Positions 1 through 64,000 of a stretch of DNA of 64,000 bases are shown piece after piece (the first letter of the stretch is position 1; every line of letters begins with the position of its first letter). The notes under the pieces were generated by a model. The model was not told the DNA's origin. It searched no databases and saw only the letters and a list, made by a program, of their open reading frames with translations. A program made the position numbers and the translations under genes. This stretch comes from Lichina pygmaea. Lineage: Eukaryota > Ascomycota > Lichinomycetes > Lichinales > Lichinaceae. The stretch covers positions 2,914,001 to 2,978,000 of the forward strand of contig OY730172.1 of assembly GCA_963422465.1 (NCBI GenBank), read 5' to 3'.

Positions 1-763
1 GAACGCCTCAGCAGCAGATATCAAGAGGTGCTCACCCAAATACACTCTCGAACTTCTCTTGCAGGCGAAAGGTCGCTGACATTACATTTTCTACAGCCAG
101 TTTTATCGGCTCTCGAAGCACCACCATCCAGATCGCAATCAAAATGATCCAACTGCTGCAGAACGCTTCGTTAGAATCTCCGAAGCATATACCATCTTGG
201 GCAGTCCCAAGAAGCGAGAGCAATACGACCGCAACCTCCGAATGTCCGACCCTGCACCCACACGGTGGTCATCACACTCCCGCAGCCATATGGGACACAC
301 AGCCCAGACAGGGCCAGTTGGCGGTCGACCAGCAAGCGGTCTCAGTCGTCGGCGCGGTCAGTTCAAGGGTCCTCCGCCTAGTTTCTACACAAGCGGTGGA
401 TGGGGCGTGCATGAGGGGAGGAGACAAGCAGCGGCGGAAGCTACGGGAGCCGCCGCCGCCGCTTCCGCCACAGCTTCCGCCCGCAGCGAAAGCGCGACGA
501 GACAAGCAACCTCGACCGAGAGGGTGTTTATCGACGAGAATGACGTCCCGCATTTTGATCGAGAGAGTCATTTCCGGACGCAGCGACGTCAGGAGGAGCG
601 TCGAATGCGCCGTATGGCTGATGGGATAGAACCCTTGGAACATGGTCCCGGCATGCTTCGAAACTTTATATTTGTGAGCAGTGTTTTGGTCATCAGCTTC
701 GCCGTACCTGCGACACTAGTTGGTATTTTCTTGGGTACGCCTCGTTCAGGTCAAGCACAATGA
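1..763 (+). CDS. J-domain (DnaJ-like) single-pass membrane protein, 3' part
   Basis: C-terminal part of a spliced gene that starts left of the window. Exons read <1..27 and 97..763; the 69-base intron has GT at 28 and ends ctacag, with a possible branch site near 75-80. The splice joins codon AG|C and gives a J domain: helix II reading QFYRLSK, the HPD signature at 125-133, then helix III/IV ending KKREQYDR. J proteins stimulate the ATPase of Hsp70 through HPD. A long Ser/Ala/Arg-rich linker follows, then one hydrophobic segment (about 649-725) near the C-terminus, so the J domain probably faces a compartment next to a membrane. Fungal proteins with this plan are usually placed in mitochondria, but the N-terminus is not visible here. 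No ATG lies at the apparent open-frame start at 197 (TTG), which supports the spliced reading. Stop TGA at 761-763. Confidence 0.85.
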
Positions 764-1073
764 AATTTTCAGAGATAGATACTTTCCCTTTTCAACTTGA
801 TTTACACTGAACTAGTCTCTTTACCTACAACGTGCATAGAGGCCGAGATTGTACTGCAAAACATCTCTTTTAAATATACACTTTGTACCAGTGTTCCACT
901 GGAGTGTGATCTCTGTTGTTTTGTTTGTCCATTCTGACTGACCCCTTGCCTGGGACCAACAATGTAGAGTCAGTTCTCCAGGGCACTTTGTGAGGTTAGT
1001 GTATTCTCCCACCACATGTGCACACATGTTCAGCCAGAGCATCAGCTTCTAAATACTGATAGGTACACTTTGG
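764..1073. other. 3' flank of the J-domain gene; no gene seen
   Basis: 310 bases between the J-protein stop and the assembly gap. It must hold the 3' UTR. A minus-strand open stretch (821-1042) has no recognisable motif. From about 830 the base use is more like the transposon island than the host gene, so the island may begin before the gap. Confidence 0.4.
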
Positions 1074-1273
1074 NNNNNNNNNNNNNNNNNNNNNNNNNNN
1101 NNNNNNNNNNNNNNNNNNNNNNNNNNNNNNNNNNNNNNNNNNNNNNNNNNNNNNNNNNNNNNNNNNNNNNNNNNNNNNNNNNNNNNNNNNNNNNNNNNNN
1201 NNNNNNNNNNNNNNNNNNNNNNNNNNNNNNNNNNNNNNNNNNNNNNNNNNNNNNNNNNNNNNNNNNNNNNNNN
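1074..1273. other. assembly gap (200 N)
   Basis: Exactly 200 N, the size commonly used for a scaffold gap of unknown length. The left end of the oldest LINE in the island falls in this gap. Confidence 0.95.
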
Positions 1274-1971
1274 CTTCTTACTCTGATTTGGCTGGTGAGC
1301 CATGCAGAACTTCTAGATATATACTTGTTTTCCCAGAAAACCTTTGAAGGAATAAAAACTAAGACTTGGGTAAGACTAGAGAATTATCTGGAAGAATATA
1401 CAGTGTCTGGAGAAAATAAAATCACAGAGATGATGGGTTTTCTGGTAAGAGTTGGTGTGCTAAGTTGAACTGGTCTAGTTGTTTCAAAGACATTTTTTTT
1501 ATTTGATTCTTACACTGATAGTAGCTTTTCACCCATGCAGATCTTCTAGCTAAGAGTGATTTTCTTCAGAAAACCTTTAGAGGAATAAAAACTGAAGACT
1601 GGGGGTGACTAGAGGATGTAGCAAAAGGAAATCTTGTAGTGACTGGTAGAAAGAAAACTTCTAGATATTAGAGTGTGAATAGTGGAGTTTGAAAGCCAGA
1701 TTAAACTGGTTCAGTCTTTTCCAAGACATGAACCAGTATAGAAACTTCTGTAGAAGCTCTGGGTTTGAAATAATAGAAGTGAAATCTTGAGAATTAAAAG
1801 GAGCTTGCTGTCTTTGACTTGAATAAAGAGAGCATGAAGAGGTGATATGTTTCACTGTCTCTTCTGCTTGACCACAGACACATAAAGGGGTAGGAAAGTC
1901 TGGAACTCCAGCTCTGAATAGAAAACTTGCCAGGCCAATTCTCCCAGTTCTGGTTTGTAGTAGTAGACTTG

Positions 1972-2438
1972 TGTTAAGGCCTAGGCCGGAACGGCCCAGG
2001 TAAGCGAGGGAGAAGTGTTAGTCATGCGGAACAACATCCGACCGATCTGGTGGACGAGCAAGAGCTAAGCGAGGAGCTCGTCCGGTGGACAAGCAGGAGC
2101 TAAGCGAGGAGCTTGTCCGGTGGACGAGCAGGAGCTAAGCGAGGAGCTCGTCCGGTGGACAAGCAGGAGCTAAGCGAGGAGCTTGTCCACGCAAAAGGAT
2201 GATACCCCTCAAGGAGACCCCCCCCCTTGGGGCATCTGTATAAAGACCCCCAAAGAGCCCGGAGGGATTAGCTCTCCAGGCTGAACACATGCAAGCAATA
2301 CAAACCCATCGTACAGAGACAATAGCACAGGAGAGTTACCCCACCTGTCTATTCCTCTACTGAGTCCCTGTCTAGAATCCACCCCACGAAGCAACAGACT
2401 GTACCAGTTTCTGTGTGAACCCGGCCCAGCCTTTAACA
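1972..2438 (+). repeat. 5' LTR of Gypsy G1
   Basis: 467-bp LTR with TG...CA ends. It holds a four-unit palindromic array in U3 (2049-2188), a TATA box at 2239 (tataaag) and a likely transcript start near 2278. It is the same length as the 3' LTR. Confidence 0.93.
2049..2188. promoter_or_regulatory. Four 35-bp palindromic tandem units in U3 of G1
   Basis: Each 35-base unit has 8-base arms that pair: GGACGAGC with GCTCGTCC, or GGACAAGC with GCTTGTCC. In this LTR units 1 and 3 use the G/C version and units 2 and 4 the A/T version, so pairing is kept in all four. Unit junctions carry CCGG. The same array in the 3' LTR is at 7911-8050, where two units now mismatch. Position upstream of the TATA box suggests an enhancer or a binding array for a dimeric factor; that function is inferred. 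Confidence 0.6.
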
Positions 2439-2440
2439 GT

Positions 2441-2448
2441 TTCAGCCT
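2441..2448 (+). promoter_or_regulatory. Putative self-primer binding site of G1
   Basis: TTCAGCCT, two bases after the LTR end, is complementary to AGGCTGAA at 2278-2285, which lies 39 bases after the start of the TATA box. This matches the Tf1-type layout in which the 5' end of the transcript folds back to prime reverse transcription. No tRNA-type site starting with TGG is present. Confidence 0.6.
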
Positions 2449-5400
2449 CTAACGTACAGGACACTGACTCGATACGATGGTGGATCCACAAAGCCCTACC
2501 CCTTCTCAGGCAGCCCAAGCCCAGGCTGTTCAGTCAGCTCAGGCCCAGGCTGTCCAGGCGGCACCTATTGTTAACCTACCCCTGAAGCCCTTGAAGGTAG
2601 GTGCCCTGAAGAGGTACGATGGATCCAGGGGAGGACTGGAGTTGTTCTTCTCACAACTGGAGCTCTACTATGGGTTCAACACAGCCCAGTTCCCAACAGA
2701 CCAGGAGAAGGTGCTATTTGCAGCCTCCTACCTGGAAGGACCAGCCTTCGCTTGGTTCAACATCTACTTAAGGGATTACCTAGACAATCAGGCAGACCCC
2801 AAGGAGCAAGAAGACAATACCCGACAGGTCATGGGAAGCTTGAAAACCTTTAAGACAGCCATGAGAAAGACGTTTGGGATCCTTGACGAGGAAAGAGATG
2901 TGGAACAAAAGCTCCAAGCACTGCGGCAAACTGGATCAGCATCGGAATTCGCGGCGAAGTTCCAACAACTAGCAGTGAGGACCCAGTGAGGGGACAGTGC
3001 ACTAACAGCACTATTCTACCAAGGCCTCAAGGAACAAGTCAAGGACAACATCGTGTGAGGAGACTGACCAACCAAGCTCTACAAAATGATTGAGACTGCG
3101 GCCCACATCAACGACTGACAGTTTGAGAGAGAGCTTGAGAAGCAAGGCAAGCAGACAAAACTATGGGTGAAGAAAAAGCCAACACCTGCCAAAGATAACT
3201 ACAGCTTGGTACCTATGGAAATCAACATGGCAGAACCACGAAAGAAGGAGACACAGAAGTGTTACAACTGTCAGAAAGTGGGCCACCTCACGGTAAACTG
3301 CAGAAGCAAGAAGAGGAACAAGAAGGGCAAAGGGAAGCAGTTGAACGCCACAAGCGCCTGGAAAGGCAGGGAGATGGAGAAGCCCCAGAGGGCCCCCCAA
3401 GGCACACTGCCCCACAATCACCCTGAGGCGGCACTCCTCAGAGAGGAGGATGACCTCTGACAACACACCGAAAAACTTGAGAACACACTCCAAGAAACCT
3501 TGGACCACCTTGACAAGGTCTGAAGGAGGGTCAACAAGATCCACTGGGAGGAAGACTTGATCTCCGAGTTTGACACAACTGGCTACATGGAGGAAGAGGT
3601 TGACAACAAGGAAACCCAGCCACCACCAGTCCCCGACAAACCTGTCCTTCGATGACAGGACACAACCCTATCAGAAATAGGGGAGACGCAAGTGTCACGA
3701 TGGGTTGACAATACCCTCAGCATCATACAGGTCAGAGATATTGCCGATGATTGCAACCAAGACCTGAGGGAATGATGCACCACCACACGATGCAAATAAC
3801 ACGTGGTAGAGCGTCAGGCCCAGGGCCTAGGCAGCTCAAAAAACTAGCAGTGCTCTTCAAAACTGGGGTCGGAAGAGCAGGCAAGACAACACCCCGGGAG
3901 GAAGGAGTCAAGCCAAGTCTTGACGCAACAGCCTGCAGCCCGCACTTTCGCATCAAGATCAGAGTCAATGGGTGGTTGGCTAAGGCCATGATTGACTCTG
4001 GTGCGACTGGCAACTTCATGTCAGAAAGCTTTGCCAGAAGAAACAAGGTTCCAGTCCAAGGCAAGAGAGACCCCTACCAGTTGACAGTAGTGGACAGAAC
4101 ACCACTCTCCAAAGACAAGGGACGAGTGATGAAGGAGACCAAGAGCCTGAGACTGAGTGTCCATGGCATGACAATCAGAACAGAAGAATTCGACTTAGTC
4201 TGGATACCACACAAAGTTATATTGGGACTTCCGTGGTTGGAAAAACAAAACCCAAGGATTGACTGGAAAAGAAGGCAACTAGTCTTTCCGGATGAGACAC
4301 TGGTCACGTCAGAACCAGGGGTGACGATTAAAGAAATCTCACTGACACAGTGGAAGAAATACCACCAGCGCGGGCAGGCCTGTGTGGCCTGGATGAAACC
4401 CCAAACACAACAACTTTGCACCACGCAAGATGCTGTGGGCAAGACTCAGGCACCGCAGTTGCCAAGTGAGTATAAAGAATACCAGGAGATGTTCGAAGAA
4501 ACAGCGATCGTGACACTACCGGAACATCAGGAGTGGGACCATGAGATTCCGCTGGAAGACAGAAAAAAACCCACACACAGCCCTATCTACACTCTGTCAG
4601 CAAAAGAGCTTGAGGCCCTGAGAAACTACCTGGACAAGAACCTAGCGAAAGGGTTCATAAGACCTTCAACATCACCGGCTGGATACCCAATATTGTTTGT
4701 ACCAAAGAAAGACAGCAAACTTCAACTGTGTGTTGATTATCGGTGGCTAAATGCGATTACAGTGAAAAACTGTTACCCGCTGCCATTGATATCAGAAATC
4801 CAAGACTGGATCCAAGGAGCCAAATAGTTTACCAAGTTCGACATTCAAGGCACTTTCAACCTGGTTAGGATGAAAGACGGTGAAGAATGGAAGACAGCCT
4901 TTCGTACAAGGTACGGGCACTACAAGTATACTGTGATGCTATTCAGCCTTACGAATACACCGGCGACATTCCAATCACTTATTAACGCTGTCCTCCGACA
5001 ATACCTGGACATATTTGTCACCGCTTATATCGACGATGTCTTGGTATACACCAATGGAACCTTGGAGGAGCACAAACAGTATGTCAAGAAGATCCTACAT
5101 GTGCTCCAGAGAGCAGGGATGAGGTTACACCTGGATAAAAGTGTTTTCCACACAAAGGAAGTGGAATATTTGGGGTTGATCCTGACAACAGAAGGAATCT
5201 GAATGGACAACACAAAGATGGCAGCAGTACAAGACTGGCCAACACCCAAAAACCTCAAAGAAGTACAATCCTTCCTAGGGTTTGCAAACTTCTACCGACG
5301 ATTCATCAAGGACTACTCAAGAACAGCAGCAGCCTTGACAGAGCTAACCAGAAAGAACAAATCTTTCAGGTGGGGGGAGAGCCAACAAGCAGCCTTCCAG

Positions 5401-7198
5401 GAGTTGAAGGATAAATTCATCTCCGCACCCATTTTGGCATCATTCAATCCTGAGAAGAGGATCATTCTGGAGACTGATGCCTCAGACCAAGCATTGGGAT
5501 CCTGCTTGTGTCAACCAGACGCTGACAACCGCTTACACCCTGTCACGTACTGATCGAGAAAGTTCTCTGGCCCAGAACTGAGGTACGATGTTCACGGCAA
5601 AGAGTTGTTAGCAATCGTCAACGTATTCCAAGAATAGAGGCCTTACTTGGAGGGGGTAAAATACACGATAGATATGTACTCAGACCACAAAAACCTAGCT
5701 TACTTCACAACGATGAAGAAGCTAAACTGATGACAAGTTTGATGGGCAGAGTTGTTAGTATCATACAACTTCCAAATTCTCTACCGGAAGGGCACTGAAA
5801 ATGCTTGAGCGGACACCCTCAGCAGGCGACCAGACCTGATGGATGAGAAAACAACAGAGAAACACCCAATCCTAGCGACAAAAGGACAAACCCTGGTCTA
5901 CGCCCAACCCCAACTAGCAACAACAGAAACAAAGGGTCCACTCCTTACCCTTGGCCACAAGACAGCAAACAAAAAGGAAACTGTGCCAGGAAGAGCACAA
6001 GAGGAGGTGATCTGGAGGCACCATGACAGGCCTTTGCATGGACACCCCAGGTGAGATAAAACCTTGGAGAAAATCCAAAGGAACTACCACTTCGACAGAA
6101 TGAAGTGCAAGGTGACAGAGTTCATCTGCAACTGCGAACAGTGTGCGAAGAACAAACCATCAAGGCATAAGCCCTACGGGCAGGCACAGCAGATGGACCT
6201 ACCCGAGGCACCATGGAAAACTATCACGATGGATTTTGTGGTCAAGTTGCCAAAGTCAACAGACCCAGCAACAAAGGTGGTATACAATAGTATTTTGGTG
6301 GTCGTTGACAAACTCACCAAATACACCCACCTGGTCCTGTGGAAAGAGTCAGGAACCGCAAACAAACTCGCGAGTGTTCTACTCAGAGAGCTGGTAAGCC
6401 ACCGAGGGCTACCAAAGACAATTATCTCAGATCAAGACAAACTCTTCACCTCGAAATTCTGGAACACGTGGACAAGGCAACTTGGCATTGATACAAGGAT
6501 GTCAACAGCCTACCACCCACAAACCGACAGACAAACTGAGCGGACAAACCAGACAATGGAGCAGTATCTACAACACTACATCAACCACCAGCAGGACAAC
6601 TGGGTGGAACTGCTACCAATAGCCCAGTTTGCGTACAACAACCAGCAACACAGTGTGACAGGGACAACACTGTTCTTTGCGAACTACGGAAGAAACCCCT
6701 GATGGCAGGCAACAGTAGGAGGCAACGTTGTCGATGTTAGCAAACTCACTGCTATGCACGAGATGATGAAAACAATGATCAACTGTGCCCAGAACACCAC
6801 CGCCCGCTGATTACATGACAAAAGGTTGAAGGGACCAACCCTGGAAAGAGAGGATAAGGTCTACCTATCAACAAAAAACCTGCGCTTGAAGCGACCAAGC
6901 AAAAAGCTGGACTATGTACAAATCAGACTATTCGAAATTGAGAAGCGTACTGGGAAGGTCAACTATCGACTGAGACTGCCACGAAAAGCAAGGATACACC
7001 GAGTATTCCATGTCTCGCTGCTTGAACCAGCACCCAGCGACGCAGAGGTCAAAACAGAATGGAACTTCGAGGACGACAAAGAAGAGTACGATGTCGAAAG
7101 GATCCTGGATAGTCGGAGAAACAGACGGAAAACTGAGTACCTGGTGAAGTGGTTAGGATTTGACGAAGAGGAGAATTCGTGGGAACCAACCGAGAACT

Positions 7199-7771
7199 TC
7201 AGCTCTGCGATGAACCAGAAACTGGTGGATTACCACCGAGCAAATCCGCAGTGACCAGGTCTGACAGAGACAACAGCTTGAGAGAAGCCAAAGCCTCCGA
7301 AGAGAAGACATCCTCAAAGGACAGCGGAGCAGCAGCTTGACAGGCCTCCTGTTCACAGATAACGTGGAGGGCCTCTTGTTCCTGAGCATCAAGGGACTCT
7401 TGATCCTTGATGGCTGACAGCTCACGACAGATGGCATCGGCCTCCTTCTGTGAGAGATAACCCAGCTGCTGGCGGAGGTGGATCTGCCGGGGAAGCAGCT
7501 TTGACAGTTGGTCATCAGTCTCCCGCAGCTGAGCCTCAAGCTGCTCACACTCAAGTTCCATCTTCTTCCATTCTGATTCCGAGAGATGAAGGTCGCAGCG
7601 ACGACCCTTCTCGATGCACTGACAACAAAAAGATGATGCAGAACTCACGACACACTTGGCGTGGTCACGATGACAAGCACCGCATGCGATTTTTGATTCC
7701 TTGCCCATTTTGCCAACATGACAAGAGAGAAAACTGTGACGACAAGTTCGAGTTGTCTGGCTTTGGTTCAT
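7199..7771 (-). CDS. Antisense Zn2Cys6-type zinc cluster and coiled-coil protein carried by Gypsy G1
   Basis: Open frame of 190 codons on the strand opposite to gag-pol, with ATG at 7769-7771, between the chromodomain and the 3' LTR; its end overlaps the last 56 bases of the sense frame. Residues about 30-63 have six cysteines spaced C-x2-C-x6-C-x8-C-x2-C-x6-C, the fungal Zn(II)2Cys6 consensus. A Leu/Glu/Lys-rich stretch follows (about 68-130) and looks like a coiled coil, the usual order in Gal4-type dimeric DNA-binding proteins. Only one basic residue, rather than several, sits in the first half-cluster, so DNA binding is not certain. G2 has a frame of the same layout in the same place. The function is unknown; control of the element's own LTR repeats is a guess. 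Confidence 0.6.
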   Translation of the reverse strand: MNQSQTTRTCRHSFLSCHVGKMGKESKIACGACHRDHAKCVVSSASSFCCQCIEKGRRCDLHLSESEWKKMELECEQLEAQLRETDDQLSKLLPRQIHLRQQLGYLSQKEADAICRELSAIKDQESLDAQEQEALHVICEQEACQAAAPLSFEDVFSSEALASLKLLSLSDLVTADLLGGNPPVSGSSQS

Positions 7772-7833
7772 GGCAAGAAGAGGAGCAGGAACGAAAAGGA
7801 TCTGGGGACAGAACTCTTGGAGGGAGGGGATAG

Positions 7834-8300
7834 TGTTAAGGCCTAGACCGGAACAGCCCAGGTAAGCGAGGGAGAAGTGTTAGTCATGCAGAACAACATC
7901 CGACTGATCCGGTGGACAAGCAAGAGCTAAGCGAGGAGCTTGTCCAGTGGACAAGCAAGAGCTAAGCGAGGAGCTCGTCCGGTGGACAAGCAGGAGCTAA
8001 GCGAGGAGCTTGTCCGGTGGACGAGCAGGAGCTAAGCGAGGAGCTTGTCCACGCAAAAGGATGATACCCCTCGAGGAGACCCCCCCCCTTGGGGCATCTG
8101 TATAAAGACCCCCAAAGAGCCTGGAGGGATTAGCTCTCCAGGCTGAACACATGCAAGCAATACAAACCCATCGTACGGAGACAATAGCACAGGAGAGTTA
8201 CCCCACCTGTCTATTCCTCTACCGAGTCCCTGTCTAGAATCCACCCCACAAAGCAACAGACTGTACCGGTTTCTGTGTGAACCCGGCCCGGCCTTTAACA
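7834..8300 (+). repeat. 3' LTR of Gypsy G1
   Basis: 467 bp, preceded by a purine-rich tract (ggagggaggggatag) that fits a polypurine tract. It is followed by the target duplication ACTTG at 8301-8305 and then by the resumed LINE A sequence. Confidence 0.93.
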
Positions 8301-8842
8301 ACTTGCCTCAGCTTTCTGTAGCTCTTTGTAGAGCTTCAGGTTGTTGTGGTGAGGCTTTTGACAAAACACCTGCCACCCAGAGTAGCTTTTTCTTTTCTTC
8401 TCCTCCTATTGGTTTTCCCACTCTTTAACAAAGAGTTTCTGTAGTTCTTTCTTTGAAATCGCCTGGTTAGTAGTTAATTGGTTTAACCAAGTGAACTTCC
8501 AATAGGGGGAGATAGTTGAGGATTCCTTTAAAGGTTTCTTCACAGAAGAGGCATAGTGGGAGATATTGGAAAAGATATTGTCCAGAAGTGTTTTCAGAGA
8601 GGAGGTTTGAATAGAAGAGAGAAAACAGGCTGTGCGAAATTTGAAATAGAGATCTAGAGGTAAAAGAAAAAGCTCACTCTCTAATAAGAAAGATGGAGTG
8701 GCTTTGAAGGCACCTCCAATAAGTCTCAGGCATTTGTTCTGGAATGTGCTAAGAGAAGAGATATTAGAAGATTTTCTTAGAGGATTGAACCAGATCCCCA
8801 CAGCATAACTCAGTAAAGATCTGAGTATTGCAGTGTACACAA

Positions 8843-9116
8843 TGTGACGAGGCAATGGCAGAGCAGAACTCGAGCCTAACTGATTCGGTAACCTTGACCT
8901 GACTTGGCTTGAGACTTGAGACTTGGATTGATGTACAAGACAAAAGACAAGGAAGGAAGAAAAAGAGAAAAGAAGAGAAGAAGCTGGGGGAGCAGGAGAA
9001 GTTCTTATAGGCAGGGGATCAGGCAACAGCGGAGCAAACAGGCAACAGTGCAGATGGAACTTCCCGGCAAGGTGCGTGACTTGTGCCAGATATGCAACTG
9101 GGCCAGAACCGTGACA
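8843..9116 (-). repeat. Solo LTR of Gypsy family G3 inside LINE A
   Basis: 274-bp LTR in minus orientation (TGTGACGAGG...CCGTGACA on plus), flanked by cacaa on both sides (8838-8842, 9117-9121). No internal sequence is left, as expected after LTR-LTR recombination. LTR plus duplication is 279 bases, so the LINE frame passes through it. Confidence 0.92.
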
Positions 9117-9964
9117 CACAAGACGTGATGTGAGGACTGGGAAACCCCAAGTAGAATATGAAGTTCTAGAAAGAGAGGAAAGTGCTTTCTGGGCTTTTTG
9201 AAGAATAATTCTCTGGTGCTTATGCCAGTGGAGTTTTGCATCCAGGTACACTCCTAATACTCGCACTTCTTCTTTTGGTCTTAGAATCACATTCCCCAGT
9301 CTGAGCTTAAGCTGAAGATTGTCTGATCTTCTTCTGGAAAAATGAAGTATTTCATATTTCTCAGGAGAGAAGACTATTCCATGTCTTGCAGCCCATGATA
9401 GACATTTGAGGTGTGTGTTCTTTAACTTCAGAAGGTTGCTTTTTAGAGAGTGTCCAAATGCAAGCAGATTTGTATCATCTGCAAATCCCAGAGCAGAAAC
9501 ACCAGTGGAAGGAGAGTGTACAGTTTCATGAAGTTCAGAAATGTAAAATAGAAATAGAATAGGAGATAAAGGGGAACCTTGGGGAACTCCACAGTGAATA
9601 GGAATAGCAGAAGACTCAGAGTCATCAAACACAAGAGTGGTAGAACAACTGGTGCAGAAAGAGAGAATCCAGGAAGATAGCCAGAGAGGAATTCCTTTTT
9701 TCTCTAGGATTTGTTGGAGGATCTTAGGTAGAACTCTGTCATAGGCTCCTGAGATATCCAGAGAAAGTAGAGATGCAACCATGCCTTCCTTCCAGACTTT
9801 TTCCACTTGGGAAGTTAGTAGGAAGAGTGCTGATTCAGTTGATCTTTCTTTCCTGAAGCCCATCTGGATTTCTGGCCAAAGTCTAGCTTCTTCTGCTACC
9901 TTGCTTAGCCTGGTTGCTGTAATAGCTTCCATCAGCTTGCCAGTTGTGTTTAGCAAAGCTATAG

Positions 9965-11086
9965 GCCACAGTTGAGCTATGCCGAGGTATAGCGCAGAGT
10001 CGCTATCCCTTGCAGAGTCTCTGCCACGCTTCCCCGCAGTCCTGAGGCCTTTTGCGCTCCGCCGTGTACGCTCACCCCTAGGTCCTGCTTTGGAGCGCCG
10101 GGTTGCCAGCCCGGAGCCCACGCTCCAACTGCAGTTTGCTCCTTGAGCCCGTTATTTGCAGCCTGAGCCTGCACTCTGTACGGACCGGCATGCACTTCTG
10201 TTCTCTCAGGCCATATAGACAGTCTTGTAGTAGGCCCAGACCCTACTGCCGTCACTGCCATTATATACCACACCCCGCAGCTCTCGCTGTTTTGTGTTAC
10301 CTCTGTAGATCTCTCGTACAGAGGCCGACCATACCTCGCAGGCTCTACAGACCCTGCAGGCTATGCCAGCACCTGCAGGACTGCCTTTCCAGCCCACTAA
10401 CCAAGTAGGGAGAAGTCTCCGTCTGCCCACTGTCGCCTGTGGAGCCCCGGTTGTACGTGGTGGCCCACTGGAGATCCAGTGCCCTGGCCCCAGTCTGTAG
10501 GTGGCCTGAAGAGAATCTGTGGCAAGACCTTAGGCAAAACCATCAAGCCAGCACTTTGACTATCACACGGCCCTTAGGTACTGGAGTGGCAGAAACCCTT
10601 CGTGCCACCTGCTTGCCTTCTTTAACATGTAGTCTCTGTTTGATTAACAACACCGCGGTACAGACATCACTCCCCTCCTAGAACAAGATCCTCAGTACAT
10701 CAGCTGCTGGAGACTCTGCTAGAAGGGGGGTGTGTGATAGAAACTCCTCTCGTCTACTCCAGAGGTGCCCTGTCGGGTGTCTAGACTTCACATCCACCAG
10801 TTGCAAGGCTGGCTTCAGGCTGTAGCGTACACAGTAGACATCCGTCGGGTGGTTTTCATAACCAGTTTGGTCGAAGTCCTCTGTTCTGCTGATGTTGCTT
10901 CACGGGGGTGTCCAGGGTGCCTGCGCGACACCTCCGGTGGCCTGTCACTCCGCGGGCACCAGCAGCTTGACTGGTGACTCAATTAGCTCTCGGTGCAGCG
11001 ACTACAAGCAGCTTGGGAGACTGCCTGCCATCGCTGCCCCGAGGTTCCCAGCCTGCACCACATGGAGGTTTGAGTTGTCGCAGGTC
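9965..11086 (-). repeat. Repeat X, copy 1 (5' part of the LINE-X chimera)
   Basis: 1.1 kb of GC-rich sequence between the truncated LINE A and its right target duplication. A second, more diverged copy lies at 18897-19379 and 25921-26036. I recognise no protein or known element in it. One plus-strand frame (10103-10408) has several CxxC pairs, but it is short and unsupported. The orientation is given relative to the LINE. Confidence 0.65.
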
Positions 11087-13519
11087 TTCAAAGACATAAA
11101 CCAGAGAAGAAATTCTTTGAGCACTTTAGGCTTTTGAAGTAAAGTAGAGAAATTGTAGGAAAGAAAAGTAGCTCCCTGTCTTTGAGTAAGAAACTTGTTA
11201 CAAGAGAAAGTGATATATTAAGCAGTCTCTTCTCTAACATCACAGAAACATAGAGAGGATTGGAAGTCTGGAACATTTACTCTGAAAAGAAAGCTGGCTA
11301 GTCCTATCCTTACTGATAGAATCTGCAAGTAAAGACTAGCCTCAGCTTTTCTCAAGTCTTTGAAAACTTTGAGATTTTTCTTTTGGGGTAGTCTGCAAAA
11401 TAGCTCCCAGACTGGAGAACACTTCTGTCTGTTTGCCTGCCATCTGGCTTCCCACTCTTTCTGAAACACTTCTTGAAGTTGTTTCTTAGAGTAATCTTGG
11501 TTAGTGGTTAGTTTTTCTAGGCATCTTGCTTTCGAGTTAGGTGTGACAGTAGACAGAGACTTTGGAGGTGTTCTCAGAGTAGAAACAAAAACAGTGATCT
11601 GGGCAAAAAGCTTATAAAGAAGTGAGGGGAGAGAATTAGAAAGAGTATTAGAAAAATAGAAAGATTGTAGGAAAGTTGCTGTTCTGAATTTGAAATAAAG
11701 GTCAAGAGGTAGTAGGAATAGTTTTCCTTTCATAAGAAATGTAGGAGTAGCTTTAAAGACACTTCCTATAGTTTTTAGACACTTAGTCTGGAAAAGATTT
11801 AAAGAGGAAATATTAGAAGGTTTTTTGTGAAGATTGAACCAGACTTCTACTGTATAGCTGAGAAGTGATCTCAATTTTGTAGTGTAGACAAGTCTAGCAG
11901 AGAGAACAGGTAGACCCTATGTAGAAAAAGTAGTTCTAGAAAGTGCTGAGAAAAACTTGGAAGCTTTCTGTAACATGATTTTCTGGTGTTTTTTCTAGAG
12001 AAGCTTGGAATCATAGTGTAGTCCCAGAATACACACTTCTTCCTTAGACTGTAGTACCACTTCTCCAAGTCTTAGACTGAGCTGAAGATTATCTGTTCTT
12101 CTTCTAGAAAAATAGAGAAATTCATACTTTTCAGGTGTAAACTTCATTCTATGTTTTCTTACCTAGTCTAAACACTTGGAGTGAGTGGACTTTAGCTTCA
12201 GGAGATTACTTTTAAGAGAAGAGAAAAATACCAGAAGATTTGTATCATCTGCAAAACCCAGAGCTGATACACCTTTCTCTGGTGTATAAACAATATTATG
12301 AAGATCTGAAATATAGAAAAGAAATAAAATAGGAGAGAGAGGTGAACCTTGAGAGACTCCACAGTGTACTGGAAAAAGAGAAGACTCTGAATCATCAATA
12401 ATAAGAGAGGTTTTTCTTTGGGTAGTGAAAGAAAAGATCTAGTTAATAAACCAGCTGGGAATTCCATTTCTCTCCACAATTTTCTTGAGAATTTCTGGCA
12501 GGACTCTATCATAAGCTTCTGAGATATTCAGGGAAAGAAGACTGGCTACTATTCCTTCCTTCCAGACTTTTTCAACTTGGGAAGTGAGTAGAAATAGTGT
12601 AGACTCAGTTGATCTTCCTTTTCTGAAGCCTATCTGGATTTCTGGTAGTAGGTTTTCTTTCTCAGCCAGTTCACTTAGCTTTATGGCTGCCAGAGCTGCC
12701 ATCAGCTTCCCAATTGTGTTGAGAAGTGCTATTGGCCTCCAACCTTTGGTATAGCAATAGAATCCTTTGCTAGGCTGTCTCAAGTATATTGTTGTAGCTG
12801 CTTTGTATCTGTCAGAGAAATATTCTAGCTTCCAGCAGGCCTCCAGAACTTTGGCTATCTTTTTATTGAAACAGTCTCCTAATACCTTTAGAAATCTATT
12901 AGGTAGAGTATCTTTCCCAGAAGCTGTAAAAGGTTTTTTCTTTTTCAGAATATTGTGAATATCTTCTTTGGAGATTTCCTGAGATAGCTGGTGTTGTTGG
13001 TGGTTTGCTGGCTGGTCCTGGGATTCTGGTACTGGCTGGAGAAGTACAGGGAAGAACTGGGTTTTGAATACTTCTACTTTTTCTGTGAAAGTTCTGGCAG
13101 TTTCTCCATCTTGCTTTGTGAGCTCTGGAACAATTAGAAGTTCTGGTGGTTTGCCAGCTTTTTCTTTACCCCACTTAGCTCTTTTCCAGTGCTTTTGTGT
13201 TTCAGCCAGGTTCTGGAGTTGTTCTCTGAATTTTTTTCTTTTAGTATTCTTGATCATGTATTTCTTTTTCTTTATTACCTTCTCAAGTTTGTAGACTGGT
13301 TCTTGGTTTTGGAAGACTTTTCTTCTTAGTTTTCTTTACTCTTTAATTTTCTTTTTAATCTCTTAGTTCCACCAGAGAGCAGTGTACTTTAAGTCTCTCA
13401 GAGGTCTTGTTATCTTGTCAGCCAGTTCTTGAAGAGCTTTGTCCAGATTTTCCAGATAGTTGTCCACTTTCTCTCTGTTAAGTAGTGGTGGAATAGGGGG
13501 AAGATTCTTAGCTTCTTTC

Positions 13520-13794
13520 TGTGACAAGGCAATGGCAGAGCAGAACTTGAGCCTAACTGATTCAGTAACCTTGACCTGACTTGGCTTGAGACTCGAGACT
13601 TGGATTGATGTACAAGACGAAAGACAAGGAAGGAAGAAAAAGAGAAGAAGAAGGGAAGAAGCTGGGGGAGCAGGAGAAGTTCTTATAGGCAGGGGATCAG
13701 GCAACAGTGGAGCAAGCAGGCAACAGTGCAGATGAGACTTCCCAGCAAGGTGCGTGACTTGTGCCAGATATGCAACTGGGCCAGAACTGTGACA
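13520..13794 (-). repeat. 3' LTR of G3 copy B
   Basis: 275-bp LTR with TG...CA ends. Next to it inside the element is a C-rich tract (the polypurine tract on the coding strand). Confidence 0.9.
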
Positions 13795-16700
13795 TTACCC
13801 TCCTCCTTCACATGGCGAACTCCTGTGAGCCTCAGGCCGCTTGTGGGCGTAGTTCTGTGGCTGTGGTTTCCTTGGGTATTTCTCATGGAAGTTGTAGATG
13901 GTGTCTTTGGTGTTGTCAAGATGTTCAATAGACTCTTCAGTGCCATCTTCAATTGGCCATCCAGACTATTTGACCAGGTACTTGAACTTCTGTTGAGATG
14001 TTGCTGGCTTGGAGTCAAGGATTTCTTCAACCTGGAACTCTTCATCTGTGTCTTGACCAATGACAGGGCCAGGGTGTTCATTTGATTGGCCAGGGATAGG
14101 ATTAGCAGGTGTCAGACGTAGAAGGGAAACGTGAAAGACAGGGTAGATCTTGAGAGTGTGTGGAAGCTCCAGATGGCAGGCACAGCTTCTGACTGTCTTC
14201 AACACCTTGAATAGTCCAATCCACTTGTCGTCAAGCTTTTTGCATAGGCGGTGTGTCCTGATGTTCTTGGTATTCAGCCAAACAAGATCTCCAGTTTGAT
14301 AGGATGGTGACAGGACTTGATGCAAATTGGCAGTGTGAGCTTGAGCTTTCTGGGATAGTCGGAGTTCAGCTTGCAACTGTTCCAGAATCTGCGTCATTTC
14401 TCCAGAGATTCCCATAGCATCTTGGTTGCAGGCTTCACTCGTGGGTGTGATGCTGAGCTGTGGATGGAACCCTTTGTTGGCAAAGAACAGTGACATGCCA
14501 GAGGAATCAGACTGGGAGTTGTTCTACGTGAACTCTGCCAGAGGAAGCTATTGGACCCAGTCATCTTGGAGATAGTTGACATAGGATCTCAGGTAGCGTT
14601 CAAGCTCCTGATTCTCTTGTTCTGTCTGACCATCTGTCTCTGGGTGGTGTCCTGAGGATAGTCGTAGCATGATGTCAAGATGGGCACAGAGTACTTTCCA
14701 GAATAAGCTGACAAACTGACCTTCTCTGTCTGAGACAATACTCCTGGGCAAGCCATGGGTACAGACAACAAACTGGATGAACATCCAGACAAGATTTGAG
14801 GTTGTCATCTCAGCACATGGCACAAAGTGGTATTCTTTGGTGAGACAGTCAGTGATGACCCAGATATGCTTGGCACCAGGGAAGCAGGCATCTCTTGACT
14901 TGGGCAAGTCAGTAATGAAATCTATAGCCAGATCCTGCCAACATTGCTGAGGCATGGGAAGAGACAGCAGCTCTCCTTGGCGATCACAGGCAGGCTTTGC
15001 TTGAGAGTAGACATGACAATTCCTGATATACTGCCATATGATGTTCACCATCTTTGGCCAATAGTACTAACAAGACAGGAGATTGTGGGTCTTGGCAATC
15101 CCAGTGTGGCCAGCCATTGCTTGGTCATGGGCTTCTTGGAACAGGTGTAGGCGTAGCTCATCGTTCTCAGGGATCCAGAGTCAGTTCTTGTAGAAGAGAT
15201 AGTCATTTTCCAAGCTGCAGTCTGAGAGAGACACTTCTTGACTGTGCCTGACACTATCCCTTAGCATCTGTGACACTGTTGCCACTGGATCACCTTCAGC
15301 AAGGTTGTTATAGGTAGCTTGGATGATGTCTGAAAGAGGTGCAGCACCAGGTTCAGTGTCAACTGGTGCAGCTTCTGAATATCTCAGGATCTGGATAGGC
15401 TTGACTTGAACCTCTGAATGTGCAAGATTCTTGGGCTTGAGGATGACTTGCTCCATGAAGTCTTGACAGGGATCACTGTCTGACAGGAGGTCTTGGGAAT
15501 GTTGAGTGAGGGTGTCGGCCTTGCACTGACTGCCTGGACAGTAGCTGATCTTGAAATTGAAGTGTGACAAGAACTCACTCCAACAGGCTTGACAGCGGGA
15601 AAAGCACTTTGACGATATGAAGTACTCCAAGTTCTTGTGATCAGAGATCACTTTGACAGATTCTGGAGATCCTTCAAGCTCTGCTCACTATTCTTCAAAG
15701 ACACAGACAATTGCCAGCAACTCTTTGTCGTAGAGCTTGTAGTTGCATTCTGCCAGCAGATGGTGGTGTGACAAGAAGGCAACAGGGCATAGAACTCCTT
15801 CATGATCTGGCTGTGACAGGACAGCACCAGAGATGTAGTCAGAAGTGTCAGTCTCAACAACACACTCCTTCTCCAAATCAAAGTGCTGCAGGATGGGTGC
15901 AGTGCTGAACGCCTTCTTGATACTTTCAAACAAGTGCTGCTCTGGGGTTTCCCACTTGAAGGCAATAGTCTTCTTGGTCAGAGCTGTGAGCAGGGATGCA
16001 AGCTTGGTAAAGTCTTTGATGAACTGGCAGTAGAAGTTTGCAAAGGTAATAAAACTCTGCACTTCCTTGAGACTGGCAGGAGGATTCCACTCCTTGATGG
16101 CGTCAGTCTTGGCTGGGTCCATGCTCACAGATCTGGGTCAGCCATCTTCAGTGGCAGACTGAAAGATGAGGCCAAGGTACTTGACTTGATGTACTTCAAA
16201 GTTGTACTTGGAGATGTCAACTTGCAGGCTTGCATCTTGTAGTTGACTGAGAACAAGCTTGACATACTTCTGGTGTTCCTTGAGTGTCTGACTGTAGACA
16301 AGGATGTCATCCACATAAGCAGTGCCAAAGACATCAAGGATGTTAGGTCCCAAAACATCATTGATGTAGTTCTGGAATGTGCTTGGAGTATTGGCAAGAC
16401 CAAAGGGCATGACAGGGTATTTGTAGAGGCCTGAGTGTGTGCGGAACGCAGTCTTCTATTCTTCACCTTCCTTCATCTGGATATGGTTGAAGGCACCAAC
16501 AATATCAAGCTTGGTGTACCACACAGCTTTGCAAAGCTGGTCCAACATCTCCCAGATCAGTGGCAGAGGGTAACAGTTCTTGATGGTGATGGCGTTGAGT
16601 GCTCTGTAGTCTACACAGAAACACAATCCACCTTCTGGCTTCTTGACAAAGAGGACTGGTGTAGCAGCAGGTGATGAAGATGCTTGAATGAAGCCCTTGT

Positions 16701-18549
16701 TCAGGTTCTCTGTCAGGTACTTCTTGAGAACTTCAAGTTCTTCTCTGCTCATGCTGTACAGAGGTCCAGAGGGTGCCTGGGTTCCTGGTTCCATCTTGAT
16801 CTTGTGGTCAACTCCTGGGTGTAGAGAAGGAAGCTTGTCAGCGTTATCCTTGCTGAAGATGTCCAGGAACTTGTGGTACTGAGCAGGGAGAAGTGTGGCA
16901 GGATCCACACACTTCTTTGGCTTCAACACCTGCTCAATGTCTCTCAGAGAAACACTGAACACCTGGTGATCTGGCTTGGCAGCAAGGAGAGAAAATGTGG
17001 CAGTATTGATGGGGATTGGCGTGGCAGAAAGGGGCTTGGAATCCTGAGGCTTTCCAGCAGACATCTTGGCTTCAAGATCCAAAGAGATTGGATAGCTATT
17101 GTTTGACTTGAGGTATGTGGATCAGCAGTGATCTGACTTGAATATGATTAAGGTGTTTGTCTAATCAATGTGTGGCCTGTGCTTCTGGAGCCATGGCATC
17201 CCCAGAATCATGTTATAGTGAAGGCCAGAAGACACAAAGAGAGAGACTTCCTCCTGGTGCACGCCATGTGCCATAGTCATGATTGTCTTGGTGAGATGTG
17301 TGGTTTGTGACATCTTGCCATCGAATGATCGCAATGTGTGTGGGTAGGGGAGAGGTTCTTGGTGAAGGGATTGCACAAAGGAAGCACCAATGCAGCCAAA
17401 TGCTGAACAGCCAGAGTTGATGAGAGTATTGCACTTGAATTTCCCATCTAGGATACAAGGAAGAAACAAGCACTTGCTGTCTAACTGCTGGTCTGGAGAC
17501 AGATAGCCAACATGGAGATCCTTTTCATATTCTTGGGCGTGACAATAACCAAGGACTACTTGTTTTCTGACTCTGGAGTAGTCTCAACAGTGGCAGACTT
17601 GGTGGTGGTTGTGGTGGTGGTAACAACAGGCATGCTTTTCACTGGACAGAAGGTTGAGACGTGACCTTGGTTCCCACAGTAGAAGCAGAAGCCTTTGCTT
17701 TGGTGACATTCTCACTCTTCTGGCGTCAGCTTAGAGTGGCTGGGATCTATGGTAGGACTTGGTGGCTGTGGCGTGAAGGCTGGCTTGATGAACTCTGACT
17801 GTGGAACTGAGGCTTGGGTGGGAGGTGCTTGACGTGGACGGCGAGAGTTGGCAGAAGTGGCACGCAACTGGTTGTCCTGCAGCTGGCATTCCTCAACAAG
17901 CTTCTGATAGCTGATGTCCTTGAGGTTGATGCTGACAAGCTGCTTGGCAAGCTCTTCAGAGACAGCACATCGAAGATAGGACTTCAAGGCCTTGTTGTTG
18001 AAGCCTGTGCGTGGAGCATACTGATTGAACTCTGTGAAGAACTCGGCAAAGGAACAGTTGGCCTGATGCAAGGTGATGAGCTTTCTCTGAGCTAGGAACT
18101 CTGGGTCTGGGTTGGAGAAGGTGTTCCGGAGATCTTGGACAATGTTGTGCCAGTCAATGTACTGGCCAGCTGTGATCTTAGCTGAGATGTAGGACTGCGC
18201 AGTGCCAGTTGTGCGTGAAAAGACGTACACAATCCATGATGTTTCCGTGGGGTACCAGTCAGTGTTGAGCGTTATCTTGAGTAACAGTGACATGATGAAG
18301 CTCTCAAGCTTCTCATGCGTGATTTCTGTGTTTCCGCCATCACCACTGAAGATCTCTGGGTCAGCAGTGTGTTTGGACTTGGACTTGGGAGTAGTGTTAG
18401 TAGCTTGAATTCGCATGAACTCTGCAAACATGTTGTGAAGGAACTTGTCATTTCCAGCAACTGGCATGGCTTGGTCTGGTTGTTGAGACATAACAAGAAT
18501 GTGAACGTGGCTTGGTGAAGTGTGTTATGGTTGGGTTGGTCTTTCGTAG

Positions 18550-18896
18550 TGTGACAAGGCAATAGCAGAGCAGAACTCAAGCCTAACTGATTTCAGTAAC
18601 CTTGACCTGACTTGGCTTGAGACTTGAGACTTGGATTGATGTACAAGACGAAAGACAAGGAAGGAAAAGAGAAAAGAAGAAGAGAAGAAGCTGGGGGAGC
18701 AGGAGTAGTTCTTATAGGCAGGGGATACAGCAGAGCAAACAGGCAACAGTGCAGATGGAACTTCCCGGCAAGGTGCGTGACTTGTGCCAGATATTCAACA
18801 AGGCAATGGCAGAGCAAACAGGCAACAGTGCAGATGGAACTTCCCGGCAAGGTGTGTGACTTGTGCCAGATATGCAACTGGGCCAGAACTGTGACA
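18550..18896 (-). repeat. 5' LTR of G3 copy B, with an internal tandem duplication
   Basis: 347 bp, about 72 bases longer than the other LTR. The extra length is a tandem duplication around 18736-18882, containing the core that begins gcagagcaaacaggcaacag. Copy D has a different duplication over the same region of its 5' LTR. Confidence 0.88.
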
Positions 18897-19379
18897 GTCC
18901 CCTGGCTCCAGATTGTGGATCGTACGAAGAGACTTTGTGGCAAGGCCTTAGGCAAAACCATCAAGCCAGCACTTTGGCTATCACACAGCTCTTAGGCACT
19001 GGAGCGGTGATGTCTCCTCGTACAACCACTCTCCTTCTTTAACAGGTGGTCCCTGTTCGATTAACAACACCACAGTGCCAAGGCCACTCTCCCCCTAGCA
19101 GATCCTCACACGTTAGCTGGAGACTCTGCTAGGAGGGTGACGTGATGAGAACTCCTCTCGACTACTCCAGAGGTGCCCTATCAGATGCCTAGACTTCACA
19201 TCCACCAGCTGTGGGGCTGGCTTCGGGCTGTAGTGTACACAGTAGTTGTCTGTCGGGTGGTTTTCCTCTCCCAAGCTTGGTCGCAGTCCTCTGTTCTGCT
19301 GTAGCTGTTTCACAGGGGCATCCAGGGTGCCTGCGCGACACCTCCGGTGGCCCATCACTCCGCAACACCAGCAGCTCGA

Positions 19380-19977
19380 TGTTACGACCCAGGGATGGGA
19401 GCCACTCATTTATAGGCAATCAGGCCGTGGGCCAGGCAAGAGGACACCATGGAAGTCAAGTGACCAACCAACAAGGGGTCACGTGACTGTCGAGACACAC
19501 ACGGGAGTCTCGACGCATGATGCATGAAGCATCAAGACAATCTCACCAGTCTTGACGCAGGGTGCATGAAGCATCGAGACAATCTCACCCGTCTCGACGC
19601 AGGATGCATGAAGCATCAAGACAATCTCACCCGTCTTGACGCAGGGTGCATAACATGGTGGGACTGTCAAGACAATCTCACCTGTCTTGACGTCAAGACT
19701 GTCAAGACAATCTTGATCATCTTGACAGGCCAGCACTATATAGTCTGGCGATAGTTCCCTTATAGAACAATCGTCTTCAACTCATGTTGTGATCCAGACA
19801 ACTAGATCTACTTCAATACAATCCTTTGTACAAAGCCGTGATCAGGTGTCACCACCACCACATTCCACCAAACCCCTTCGCACTCCTTGACACTTCTCTC
19901 CTGCGAGAACCAACCCGCCTTCCACCTCTCGCCCTAATCCTATACTCGGATAGGATGGTATGGTACGGACCGCAACA
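19380..19977 (+). repeat. 5' LTR of Gypsy G2
   Basis: 598 bp, TGTTACG...CCGCAACA. U3 carries about three and a half tandem 41-bp units (about 19500-19670) with inverted arms such as GTCTCGA and TCGAGAC. TATA box at 19737, likely transcript start near 19773. Confidence 0.92.
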
Positions 19978-19979
19978 CT

Positions 19980-19987
19980 TTGAAGAC
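19980..19987 (+). promoter_or_regulatory. Putative self-primer binding site of G2
   Basis: TTGAAGAC, two bases after the LTR, is complementary to GTCTTCAA at 19773-19780, which lies 36 bases after the TATA start. This is the same geometry as in G1 and G3. Confidence 0.6.
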
Positions 19988-21123
19988 CCTCAAGGATGAG
20001 TACCTCAGGAGCAACCAACCCCAACTTCCCAGATGGAAAGATTAGTGTCGCCAAGCCAGACCTGTTCTACAGCGAAAGAAACAAGGTTGACGACTGGCTC
20101 ATGCAACTCCAAGTCTACTTTCAATTCCAACCAGAGACGAAGCTGCCTAAGGAAAAGTGGCCCCTCTTTGCAACCACTTACATGAGAGGCAATGCTTATT
20201 GATGGATCAAACCCTACGTCAACAAACATCTCTCAGGAAACGGAGACCACGACAGCACAACAGAATGGATGACAAAATGGACGTGATTCAAGGATAAGAT
20301 CAAAAGGATCCTTGGACCATCTAACAAAGATAAAGTGGCTATACGAATGATCCAGCACATCAAACAACAACGCTCAGCCGCAGAGTACACCACGCAGTTC
20401 AAACAATACTCAGTACTGACTGACTGGGACGACGACGCCCTGATGGTCATGTACTGACGTGGACTCAAGGAAAACATGAAGGATGAAATTACCTTTGACG
20501 GACGAGCGGTCGACACACTGGACAAGCTCATCGCACAAGCAATCAACATCGATAACAAACTATTCGAGCGAGCGATAGAAAAGCGCCACGACAGAGGATA
20601 CAGCCACCCCGCATGGCATGTGAGCAACCACTACAAGCCACCTAACAAGGCACTGTCACATGACCCATATGGCTATGCACCCATGGAACTGGATGCAGTC
20701 CACCACAAGGGAAGGTTCACAAAGGGAAGGAACAACAAAAAGGGGAGAGCACTGAAGTGCTATGCCTGTGGCAAGCTAGGCCACATGGCGAAAGACTGTC
20801 GTTCAAAGAACAAGGTGCACCGACAGCAACTTAATACGCTTGACAGAGACTGGAATGTCATCAAGCCAGAGGACCCACCAGGAGAGACTCAGCTATCCCT
20901 CGAACAATAGGACAACTACGATCAGACATTGGAAGCAGCCCACCAACTGGCAACATCAGGAGGCAAGGACCTACCAGAACTAACAGGTCAGGACAAGGGA
21001 CAGGAGCCCTTAACCACCTCTGATAGGGACTGAGACAAACCCGCGTCTATCAAAGAAGAAATACCACGAGGAAGCTATGCTTACAGCATGGACCCACGAA
21101 ACCTACGGCACGGCGAACTACAG

Positions 21124-21396
21124 TGGAGGTTTTGCACAAGGCACTACTGCATCTACCACGAACAACTACAAAGGTACAGAGGACATTCACCCTACCACAC
21201 CACCTGCCACAAGCATTGGGTCAATTGCGAGAAGGATGCGTGTGAGATCCATCTTTGGGACAAACACCAACACACCACATTCCCCGGGCACACACATGAT
21301 TGGCACGAACACCTCATGTTCCTACAGCAAGGCAACAACTACAACTGCTACGTCGACAATTGGCAGTACTGCCTCAAGCCTGGATGTGACAAGCAT
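21124..21396 (+). other. Triple W-x2-C-x4-C-x2-H module between nucleocapsid and protease of G2
   Basis: In the frame beginning at 21088, three modules at 21124-21159, 21217-21252 and 21361-21396 each read W-x2-C-x4-C-x2-H; the last two add x3-K. They lie after the CCHC knuckle and before the protease, in a His/Cys-rich stretch. Regular spacing of three potential ligands suggests a metal-binding repeat. I recall similar motifs in other fungal Gypsy polyproteins but cannot name the family. G1 and G3 show no obvious counterpart. Confidence 0.5.
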
Positions 21397-24300
21397 CAGC
21401 AAGACAAATTCATGAACAGATTCCTCAGAACTGATGGGAATGGCTGGACCCATTGCCCAGTCAGTGGTAAGACACTTCGATCAGGAAAAGACTGAACTCC
21501 CTTGTCAAGGGGCGACATCGGGAGCTCAACAACATGACCCCTAGCAACGCAAAGCACCTGCGATTGCCTGTGTCACTACACGCCAACATGCCAGTACGGA
21601 CCTACGCACTTGTTGACTCTGGAGCCAGTGGAAACTACATTTCAAGACAACTTTACAACACCCTCGGCACTGGAAGGAGACGCAAGCAGCAGCCCTATCA
21701 GCTTGCGATGGCAAATAGACAGACAGAGCTAGTCTGCCATGAGACGCAGCCAATGGAAATAGTTACCGGACACCATGCTGAAAGGATCCACCTTGATATT
21801 GTTGAGTTGGCCACTCAGGATATCTATTTGGGGATGCCTTGGCTAAAGAAGCACAACCCAGTTGTTAACTGGAAGACAGGAGTACTCACGTTTAGGAACT
21901 GCACTAACAACGCAGCTCGGACCTGTTACCAGCCGCAGAAGGCGTGGACAGATGAGGGAAGGAGTCCTCAGTGGAACCTCACCGACAGAAAGGACGACTC
22001 TCAAAAGAAGAGGTCTGCCTCGACAGGCACACCCCGGAACCAGGTGGCCAAACAGTCAGAGATGAAGAGAGAGGAAGTTGTTAACCCTCTGGAGATCTCT
22101 GAAGAGTACCAACCTGGGTATGATAACCTCTTTCAGGAAGAGACAACGACAGCAGCGTTGCCTAAGCACTAACCTTGGGATCATGAGATCAAGTTGCAAC
22201 CAGGGACAGAGCCAGAATTTGGACCAATTTACCAGTTATCAGAGAAAGAGCTCCAAGTACTTCACGAGTACCTGGAGGAAAACCTGAAAAAGAGTTTCAT
22301 TCAAGAATCTCAATCGCCAGCAGGATACCCGATACTATTTGCACCAAAGAAAGACGGAAGTCTTCGACTTTGTGTGGATTACAGGAAACTCAACAACATT
22401 ACCATCAAGAACTGATATCTGTTGCCAAATGCGAACGAATTGCGAGACAGGATCAGCCAAGCTACAATCTTTACCAAGCTGGACTTGAAAGGAGCATACA
22501 ACCTGATACGCATGAAAAAAGGAGAAGAATGGAAGACAGCCTTCAGAACCTGATACAGACACTACAAGTATCTGGTTATGCCATTCGGACTCACAAACGC
22601 ACCAGCAACATGTCAAGCATTGATCAACAACATCATCAGAGCACACCTGGACCAAACAGCTATCACCTACCTGGACGACATTCTTGTCTACTCGAACACG
22701 CAACAGGAACATACCAAACATGTGAAGGATGTTCTACGATGCCTACAAGAGGCAGGGCTCAAGCTCAACCCAAAGAAATGCGAGTTCAACAAACTGGAAG
22801 TTGAATTCCTCAGATACATCATAGGGATTGAAGGGATCAAGATTGACTCTGAGAAAATCAAAGTGATTCAGCAATGGCCAACACCGACATCAGTTAAGGA
22901 AGTACAAGTCTTCCTGGGATTTGCCAACTTCAACTGACAGTTCATCAAGAACTACTCACAGATGGCAACACCACTGACAGAACTCATGAAGAAGGACGTG
23001 GAGTACCGGTGGACGGAGAGACAACAAAAAGCATTCCAACAGCTCAAGGACACTTGCGCCAAGGAACCAGTTCTCCTCAACTTCAAGACAGGCCAGCTGA
23101 CACGAATCGAGACAGACGCTTCAGATCAGGCAGTGGGAGCATGTCTATGCCAACAGGCAGACGGCAAGTGGCACCCAGTTGCCTACTACTCACGAAAAAT
23201 GACACAAGCGGAATGAAACTATGATATCCACGATAAAGAGCTACTGGCAGTTGTCAACGCACTTGAACACTGGAGAGTGTACGCGGAAAGCAGTTCCGAA
23301 CTCACTATTCTCACAGACCACAAGAATCTGACAACATTCACGACAACCAAGAAGCTGAACAGACGGCAAGTCAGATGGGCTGAACTCCTAGGGTAACACA
23401 AGTTCAAGATCTTGTACACCCCTGGACGAGACAATGGGAGAGCAGACGCACTAAGCCGACGAAAAGACCACATGGAAGATGATGAACGCCAAGGAACAAT
23501 CCTACGGCAGGACCAGCAAGGAAACCTGGTGCCCCAGCCACAGATCAACAAGCTCATGGCAGAAGACACTGAAGAACTAATAAGGAACTACCACGACAAT
23601 CCAGCACATGGTCACCCAGGAATCTCCAAGACCACAGACCTCATCCAACAGGCAGGGAACAATGTCATTAACCTCTGACAACATGTCACAAACTACATCA
23701 GCAAGTGTCTACTATGCCAGAAAAACAAATATGGAAGACACAAGCCATACGGAGAAGGACACCCAAACACGATACCGAGAGGCCTGTGGGAAGACGTGTC
23801 AATGGACTTCATCACAAAGCTACCCAAGTCCAAAGACCCAGTCACAGGAATCACCTACGACTCAATTATGGTGATTGTGGACAGATTCACGAAATACCTA
23901 ATAGCAGTACCATTCAAGGAAACCCACACAGCAGAGCAGTTGGGACACCTCCTACTGGACAGATTGGTCAGGGACCACAGAGTTCCAATCACAGTCATTA
24001 CTGACAGAGACAAACTCTTCACATCCAACTACTGGAAAACAATCAGTGCAGCCATGGGAACAAAACCCAAGATGTCTACGGCCTACCACCCACGAACTGA
24101 CAGCCAGACGGAGCGAGCAAACCAAGTCCTGGAGACTTATTTGCGGCATTACATCAACCAGACCCACAGCAATTGGGTACAATTATTACCAGTGGCACAG
24201 CTGGCAATCAACCAGCACAGATCAGACTCAACAAAGGAATCACCATTCTTTGCCAATTTTGGACAACACGCAAACATCAGAATGCCAAGCAGAGCTTCAC

Positions 24301-24774
24301 CAAACACGGAGAAAGCACTCCAACATGACAAGCTCCTACGACAAACGCACACGATGATGAGGCATTACCTTCAAGAGACCTCAGAAAAGATGTAACGCCA
24401 AATGGACAAAAAATCGAAAATGGCACCTCAGCTGAAGAAGGGGGATAAAGTCTACCTCCTCACAAAAAATTGGAAAGTCAAGAAACCAAGAACAAAGAAA
24501 CTGGACCATGTCAAGGTCAGACTATTTTCAGTCGAAGAAAGAACTGGACCAGTCAACGTCAGACTGCGACTACCGAGAGACGCTCGGGTACACCCAAACT
24601 TTCACATCTCAATGATCGAATTAGCTGACCAGAGCACACCCTTGCAGGAAACATTTCATTACCAACCAGAGGAAGAACAGGAATTCGAGGCTGAACAGAT
24701 CCTGAAGAGAAAAGGTCAGCGATACCTTGTCAAGTGGAAAGACTACCCAGACTCGGAAAATACCTGGGAGCCAC

Positions 24775-25281
24775 TCAGGAACCTCGCGAACTGCCAGCTC
24801 CTCCTGCAGCAGTTCCGGCAGGAGCAGGACTGAACAGCTCGGCCTGCAGCGCGGACGTGTCAATGACCGTCGCCGACAAATCTTCACCATCCACCTCTAT
24901 TTCAGCAACAAGGCACTGGAGCTTCTTCTTTGCTTGACCCTCAGCACCCTCAAGAACCTTTCGCTTTTGGGACACACGAGCCTGCAGCTTGGCAAGCTGC
25001 TTGACAAGAGCATCCCGCTTGGCCTCATCAACAGCCAAATCCTCGCGAAGGTTATCCCGAGTCATGTTCAGCGACTTCCAAGAAAGTGACACACAGGACT
25101 TTCCCTGATGAGTGCACTCAGCGCACTTCAACTTATCGTTGTCGTCAGACATTCGGAAGCAGGGCTTGTGGTTCAAAACACAGAAGTCACACGGAGCAAG
25201 CGACACAAAGTTATGATCACAGATCTGGGCTGCCAGTTGGTTTCGGTAAGCAGAGGCACATGATTTTGCAGATATACTCAA
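24775..25281 (-). CDS. Antisense Zn2Cys6-type zinc cluster and coiled-coil protein carried by Gypsy G2
   Basis: Open for 168 codons on the minus strand between the chromodomain end and the 3' LTR. Six cysteines are spaced C-x2-C-x6-C-x11-C-x2-C-x6-C, again within the fungal Zn2Cys6 consensus, followed by a Leu/Lys/Asp-rich stretch predicted by eye to be a coiled coil. The codon at 25279-25281 is TTG, not ATG. The frame stays open further into the LTR, so the true start or a 5' exon is unresolved. A minus-strand TATA-like CCTATAAATGAG lies in the 3' LTR near 25350. Sequence similarity to the G1 antisense frame is low but the layout is the same. Confidence 0.55.
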   Translation of the reverse strand: MSISAKSCASAYRNQLAAQICDHNFVSLAPCDFCVLNHKPCFRMSDDNDKLKCAECTHQGKSCVSLSWKSLNMTRDNLREDLAVDEAKRDALVKQLAKLQARVSQKRKVLEGAEGQAKKKLQCLVAEIEVDGEDLSATVIDTSALQAELFSPAPAGTAAGGAGSSRGS

Positions 25282-25319
25282 GAATTCATCAGGACGATGA
25301 ATGAAGGAGAGGAGGGTAG

Positions 25320-25915
25320 TGTTACAACCCAGGGATGGGAGCCACTCATTTATAGGTAATCAGGCCGCAGGCCAGGCAAGAGGACACCATGGAAGTCAAG
25401 TGACCAACCAACAAGGGGTCACGTGACTGTCGAGACACACGGGAGTCTTGACGCATGATGCATGAAGCATCGAGACAATCTCACCAGTCTTGACGCAGGG
25501 TGCATGAAGCATCGAGACAATCTCACCTGTCTCAACGCAGGATGCATGAAGCATCGAGACAATCTCACCTGTCTTGACGCAGGGTGCATAACATGGTGGG
25601 ACTGTCAAGACAATCTCACCCGTCTTGACGTCAAGACTGTCAAGACAATCTCAATTGTCTCGACAGGCCAGCACTATATAGTCTGGCGATAGTTCCCTTA
25701 TGGAACGATCGTCTTCAACTCATGTTGTGATCCAGACAACTAGATCTACTTCAATACAATCCTTTGTACAAAGCCGTGATCAGGTGTCACCACCACCATG
25801 TTCCACCAAACCCCTTCGCGCTCCTTGACACTCCTCTCCTGCGAGAACCAACCCGCCTTCCACCTCTCACCCTAATCCTATACTCGGATAGGACAGTACG
25901 GTACAGACCGCAACA
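25320..25915 (+). repeat. 3' LTR of Gypsy G2
   Basis: 596 bp, preceded by the purine tract gaaggagaggagggtag and followed by duplication CTCGA at 25916-25920. It differs from the 5' LTR by one 2-bp indel and about 27 transitions. Confidence 0.92.
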
Positions 25916-27250
25916 CTCGACTGGTGACTTGATTAGCTCTTGGTGCAGCGACTACGAGCAGTCTGGGAAGCCGCCCACCATCGACTGCCCCGAGGTTCCC
26001 AGCCTGCACCACGTGGAGGTTCGAGTTGTTGCAGGCCAGACTGGTGTTGTAGCCTGGTGAAAGTCCACTTGTGTTATGATGTCTCAGGACTGTGAGATAC
26101 TAATAGTGTCATCCACCCATTATGTCACTCTTGCTTCACTGGCCTCCAACTAGGTTGTGTCCTGTTGTCAGAGTATCAGTGTCTCAGGAACTGGTGGCAT
26201 ACTGGTTATGTTAATCTCATAATCTGTTGTGTTGAATTCAGAGATCAGGTCATTCTCCCAATAGATCTTGTTGATCTAATCTTGGACTATGTGCAGATCC
26301 TCCAGTGATCTTTGTAGATTGTTCTCCAGTTTTTTGATGTGCTGTCTGAGATTATCCTCCTGTCCAAGGAGTGTTACTTCCAACCAGTTCATGGGTAGTG
26401 TGCTTCTGGGAGCTCTTGGTGGCTTCTGAATACTCTTGCCTTTCCAGGCACCAGTGGCATTCAACTGCTTACTCTTGCCTTCTTCTTTTCTCTTGCTTCA
26501 GCAGTTGGCTGCAAGGTGGCGTACCTTCTGGTAATTATAGCACTTCTGTGTTTATTTTTTCTTTGTTGCCTGTGGTGTTGTTGTATTGATTTCCATGGAC
26601 ATTAGACTATACTTGTTCTATGCTGGCACTGTTTTCTTACTCTATAGTTTTGTATACTTGCCTCACTTCTCAAGCTCTTGTTCAAACTGTCAGTTGTTGA
26701 TATGTACTGCTGTGTCAATCATGTCTTCAAGATCAGTGAGTCAGTCTCCACATGCAATGTCATCCTTGACTTGTTTCTTGAGAGTTTGGTAGAATAGTGC
26801 TGTTAAAGCACTGTCCCCCCACTGTATCCTTACAGACAGCTGTTAGAACTTCACCACAAAGTCTGATACTGACTCTGTCTGCCATAGTGCCTGGAGCTTT
26901 TATTCCACATCTTGTTTCTTGTCAATAACTCCAAAAGTTTTCTTCACCTGGGTCTTGAAGATCAAGAACCTTCTGATGATCTGCTATGTTGCAGTCTCCA
27001 TGTTTAAGAGATCTTCCTTATTGTCAAGGAAGTCTTGTAGGTAGATGTTGAACTATGCAAACATCAGTCTGTCCAGGTAGGAGGCTGTGAATAGCACCTT
27101 CTCCTGTTCTGTCAGAAATTGTGTGGCATTAAACCTGTAGTAAAGCTCAAGCTGAGAGAAGAATAACTCCAATCCTTCTCATAATCTATCATACCTTTTC
27201 AGTGTACCTACCTTCAACAGCTTTGGAGGTAAGGTGAGGGTGGTAGAGGT

Positions 27251-27685
27251 TTGATTTTTTTTGATTTCATTCTTACACTGATTTGGCTGTTAAGCCATGC
27301 AGAACTTGAAGGATTTTTGTCTCTGGTAGACTTGACTCGGGGACCTCACGCATTTACCGTACACCCCGTGGTTTGTAGTGTACGTACTGTGGGAAAACCC
27401 CAAACCCCGTAGGGGAAATAGGAAAACCACAGTAATGAGGGTTTTGTGGATCTTGACAGATATTGGGTGAGCTATTTCTTGAGGGTTTTCATACATCTTG
27501 CGAGGAGTACATCTTAGACAAGTTCTATGAATCTCGGAGGTTTTTGTGGCAGAATGTGGGGTGGGTCAGATTTGAACTGACGACTAGTTTAGTCAGGTTC
27601 TCCAGGCCTGACACCACTAGTTCCGGGTCATGGGTGCCACGTAGTGGGAAACTCTCACCAGCTTCCTGCTACACCATGCCGCCCC
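27251..27685 (-). mobile_element. tRNA-headed SINE with a LINE-like 3' tail
   Basis: 435-bp insertion with a 14-bp target duplication (agggtggtagaggt at 27237-27250 and 27686-27699). On the minus strand the head has an A-box-like TGGTGTAGCAGG (27665-27676) and a B-box AGTTCAAATCTG (27567-27578) inside a perfect 5-bp T-stem (GTCAG/CTGAC). The 3' end, about 27251-27310, resembles the 3' end of the local LINEs (TCTGCATGGCT..., CAGTGTAAGAAT) and then an A-rich tail. This is the plan of a SINE moved by a partner LINE that recognises a shared tail. The A-to-B-box spacing is longer than in a normal tRNA, so it is not a working tRNA gene. Confidence 0.7.
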
Positions 27686-27722
27686 AGGGTGGTAGAGGTA
27701 GGTGGTGTCTGGTCTTGCACCT

Positions 27723-27993
27723 TGTGACGAGGCAATAGCAGAGCAGAACTCAAGCCTAACTGATTTGGTAACCTTGACCTGACTTGGCTTGAGACTTGAG
27801 ACTTGGATTGATGTACAAGGCGAAAGACGAGGAAGGAAAAGAGAAAAGAAGAGAAGAAGCTGGGGGAGCAGGAGAAGTTCTTATAGGCAGGGGATCAGGC
27901 AACAGCGGAGCAAACAGGCAAACAGTGCAGATGGGACTTCCCGGCAAGGTGTGTGGCTTGTGCCAGATATGCAACTGGGCCAGAACCGTGACA
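27723..27993 (-). repeat. 3' LTR of G3 copy C
   Basis: 271-bp LTR, differing at one transition from its partner. Confidence 0.92.
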
Positions 27994-30900
27994 TTACCCC
28001 CCTCCTTCACATGGTGAACTCCTGTGAGCCTCAGGCCACTCGTGGGTGTAGTTCCGTGGCTGTGGTTTCCTTGGGTATTTCTCATGGAAGTTGTAGATAG
28101 CGTCTTTGGCGTTGTCAAGATACTCAATAGGCTCTTCAGTGGTATCTTTGATTGGCCATCCAGACCATTTGACCAGGTACTTGAACTTCTGTCAAGATGT
28201 TGCTGGCTTGGAGTCAAGGATTTCTTCAACCTGGAACTCTTCATCTGTGTCTTGACCAATGACAGGGCCAGGGTGTTCATTTGATTGGCCAGGGATAGGA
28301 TTAGCAGGTGTCAGACGTAGAAGGGAAACATGAAAGACAGGGTGGATCTTGAGAGTGTGTGGAAGCTCCAGATGGCAGGCACAGCTTCCGACTGTCTTCA
28401 ACACCTTGAATAGTCCAATCCACTTGTTGTCAAGCTTTTTGCATGGGTGGTGTGTCCTGATGTTCTTGGTATTCAGCCAAACAAGATCTCCAGTTTGATA
28501 GGATGGTGACGGGACTTGATGCAAATTGGCGGTGTGAGCTTGAGCTTCCTGGGATAGTCGGAGTTCAGCTTGCAACTGTTCCAGAATCTGCGTCATTTCT
28601 CCAGAGATTTCCATAGCATCTTGGTTGCAGGCTTCACCCATGGGTGTGATGCTGAGCTGTGGATGGAACCCTTTGTTGGCAAAGAACGGTGACATGCCAG
28701 AGGAATCAGACTGGGAGTTGTTCTGCGTGAACTCTGCCAGAGGAAGCCATTGGACCCAGTCATCTTGGAGATAGTTGACATAGGATCTCAGGTAGTGTTC
28801 AAGCTCCTGATTCTCTTGTTCTGTCTGACCATCTGTCTCTGGGTAGTGTCCTGAGGATAGTCGTAGCATGACGTCAAGATGGGCACAGAGTGCTTTCCAG
28901 AATAAGCTGACAAACTGACCTCCTCTGTCTGAGACAATACTCCTGGGCAAGCCATGGGTATGGACAACAAACTGGATGAACATCCGGACAAGATGTGAGG
29001 TTGTCATCTCAGTACATGGTACAAAGTGGTGTTCTTTGGTGAGACAGTCAGTGATGACCCAGATGTGCTTGGCACCAGGGAAGCAGGCATCTCTTGATTT
29101 GGGCAAGTCAGTAATGAAATCCATAGCCAGATTCTGCCAACGTTGCTGAGGTACAGGAAGAGACAGCAGCTCTCCTTGGCGATCACGGGCAGGCTTTGCT
29201 CAAGAGTAGACATGACAATTCCTGATGTACTGCCATATGATGTTCACCATCTTTGGCCAATAGTACCAACAAGACAGAAGATTGTGGGTCTTGGCAATCC
29301 CAGTGTGGCCAGCCATTGCTTGGTCATGGACTTCTTGGAACAGGTGTAGGCGTAGCTCATCGTTCTCAGGGATCCAGAGTCAGTTCTTGTAGAAGAGACA
29401 GTTATTTTCCAAGCTGCAGTCTGAGAGAGACACTTCTCGACTGTGCCTGACACTATCCCTTAGCATCTGTGACACTGTTGCCACTGGATCACCTTCAGCA
29501 AGGTTGTTATAGGCAGCTTGGATAACGTCTGAAAGAGGTGTAGCATCAGGTTCAGTGTCAACTGGTGCAGCTTCTGAACATCTCAGGATCTGGATGGGCT
29601 TGACTTGAACCTCTGAATGTGCAAGATTCTTGGGCTTGAGGATGACTTGCTCCATGAAGTCTTGACAGGGATCACTGTCTGACAGGAGGTCTTGGGAATG
29701 TTGAGTGAGGGTGTCGGCCTTGCACTGACTGCCTGGACAGTAGCTGATCTTGAAATTGAAGTGTGACAAGAACTTGCTCCAACAGGCTTGACGGCGGGAA
29801 AGGCGCTTTGACAACATGAAGTACTCCAAGTTCTTGTGATCAGAGATCACTTTGACAGGTTCTGGAGATCCTTCAAGCTCTGCTCGCCATTCTTCAAAGG
29901 CACAGACAATTGCCAGCAACTCTTTGTCGTAGATTTTGTAGTTGCATTCTGCTGGCAGGTGGCGGTGTGACAAGAAGGCAACAGGGCGTAGAACTCCTTC
30001 ATGGTCTGGCTGTGACAGGACAGCACGAGAGACGTAGTCAGAAGCGTCAGTCTCAACAACACACTCCTTCTCTGGATCAAAGTGCTGCAGGATGGGTGCA
30101 GTGCTGAACACCTTCTTGATGCTTTTAAACAAGCACTGCTCTGGGATTTCCCACTTGAAGGCAACATTCTTCTTGGTCAGAGCTGTGAGCGGGGATGCAA
30201 GCTTGGCAAAGTCTTTGATGAACCGGCGGTAGAAGTTTGCAAAAGCAATAAAGCTCTGCACTTCCTCGAGACTGGTAGGAGGCTTCCACTCCTTGATGGT
30301 GTCAGTCTTGGCTGGGTCCATACTCACAGATCCAGGTCAGCTGTCTTCAGTGGCAGACTGAATGATGAGGCCAAGGTACTTGACTTGATGGACTTCAAAG
30401 TCACACTTGGAGATGTTAACTTGCAGGCTTGCATCTTGTAGTCGACTGAGAACAAGCTTGACATACTTCTGGTGTTCCTTGAGTGTCTGACTGTAGATAA
30501 GGATGTCATCCACATAGGCAGTGCTAAAGATGTCAAGGATATCAGGTCCCAAAACATCATTGATGTAGTTCTGGAATGTGCTTGGAGTATTGGCAAGACC
30601 AAAGGGCATGACAAGGTATTCGTAGAGGCCTGAGCGTGTGCGGAATGCAGTCTTCCATTCTTCACTTTCCTTCATCCGGATACAGTTGAAGACACCAACA
30701 ATGTCAAGCTTGGTGTACCACACAGCTTTGCAAAGCTGGTCCAACATCTCCCGGATCAGTGGTAGGGGGTAACAGTTCTTGATGGTGATAGTGTTGAGTG
30801 CTCTGTAGTCTACACAGAAACACAATCCACCTCCTGGCTTCTTGACAAAGAGGACTGGTGCAGCAGTAGGTGATGAAGATGCTTGAATGAAGCCCTTGTT

Positions 30901-32758
30901 CAGGTTCTCTGTCAGGTATTTCTTGAGAACTTCAAGTTCTTCTCTGCTCATGCCGTACAGAGGTCCAGAGGGTGCCTGGGTTCCTGGTTCCATCTTGATC
31001 TTGTGGTCAACTCCTGGGCGTAGAGGAGGAAGCTTGTCAGCGTCATCCTTGCTGAAGATGTCCAGGAACTTGTGGTACTGAGCAGGGAGAAGTGTGGCAG
31101 GATCCACACACTTCTTTGGCTTCAACACCTGCTCAATGTCTCTCAGAGAAATACTGAACACCTGGTGATCTGGCTTGGCAGCAAGGAGAGAAAATGCGGC
31201 AGCATTGATGGGGATTGGTGTGGCAGAAAGAGGCTTGGGATCCTGAGGCTTTCCAGCAGACGTCTTGGCTTCAAGATCCAAAGAGATTGGATAGCTATTG
31301 TTTGACTTGAGGCATGCGGATCAGCAGTGATCTGACTTGAACATGATTAAGGTGTTTGCCCAATCAATGTGTGGCCTGTGCTTCTGGAGCCATGGCATCC
31401 CCAGAATCACATCATAGTGAAGACTAGGAGACACAAAGAGAGAGACTTCTTCCTGGTGCACACCATGTGCTGTGGTCATGATTATCTTGGTGAGATGCGT
31501 GGTTTGTGATGTCTTGCCATCGAACGATCGCAATATGCGTGGGTAGGGGAGAGGTTCTTGGTGAAGAGATTGCGCAAAGGAAGCACCAATGCAGCCAAAT
31601 GCTGAACAGCCAGAGTTAATAAGAGTATTGCACTTGAATTTCCCATCTAGGATACAAGGAAGAAACAAGCACTTACTGTCTAATTGCTGGTCTGGAGACA
31701 GATAGCCAACATGGAGATCCTTTTCATGTTCTTGGGTGCGACGATGACCAAGGACTACTTGTTTTCCGACTCTGGAGTAGTCTCAACAGTGGCAGACTTG
31801 GTGGTGGTCGTGGTGGTGGTAACAACAGGCATGCTTTTCACTGGACAGAAGGTTGAGACGTGACCTTGGTTCCCACAGTAGAAGCAGAGACCTTTGCTTC
31901 GGCGATGTTCTCACTCTTCTGGTGTCAGCTTAGAGTGGCTGAGATCCATAGTAGGACTTGGTGGCTGTGGCGTGAAGGCTGGCTTGATGAACCCTGGACG
32001 CAGAACTGAAGCTCCTGACCGTGGAACTGAGGCTTGGGTGGGAGGTGCTTGACGTGGACGGCGAGAGTTGGCAGAAGTGGCACGCAACTGGTTGTCCTGC
32101 AGCTGGCATTCCTCAACAAGCTTCTGATAGCTGATGTCCTTGAGGTTGATGCTGACAAGCTGCTTGGCAAGCTCTTCAGAGACAGCGCATCGAAGATGGC
32201 ACTTCAAGGTCTTGTCGTTGAAGCCTGTGCGTGGAGCATACTGATTGAACTCTGTGAAGAACTCGGCAAAGGAACGGTTGGCCTGACGTAAGGTGATGAG
32301 CTTCCTCTGAGCTAGGAACTCTGGGTCTGGGTCGGAGAAGGTGTTCCGGAGATCTTGGACAATGTCGTGCCAGTCAATGTACTGGCCAGCCGTGATCTTA
32401 GCTGAGATGTAGGACTGCGCAGTGCCAGTCATGCGTGAAAAGACGTACGCAATCCGCGATGTTTCCGTGGGGTACCAGTCAGTGTTGAGCGTCATCTTGA
32501 GTGACAGTGACGTGATGAAGCTCTCAAGCTTCTCATGCGTGATTTCCGTGTTTCCGCCATCGCCACTGAAGATCTCTGGGTCAGCAGTGCGTTCGGACTT
32601 GGACTTGGGAGTAGTGTTAGTAGCTTGAATTCGCATGAACTCTGCAAACATGTTGCGAAGGAACTTGTCATTTCCAGCAACTGGCATAGCTTGGTCTGGT
32701 TGTTGAGACATGACAAGGATGTGAACGTGGCTTGGTGAAGTGTGTTATGGTTGGGTAG

Positions 32759-32767
32759 GTCTTTCGC
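32759..32767 (-). promoter_or_regulatory. Putative self-primer binding site of G3 copy C
   Basis: On the minus strand GCGAAAGAC, two bases after the LTR, is complementary to GTCTTTCGC in the LTR (32867-32875). Copies B and D have ACGAAAGAC and GTCTTTCGT instead, so the pair changed together. Confidence 0.65.
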
Positions 32768-32769
32768 AG

Positions 32770-33040
32770 TGTGACGAGGCAATAGCAGAGCAGAACTCAA
32801 GCCTAACTGATTTGGTAACCTTGACCTGACTTGGCTTGAGACTTGAGACTTGGATTGATGTACAAGGCGAAAGACGAGGAAGGAAAAGAGAAAAGAAGAG
32901 AAGAAGCTGGGGGAGCAGGAGAAGTTCTTATAGGCAGGGGATCAGGCAACAGCGGAGCAAACAGGCAAACAGTGCAGATGGGACTTCCCGGCAAGGTGCG
33001 TGGCTTGTGCCAGATATGCAACTGGGCCAGAACCGTGACA
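32770..33040 (-). repeat. 5' LTR of G3 copy C
   Basis: 271-bp LTR. On the minus strand it has CCTATAAGAAC as TATA region and a CT-rich leader before the predicted transcript start. Confidence 0.92.
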
Positions 33041-33141
33041 CACCTGAGGTGCAGTCTGGGCTCAGCCTGCCTGTGAAGGGGTAGGGCTGTGTGGATCTGC
33101 TATTGTATTGAGCTAGTGTCCTATATGTTAGAGGCTGAAAC

Positions 33142-33492
33142 TGTTAAGAGCCAGTCCATGTTCACACAGAATGTGGGTGGTCTATGTGTCTGACTGAGGA
33201 GGGCAGGGACTCAATAGATGAATAGCAAGTGGGGTAACTCTCTTACTATTATTGTTGGTATATTGTGTGTGTTCAGCCTGGAGAGCTATTCTCCCTGGCT
33301 ATCTGGGTTCTCTTATATACAGAAGCCTGAGGGGGGGGGTCCTCCCCAAGGGGTATCAGCTTTCTGTGTGGCAGAGTTGGCAGAGCTTGTTGTATCTCTG
33401 CCACCTCTGCCACCGGGTCGGGTGAACATTGTTCCGTGTACCTCTGTACACTCGCTTAGGTCGGCTCAGCCGTTCCGGCCTGGGCCTTAACA
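33142..33492 (-). repeat. 5' LTR of the old G1 relative
   Basis: 351-bp LTR. The TGTTAAGG start, TATATAAG box and AGGCTGAA segment are shared with G1, but it lacks the palindromic array. The segment and its primer site (TTCAGCCT on minus, 33132-33139) remain complementary. Confidence 0.85.
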
Positions 33493-34112
33493 GAGAGCTC
33501 AGATTGGGAAGATGACTAGTCGCAAGACTTGAGACTCGAAGATTCTGGTGGTGGAGAAGGGGAACAGCAACAATAGCGACGGGGATTCAGATTAGGAGGA
33601 GAAATGCGGGGTGTCTCGCGACTTTTGTTGCCCCCATACAAATCATTGCGAATACTTTTGTCGCCGGCTTCCGTAGTGATGTTGAGAGATGCGTTCTACG
33701 TATGTACATACGTACCGGTACTCCGTATAAGAGTCTCGACGAGAACGATTGGTAACGTGGTGATAAAAGTCCTCCAATGACATCATATATTATAAGTGCC
33801 TCCTCTGTACTCCGTCCGCCTGGATTTGTGTGTGAAGTGCAGTACAAGTAAAGAAGAGCAGCTGGAAACAAATGCCGAGACCAAAATGATAACATGCAGT
33901 GTAGAACAGACTACTTCATAAAACGGTACTCCCAGTGCAGAGGCAACTCCATTTCGATGAAGGAGGACACGGAAGAAAATATATACGTACTAGTTGAACA
34001 AGCCGAGCAAAAAAAGACCGACGCTGTGGGACAAGCCAAGAACAGTAGAGTCATGGAAGCAATATACCGTCTGGCTGTCTGCCGCACCGTGGCGCATAAC
34101 TCGTCGCAATGA
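33493..34112. other. Intergenic; border between transposon island and host genes
   Basis: 620 bases from the old LTR end to the stop codon of the DUF2408 gene. It includes that gene's 3' UTR. A 72-codon plus-strand frame (33894-34112) shows no recognisable domain and is not called. Confidence 0.5.
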
Positions 34113-36064
34113 TCAGTCTCCACTCGTGGCTTTTTCGTTCTCGTCCTCGGCACCGAGTGTCAGCTCGCGCATCTGTTCGTAGCATTCGTTGAGAAGGTCG
34201 CTCAAAGTTGCTTGTCCCTCGGGAATGTCTCGGCCGACGGTGAATTTCCCATCGATGCGGATGTTGTCGATTGAGTGCAGCTATGACCGTATACTTTAGC
34301 ATTGTGGGAGGGCTACAGATGGGTGGTTCAGAACGCCAACCTTCATGGTGTAAGGATAGAGCTCGCGCTGTGATGACACCCCTCCTGACTGCTTCACCTC
34401 GTTGAGACATCTCCGTAGCGTCTGGAGCTGGTTGTACACGGGGAGGAGGGCCTCGGAGACCGGCTCGGACGAGATGATCAGCTGGTAGATGTACGCATAG
34501 CTCCGACGGATGAGGTAGAGGAGAGTCTGGGAGACGTCAGAAACGCGTAGAGCAGCTGAAACCATGAGCCTACTCACGCGTTGGGTGAATAGATCTGCCG
34601 GGTTTCCCTCGGCGTCGAGAAAGTTGCCGTCAACTCTCGACTCGTCTACTCTGTCCAGCTCTCGCTGATAGCTGTAGAGGTCCGTCTCGCGTAACGCCCA
34701 ATTCTTCAGGAGCGTCTTGTGGTCAAGCTCGTTTCGGATCTTTCGTAGTTTCTCGTACGTCAACTTGAACTGGTCGTCGATCTTGCCGCGCCTAGCTTGG
34801 AGATGAGAATGATTCACGACGTCCAAGATTGTCTAGCTTGCTCCGCGCTCACCTTTCGAGAACGATTTCGGCCCACATCAGACACCGTTGCAGCAGCGAC
34901 TCGACAAGCTCTTGTCCACTATCCTCAGGCATTTCTCTGTTGTCGTCATCTACCTCGTCCCTGAAGATGCCTTCTATCTTCCCCTCTCGAATGACACCTT
35001 CCACCCCGCCACCCGCGAGCCTCAACTCAATTGTCAGATCACGTAAAATGAGCTCCATCGGGCCTTCCTTGACAAGTCCATCCACCTTGCCCTGCCTGAA
35101 AGATCCCTCTATCCTGCCATCCTTGACAGAGGTTTCGATCCTGGCCTCTACGATCGTCCCAACCACCTTTCCTTCCTTCAGAAATAGCTCAATCTCTTTC
35201 AGCTGCCTCTGGAAGCTCTTTACTTCGCTTGTAGGGAACTATATATGACATCAGTGGGTGTAAGAGAGCGCGTATAGGGGCGTAAACAACATACATGGTG
35301 CCTGGTATTGGCCGCTGAGATGGACCTCAGTATCGATATCAGCTTCTCGTATATCGGTGTCAGCTGCGGAGAGATGTTTGCAATGGCCTTCTGCAGCTGT
35401 GACAAGATTTTCCGACACGTCTGCACTCTTGCCTCAAGTAGCGTCAGAACATGCGGCGAGTAAGTGTCTCTTCCTTTCCGAATGACGCCATCGATCCTAT
35501 CAAGTGTATGCAGCCCGGACTCCAAGTCCTTTGGACCGTAGAAGGCAGCTTCAACAAGGTGATCTAGAAGCCGCTAGAGGCTAGTCAGCTGACCGCAGCA
35601 AGACTAGTGATAGGTCACGAACATACCTTGATGGTAGAAGTTGCAGCGTAGACAGCAGGAGCTTCATTATTGCGTCCGGTTGATAGGAACTGAAGCGAGA
35701 TCATCTGAAAGCAATCATCCAGAACGCGATCAACTGCCAGACAGCTGGCCTCAGCCAAAGCTCAAACAGAGACGGCACTGCAAGAGCCAGTTTGCACAGT
35801 GACACTAAGCTAGTACTGGTGATGGAGATGCCAACCTCTGTTCTGCTCCTGGCGCTTCTCGGTCCGAATCTCGTTCAGCACATTGACCTGTTCCACCACC
35901 TGATCATAGAGTGGGATCACATCTTGAGATCTGATGTACGATGCCGACGAGTCTTCTCGCAAGTGCAAGAGTCTGTCGCGAAGGTTCAGTAGATTCTCCA
36001 AGATGGGTTCTTCTTGGGGATCTAATGGATCGGGAGTGCCGCTGATGATTGGTGAGTGGGCCAT
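34113..36064 (-). CDS. DUF2408 / UPF0662 family protein
   Basis: Seven exons on the minus strand: 36064-35836, 35733-35627, 35573-35295, 35238-34853, 34791-34578, 34526-34341 and 34280-34113, all introns GT-AG and 51-102 bases, giving 522 residues. The protein is helical and repetitive, with modules around YDxVVEQVNVLNEIR, the segment between exons 2 and 3 ending TSTIKRLLDHL, LRETDLYSYQRELDRVDESR and SSEPVSEALLPVYNQLQTLR, typical of fungal UPF0662/DUF2408 proteins, whose function is not established. Each module has a motif like [RK][VI][DE]G. Exon 4 carries an unusual 80-residue stretch with this motif repeated (see findings). It is divergent from the P1 gene with 408 bases between starts. 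Exon joins are inferred from phase and family resemblance. Confidence 0.85.
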
Positions 36065-36472
36065 GAGGTCTCCGCGGATGACGAATTGATAGGGAGCTGG
36101 ATTGCTAGAACAAATGTCGTGGACATGCTTGAGAGGCGGAGTGCCTACGAGTAGTCCTTGAGAACGCAGTGACGTGGTACCGTACCGTTACGTACAGTAC
36201 CGAAGAAAGCCAGCGAGCAGGTTGCCCCGCCGGAAGAATCGTCGGCCCGACGGCTGCAACTTAGTAATCAATGCCAGCTTAGCCCTAGGGCACAACCCTA
36301 ATCGCTAATAAATTCCCAGTCCACCTCCGCAGGCAGATTCCAATCCTGACCAGCTATCTAGAAAGAGGTAAGACCAATGTTCAATCCCTCAAATTCCACT
36401 ACTTCCACCAGGACTTACCTTTACCACCAGGGAGCCTCAATTCTCCACCCAGAATCAAACACACACAGCGCC
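36065..36472. promoter_or_regulatory. Divergent promoter of the DUF2408 and P1 genes, with a telobox
   Basis: 408 bases between two start codons. AACCCTAA at 36294-36301 is the telobox-like motif found in many fungal ribosomal-protein promoters. A palindromic run of GTACG-type words at 36177-36203 (gtaccgtaccgttacgtaca) is also present. Binding is inferred. Confidence 0.45.
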
Positions 36473-37084
36473 ATGTCGCAAGCAGAGCTGGCCGCGTCCT
36501 ACGCGGCTCTGATTCTGGCCGACGATAACGTCGAGATCACTGTACGCAATTTCTACCCCCTTCCCAGCAACTCGCCGTAAAAGCTCGTACCTCCTGTCCC
36601 AGGAGCCTATGTGGCTGACACGTTCCACATCCAGGCGGACAAGCTCCAGACAATCATCAAGGCCGCCAAGGTAGACGATGTCGAACCAATATGGACAACT
36701 CTCTTCGCGAAGGTGGGGCCACCCGACTAGCTTCGTTCTGCTATTCGAACGTGGTGATACTGGGCCATTTGGGCGTGTGTGCAGACATGTACTGACCCGA
36801 TTTGGACCGCACCAGGCCCTGGAAGGAAAAGACGTCAAGGACTTGCTTCTGAACGTTGGATCGGGTGGTGGAGCGGCTCCGGCGGCCGCAGGGGCATCGG
36901 CTGCAGCAGGCGGTGGAGACGCGGCGGCAGAGAGCAAAGAGGAAGCGAAAGAAGAAGGTAAGGGCTGGCATCGACTCTGACATGGAAATTTGTCCTTGTG
37001 GATCTGGGTCGGCTAACTGCATGTACTATCATTACAGAGAAGGAAGAGTCGGACGAAGATATGGGCTTCGGTCTGTTCGACTAA
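36473..37084 (+). CDS. RPP1: 60S acidic ribosomal stalk protein P1
   Basis: Four exons: 36473-36541, 36635-36712, 36816-36957 and 37038-37084; introns GT-AG; 111 residues. The N-terminus [18 protein letters not shown] and helix [13 protein letters not shown] are standard for eukaryotic P1. After a Gly/Ala-rich hinge with an acidic Lys/Glu run, the protein ends [12 protein letters not shown], the conserved stalk tail that recruits elongation factors and ribosome-binding toxins. P1 pairs with P2 on P0 in the large ribosomal subunit. Length and all domains are normal. Many small introns in a short ribosomal gene are usual for filamentous ascomycetes. A longer open frame through intron 3 ends in a non-conserved tail and is rejected. 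Confidence 0.96.
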
Positions 37085-37601
37085 GAACATTGTTCCTATC
37101 TTCACTTCGTCTTTTAAATCCATGTCGTATCCACACGCTACCGCCTTCAATGTTCGGGGTATCGTACTTGCGTCCAAATGCTGTGACATTGCGCCAAGAG
37201 ACTACGCCCAACTGTTCCGAGCCTCTAAGGAATGGTGCAAGATGCTTTTCTCGCACGAACGATCCGATCAATCCTCGGCAATTGCACGGAGCCCTGTTCT
37301 CTTCCCCAAGGAAAATGATCAGGACGCTTCTGAGAAGATCTCCCTAAGAGGCGTTTGTCTGGCTGCCCGACTCCAGCACCACTCGCCGCAGGTAAAAATC
37401 TATTTTTGGTGAGTGGAGGCTGTGTTCAAAAGTACAGCCATCTGGTGATGCAGAAATAATGTCCAAGTTGTAAGAAGACCAACACTCGGGTGAGGGGGTA
37501 AGCTGCCGAGCTTGACCCACAAAGGCCACCCGGTTTCGATGTACGAGCTCTTGTGCAATGTTCCAGGAAGAAACAGGCATCAACATGCTCCAGGGAGGAT
37601 T
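37085..37601. other. Convergent intergenic region; no gene seen
   Basis: 517 bases between the stops of P1 and the PQ-loop gene; 3' UTRs of both. Overlapping frames exist on both strands but none has a domain. Confidence 0.5.
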
Positions 37602-38938
37602 TTATATGACGGCCGCTTCCGAGTTGCCGTCCGTGCGGGAATAAATGTGGAACTGCATGAAAATGACGATATCTTCGGCCATGGTGCCGAAGGAGCCCAA
37701 CAGCCAGGGTAGACTGACGATCAGATAGTCCTTGTCCAGGGAATGCAACAGGATCTGGAGAAGCCCCAATCAGCATAGACGGAGATGGACAGAGGCGCAC
37801 GGAGGGGGACGAGGAGAAATGGCAAACGTACACTTGCGCCGTACGTGATGTTCCCGAACAGAGACAGAATGAAGAAGAGTAGGGAAAGCCCTAATCGGGA
37901 GTTTCAGCGGGAGAGTTGCCAGACACGGAGGAGGAGGAGACGCGACGAACCCTCGCAAGACCGCTCCCGGTAATTTTTGATTATCTGAGGGATTCTGGCC
38001 CTAGAGCTGCAGGTCAGCGGGCTGCGACGACGGAGCCAAGGGGAAGGCATACCCCAGATAACTAACGGCGCTGATGTAGCCAAGCACTTGCGGTCCGGCC
38101 GATGTGTCGACGCCAGAACCGTCGCCGCTGGATTCGTCCGTGGGCGCCCAGGCCCCCACTTGCCAGGCCAAAAGCCACCCTACCGCTCCGGCGACGCAGA
38201 CAAACAGCAGGCTGGCCGTGTGCTTGACCGCCGCTCTTATACGGGCGTGGTTCTTCCACGGCAAATTTCCGAGCACGCTCCGTGCAGAAACGGAGCTTTG
38301 ACTTCGTCGACGGGGGTACGCTGTCGACGAACGGCGTCTCCCGTCTGCCCGGTACAGGCTGTCGCTAGCACTCCGGCTCAAGAGCGGTCGCTCGACATTG
38401 TCGACATCAGACGAGCCGCTTTCAGCAGCGACGGGCCGACTCTCGGCTTTGGCGTTGATGTGGTTGTAGAATATGCATTGAAGCATCAAGATGAGGTCCG
38501 CCACGCAGAAATATACCGCCAAGGCGACGACGGTCGGTACGAGGCCGGCTCCCACGGCACCTTGAGTCAGTATGTCAGCAGTTGTGCTCGTAGCGCCATG
38601 GCACGCATGCTTGCCGCTCTCGTCATGTCAGGTTTGCATCTTCGCACCGAAGAAGTTGGTCACATCTCCGACGAACCAGATGGCGATGAACCACAAGGAT
38701 ACGCCGTCGGCACTGCCCCGTCTATAGTTCTCCAATAACTGTGGGACCTGGAAACCGTTCAGCGGTTGGGGGAGCCGCCGCAGCCAGGAGGGTATGCCCT
38801 CACGAAGAGAAAGATCCACGCTGCCAACGATATCGAACCAAAGACGCCGGATAAAGCCTCATGGACTGGCAGTCGCGATTGACCAGCCAGTACGACGGCC
38901 AAGCTCAGAGCCGCGGTGGCCGGTGATCCGATGGTCAT
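37602..38938 (-). CDS. PQ-loop vacuolar amino-acid transporter (Ypq/PQLC2-like)
   Basis: Six exons on the minus strand: 38938-38804, 38747-38648, 38560-38053, 38000-37951, 37890-37832 and 37754-37602, giving 334 residues. Splicing restores both PQ loops: one reading FVPQLLENYRRGSADGVS across exons 1-2, the other ARIPQIIKNYRERSCEG across exons 4-5. About seven hydrophobic segments are visible, with a long hydrophilic Ser/Arg-rich loop (around residues 115-200) between the two repeats, as in the yeast Ypq1-3 vacuolar exporters of cationic amino acids. ATG 38936-38938 is the first in-frame ATG; upstream open codons start from TTG. Transport substrate is inferred from family. It is tail to tail with P1. 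Confidence 0.9.
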
Positions 38939-39438
38939 GGTGGTCGGCTTCCAATTGTAGTCGTCGTAACGGCCTGGCGCGAGATGCGGGTACAGTAGTG
39001 GTTCAGCAGCGGCGGCCGATGAAAGCTTCAATCAAACAGCCAGTGGGATGCTGCAACACGGTTTTGACCAGGGGTAAGCTCATCTTTGATGAGAGTTCTT
39101 CTCCCGACAGGTATAAACACATGCTTATCCTTCTGACAGCAGGCAGGAACGACTTCATCCGGCAAGTTGTATCATAAGTTCTGGGTGTGGGGGTTATCCG
39201 AGGGTTCTCGATCCATGGTGCTGCATTGCGCCACCGCGGCCCGAAGCCCATCGCGATGTCAGCGACTTACTTTGGAGCGTTTCTGCAGCATAAGACGCCT
39301 ACTAGACATACATATACGGTATGAGTTTTGAGAAGTACTCAAAGCCATCGGGACCGATGATTGGGCATGTCAGCGAGGCTCCTGACACTGTCACCTGCTA
39401 CGCGTGGGCTGAGCCCCACCGCTAGTATCGAAGTAATC
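38939..39438. other. Upstream region of the PQ-loop gene
   Basis: 500 bases with promoter and leader of the PQ-loop gene up to the TA-flanked transposon. Minus-strand codons stay open for 93 bases upstream of the ATG but lack another ATG. Confidence 0.45.
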
Positions 39439-39440
39439 TA

Positions 39441-40420
39441 CCCGTGCCGAGGAGGTACTGGCGTACCTCCCCTTCCCTCGCTACCGAGGTTGGGACACCC
39501 TTTCTTCTAAAGAGTGTCCACCACGCCAACGTAAATACTATGCCAACGTAACTACGTCGCTTTCACCAACTCCACACTTCTATAACTCCACAACACAACA
39601 AGTAAATTGGAAACTGATATGTTTATTAGATTCCTCTACTTCTCTACTATAATCTATGAAGTTGTAGACTTTTCCCACTTTTTGTAGCGTTGCTGAGAAG
39701 CTGCCATAACTACTACACAAAAAGTAGCTTTTTGATAGAACCAATCTTAAACACCTGTAACTCCACAGCACAACAATAAAATAATAACTATTATGTACCT
39801 ATATGATTTCCCTATAACTGTACTATTATCCCTGAGCTTGTAGACTTCTTCTGACTTTTGTGGTGTTGTTGAGAAGCTGTGGTAGTTGCTATACCTGCCT
39901 TTGCTACTATGAGAAGTGAAGCATGCAGCCGATCAGTGCCGAGGTAGTAGTAGCACAGATAAAGGGCACAGCAACTTTTACAGCTTCTCAACAACACCAC
40001 AAAAATCTTGAAGAGTTGACAGAGTCAGTGATAATAGTACAGATATAGGAGAATCAGATAGACATATTACATTTCCTATTTTATCATCATGTTGTGGAGT
40101 TACAGATATCTGAAATTCATTCTATCAAAAATCTACTGTACTTCTTTGTTCAGTCGCTATAGTAGTATCTTAACAGTACTACAAGAATTAGGAGAGTCCT
40201 GAAGCTTTACAGATTATAGTAGAGAGGGAGATAAATCTAATAAACATATCAGATTCTTTTTTAGTCATTGTGTTGTGGAGTTATAAAAGTGTGGAGTTGG
40301 TGAAAGCGACACAGTTACGTTGGCATGGTATTTGCGTTGGCGTGGTGGACACCCTTTAGAAGAAAGGGTGTCCCGACCGTATAGGGAGTGGGTGGTACGT
40401 AGGTACCTCCTCGGCACGGG
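39441..40420. mobile_element. TA-flanked long-TIR transposon M1 (non-autonomous)
   Basis: 980 bp between TA dinucleotides (39439-39440, 40421-40422). Ends are perfect inverted copies for 18 bases (CCCGTGCCGAGGAGGTAC), and inverted similarity continues for roughly 190 bases. Inner parts are also palindromic, for example the segment around tgttgagaagctg and its reverse complement. No transposase frame is seen. TA target and long ends fit a Tc1/mariner-pogo type foldback element. Same family as M2 and M3. Confidence 0.8.
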
Positions 40421-40995
40421 TAAGTTTAGTGTGTTTGATGGCGTCGGCGGCTCGCGGCTGGGATACTGGATGACTGATCGCTCACGTGATGCGGCACAGT
40501 AAGGCCGAGGTTCCGAAATTAGAAAGCCTGGCACGCCTGGGCACCTGTTAGGGCTTACGCAACCCAACCCCTTTTGTATTGGTTTTATTGTCACGTTCCA
40601 ATGGTCCGTGTTGTGTGTCACCACCGAATTGCAGTAATTAGCTGTGAAAAATTCCTCCCTCTTTTCTCCTGCGCGCTTACAGTTCTACAACAGATTTCGT
40701 TCATCTTCCTCAGGCCCTTCTCTGGGCCTCCATTCATACAGGCCAAACAGACAGGCGGGTCCCTTCTTCGCCTTCCTCTTGATCAACTCGTCTTCTTTCA
40801 TACCTTCCCGGCGGTGCTTTGGGAGATATCGCCTCTTCTTCCTGTCCGCCAAAGTCACTCGCTTGATTCATTGCTCGTTCATCATTCACCATCGGCGCTC
40901 TACTCCGCTGCTGTACCGGCTTTCTTTCTTGTCCCTCTTGTCGGAGATTCATCCAGACATCAGCCAGGGGAACATCACCCCCGGCAACCGGCACG
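40421..40995. other. Promoter and leader of the mucin-like gene
   Basis: 575 bases. The last 350 are CT-rich, as in many fungal leaders. Overlapping frames here lack domains. Confidence 0.45.
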
Positions 40996-42180
40996 ATGAT
41001 GCTGGGTCCAAAGATTCTTCGCCTGGCGATGCTTGTTGCGACTGTCATCGCGATGGTATGCGCAGCCGGAGAAACCGCGCCAGAAATCCAGGGTGCCCTT
41101 GAACGGCGCCAGGACGCGCCGCCAGGCACAGGAGGGTCGTCTTCTCGTTCGGCTCCCTTGACGACCCCGACCTCGACGAGTGAGTCCGGTTCGGACGAAC
41201 CGGATACCACAACGCCAACTCAAGCCACAACACCGACAATAGAACCGACCTCGGAGACCACGCCGGAGACCACGCCGGAAACCACGTCAGACCAAAATAC
41301 GTCCACGTCTGCATCTCCGTCTTCGAGCCCTCCCGAATCAGCTTCGTCTCCGCCAGAATCTACGTCAAGTACCACGCCGACGCAGACTTCGGAGGAATCT
41401 GAGGAACCGGAGCAACCGGAGGAATCAGAGGAATCGCAGGAATCGCAGGAACCAGAGGTACCAGAGGAACCAGAGGAATCAGAGCAATCAGAGCAATCAG
41501 AGCAACCAGATCAATCAGAGCAACCGGAGCAATCGGAGCAACCGGAGGAATCGGAGCAACCGGAGGAATCAGAGCAACCGGAGGAATCGGAGCAATCGGG
41601 GCAATCGGAGCAATCGGAGGAATCGACCCCTTCAGAGTCACCTTCAACGACCGAGTCATCTGACCCGGAAAATGCTCTGACAACACCCTCGACGGAATCT
41701 GCAACCTCTTCGAATCCCTCGACCACGGAGCGACTCACGACGGAGACGTTCGTCTCGAGCGAGACCCGAGAGGTGATGACGACCGTCGTCACTGAGAGCG
41801 GAGGCAGCACCGTATCTCAGGTGCTGACGACGAACGCCTTGGTTCCGGTCACCACCATCAGGACCACACCAACGCTGGGTGCCGACAGCGATGACTCGAG
41901 CAAGTCCGGTCTGGACGCGAGGGAGAAGAACATCATCATCGGCGTCGTCGTCGGGATTGGTGGCGCCGCTCTGCTGGGAGGGTTGGCTGTCGTCGCCTGG
42001 CGCATCTGGGGTAGGAAGAAATACGCCGCCCACAAGGATGACGACGATCTCACCGACGCACCCGGTAGTTCTTCGGGACCCGAGAAGAATTCCGGCCCCG
42101 GTGGATCGAGTCCCTTCCGCTCGACACTCGATCAGTACCACACCCAACCGAAGCCCGTCAACACCGCTTCGAATTTCTAG
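40996..42180 (+). CDS. Mucin-like single-pass membrane protein (Mid2/WSC-sensor-like layout)
   Basis: Single open frame of 394 residues. Residues 1-24 form a signal peptide. An extracellular Ser/Thr/Pro-rich domain follows, including about residues 131-211 built from Glu/Gln/Pro/Ser tripeptides encoded by 9-base repeats, then a Ser/Thr-rich stretch. A transmembrane segment at about 313-334 (IIIGVVVGIGGAALLGGLAV) is followed by a basic stop-transfer WGRKK and a 55-residue cytoplasmic tail rich in Asp, Ser and Gly. This is the layout of heavily O-glycosylated fungal wall sensors and related surface proteins. There is no WSC cysteine domain, so a specific sensor identity is not claimed. The first of two adjacent ATGs is used; the second also fits. 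Confidence 0.8.
   Translation: MMLGPKILRLAMLVATVIAMVCAAGETAPEIQGALERRQDAPPGTGGSSSRSAPLTTPTSTSESGSDEPDTTTPTQATTPTIEPTSETTPETTPETTSDQNTSTSASPSSSPPESASSPPESTSSTTPTQTSEESEEPEQPEESEESQESQEPEVPEEPEESEQSEQSEQPDQSEQPEQSEQPEESEQPEESEQPEESEQSGQSEQSEESTPSESPSTTESSDPENALTTPSTESATSSNPSTTERLTTETFVSSETREVMTTVVTESGGSTVSQVLTTNALVPVTTIRTTPTLGADSDDSSKSGLDAREKNIIIGVVVGIGGAALLGGLAVVAWRIWGRKKYAAHKDDDDLTDAPGSSSGPEKNSGPGGSSPFRSTLDQYHTQPKPVNTASNF
41390..41640 (+). repeat. 9-base coding minisatellite in the mucin-like gene
   Basis: Tandem units such as gaggaatcg and gagcaaccg that encode SEQ, PEE and ESE steps. All length changes in units of 9 keep the frame, so the stalk length is likely variable between strains. 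Confidence 0.8.
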
Positions 42181-42786
42181 GACCCATTGCTTCTGTTGTC
42201 CGTCTCGGGCGGTGGTTTTTTTTTTTTCTTCCCCCACGGAGCATGGATGCAACAGGGTGCTGGGCGGCTTCTGGCGTGGAACTAGAGCGGTGAAGCGGGC
42301 GTTATATGTGTCGAATTGTGCTCTCTCAAGCCAACACGAGTCTTAGGATGTCCCATGGTCGTTTGGTACTGAGTGGAATGGCTCCAGTGGTTGGGCCGAA
42401 GGTGGTAGCACGAGCAGGAACAAGTGAGAATGAAACCTCCCCACTTGGTACGTACCGTGGTACGCACCGCGGTGAATTCACCTAACAGCTCTTTCCTCCT
42501 TGACACTCGATCGTAATACCAATCCCAGTCCCAATCCCAATTCGACTAGAAAGCTCCGTCATGGTAGCCGCGTCAGCGCTGACACGGTATCAGCACCAGT
42601 ACATCCGTACGCATGTACAGTATCATGTCCTCCACAGCTTTGGTCCCTGTCATCCTCACTATCATCGAGGATCGATCTCCCTTGGGCCGTCAGCAGCAAG
42701 CACGTCTTTGTCGGCCGAGGCATCATTTCAGCCATCCTCAACTGCCTGAGGCAACCAGTGACCTGAACTCTTCGTCTCTTATCCCC

Positions 42787-43080
42787 ATGGGAGACAAGAT
42801 CATGGATGGCGCAGAGACCAATGTGACCAAGTCAGACCTCGTGATGGATTTCGTCGGTGAAATTTCTGAAGAACAACAATTTGAGTGCCTCCCGGACAAG
42901 CTTCAACGACTTATTCATGCCATCATCTCGACGCTACGCCGCTGAAGCGGCAGTGCCAGCTTCTGAACAAACAGCGAGATAGGGCAGACGATGCCATCAT
43001 ACGAGCAGTGAGACGGACGAAAGCAAAACTGTCCGTTTGGATGAAGTTCGCGTCGTGGCTAAGAGTAGAATATCCACATT
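42787..43080 (+). pseudogene. Possible decayed gene fragment, unrecognised
   Basis: ATG 42787 opens a frame of about 52 codons with a helical look. An overlapping +1 frame then continues for about 45 codons with a basic, helical composition to 43080. Together they could be a small broken gene or two exons. No family is recognised; chance is possible. Confidence 0.2.
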
Positions 43081-43778
43081 GACGGCGGAGAATGCTGGTG
43101 ATTGGGAGCATCGCGACTTCTGGGAGTGCTACGATGCATGAATTAGAGTCAGTAGCCACGGCTGTATCATGAGGCACTCACAGTATCACGATGTTCTTCT
43201 TTGGCTGACAATAACTTGCTCTAGACATTCATGCAGATAAAGCTCCGATCTTTACGGCTCGGGATACCCGAGAGGCCTGCCGGCAGAAAACGTGAAGGAT
43301 ACCGTATCGATACCCGAGATGATTGTGGATACGGAGATGCTCGTCAACAACTTGCCATGGACAAGTCTTGTGCATGCCCACAGTTAGGATGTCTTGCTTG
43401 TCGATTGGAACATGATCTGTGTTTCCCGAAGGCAGGCTTTCGAATCCTGCAAGCCTCCCAAGCCTTCCCCTGATCGCTCGATGTCTGCCGAGCTTTCTCT
43501 GCTGTCTCCTGTCTTGGACGAAATCCTAGATCTTCCTCTCCTCGTCTTCTTTGTTCCTGATGGAACGCAGTCAGGAAGCAAATCACGAGGAAGATTAAGA
43601 TAGCTGTCCCTAATGAGACACACATCTCATCTCAGTTGTTATACTACAATCTGCTGGATCATCTGCTTTGATCATTGCTGACACCACTGTTCCTAGCTGC
43701 TTGTTGGACAACAAAACTTTCATTTATGGCACACAAGCTACCTCGACTTTTTTCACTTGCATGTCCATGTCCACATCT

Positions 43779-43805
43779 CCCCCCCCCCCCCCCCCCCCCC
43801 CCCCC
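43779..43805. repeat. Poly-C tract (27 C)
   Basis: Uninterrupted run of 27 C. It creates artificial proline or glycine frames on both strands. Confidence 0.95.
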
Positions 43806-44259
43806 AACCCTTTCTACATAGGTAGGTACGGACAGAAGTCCTTCGATAATCAAGGTGCTTGGTCATGACTGGTTGAACGACTATTCGACCGCATTGGCAG
43901 TTTGACGCTGATCCGTGCGATTTCCAAGGCTCCTCCCCAGCTCAGAAGTGACACCCCACCCCCCTCACCCAATCGATGGACTGCCGAGGCTCATTCCCGC
44001 TGGGAACACTGTCATCAGATCAGAACCCATCGGGACTCGACATTGTACGATGCTACCTGGACGGACGGGATCTGGGAGGGAGACCACTGGCTCTTGGGCC
44101 TTAACGCGTCTCGAATCATACTTCGGCATCAGACCTTGTCAGACTTGAGTTCGAGCACTTCTCCTCGCAAGAGAAGGACAGACAGGCGTAGGTATTCAAT
44201 GATCTTGATTGCACTTGAGCCTCCCAGCTGACGTGATCAAGTACCTTCACTTCTAATGG

Positions 44260-45070
44260 AACCCCCTGTCCGAGCTCCTTGTAATCAAATCGACGCCGAC
44301 AAGCCTCCATCAGACTGTCATTCATTCAGTCTTCCAGGCGTTGCAAGGAGACTGACCGATCATCGAGGAAGTCACCGGAACAATCTTGGACTGCGTTCAC
44401 ACTCCTGATGTTCCGATTGGCTTTCTGCACAACTCCCGTCATGACAAAGACTTGGCACGCGAACCTGACCTTGCTCTAATGCTGCTGGGGGACTTAATTA
44501 GCCCGCTCTTGTCAGAGAGGTGGGATCGTCAGACGTACAGCTCGTTGGAGTAAGACGCCCGTCTATAGCTTGAGTATGGCAACATGAAGGTCAATGTCCT
44601 GATCAAGGCAAATGAAGAGCCGAATCGCAGAGACCCGCTAGCTGCCTTAGGTCCACTACTTGAGCGATCAGCCCTACCAATCATCGACTGGTGCGAAAAC
44701 TATGTGGCCTGAGTTTGGCAGCGATACTCGCACCCCGGTCACCTTCTTGGGCAACCAGTGAGTTGGCAAGATCTCAATCTTTACTGAGGTCTGTAAACAG
44801 GAGAGCGTTGGTACTGCCACCATGTTGGGTACACTGGTTGACGTGGTTGAGGATGGACCATCTGGAGTGGTGAAGGACAATCTGGTAAATATGGCGCATA
44901 GACCTCTTCCTTCTGGCACCAACTCTGTTTGGAGCTGAAGCTGAAGACAAAAACAATTCTACTTTCACTTATATGCATACTTGGCAGTTGGGTCTGGCAC
45001 GTCATTCGGCCTCGCTGGAGTGGTTGGCAAAGGAGGAAGGTTCTGATGATTTCTCGTACGAATCGTAGGA
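44260..45070 (+). pseudogene. Coding-like but disrupted stretch, unrecognised
   Basis: Several plus-strand frames have protein-like composition, for example 44781-44895 and a frame ending in a TAG at 45068-45070 after SDDFSYES. They do not join into one clean exon series, and stops and possible frame changes separate them. It may be a decayed host gene. The copia element inserted 64 bases downstream. Confidence 0.25.
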
Positions 45071-45134
45071 TTGTCGTCTCCTATTTCGCTCGTCCTCAAC
45101 TGTCGGGCAATGCTAGAAATGCAGACTGAGTACT

Positions 45135-45421
45135 TGTCAGCCGGAGGAGTGAGAAGACCAGTCCTCTCTCGCTGCTAGAGCCAAGTTCACGTGAGAGAAG
45201 AGAATTCTCACTGTATATTGGTGTCAACCAGGGACTCGACAGGGAGTCGATAGCCCGAGGATTTGCAGGGGTTCAGAGATCAGCCTCCCCCTGAGTGACG
45301 GCTAAATTGTTTGTCTGCACGTGACGGTGTGCAGAGTTTTCTCCTTGGTCGTCGCTCCTAGATTCTTAGTTAGAGAGAATAGAATGAACACACTCATTCC
45401 CCGGCCGGCCGCCGGTTCACA
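45135..45421 (+). repeat. 5' LTR of the copia relic
   Basis: 287 bp with TG...CA ends. It keeps about ten CpG sites that the 3' LTR has lost. Confidence 0.92.
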
Positions 45422-45422
45422 G

Positions 45423-45434
45423 TTATGAGCCCGG
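45423..45434 (+). promoter_or_regulatory. Half-tRNA(iMet)-type primer binding site of the copia relic
   Basis: TTATGAGCCCGG, one base after the LTR, is complementary to the anticodon arm of initiator tRNA-Met (around the CAT anticodon). This is the internal-fragment primer known for Drosophila copia and yeast Ty5. Confidence 0.6.
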
Positions 45435-47432
45435 AGCTGCTTCCTACCCGCTAAGAATGATCACAGTAACCAGCTGTTACTGTGCTTACGGACTACCAGG
45501 AACGCAACAAAGATGTCTCAACCAATGACGACGACGAAGGTCACCACTGTTCTGACAGGCACCGTGGATTGGGATACGTGGTACACAGTCATTAAGATAG
45601 TGGCCAAAGGGAAGCTGATTTGGGACTACATCAACCCCGAGGCCCCTGAGGATAGTCGTCTGAAGCTGATCAAGCCTGCAGAGCCTGCATTCTCAGCAAT
45701 CAACACTGATGCAGAGACGTACATTGATCTTGATGCAACAGAGCGTGAGGCATACAAGTTCATGTACCAGAAGTACAAGGCAGAATACGATGAATACAAG
45801 GTCTTGCATACAGCCATCTCTACTTACTCAGCAGAGATCATCAGATCATTGTCACCAGCTATTGTCTTATACGTCTGAAACTGCGAGGGTACACACAATG
45901 TGCTTGTTGAGCTACAGACACAATTCGCACCTACAGACAAGACATGGGAGTAGACAGTCATCACAAAGTACCAGAATCTGAAGAAGGTGCCAAGGAGCAA
46001 GAACCTTGAGATGTGGCTGCATAGCTGGGAGACTATGTACAGAGACACCATAGATCTTGGGCTGCCTGATGTTCAGAGCAACAGGGCAGTCAAGGACTTT
46101 GTACAAAGTCTACAGGACACAGATCCTGGCTTCCACACATACTGGACACACCATCTTCAACATGCCAAGGAGTATCCTTCTCTGAGGGAGGTGATCAACA
46201 AGTTCTGTACACATCTACATGAAGACCCCACATCATGAACAGTAGGGCACAGAGCCTTCTCAGCATCATTCCAGGATCAGACTGCTGGCCCGGCTGGCCA
46301 GCTGTCTGAAAAGCAAACTGAGAAGCTGGACACACCCTCAGCTGATCACACAAACAGCTTCACAAAGTGTGGGAACCAGGACTACAGGATAGAGTGCTTG
46401 TGTGGCAAGATACACTGTTTTGCAGATTGCCCTTACCTTGTGGAGTTGAAAAGGGGTCACAAATGGATTGCAGATAAGGAAATCAGTTGTACAATCCATG
46501 AGAAGATAGAACAGAGCAAGGGGCTGACACAGGCTGTTGAGAGAGCCTGTAACAGAGGGTGGAGTACGCAATCTTCTCAAGAGCCAAGCAGAGAGTGCAC
46601 CAATCAGGCAGAAGAGCCAGCAGGCATTCCTGCATTGTTCACAGTGGACATTGTTGGTGGGGCAGCATACTCAACAGATTTGACAGGCTGTACAGATTAC
46701 GTGCTCTGTGATAGCTTCATTTTGGACTGTGGAGTAACTACACATGTCTGCAACAATCATCAATGTTTTCGTACATTCACACCAGCAGCTGACAACAATC
46801 TCTACACTGGAGATCAGACTATTGCTATCTTGGGATTCAGAACTGTTGACATCACAGTCCAGCTCCCCCAAGGTCAAACAAAGACTGCTTCTCTTTCAGA
46901 CATCACATATGTCGCATCATTCCAGACAAGCACAGTGTTGTACAGATGTTTTGAGGATGTCAGAGGCCATTGGGACATGCAGAGTCATCTGCAGATGCTG
47001 ATGTACAAAACAACCCTGTACACCATCACGGAGATGTGCTACAGGCAGTATGTGATTGAGTACAACCCATTGAAGGAGGCATCAACACAAGCCTTGCCAC
47101 CACAGTACTTGGCGACAGACTTGGTGACAGACTCAGCAATGAATTCTGACCTGACACACACAACATCAACACACATGGACTTGAAGGACTGCATGCCTGA
47201 CCACATGCTCACTGACAGAACACCCACTGACAGCGCACTCACTGACAGCACACCCACTGACAGCGCACTCACAGACTGCACACCCACCAGCTGCATGACC
47301 AACAGCATGCCCACCAGCAGTGTGCCCACTGACAGCATGCCTGGCTGCACACTCACAGGCTCTGCACCCACTGGCTGCATGCTCACAGACTGCGTGCCCA
47401 GCTGTGTGCCCACTGACTGCACACCTGACTGC

Positions 47433-47751
47433 TGTCACGGTTCTGGCCCAGTTGCATATCTGGCACAAGTCACGCACCTTGCCGGGAAGTCCTATCTGCA
47501 CTGTTTGCCTGTATGCTCCGCCGTTGCCGGGAAGTCCCATCTGCACTGTTTGCCTGTTTGCTCCGCCGTTGCCTGATCTCCTGCCTATAAGAACTTCTCC
47601 TGCTCCCCCAGCTTCTTCTCTTCTTCTTTTCTCTTTTCCTTCCTCGTCTTTCGTCTTGTACATCAATCCAAGTCTCAAGTCTCAAGCCAAGTCAGGTCAA
47701 GGTTACCGAATCAGTTAGGCTCAAGTTCTGCTCTGCTATTGCCTCGTCACA
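47433..47751 (+). repeat. 5' LTR of G3 copy D, with a 45-bp tandem duplication
   Basis: 319 bp, 45 longer than the 3' LTR. The extra unit (begins gccgggaagtcc, around 47505-47572) lies in U3 upstream of the TATA at 47586. Confidence 0.9.
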
Positions 47752-47753
47752 CT

Positions 47754-47762
47754 ACGAAAGAC
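47754..47762 (+). promoter_or_regulatory. Putative self-primer binding site of G3 copy D
   Basis: ACGAAAGAC, two bases after the LTR, is complementary to GTCTTTCGT at 47646-47654, which lies 60 bases after the TATA start. Confidence 0.65.
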
Positions 47763-47931
47763 CTACCCAACCATAACACACTTCACCAAGCCACGTTCAC
47801 GTCCTTGTCATGTCTCAACAACCAGACCAAGCCATGCCAGTTGCTGGAAATGACGAGTTTCTTCGCAACATGTTTGCAGAGTTCATGCGAATTCAAGCTA
47901 CCAACACCACTCCCAAGTCCAAGTCCGAACG

Positions 47932-50900
47932 TTTTTTTTATTTTATTTTTTATTTGATTCTTACACTGGTAGTAGCTTTACAGCCATGCAGATCTTCTAG
48001 CTAATAGTGAACTCCTTCAGAAAACCTTTGAAGGGATAAAAACTGAAGGCAGGGTGTGACTACGGAATGTAACAAAAGGAATCTTGAAGTTTCTGGTAAG
48101 AGAAGAGAATCTAGGTATTGGATTGGGAATAGTGGAGTTTGAAAGCTAGATTAAACTGGTTTAGTCTTTTCAAAGACATAAACCAGTACAAGAACTTCTG
48201 TAGTAGCTCTGGGTTTGAAATAATAGTGGTGAAGTCTTGGGGATTAAAAGAGACTTGTTGTCTTTATCTTGAATAAAGAGAGCATGAAGAGGTGATATGT
48301 TTTGCAGTTTCTTCTGCTTGGCCACACACACATAGTGGGGTAGGGAAGTCAGGAACTCCAGCTCTGAAAAGAAAACTTGCCAGACCAATTCTTCCAGTCC
48401 TGATTTGCAGTAGTAGACTTGCCTCAGCTTTCTGTAACTCTTTGTAGAGCTTCAGATTGTTTTTGTGTGGCTTTTGACAGAAAGTCTGCCAGCCTGGATA
48501 GCTTCTTCTTTTCTTCTCTTCCCATTGGTCTTCCCACTCTTTAGTAAAGAGCTTTTGTAGTTCTTTCTTTGAACTAGCCTGGTTAGTAGTTATTTGACTT
48601 AACCAAGTGAATTTCCACTTAGGAGAGATAGTTGAGGATTCCTTTAAAGGTTTCTTCAAGAGAGAGGCATAGCTGGAAATAGTGGAAAAGATACTGTCAA
48701 GAAAGTATTTGAGAGGGGAGTTTTGAATAGAAGAAAGAAAACAGGCAGTGCGAAATTTAAAGTATAGGTCTAGAGGTAGAAGAAAAAGCTCACTCTCTAA
48801 TAGAAAAGAAGGAGTGGCTTTGAAGGCACCCCCAATAAGTCTTAGGCATCTGTTTTGAAATGAAACAAGAGAAGAGATATTGGAGGATTTTCTTAGAGGG
48901 TTAAACCAGATCCCCACTGCATAGCTCAGTAGAGATCTCAGTATAGCAGTGTACACCAGACGTGATGTGTGAACTGGAAAGCCCCAAGTAGAATAGGAAG
49001 TTCTAGAAAGAGAAGAGAGTGCTTTCTGTGCTTTTTGAAGAATAATCCTCTGGTGTTTGTGCCAGTGGAGCTTTGCATCTAGGTACACTCCAAGTACTCG
49101 CACTTCTTCTTTTGGTTTGAGAATCACATTCCCCAGTCTGAGCTTGAGCTGAAGATTGTCTGATCTTCTTCTGGAAAAATGAAGTATTTCATATTTCTCA
49201 GGTGAGAAGACTATTCCATGTCTTGCAGCCCAGGATAGACATTTGTGGTGTGTGTTCTTTAACTTCAGAAGGTTACTTTTCAAGGAGTGACCAAAAGCAA
49301 GCAGATTTGTATCATCTGCAAACCCCAGGGCAGATACACCAGAAGAGGGAGTATGCACAGTCTCATGCAATTCAGAAATGTAGAATAGAAAAAGAATAGG
49401 GGATAATGGAGAACCTTGAGGAACTCCACAATGAATAGGAATAGAATAAGACTCAGAATCATCAAAGACAAGAGTGGTAGAGCGCTTATCACAGAAGGAG
49501 TAGATCCAGGAAGCTAGCCAGGCAGGTATTCTTTTTCTTTTCAGAATTTGCTGTAGTATCTTGGGGAGAACTCTGTCATAGGCTCCTGAGATATCCAGTG
49601 AGAGTAGGGATGCAACCATGCCTTCCTTCCAGACTTTTTCCACTTGGGAGGTTAGAAGGAAAAGTGCTGCTTCTGTGGATCTTCCTTTCCTAAAGCCCAT
49701 CTGGATATCTGGCAATAGTCCAGCTTCTTCTGCTATCTTGCTTAGTCTGGCTGCAGCAATAGCTTCCATCAGCTTGCCTGTTGTGTTTAGCAGAGCTATA
49801 GGGCGCCAGGCTTTAGCTTGATTGTAGGTTCCCTTGCCAGGTTTCCTCAAGCAGACTGTTTTTGCACTCTTAAATCTTTCAGGGAAGTACTCCAGTTTCC
49901 AGCATGTTGAAGTCAGAATAGCTAGAGCTTGGCAGAACCTAGGCCCCAGAGCTCTCAGAAATCCATTTGGCAGCTTATCTCTCCCTCCTGCTGTGAAAGG
50001 TTTCTTCTTGGCCAGAATTTGCTCCACTTCTTCACATGTTACCTCCTGGGAGAGCTGTATCTCAGAGATAGTCTGGGAGCTTTCTGAGCCTGGTTCTGGA
50101 ACTAGAGCTTTTGGAAAGAACTGTTCTGAGAAGGCTTTGGTCTTTTCCTCAAAGGTTTTGGCTATTCCTTCTTGTGTTTCCAGGTCAGGAACCAGAGGAA
50201 GATCAGGAGTCTTGTTGGCTTTGGACTTTCCCCACTTTGCAAGCTTCCAGAACTTTGAAGAGCTGGCCAGCTCATGGATTTGGTGTCTGAAAGTGTTCTG
50301 TTTTCCATCTCTGACTGCCTTTTTCTTGAGCTTAGTTGCTTGCTCAAGTTCCTCTTGACTTGCTTGCCTTTTTTGCACTTTTCTTCTTACTCTTCTTTCC
50401 TCTTTAACCTTGTTTTGGATCTCTTGATTCCACCAGGGAACTGAGTGGCCAGATTGCTTCTGGAGCTGTGTGGATTTGCTTGCTATTTCTTGGAGAAAGT
50501 TGTCAAGATACTCCAAGTACTCATCCACTTCATATTTGTCTTGGAAGTGGAAGGGCAGGTGTAGCTTCTCACACTCTACTCTTGCAAGGTTTGAGTCCAG
50601 TGTTCTCCAGTTTCTTTCTGGTTTCCAGATTTTCCTTGGAGGATCCAGGTCCAGGCAGGTTAGTACAGGTCTGTGGTCAGACCCATGAAAGAACTGAAGA
50701 GCCACTTTGGAGAAAATCAGAGAGTTAGAAAGAGAAGAAGAAATAAAAGACAGATCAATAGCAGAACATGGTTTTTCAGAAAGAGATCTTGCTCTGGTAG
50801 GGGTGAAAGGTGCAATAGCTAAATCCAGATTTAAATCTTTCATTAGGTCTTGAAACTTGTTTGCAGTCTCAGAGTACAGTCTTCTTTTCTTTGACCAGTC

Positions 50901-51319
50901 TGGGTGGTGAAGATTTGAGTCTGTGAGAAGAATATATTGTCCTTGTTCTTGTAAAGCATTTTGGAGTAAACAGAGAAGAGCTTCTGATGCCTCTGTGTAG
51001 TTTTCTTGACTTGATGGGGTGAAGTAGAGATTTTGTACTCAAAGAGAAGTAGGAGAGTTTTCCAAGTAGATTTCAAGAGAAACAAAGTCTTTATTCCAGA
51101 GGGTAGGATGAAGAGAAGAGAGTTTCAGATTTTTATTAATAAGAAAAAGTGTTCTGCCAATCTCTGAACAGTAGAGAGGAAGAAAGGAAGAGAAAACAGT
51201 TGAAGTGCTTGTTTCTAGGTGAGGGTTTTTCCAGGGCTCTTGAAGTGCAATAATGTCCACCTCTTGGAGAGCTGAGGTTGCTAGCAGTAGCTCTTGGACT
51301 GATTGGCTTTTTTGCACAT
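47932..51319 (-). mobile_element. Tad-like LINE, copy D, nearly complete second ORF
   Basis: 3.4-kb minus-strand insertion in gag of G3 copy D, with a 13-bp duplication CCAAGTCCGAACG (47919-47931, 51320-51332) and an A-rich tail (T-rich at 47932-47960). It encodes an endonuclease domain (DIIALQEPW near its start and SDHRPVLT later), reverse transcriptase with FADD at 49311-49322, and a C-terminal CVCG...H...C zinc-like motif about 48330-48280. Two point changes stand out: TGA at 51039-51041 inside the endonuclease, and TAA at 48264-48266 that shortens the C-terminus against copy A. No RNase H region is visible. It is 5' truncated a few codons into the endonuclease. The frame from 51038 to 48267 is otherwise open, so the copy is young. 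Confidence 0.92.
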
Positions 51320-54300
51320 CCAAGTCCGAACGTACTGCTGACCCAGAGATCTTCAGTGGTGATGGCGGAAACATGGAAATCACGCATGAGAAGCTTGAGA
51401 GCTTCATCATGTCACTGTCACTCAAGATGACACTCAACGCTGACTGGTACCCCACGGAAACATCGCAGATTGCGTACATCTTTTCACGCACGACTGGCAC
51501 TGCGCAGTCCTACATCTCAGCTAAGATCACAGCTGGCCAGTATATTGACTGGCACAACATTGTCCAAGATCTCTGGAACACCTTCTCTGACCCAGACCCA
51601 GAGTTCCTAGCTCAGAGGAAGCTCATCACCTTGTGTCAGGCCAACCATTCCTTTGCTGAGTTCTTCACAGAGTTCAATCAGTATACTCCACACACAGGCT
51701 TCAACAACAAGGTCTTGAAGTGCCATCTTCGATGTGCTGTCTCTGAAGAGCTTGCCAAGCAGCTTGTCAGCATCAACCTCAAGGACATCAGCTATCAGAA
51801 GCTTGTTGAGGAATGCCAGCTGCAGGACAACCAGTTGTGTGCCACTTCTGCCAACTCTCGCTGTCCACGTCAAGCACCTCTCACCCAAGCCTCAGTTCCA
51901 CGGTCAGGGTTCATCAAGCCAGCCTTCACACCACAGCCACCAAGTCCTACCATAGATCTCAGCCACTCTAAGCTGACGCCAGAAGAGTGAGAACATCACT
52001 GAAGCAAAGGCCTCTGCTTCTACTGTGGGAACCAAGGTCATGTCTCAACCTTCTGTCCAGTGAAAAGCATGCCTGTTGTTGCCACCACCACAACCACCAC
52101 CAAGTCTGCCACTGTTGAGACTACTCCAGAGTCGGAAAACAAGTAGTCCTTGGTTATTGTCATGCCCAAGAACATGAAAAGGATCTCCATGTTGGCTATC
52201 TGTCTCCAGACCAGCAGTTAGACAGCAAGTGCTTGTTTCTTCCTTGTATCCTAGATGGGAAATTCAAGTGCAATACTCTCATCAACTCTGGCTGTTCAGC
52301 ATTTGGCTGCATTGGTGCTTCCTTTGCGCAATCCCTTCACCAAGAACCTCTCCCCTACCCACGCACATTGCGATCATTTGATGGCAAGATGTCACAAACC
52401 ACACACCTCGCCAAGACAATCATGACCACAGCACATAGTGTGCACCAGGAGGAAGTCTCTCTCTTTGTGTCTTCTGGCCTTCACTATGATGTGATTCTGG
52501 GGATGCCATGGCTCCAGAAGCACAGGCCACACATTGATTAGACAAACACCTCAATCATGTTCAAGTCAGATCACTTCTGATCCACATGCCTCAAGTCAAA
52601 CAATAGCTATCCAATCTCTTTGGATCTTGAAGCCAAGATGTCTGCTGGAAAGCCTCAGGATCCCAAGCCCCCTTCTGCCACGCCAATCCCCATCAATACT
52701 GCCACATTTTCTCTCCTTGCTGCCAAGCTAGATCACCAGGTGTTCAGTGTTTCTCTGAGAGACATTGAGCAGGTGTTGAAGCCAAAGAAGTGTGTGGATC
52801 CTGCCACACTTCTCCCTGCTCAGTACCACAAGTTCCTGGACGTCTTCAGCAAGGATGACGCTGACAAGCTTCCTTCTCTACACCCAGGAGTTGACCACAA
52901 GATCAAGATGGAACCAGGAACCCAGGCACCCTCTGGACCTCTGTACAGCATGAGCAGAGAAGAACTTGAAGTTCTCAAGAAGTACCTGACAGAGAACCTG
53001 AACAAGGACTTCATTCGAGCATCTTCATCACCTGCTACTGCACCAGTCCTCTTTGTCAAGAAGCCAGGAGGTGGATTGTGTTTCTGTGTAGACTACAGAG
53101 CACTCAACACCATCACCATCAAGAACTGTTACCCCCTGCCACTGATCCGGGAGATGTTGGACCAGCTTTGCAAAGCTGTTTGGTACACCAAGCTTGACAT
53201 TCTTGGTGCCTTCAACTGTATCTGGATGAAGGAAGGTGAAGAATAGAAGACTGCGTTCCGCACACGCTCAGGCCTCTACGAATACCTTGTCATGCCCTTT
53301 AGTCTTGCCAATACTCCAAGCACATTCCAGAACTACATCAATAATGTTTTGGGACCTGACATCGTTGATGTCTTTGGCACTGCCTATGTGGATGACATCC
53401 TTATCTACAGTCAGACACTCAAGGAACACCAGAAGCATGTCAAGCTTGTTCTCAGTTGACTACAAGATGTAAGCCTTCAAGTTGACATCTCCAAGTATGA
53501 CTTTGAACTGCATCAAGTCAAGTACCTTGGCCTCATCATTCAGTCTGCCACTAAAGACAGCCAACCCAGATCTGTGAGCATAGACCCAGCCAAGACTGAC
53601 ACCATCAAGGAGTGGAAGCCTGCTGCCAGTCTCAAGAAAGTGCAGAGCTTCATTACCTTTGCAAACTTCTACCGCCAGTTCATCAAAGACTTTGCCAAGC
53701 TTGCATCCCTGCTCACAGCTCTGACCAAGAAGAATGTTGCCTTTAAGTGGGAAACCCCAGAGCAGCACTTGTTTGAAAGTATCAAGAAGGTGTTCAGCAC
53801 TGCACCCATCCTGCAGCACTTTGATCTGGAGAAGGAGTGTGTTGTTAAGACTGACACTTCTGACTATGTCTCTGGTGCTGTCCTGTCACAGCCAGACCAT
53901 GAAGGAGTTCTACGCTCTGTTGCCTTCTTGTCACACCACCACCTGCCAGCAGAATGCAACTACGAGATCTACGACAAGGAGTTGCTGGCAATTGTCTGTG
54001 CCTTTGAAGAATAGTGAGCAGAGCTTGAAGGATCTCCAGAACCTGTCAAGGTGATCTCTGATCATAAGAACTTGGAGTACTTCATGTTGTCAAAACACCT
54101 TTCCCACTGTCAAGCCTGTTGGAGCAAGTTCTTGTCACACTTCAATTTCAAGATCAGCTACCGTCCAGGCAGTCAGTGCAAGGCTGATGCCCTCACTCAA
54201 CATTCCCAAGACCTCCTGTCAGATAGTGATCTCTGTCAAGACTTCATGGAGTAAGTTGTCCTCAAGCCCAAGAATCTTGCACATTCAGAGGTTCAAGTCA

Positions 54301-55907
54301 AGCCCATCCAGATCCTAAGATATTCAGAAGCTGCACCAGTTAACACTGAACCTGATGCTACACCTCTTTCAGATGTCATCCAAGCTACCTATAATAACCT
54401 TGCTGAAGGTGATCCAGTGGCAACAGTGTCACAGATGCTAAGGGATGGTGTCAGGCACAGTCGAGAAGTGTCTCTCTCAGACTGCAGCTTGGAAAATAAC
54501 TGTCTCTTCTACAAGAACTGACTCTGGATCCCTGAGAACAATGAGCTACACCTACGCCTGTTCCAAGAAGCCCATGACCAAGCAATGGCTGGCCACACTG
54601 AGATTGCCAAGACCCACAATCTTCTGTCTTGTTGGTACTATTGGCCAAAGATGGTGAACATCATACGGTAGTACATCAGGAATTGTCATGTCTACTCTCA
54701 AGCAAAGCCTGCCTGTGATCACCAAGAAGAGCTGCTGTCTCTTCCCGTGCCTCAGCAATGTTGGCAGGATCTGGCTATGGATTTCATTACTGACTTACCC
54801 AAGTCAAGAGATGCCTGCTTCCCTGGTGCCAAGCACATCTGGGTCATCACTGACTATCTCACCAAAGAACACCACTTTGTGCCATGTGCTGAGATGACAA
54901 CCTCACATCTTGTCTGGATGTTCATCCAGTTTTTTGTCTGTACCCATGGCTTGCCCAGGAGCATTATCTCAAACAGAGGAGGTCAGTTTGTCAGCTCATT
55001 CTGGAAAGTACTCTGTGCCCATCTTGACGTCATGCTACAGCTATCCTCAGGACACCACCCAGAGACAGATGGTCAGACAGAACAAGAGAATCAGGAGCTT
55101 GAATGCTACCTGAGATCCTATGTCAACTATCTCCAAGATGACTGGGTCCAATGGCTTCCTCTGGCAGAGTTCACAGAGAACAACTCCCAGTCTGATTCCT
55201 CTGGCATGTCACTGTTCTTTGCCAACAAAGGGTTCCATCCACGGCTCAGCATCACACCCACGAGTGAAGCCTGCAACCAAGATGCTATGGAAATCTCTGG
55301 AGAAATGACGCAGATTCTGGAACAGTTGCAAGCTGAACTCCGACTATCCCAGGAAGCTCAAGCTCACGCCGGCAATTTGCATCCAGTCCTGTCACTGTCC
55401 TATCAAACTGGAGATCTTGTTTGGCTGAATACCAAGAACATCAGGACACGCCGCCCATGCAAAAAGCTTGACGACAAGTGGATTAGACTATTCAAGGTGT
55501 TGAAGACAGTCAGAAGCCGTGCCTGCCATCTGGAGCTTCCACACACTCTCAAGATCTACTCTGTCTTTCACGTTTCCCTTCTACGTCTGACACCTGCTAA
55601 TCCTATCCCTGGCCAATCAAATAAACACCCTGGCCCTGTCATTGGTCAAGACACAGATGAAGAGTTCCAGGTTAAAGAAATCCTTGACTCCAAGCCAGCA
55701 ACGTCTTGACAGAAGTTCAAGTACCTGGTCAAATAGTCTGGATGGCCAATTGAAGATGCCACTGAAGAGCCTATTGAGCATCTTGACAATACCAAAGACG
55801 CCATCTACAACTTCCATGAGAAATACCCAAGGAAGCCACAGCCACGGAACTACACCCACGAGCGGCCTGAGGCTCACAGGAGTTCGCCATGTGAAGGAGG
55901 GGGGTAA

Positions 55908-56181
55908 TGTCACGGTTCTGGCCCAGTTGCATATCTGGCACAAGTCACGCACCTTGCCGGGAAGTCCTATCTGCACTGTTTGCCTGTTTGCTCCGCCGTT
56001 GCCTGATCCCCTGCCTATAAGAACTTCTCCTGCTCCCCCAGCTTCTTCTCTTCTTCTTTTCTCTTTTCCTTCCTCGTCTTTCGTCTTGTACATCAATCGA
56101 AGTCTCAAGTCTCAAGCCAAGTCAGGTCAAGGTTACCGAATCAGTTAGGCTCGAGTTCTGCTCTGCCATTGCCTTGTCACA
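55908..56181 (+). repeat. 3' LTR of G3 copy D
   Basis: 274 bp, preceded by a purine tract and followed by duplication ACTGC and the resumed minisatellite. Confidence 0.92.
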
Positions 56182-56787
56182 ACTGCATGCTCACTGACTG
56201 CACACCTGACTGCATGCCTGACTGCATGCCTGACAGCACACCCACCAGCTGTGCACCCACCAGCTGCATGCCCACCAGCTGCGCACCCACCAACAGCATG
56301 CCCACTGGCAGTGTGCCCACTGACAGCATGCCCACAGACTGCATGCCCACCAGCTGCGTGCCTGGCAGTGCACTCACCAACAGCACACCCACCAGCAGTG
56401 TGCCCACCAGCTGCGCACCCACCAGCTCCGTGCCCACCGGCTGCATGCTCACAGACTGCGTGCCTGGCTGTGTGCTCACAGGCTCTGCACCCACCAGCTG
56501 CGCACTCACAGACTGCGCGCCTGGCTGCGTGCCCACCAACTGCACACCTGACTGCGTGCTCACCAACTGCGTGCCTGACTGCGTGCCTGACTGCATGCCT
56601 GACAGCACACCCACCAGCTGCACACCCACCAGCTGCACACCCACCAGCTGCGTGCCCGGCAGCGCACTCACCAGCTCCACACCTGACTGCACGCCTGACT
56701 GCATGCTCATTGACTTTGTGCCCGGCTGCGCACCCACCGGCTGCGCACCCACCAACTGTGTGCCCACCAGCTGCGCACCCGGCAGTG

Positions 56788-57061
56788 TGTGACGAGGCAA
56801 TGGCAGAGCAGAACTCGAGCCTAACTGATCCAGTAACCTTGACCTGACTTGGCTTGAGACTTGAGACTTGGATTGATGTACAAGACGAAAGACAAGGAAG
56901 GAAGAAAAAGAGAAAAGAAGAGAAGAAGCTGGGGGAGCAGGAGAAGTTCCTATAGGCAGGGGATCAGGCAACGGCGGAGCAAACAGGCAACAGTGCAGAT
57001 GGAACTTCCCGGCAAGGTGCGTGACTTGTGCCAGATATGCAACTGGGCCAGAACCGTGACA
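56788..57061 (-). repeat. Solo LTR of family G3 inside the copia minisatellite
   Basis: 274 bp, flanked by CAGTG at 56783-56787 and 57062-57066. It is in the opposite orientation to copy D only 600 bases away. Confidence 0.92.
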
Positions 57062-57321
57062 CAGTGCACCCACTGACTGCGTACTCACTGGCTGCGCACC
57101 CACTGACTCCACGCCCACCGGCTGCGCACTCACAGACTGTGCACCCACCAGCTGCGCATCCAGCTGTGTGCCCACCAGCTGTGCACCACCAGCTCCGCAC
57201 CCACCGGCTGCGCACTCACAGACTGTGCACCTGACTGCGTGCTCACCGGCTCTGCACCTGACTGCGCACCCACCTGACAGCACGCCTGACTGCTGCGCAG
57301 CTCACTTGAACTGGGGGGGTG

Positions 57322-57608
57322 TGTCAGCCGGAGGAGTGAGAAGACCAGTCCTTGCTCACTGCTAGAGCCAAGTTCACGTGAGAGAAGAGAATTCTCACTG
57401 TATATTGGTGTCAACCAGGGACTTGACAGGGAGTTGATAGCCCGAGGATTTGCAGGGGTTCAGAGATCAGCCTCCCCCTGAGTGACAGCTAAATTGTTTG
57501 TCTGCACGTGACAGTGTGCAGAGTTTTCTTCTTGGTTGTCACTCCTAGATTCTTAGTTAGAGAGAATAGAATGAACACACTCATTCCCCAGCCAGCCGCT
57601 GGTTCACA
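57322..57608 (+). repeat. 3' LTR of the copia relic
   Basis: 287 bp, preceded by ctgggggggtg as polypurine tract and followed by GTACT. Most differences from the 5' LTR are CpG changed to TpG or CpA here. Confidence 0.92.
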
Positions 57609-57613
57609 GTACT

Positions 57614-57830
57614 CAAGAACGAAATTCTGGTAACTTGATGTGATAAGGTGAGCAGAGATCTACCTTGACCAATCATGCCTGGCTATATAACACATGCTGG
57701 ACAATCAACACTGCTATCACTATGGAGGTGATCAAGTCATAGGAAATAACTTTTGGGTCTTTGATGATCTTAGGCACAGTACAGCTTCTGCGTGAGAATC
57801 CTGCAGATATGGCATCTGCAGGCAAATATC
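57614..57830. other. Unassigned host sequence between copia and M2
   Basis: Continuation of the target locus left of 45130. No gene or motif is supported. Confidence 0.4.
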
Positions 57831-57832
57831 TA

Positions 57833-58862
57833 CCCGTGTCTTGAAGGTACTTCATACCTCCCACTTCCTCGCAAGCGAGGTCGGGACACCCTTACTCCGT
57901 AAGGGTGTCTGACAGCGCAACAGTGTGGACAGCGCAACAGTCCCACACAAAATTAAGCTGAATTGGTGTCGACCATCTTCAAACCACCATAACTTCTCAA
58001 CAACATGGTCAAATCATACACTGAGGCTGAGGATCATATCCAGGAAGCTCTTGGTTCCATTCTTCCGGACACAGAGTTCTCAATCCCAGAATAGCTAGCA
58101 GATTCAATGTTCCTGCACAATGTCTTGAAAGTCACCTCAAGGGAACTACTTCTTGAAGTGGCAAGATTCCGGCCAACAGGAAGCTCTGTCCAGCTGACAA
58201 GGCAGTAGTGGCTAGAGCAAAGGAGGAAGCAAAGGCAGTGAAAGAAGTAGAGAAAGCAGTAGTAGCTAAAGTGAAGGAAGATGTAAAGATAGCAAAAGAG
58301 ATAGCAAAGACAGCAAAGAAAGCAATGCAGATGATGATGGTAGGACATGGTGGGGTAACATTAGTGGAGCCGGTGATAGAGGAGTGAGCGACAGCGGAGC
58401 CAGTGATGGTAGAGCCAGCAATCACCAGTCTTTCAACAACACCACAAATCTCCGGACAAGGCGACACCTTGGGTACTGATAGAATATCTGATGTAGAATC
58501 AGATAGGCCCATAAAATCTACAGTTTTATCACTCTGTTGTAAAGTTATTACTGTTGTAAATTTGATCTGTCAAGGATCTGTTATTGGTCTAGTAGCTACT
58601 ACAGTTTCTCAGCAATGCTATAAAATTTACGAGAGTTCTAAAACTTCAGGGACTATACTAGAGAAGTAGGGGAATCAGATAAGGAAATCAGATTTCAATT
58701 TAGTCGTTACGTTGTGAAGTTATAGAACTGCAAAGCTGATTTTCTGGAAGATGACCGTTGCGCTGTCCACACCGTTGCGCTGTCGGACACCCTTATGGAG
58801 TAAGGGTGTCCCGACCGAGCTAGCGAGGGGAGGGGAGGTACGAAGTACCTCCAAGGCACGGG
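57833..58862 (+). mobile_element. TA-flanked long-TIR transposon M2 with a pogo-like transposase remnant
   Basis: 1030 bp between TA dinucleotides (57831-57832, 58863-58864). Ends are near-perfect inverted copies starting CCCGTG, with inverted similarity for about 130 bases. Same family as M1 but with a central coding remnant (58005-58384). The TA target agrees with Tc1/mariner-pogo transposons. Confidence 0.8.
58005..58384 (+). pseudogene. N-terminal fragment of a pogo/Fot1-like transposase
   Basis: ATG 58005 opens with MVKSYTEAEDHIQEALGSIL and meets TAG at 58092-58094. The reading then continues in the next frame as RIASRFNVPAQCLESHLKG, then a TGA, then a Lys/Ala-rich stretch to about 58384. 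This is the usual pogo-type helix-turn-helix start (YTE...ALxxI, a second helix with VPxxxLxxxLKG). One frame change near 58085 and two stops are visible. The catalytic domain is absent, so the element cannot move itself. Confidence 0.6.
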
Positions 58863-58864
58863 TA

Positions 58865-59378
58865 GCAGCAATCGACCACGATACCGGTATAGCGCGTGAT
58901 GGCGTTTCGCCCTGGGTCACGTTGCTCGTAATCCGTAGGAGAGCATAAGATAGCAATGCCACGTATCCTAAGTACTGGGATGAGGTGATATCGTCTGGAC
59001 AAGTCCTTCGTTGTTTGGAGGATACCGATCTGTTAGGATTGCAACACTGCCAAGGTCCAATCTCGGGAAGGACACGGCGGGCTGCAGAATAGAGGCTGAA
59101 TAGGGACCGAACAGGGGTTGAATTCGTGTATATAGCGAGTGTTTTTTCCTAGAGAAATTGATAACAGCTCTTCCCTGCCTCCCAGCTCCAACACGATCGA
59201 CGTGCCGGAATTATCACGTGACTCCCCCATTTACGCGTTTCGGCGTCGCATGTCGCCTACTCTCTCCTACCAGTCACGCCAGTCACGCCAGTCACGTCAG
59301 TACCGCACACAAGATCGAATCTCCACTTCTTTGCAGGTTGTCTCTTCAGTACGGTACGCTGTAAAGAACATTGTCAAA
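58865..59378. promoter_or_regulatory. Upstream region of the acidic-protein gene
   Basis: 514 bases. A TATA-like tatatag lies at 59130-59136. A short direct repeat cagtcacgc occurs at 59271-59300. Open frames upstream of ATG 59379 exist, including another ATG at 59250 in the same frame, so the start is not certain. Confidence 0.4.
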
Positions 59379-60338
59379 ATGTTGGTGGCCATGTCACAGT
59401 TTACGCCACCGATCAATCACCAGACGCAGTGCAGTCCACCTCGACCATCGCCGCTCTCGACACGCTCGGTCAACATGCCAAGTGAGGTCGCGTGTCTTTC
59501 CGCAGGAAAGGAAAGCACGATGAGCTACTTCTCCAAGCCGTCGTCTGCATCATCACCGTCATTCGCAACGCCACCGCGACAGGCTTCGTTACCCACTGGG
59601 GATGCAGCACAGCCCGGGCCGCGGCTCCCGGAGGGCAGCCAAGCATCACGACCAACCAACGCACGGACGCCCTTCTCAAAAAGGCCGTACAAACCTGTCC
59701 CATCATCGTTGTCGTCTTGCGTTCCTGGCAACAGATCTGCCACCAGGGAGAGCGCTGCCGAGGGCAGGCGTGAGAGGCGCCGCAATATGTTCTTGAAGAA
59801 GGTCAAGCGAGACAGCGAGGAGCAACGATGGCAGGCAAGGGGAGGCGACGAGCACATATACCGGAAGGTGTACGTCATGGAACGGATGCGATGGAAGGAA
59901 TACCAGGAGCGCACAGCGAGGCTTCTACAGCCGTCCGTGGATGAGGAACTGGAGCTGTGGATGGACGGTAAGCTACCTCTGCGTGTTCTTCCATTTCGCG
60001 GGCCGCCAGAAATTAGACATTCGTCCCACCAGTACCATCTCGCGTACATCGATCTCATCCGATCTCTTCCCTCTTCCCCGAACCATATGCCTGCCCCACG
60101 CTAACGCTCTCTTCTCAGACGTAACATTGAACGACCAGTCCGAACCCCCAGAATTTCCCGATCTACCCGAAACGCAAGAGGACGACGACGACATAGAGTA
60201 TCTCCTTTCGCAGCGCACAGACGACGACATGAGCAATCTCAACCACAGCCACGGTCACAGTCACAACCGCAACCCCTACGACGGAGTCCCGCACGCTTCA
60301 TGGCCATCAACATCTCAGCCAGCAGACACGGCCATGTT

Positions 60339-60386
<48 letters not shown>

Positions 60387-60777
60387 ACTATTCGACGAGA
60401 TCTTCCGACTAATGGAGCTCAGCCAAGAAGATCTACGCGCAAGTGTCAGCGTCGCTCCGAGCGCCAACTTCTCTTCTGCCGGCGATGACATGTCTCGTGC
60501 TACCGGCATTGTCACCTATTCGCTGTCGTCATTCATGTCAGCCGAGCCAGACGAGGCATCGCCTGTGCGAGGTGCACGACATGGATATCACCGTATCGAC
60601 GACGATGATCTTTCAAGCACAGGTGCTCAGCATGGAGATGATGATCGATCTACTGAATGTGGCCATGGACCTGAAGACGGATCCGCAGATGAAGCTGTCC
60701 ATGAACCTGCAGATGGAGGTGGACCTGGACCTGGACCTGGACCTCGAGACGGCGAGATGGACACCTCAGGTGGCTGA
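59379..60777 (+). CDS. Unrecognised acidic, low-complexity protein
   Basis: Two exons, 59379-59967 and 60119-60777, intron 151 bases with GT-AG; 415 residues. The N-terminal third is Ser/Pro-rich. A basic helical segment about residues 135-190 (RRERRRNMFLKKVKRD and KVYVMERMRWKEYQERTARL) looks like the conserved core. Exon 2 is very acidic and contains a run of 14 Asp, then ELFDEIFRLMELSQEDLR, a short amphipathic motif of the kind seen in nuclear interaction partners. I do not recognise the family. Nuclear location is a guess. The start could instead be the in-frame ATG at 59250, adding 43 residues; 59379 is preferred because of its caaaATG context. It is convergent with PEX19. Confidence 0.6.
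60343..60384 (+). repeat. (GAC)14 coding run
   Basis: Fourteen perfect GAC codons for Asp; likely length-polymorphic. Confidence 0.95.
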
Positions 60778-61021
60778 ATCAACTGTAGTCTACAGACTTT
60801 TTTTGACTTGCACGTTGCTGTACTACGTATTGTACTACTTACTGTACTACTTACTGCCTCACTCACTGCATCTCTCACTATATTACTTCCTGTACCAGTG
60901 AATGAAGGACACGTCATATGCTTACCACACTATCTAGCGAGATAGTATGGCTACGGTACTTGTATTGCACTCGCTTGGTACAGCAAAGGAGAGTGCTTGG
61001 CAATTCTTTGCATTTGTCGGG

Positions 61022-61058
<37 letters not shown>

Positions 61059-61731
61059 CGAGAGGCTTCCTTCTTTCCCCTGTGTCTATTGTGTCTCTGC
61101 TCTCTCTCTCACTGTTCAATTCTCTCTGCATCTGTCTCTGTTCTCTTCTCTCTCTTGCCTCTCTTGCCTCTCTGCCTCTCTTGCCTCTCTGCCTCTCTGC
61201 CTCTCTTCTCTCTCTGCTCCCTCTGTGTCTCTTGTCTGTGTCTGTGTCTATGTCTACCTCTGTGTCCCTGGTCCGCCTACTCTACCTGATACCCTCGTAA
61301 AAGGTTCATACCCAATACGCAAAGGAATATCAAAAACAATGGAGAGACCGAAGAGAAAAGAGCAAGAAGAGCCGTGGCGGAAAAGAAGTGGTGAGAAGAG
61401 TGAGAGCATTGATAGAAGGATGGGAGAACAGAGCGATTTTGGGAAGAAGTAAGAGAAAAGTATGGTCGTGGGGGAGTTTTGTCTTTGAGAGAGTTGTTCA
61501 GTCGTTTGAATAAGTACGTACTGTATGTAGACACAGAGGCAGAAAGACATGAGAATAGTCCAAATGTTTTTCCTACTGCTGATGACAAGCGGCGTCGAGT
61601 TCTTTGAGGACGTCGTCGACGCCGTCGACTTCGCCGGCGGCGCCTCTGGCAGAAGTGTTCCCCACCAGATCTGGCGGTGGAGAGCCAGAGACTACAATCT
61701 GCCATTTCCATATTTGTTAGAGGATAAAACT
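60778..61731. other. Convergent intergenic region with poly-G and CT-rich tracts
   Basis: 954 bases between two stop codons. It holds a run of 32 G at 61027-61058 and a CT-rich low-complexity stretch 61075-61265 built of tctctc and tgcctctc words. Frames in this stretch on both strands are products of the simple sequence. No gene is seen. Confidence 0.6.
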
Positions 61732-62945
61732 TTAGGGATGACGAGCGGTCATCTCGTTGTTGTCCTGGCCTACTGGGGGCTGAAGAGCTTGAAAAACGGA
61801 GGGTAATGAGGAAGAGAAATAGCGATCTCGGAAGGAATCGACATAAGAATGGACAACGACGAAGAAGAGATGAAATCTCACCTTCTGCATCCTCTCGACG
61901 ATCCACTCCCGATCCTCGGCATTGTCGTCGCTGTACCCGGCACGCTCGAAGCGCTCGACAATCTCCCTGACCAACACCATCTGTTCGTCGTACCTTGTCC
62001 GCTCGTCCTCGCTGATCGTCGTCCGATGCTCGCCGAGCCAGCCCGGAAAGCGCTCGTGTAGCTCCTTCATGTGCTCGTACATGACGTCTTTGTTGGTCAG
62101 CTGCTCCATCCACTCGAGCAGCATCTCTGGCACCTCTTCCTCGTCACCGTCTTCTGCAAGCCCCGTCTCTGCGGAGCCGGGCGCGAGATCGGGAGTGCCA
62201 TCCTTGGCTTCGCTTGCCTGCAGTTGCTTGATCAGCTCCAACAGAAGCTCCTCGGGAACGGGATCGTCCGAGAGAGAACCTCCAGGTGCTGAGGTGGAGG
62301 CGGTAGCCGCGGCGGTGGCTTGTTCGCCGGACTGCTGCATCCGGTGCATGGTTCGCTGGATGGTTTCTTGAAAGGACTCTGTGGGGTCCACCGCGGTCGA
62401 GGAGGGGGCGTTAGATCCGACTTTGGACTCGAGAGAACCATCGGGTTTTATGGGCCCATTCACGCCAGATGCTGCGACTGTGGCATGGCTGGTGTCGTTG
62501 ACGAGGCTTTCAAACTGCCGACGCATCTCTGGCTTGTAGATCCGTCAGGCTTCTGCTCTTCGATGGGACGTCATGGTCGTACAAGCTCACCGAGCTCTCC
62601 AACTCGCCCAGTAACTCCGCCATGCCGGCCTCGATGTGCTTGGAGAGTTCGTCTTCTGGATTTTGACCGGCAGGCTGCTTCTGCTGGGGTGCATCATGTC
62701 CGCCGAGGCTGCTCGGAAGCGGCGTAGACCTTGAGCTGTCTTCTTGCCTCTTCTCGACATTGACCTTTGGTAGCGCGGAGAACTCATCCAGCACGTCTAC
62801 ACACGGGAGTCAGAATGCCGAATATGATGCGAGATGCGGATATCAACACTACCAGACCATCAAGATCGTCGAGGTAGTCTTCGTCGGGATCCGGCGCATC
62901 CTCCGTGACCTCAGCTGAGGGCCGGCGCGGGTCGTCTCGCTCCAT
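61732..62945 (-). CDS. PEX19: Peroxisomal membrane protein import receptor Pex19
   Basis: Four exons on the minus strand: 62945-62858, 62796-62591, 62532-61882 and 61779-61732; 330 residues. The N-terminus has the acidic start PDPDEDYLDDLDDVLDEFS, the Pex3-binding region of Pex19. The next part reads IEAGMAELLGELESS|PEMRRQFESL across intron 2. The C-terminal helical domain (EELLLELIKQLQA, EVPEMLLEWMEQLTNKDVMY, MKELHERFPGWL) binds targeting signals of peroxisomal membrane proteins. Pex19 escorts these proteins from the cytosol to Pex3. The last exon boundary is the least certain: I chose the acceptor that keeps frame and gives a short tail ending TARHP. No clear CaaX farnesylation box appears at this end, which is unusual for the family and may mean the last exon is misjudged. 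Confidence 0.92.
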
Positions 62946-63144
62946 CGTGAGCGGTTTTGTCTTAGCTGGAGCTGTGTGGGGTGAGCCTTCAAGGCACAAT
63001 CAAGTGGCCAGTTGAAGATCGGGCGGAAACATGGTCACCGTTGGTTATTTGGTCCACGCTGGTGATCTAACCTCGGCTCATCCCATGCCGTACGGTACGG
63101 TACGGTACGGTACCGTACAGTACAGTACCGTACCAGTGCGTACG
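62946..63144. promoter_or_regulatory. PEX19 upstream region with GTACG palindromic repeats
   Basis: About 200 bases between PEX19 and transposon M3. Positions 63089-63144 are a run of GTACG/CGTAC words (tacggtacggtacggtac and variants), which is self-complementary. Similar short words occur at 33706-33730, 36177-36203 and 42446-42470. Confidence 0.4.
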
Positions 63145-63146
63145 TA

Positions 63147-63545
63147 CCCGTGCCATGGGGAGGTATTACCCCCCTCATCCCATCCCTTCGGTACGTCCGG
63201 GACCTCCACCGGGAGGGGTGTCAGACAGTTCAACAACCCAGACAGTTCAATGATCACTTTCTTGTCAGAATTAACTGCAATGTCTATATTTCCACAACAC
63301 AACAACTAGATTAAGACGTAAGTGGCTTATTTGATTCCTATACTTCTGCACTATTATCTCTGAAGTTATAGACTTCTCTAGATTTTTGTGGTGTCGCTGA
63401 GAAGTCATAATAGTGGTCACTCAATAAACAAGAGGTTTCCAGTAACATTAATTTTACAACACTTATAACTCCACAACTAGATACTTCCGTAGACAAGTAG
63501 CAATTTTTATGTCTATCTGATTCCCCTACTCTTATACGTAAGTTC
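63147..63545. mobile_element. TA-flanked long-TIR transposon M3, partial
   Basis: Left end CCCGTGCCATGGGGAGGT after TA (63145-63146). It shares inner segments with M1, such as gtggtgtcgctgagaagt. No right end is found before the Tc1/mariner-like sequence begins near 63545, so it is truncated or interrupted. The right limit is approximate. Confidence 0.6.
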
Positions 63546-63677
63546 GTTCGCAAAGTATTACCGGCTCAATACTTTTGGTGGTCTCATGAATTTTCGGGTA
63601 AACCACGGTAGAAAGCTGATCCTCGATCGACCGACCGACTCGACCGACTTGACCAACTTGATCAACTCAGCCACAAA

Positions 63678-64000
63678 ATGCTGAAGACGAAGAACTACAC
63701 TGTTGCAGACTGAGTCCAGGCTCTTACTCTGGCTGAAGAAGGTAAGTCTCATGCTGAAATCAGCAGTATTACTGGAATATCCTTGTCGCAGATCACACAA
63801 CTCTGCAGAAAGGCCAGAGAGCGAGGATTCAACCTATCAGTCTCCAAGCAGATCACAGGAGAACATGTGCAGGATGCACCAAAGACTGGCCGGCCTGAAG
63901 TGATAGACAAGGAGAAGGAGAAGCAGATGCTGGAGCTTGTACAAGCAACCCATGAATCCTGAGAGATGTCAGCAGCAGAAATTGCAAGGGAGATTGTGAT
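63678..64000 (+). pseudogene. Tc1/mariner-type transposase, N-terminal part, broken
   Basis: ATG 63678 begins a frame with two homeodomain-like helix-turn-helix segments: LAEEGKSHAEISSITGIS...ITQLCRKARERG and, after a GRP linker (DAPKTGRPEVID), KEKQMLELVQATHES...MSAAEIAREI. This is the DNA-binding half of fungal Tc1/mariner transposases. In-frame TGA codons at 63711-63713 and 63960-63962 break it. The DDE domain would lie beyond the window. A mariner-like end (caatacttttgg) lies at about 63570. Confidence 0.75.

What the first reader, a model, noticed from the sequence alone, without database searches (positions are those of the whole stretch)
7199..25281. Two divergent Gypsy families carry antisense Zn2Cys6 zinc-cluster genes
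Antisense frames at 7199-7771 (G1) and 24775-25281 (G2) sit in the same place, between chromodomain and 3' LTR. Both have six Cys in the exact fungal binuclear-cluster spacing (C-x2-C-x6-C-x8/11-C-x2-C-x6-C) and then a coiled-coil-like region. Their sequences have drifted far apart while the layout is kept, which suggests selection. Fungal Zn2Cys6 proteins normally bind short inverted triplets as dimers. Both families also have palindromic U3 repeats; G3 has neither the frame nor such repeats. An element-encoded regulator of its own LTR is a reasonable hypothesis. Similar proteins may be annotated as hypothetical in other genomes; I cannot check.
Basis: partly seen in the sequence, partly recalled or inferred. 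Interest (0 to 1): 0.88.

Follow-up and report, generated by a model that had tools for sequence, protein, structure and literature searches.

The report
Antisense zinc-cluster regulator in fungal retrotransposons
Several families of jumping genes in this fungal genome carry, on their opposite strand, a small conserved gene that looks like a GAL4-type DNA-binding switch, and their control regions carry paired binding-site-like arrays, so they may regulate themselves.

Summary
Both antisense frames lie between the chromodomain end and the 3' LTR and are the only open frames in the window with the six-cysteine spacing. Pfam Zn_clus matches neither protein, but AlphaFold models of both give a six-Cys cluster plus a long helix. 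Of 24 Foldseek PDB matches of the G1 model, 20 are described, and 3 more recalled, as Zn2Cys6 proteins. G1 and G2 proteins are homologous by profile.

Copies within a family decay neutrally. Between families the frame is under purifying selection, dN/dS 0.14-0.26. Relatives occur in other genomes.

In six ORF-bearing families at least one copy has a significant inverted-repeat array in U3; two LTR families without the ORF have none. Half-sites differ by family and changed together between G1b and one G1c copy. In the G2 clade divergent TATA boxes flank the array.

Best reading: an element-encoded GAL4-like protein that binds its own LTR. DNA binding and expression are inferred. An antisense gene of unknown function is already known in fungal Boty elements (brtn).

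The parts
1972..8300 (+). G1: complete chromodomain Ty3/Gypsy element, TSD ACTTG at 1967-1971 and 8301-8305
   Evidence: LTR ends TGTTAAGG...TTTAACA and TSD
1972..2438 (+). G1 5' LTR (467 bp); inverted half-site array about 2046-2185, TATAAAG at 2239
   Evidence: array place by offset from the 3' LTR
7834..8300 (+). G1 3' LTR (20 differences from the 5' LTR, all transitions, 18 at CpG)
7908..8047 (.). U3 array of four 35-bp units with palindrome GCTYGTCC-N3-GGACRAGC between units
6826..7254 (+). G1 end of pol with chromodomain-like YLVKW...ENSWEP
   Evidence: motif identity recalled, not scanned with Pfam
7199..7771 (-). G1 antisense gene, 190 aa, Zn2Cys6-like cluster plus long helix; overlaps pol end 7199-7254
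7595..7684 (-). G1 six-cysteine cluster
19380..25915 (+). G2: complete Ty3/Gypsy element, TSD CTCGA at 19375-19379 and 25916-25920
19380..19977 (+). G2 5' LTR; array about 19491-19725; sense TATATAG at 19737, antisense TATAAA at 19409-19414
25320..25915 (+). G2 3' LTR; sense TATATAG at 25675, antisense TATAAA at 25349-25354
25445..25664 (.). U3 array with 42-bp units, YGAG/CTCR half-sites at 9-bp register
   Evidence: register measured on the 5' LTR
24402..24833 (+). G2 end of pol with chromodomain-like YLVKW...ENTWEP
   Evidence: motif identity recalled, not scanned with Pfam
24775..25281 (-). G2 antisense gene, 168 aa, Zn2Cys6-like cluster plus long helix; overlaps pol end 24775-24833
25093..25191 (-). 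G2 six-cysteine cluster
13520..18896 (-). G3: Gypsy element without antisense gene and without U3 inverted array (negative control)

Best explanation
Two clades of chromodomain Ty3/Gypsy retrotransposons in this fungus encode, on the strand opposite gag-pol and between pol and the 3' LTR, a protein of about 165-190 aa of GAL4 type: a six-cysteine cluster followed directly by a long, probably dimerising helix. The gene is a stable part of the elements and is kept by selection across families. I infer that it is transcribed leftward from the 3' LTR, and that the protein binds, as dimers, the arrays of paired direct and inverted half-sites in U3. In the 5' LTR that array lies upstream of the gag-pol TATA box. 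In the 3' LTR the same array lies upstream of the antisense gene. One protein could therefore control both gag-pol and itself, much as GAL4 sites serve the divergent GAL1-GAL10 promoters (recalled). Shown: frames, homology, selection between families, arrays; predicted: fold. Inferred: zinc, DNA binding, dimerisation, expression, and the sign of regulation (activation is my guess).
For: (1) The cysteine pattern is unique in the window and not due to chance. (2) dN/dS between families in this frame: G1/G1b 0.26, G2/G2b 0.16, G2/G2c 0.135, G2b/G2c 0.24. Four of the five other frames give 0.97-1.85; the fifth, which shares third positions, gives 0.27-0.37 (10 random pairs each, 9 for G2b/G2c). 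Without the last 22 codons: 0.22, 0.10, 0.11, 0.24. (3) G1 and G2 profiles match: hhalign E 1.3e-5, 81%, 99 columns including the Cys region. (4) In A4 (21 relatives, 32-67% identical to G2) all 17 that reach far enough keep six Cys, and all 21 keep the Trp after the cluster. (5) AlphaFold models (pLDDT 85.4 and 78.4) have a short helix after each Cys pair, then a 63- or 82-residue helix; PDB matches are mainly HAP1, PPR1, GAL4, LEU3, PHO7, PUT3, AlcR. (6) G1 core against 8 host Zn_clus domains: score 27.7, 0 of 60 Cys-preserving shuffles reach it. (7) Helix indels of exactly one heptad: +7 in P0148, -7 in 7 of 21. (8) U3 inverted repeats beat shuffles in at least one copy of 6 of 6 ORF-bearing families, in 0 of 2 families without. 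(9) CGAG, CpG decay allowed, is the only 4-mer class on both strands of all five repeat units; 1 of 1000 shuffles does as well (units and decay rule chosen after looking). (10) YGAG-N5-YGAG-N5-CTCR-N5-CTCR occurs 1369 times in the genome, the reversed control once. (11) Half-site change ACG (or decayed ACA) to CAG in all four half-sites from G1b to the G1c copy L096. (12) Divergent TATA boxes flank the array in G2, G2b, G2c.
Against: No Pfam Zn_clus match to either window protein; among 21 relatives only 9 match at E up to 1, best 0.002. For the G2-type profile the host Zn_clus score (23.9) lies just below the 95% point of Cys-preserving shuffles (24.7, maximum 31.4), so it adds little beyond the Cys spacing. 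Foldseek E-values are weak, best 0.042, and the alignment behind the G1 model held 11 G2-type rows of 30. Within families the frame evolves neutrally; some G1-type relatives have lost a cluster cysteine (P0003, P0009, P0070), and the rows that I take for G1c all hold a stop. My advance prediction of a YGAG core failed for G1c; the four-fold change is complete only in L096, while L097 and L098 keep the direct pair and a partly altered inverted pair. L101 and L097 do not beat shuffles. The G1 clade has no antisense TATA before its array. The array-ORF link rests on 6 against 2 families. Whether the 1369 sites all lie in LTRs was not checked. No transcript, zinc or binding data.
Confidence: 0.62

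Rival explanations
1. The antisense gene makes a real Zn2Cys6-like nuclear protein, but its job is not LTR regulation (for example nuclear import of the pre-integration complex, target choice, or help in reverse transcription). The U3 arrays are bound by a host factor.
For: The genome has its own Zn_clus genes (27 exon matches). The plant review reads antisense aORF proteins as possible accessory factors of retrotransposition. The arrays share a GAG core across clades, as one host factor with loose specificity would give.
Against: Half-sites differ by family, and in one G1c copy all four changed together, which fits a family-specific binder better. No array in two LTR families without the gene.
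Confidence: 0.25
2. The U3 inverted repeats act as RNA structure at the 3' end of the genomic RNA (hairpins, packaging, end formation) and have nothing to do with the protein.
For: Mirrored change would also preserve an RNA stem. U3 is present in the element RNA (general knowledge). RNA folding of the arrays was not run.
Against: Direct as well as inverted half-sites at a fixed 9-bp register in the G2 clade. By eye the spacers in G2b are not complementary. The array lies upstream of the sense TATA box.
Confidence: 0.1
3. Antisense RNA (dsRNA/siRNA) is the functional product and the open frame is a passenger.
For: The plant aORF review discusses antisense transcripts as a source of siRNAs.
Against: Codon-level purifying selection between families and amino-acid conservation across genomes.
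Confidence: 0.03

Closest known systems
BRTN / brtn, antisense gene of Boty-like Gypsy elements of Botrytis cinerea (Zhao et al. 2011, Virology 417:248; paper not held, seen only as cited in PMC7264820, PMC8365987, PMC5987419, PMC4227169)
   Same: Fungal Gypsy element with an extra antisense gene between pol and the 3' LTR
   Different: The passages that I read do not describe a zinc cluster or a U3 array for it.
Plant antisense aORF-3R genes (Grande gene23, RIRE2, Retand TRP28)
   Same: Antisense gene between pol and 3' LTR, shared between families; Grande protein nuclear, TRP28 probably able to bind DNA (passages)
   Different: TRP28 (PF04195) is another domain; no zinc cluster is mentioned in the passages read ('zinc' occurs 0 times in PMC7264820 and PMC11963269)
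Fungal Zn2Cys6 regulators (GAL4, HAP1, PPR1, LEU3, PUT3)
   Same: Cys spacing, predicted cluster fold, helix after the cluster; paired direct or inverted half-sites with fixed spacing (site rules recalled)
   Different: Encoded by a retrotransposon, not matched by Pfam PF00172, half-site core GAG rather than CGG (CGG recalled), too short for a middle homology domain (recalled)
HBZ of HTLV-1 (named in a PMC11963269 passage; details recalled)
   Same: Antisense regulator gene near the 3' LTR with a dimerising DNA-binding design
   Different: HBZ is a bZIP protein (recalled); no relation was tested or is claimed

Membership tests
Fungal Zn2Cys6 binuclear cluster | C-x2-C-x6-C-x5-12-C-x2-C-x6-8-C | tested here: met
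   both window proteins; all 17 of 21 A4 rows that reach far enough; spacing rule recalled
Fungal Zn2Cys6 binuclear cluster | Match to Pfam PF00172 over its curated cut-off | tested here: not met
   No match for either window protein; 9 of 21 relatives at E up to 1, best 0.002. So it is called Zn2Cys6-like, not a member of PF00172.
Fungal Zn2Cys6 binuclear cluster | Cluster fold, two short helices each after a Cys pair | tested here: met
Fungal Zn2Cys6 binuclear cluster | Profile similarity beyond the cysteines | tested here: inconclusive
   G1 yes, 0 of 60 Cys-kept shuffles; G2-type profile just below the 95% point
Fungal Zn2Cys6 binuclear cluster | Binds two zinc ions and DNA | not testable with these tools
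   needs protein
Fungal Zn2Cys6 binuclear cluster | Coiled-coil dimerisation element after the cluster | tested here: inconclusive
   Long helix in both models, heptad-length indels, modest heptad signal: 5 of 9 sequences reached by fewer than 50 of 1000 shuffles; no dimer was modelled
DUF3716 (PF12511) | Cys spacing and profile of the family | tested here: not met
   3 of 21 weak matches, best 0.028; host copies have x9 in the first loop; hhalign against 3 of 8 fetched host copies gives 8.8% (A4) and 0.7% (A2)
Antisense aORF-3R of LTR retrotransposons | Conserved frame antisense to gag-pol between pol and 3' LTR | tested here: met
BRTN | Sequence homology to BRTN | not tested
   paper and sequence not held
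Chromodomain Ty3/Gypsy element | LTR pair, TSD, pol ending in a chromodomain | tested here: met
   LTR and TSD; chromodomain by reading the motif, pol not scanned with Pfam

The most novel reading that the evidence does not exclude
A widespread class of ascomycete Ty3/Gypsy elements carries its own GAL4-type transcription factor, encoded antisense, whose recognition site co-evolves with a U3 operator array. Each family is then a self-contained regulatory circuit, with one array serving gag-pol in the 5' LTR and the regulator in the 3' LTR, and the many dispersed operators could also recruit this factor genome-wide.
Probability: 0.5. Interest if true: 0.87.

Novelty: new variant of a known kind. 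Interest (0 to 1): 0.75.

Why it matters
Antisense genes of LTR retrotransposons have been described in plants and in Botrytis without a known function. Here a DNA-binding fold (predicted) and a candidate target site are visible in the same element, so the function becomes directly testable. If true, these elements carry a private transcription factor and spread its binding sites through the host genome (1369 copies of one site type here). That would matter for host gene regulation, for how TE families interact, and for how zinc-cluster regulators are shared between hosts and elements. It also warns that small six-Cys 'hypothetical' proteins in ascomycete annotations may be TE genes.

Tried and rejected
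Within-family dN/dS as a selection test: near neutral (G1 0.88, G1b 1.36, G2 1.10). Differences between copies are about 99% transitions, 61% (G1) and 69% (G2) of all differences at CpG context, so copies show post-insertion decay and the between-family test is the informative one.

Pfam and PDB sequence searches alone were too weak: best Zn2Cys6 hits of the PDB profile searches are GAL4 at E 0.47 (A1) and 0.27 (A4), and LEU3 at 1.1 (A2). hhalign of the first, shallow G2 profile (A1) against G1 gave only 2%; it became 81% with the deeper A4.

DUF3716 as ancestor: rejected. Phage, viral and prokaryote collections: no relatives (G1 protein in phages; G2 protein and A4 in viral contigs; A4 in prokaryote genomes). 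YGAG as a universal half-site: failed for G1c. A second Copia family was looked at, but its LTR could not be delimited and it was not used.

Literature: nine completed searches listed no paper whose title or abstract start reports a zinc-cluster antisense gene in fungal Gypsy elements. That covers this open-access library and the listed rows only; Zhao et al. 2011 is not held. Papers seen: PMC8365987, PMC11963269, PMC5987419, PMC4227169, PMC8773270 as passages; PMC7264820 as passages plus section 5; the rest as listings. Foldseek 'pdb' on the G2 model was not run.
Full report
What is there. The window is C4:2914001-2978000 of a 32.5-Mb genome in 8 contigs. G1 (1972-8300) and G2 (19380-25915) are complete LTR elements with target-site duplications ACTTG and CTCGA. 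Each has a frame on the opposite strand that starts 62 nt (G1) or 38 nt (G2) internal to the 3' LTR and runs back into the last 56-59 nt of the pol/chromodomain frame. The six-cysteine spacing occurs in open frames at these two places only. In 60 first-order random windows the mean was 0.03, and none lay in a frame of 160 aa or more.

How common. Of the 30 best copies fetched, 17 of 30 (G1) and 13 of 30 (G2) have no stop in the matched stretch. Further sets carry the gene: G1b (61 rows at 85% identity or more, 53 of 61 without a stop), G1c (about 11 rows, all with at least one stop), G2b (9 of the 10 copies fetched) and one copy set apart as G2c. In public proteins there are 73 and 79 relatives of G1 and G2, and 225 with a profile of G2-type sequences (120 listed; only the 8000 candidates sharing most words were scored). 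Nearly all are unnamed; one is named as from Xanthoria steineri. Relatives P0138 and P0152 continue into what reads like the antisense of G2's chromodomain end, so the place in the element appears kept there too.

Selection. Copies within a family differ almost only by transitions, 61-69% of differences at CpG context, and show neutral codon change. Between families the frame has dN/dS 0.135-0.26. Four of the five other frames give 0.97-1.85; the one that shares third codon positions gives 0.27-0.37. Dropping the last 22 codons leaves 0.10-0.24; dS exceeds 1 in three of the four comparisons, so those ratios are rough. The gene was therefore maintained in the lineages that gave rise to the families.

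The U3 arrays. G1 has four 35-bp units with GCTYGTCC-N3-GGACRAGC. G2 has 42-bp units. LTRs next to the other families' ORFs were read from short fetches: three G1b, three G2b, one G2c, three G1c of five tried. Their assignment is by adjacency, and the G2c LTR lies inverted relative to its ORF. In G2, G2b and G2c, half-sites YGAG/CTCR recur at an exact 9-bp register, in the full form two direct followed by two inverted. That composite site occurs 1369 times in the genome against 1 for the reversed pattern; I did not check that all lie in LTRs. I then predicted a YGAG array in G1c. It failed in its core, which is GTGGCAGAG/CTCTGCCAC, but the layout of two direct and two inverted half-sites held in L096, whose four half-sites carry the same change (ACG, or decayed ACA, to CAG) against G1b; L097 and L098 keep the direct pair and a partly altered inverted pair. 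As a less biased measure, the fraction of U3 in inverted 6-mer pairs was compared with 300 shuffles. Shuffles that reach it: G1 2, G1b 0 and 7 (two copies), G1c 9 and 239 (two copies), G2 0, G2b 0, G2c 0, an older G1-like copy (L101) 141. Two G3 LTRs and a Copia LTR have no such pair at all. In the G2 clade an antisense TATAAA at LTR position 26-29 and a sense TATATAG after the array flank it; the G1 clade lacks the antisense box there.

How it most likely works. The simplest circuit is a dimeric or tetrameric zinc-cluster protein that is made from the 3' LTR and binds the array. In the 5' LTR this sets gag-pol transcription; in the 3' LTR it sets its own. Family-specific half-sites point to a family-specific binder, which the element itself encodes. 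A host factor cannot be excluded. The sign of regulation is unknown.

Known or new. [quoted passage not shown] Whether brtn is this family could not be tested. The Zn2Cys6-like fold and the U3 arrays were not found described in the nine completed searches of the held library. I rate it a new variant of a known kind.

Noticed in passing
own genome, G1 and G2 copies; window 1972-2438 vs 7834-8300: TE copies decay almost purely by transitions, mostly at CpG, with about 1% transversions, unlike the classical CpA-directed RIP of Neurospora (recalled).
   Followed up: partly
L094 / L081 (C7:1388300-1389950): One G2c copy has an LTR in inverted orientation next to its antisense ORF, which suggests rearrangement or a nested insertion.
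   Followed up: no
window 40996-42180: A 394-aa frame with a 9-nt-period repeat coding Glu/Ser/Gln/Pro repeats before a hydrophobic stretch, perhaps a host surface protein.
   Followed up: no
window 47180-47441 and 56182-57274: Stretches of 15-nt-period repeats coding TDSTPTSCA-like peptides, next to G3-type LTR sequence at 47433 and 55908.
   Followed up: no
window 8406-10121 and 48264-50843: Non-LTR reverse transcriptase frames (Tad1-like by eye), one of 859 aa.
   Followed up: no
own genome: Nine DUF3716 matches, another fungal six-Cys family with a longer first loop; 4 of 9 hold stop codons.
   Followed up: partly
LTRs of G2, G2b, G2c: A shared GTCACGTGAC palindrome (E-box like) lies between the antisense TATA and the half-site array.
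   Followed up: no
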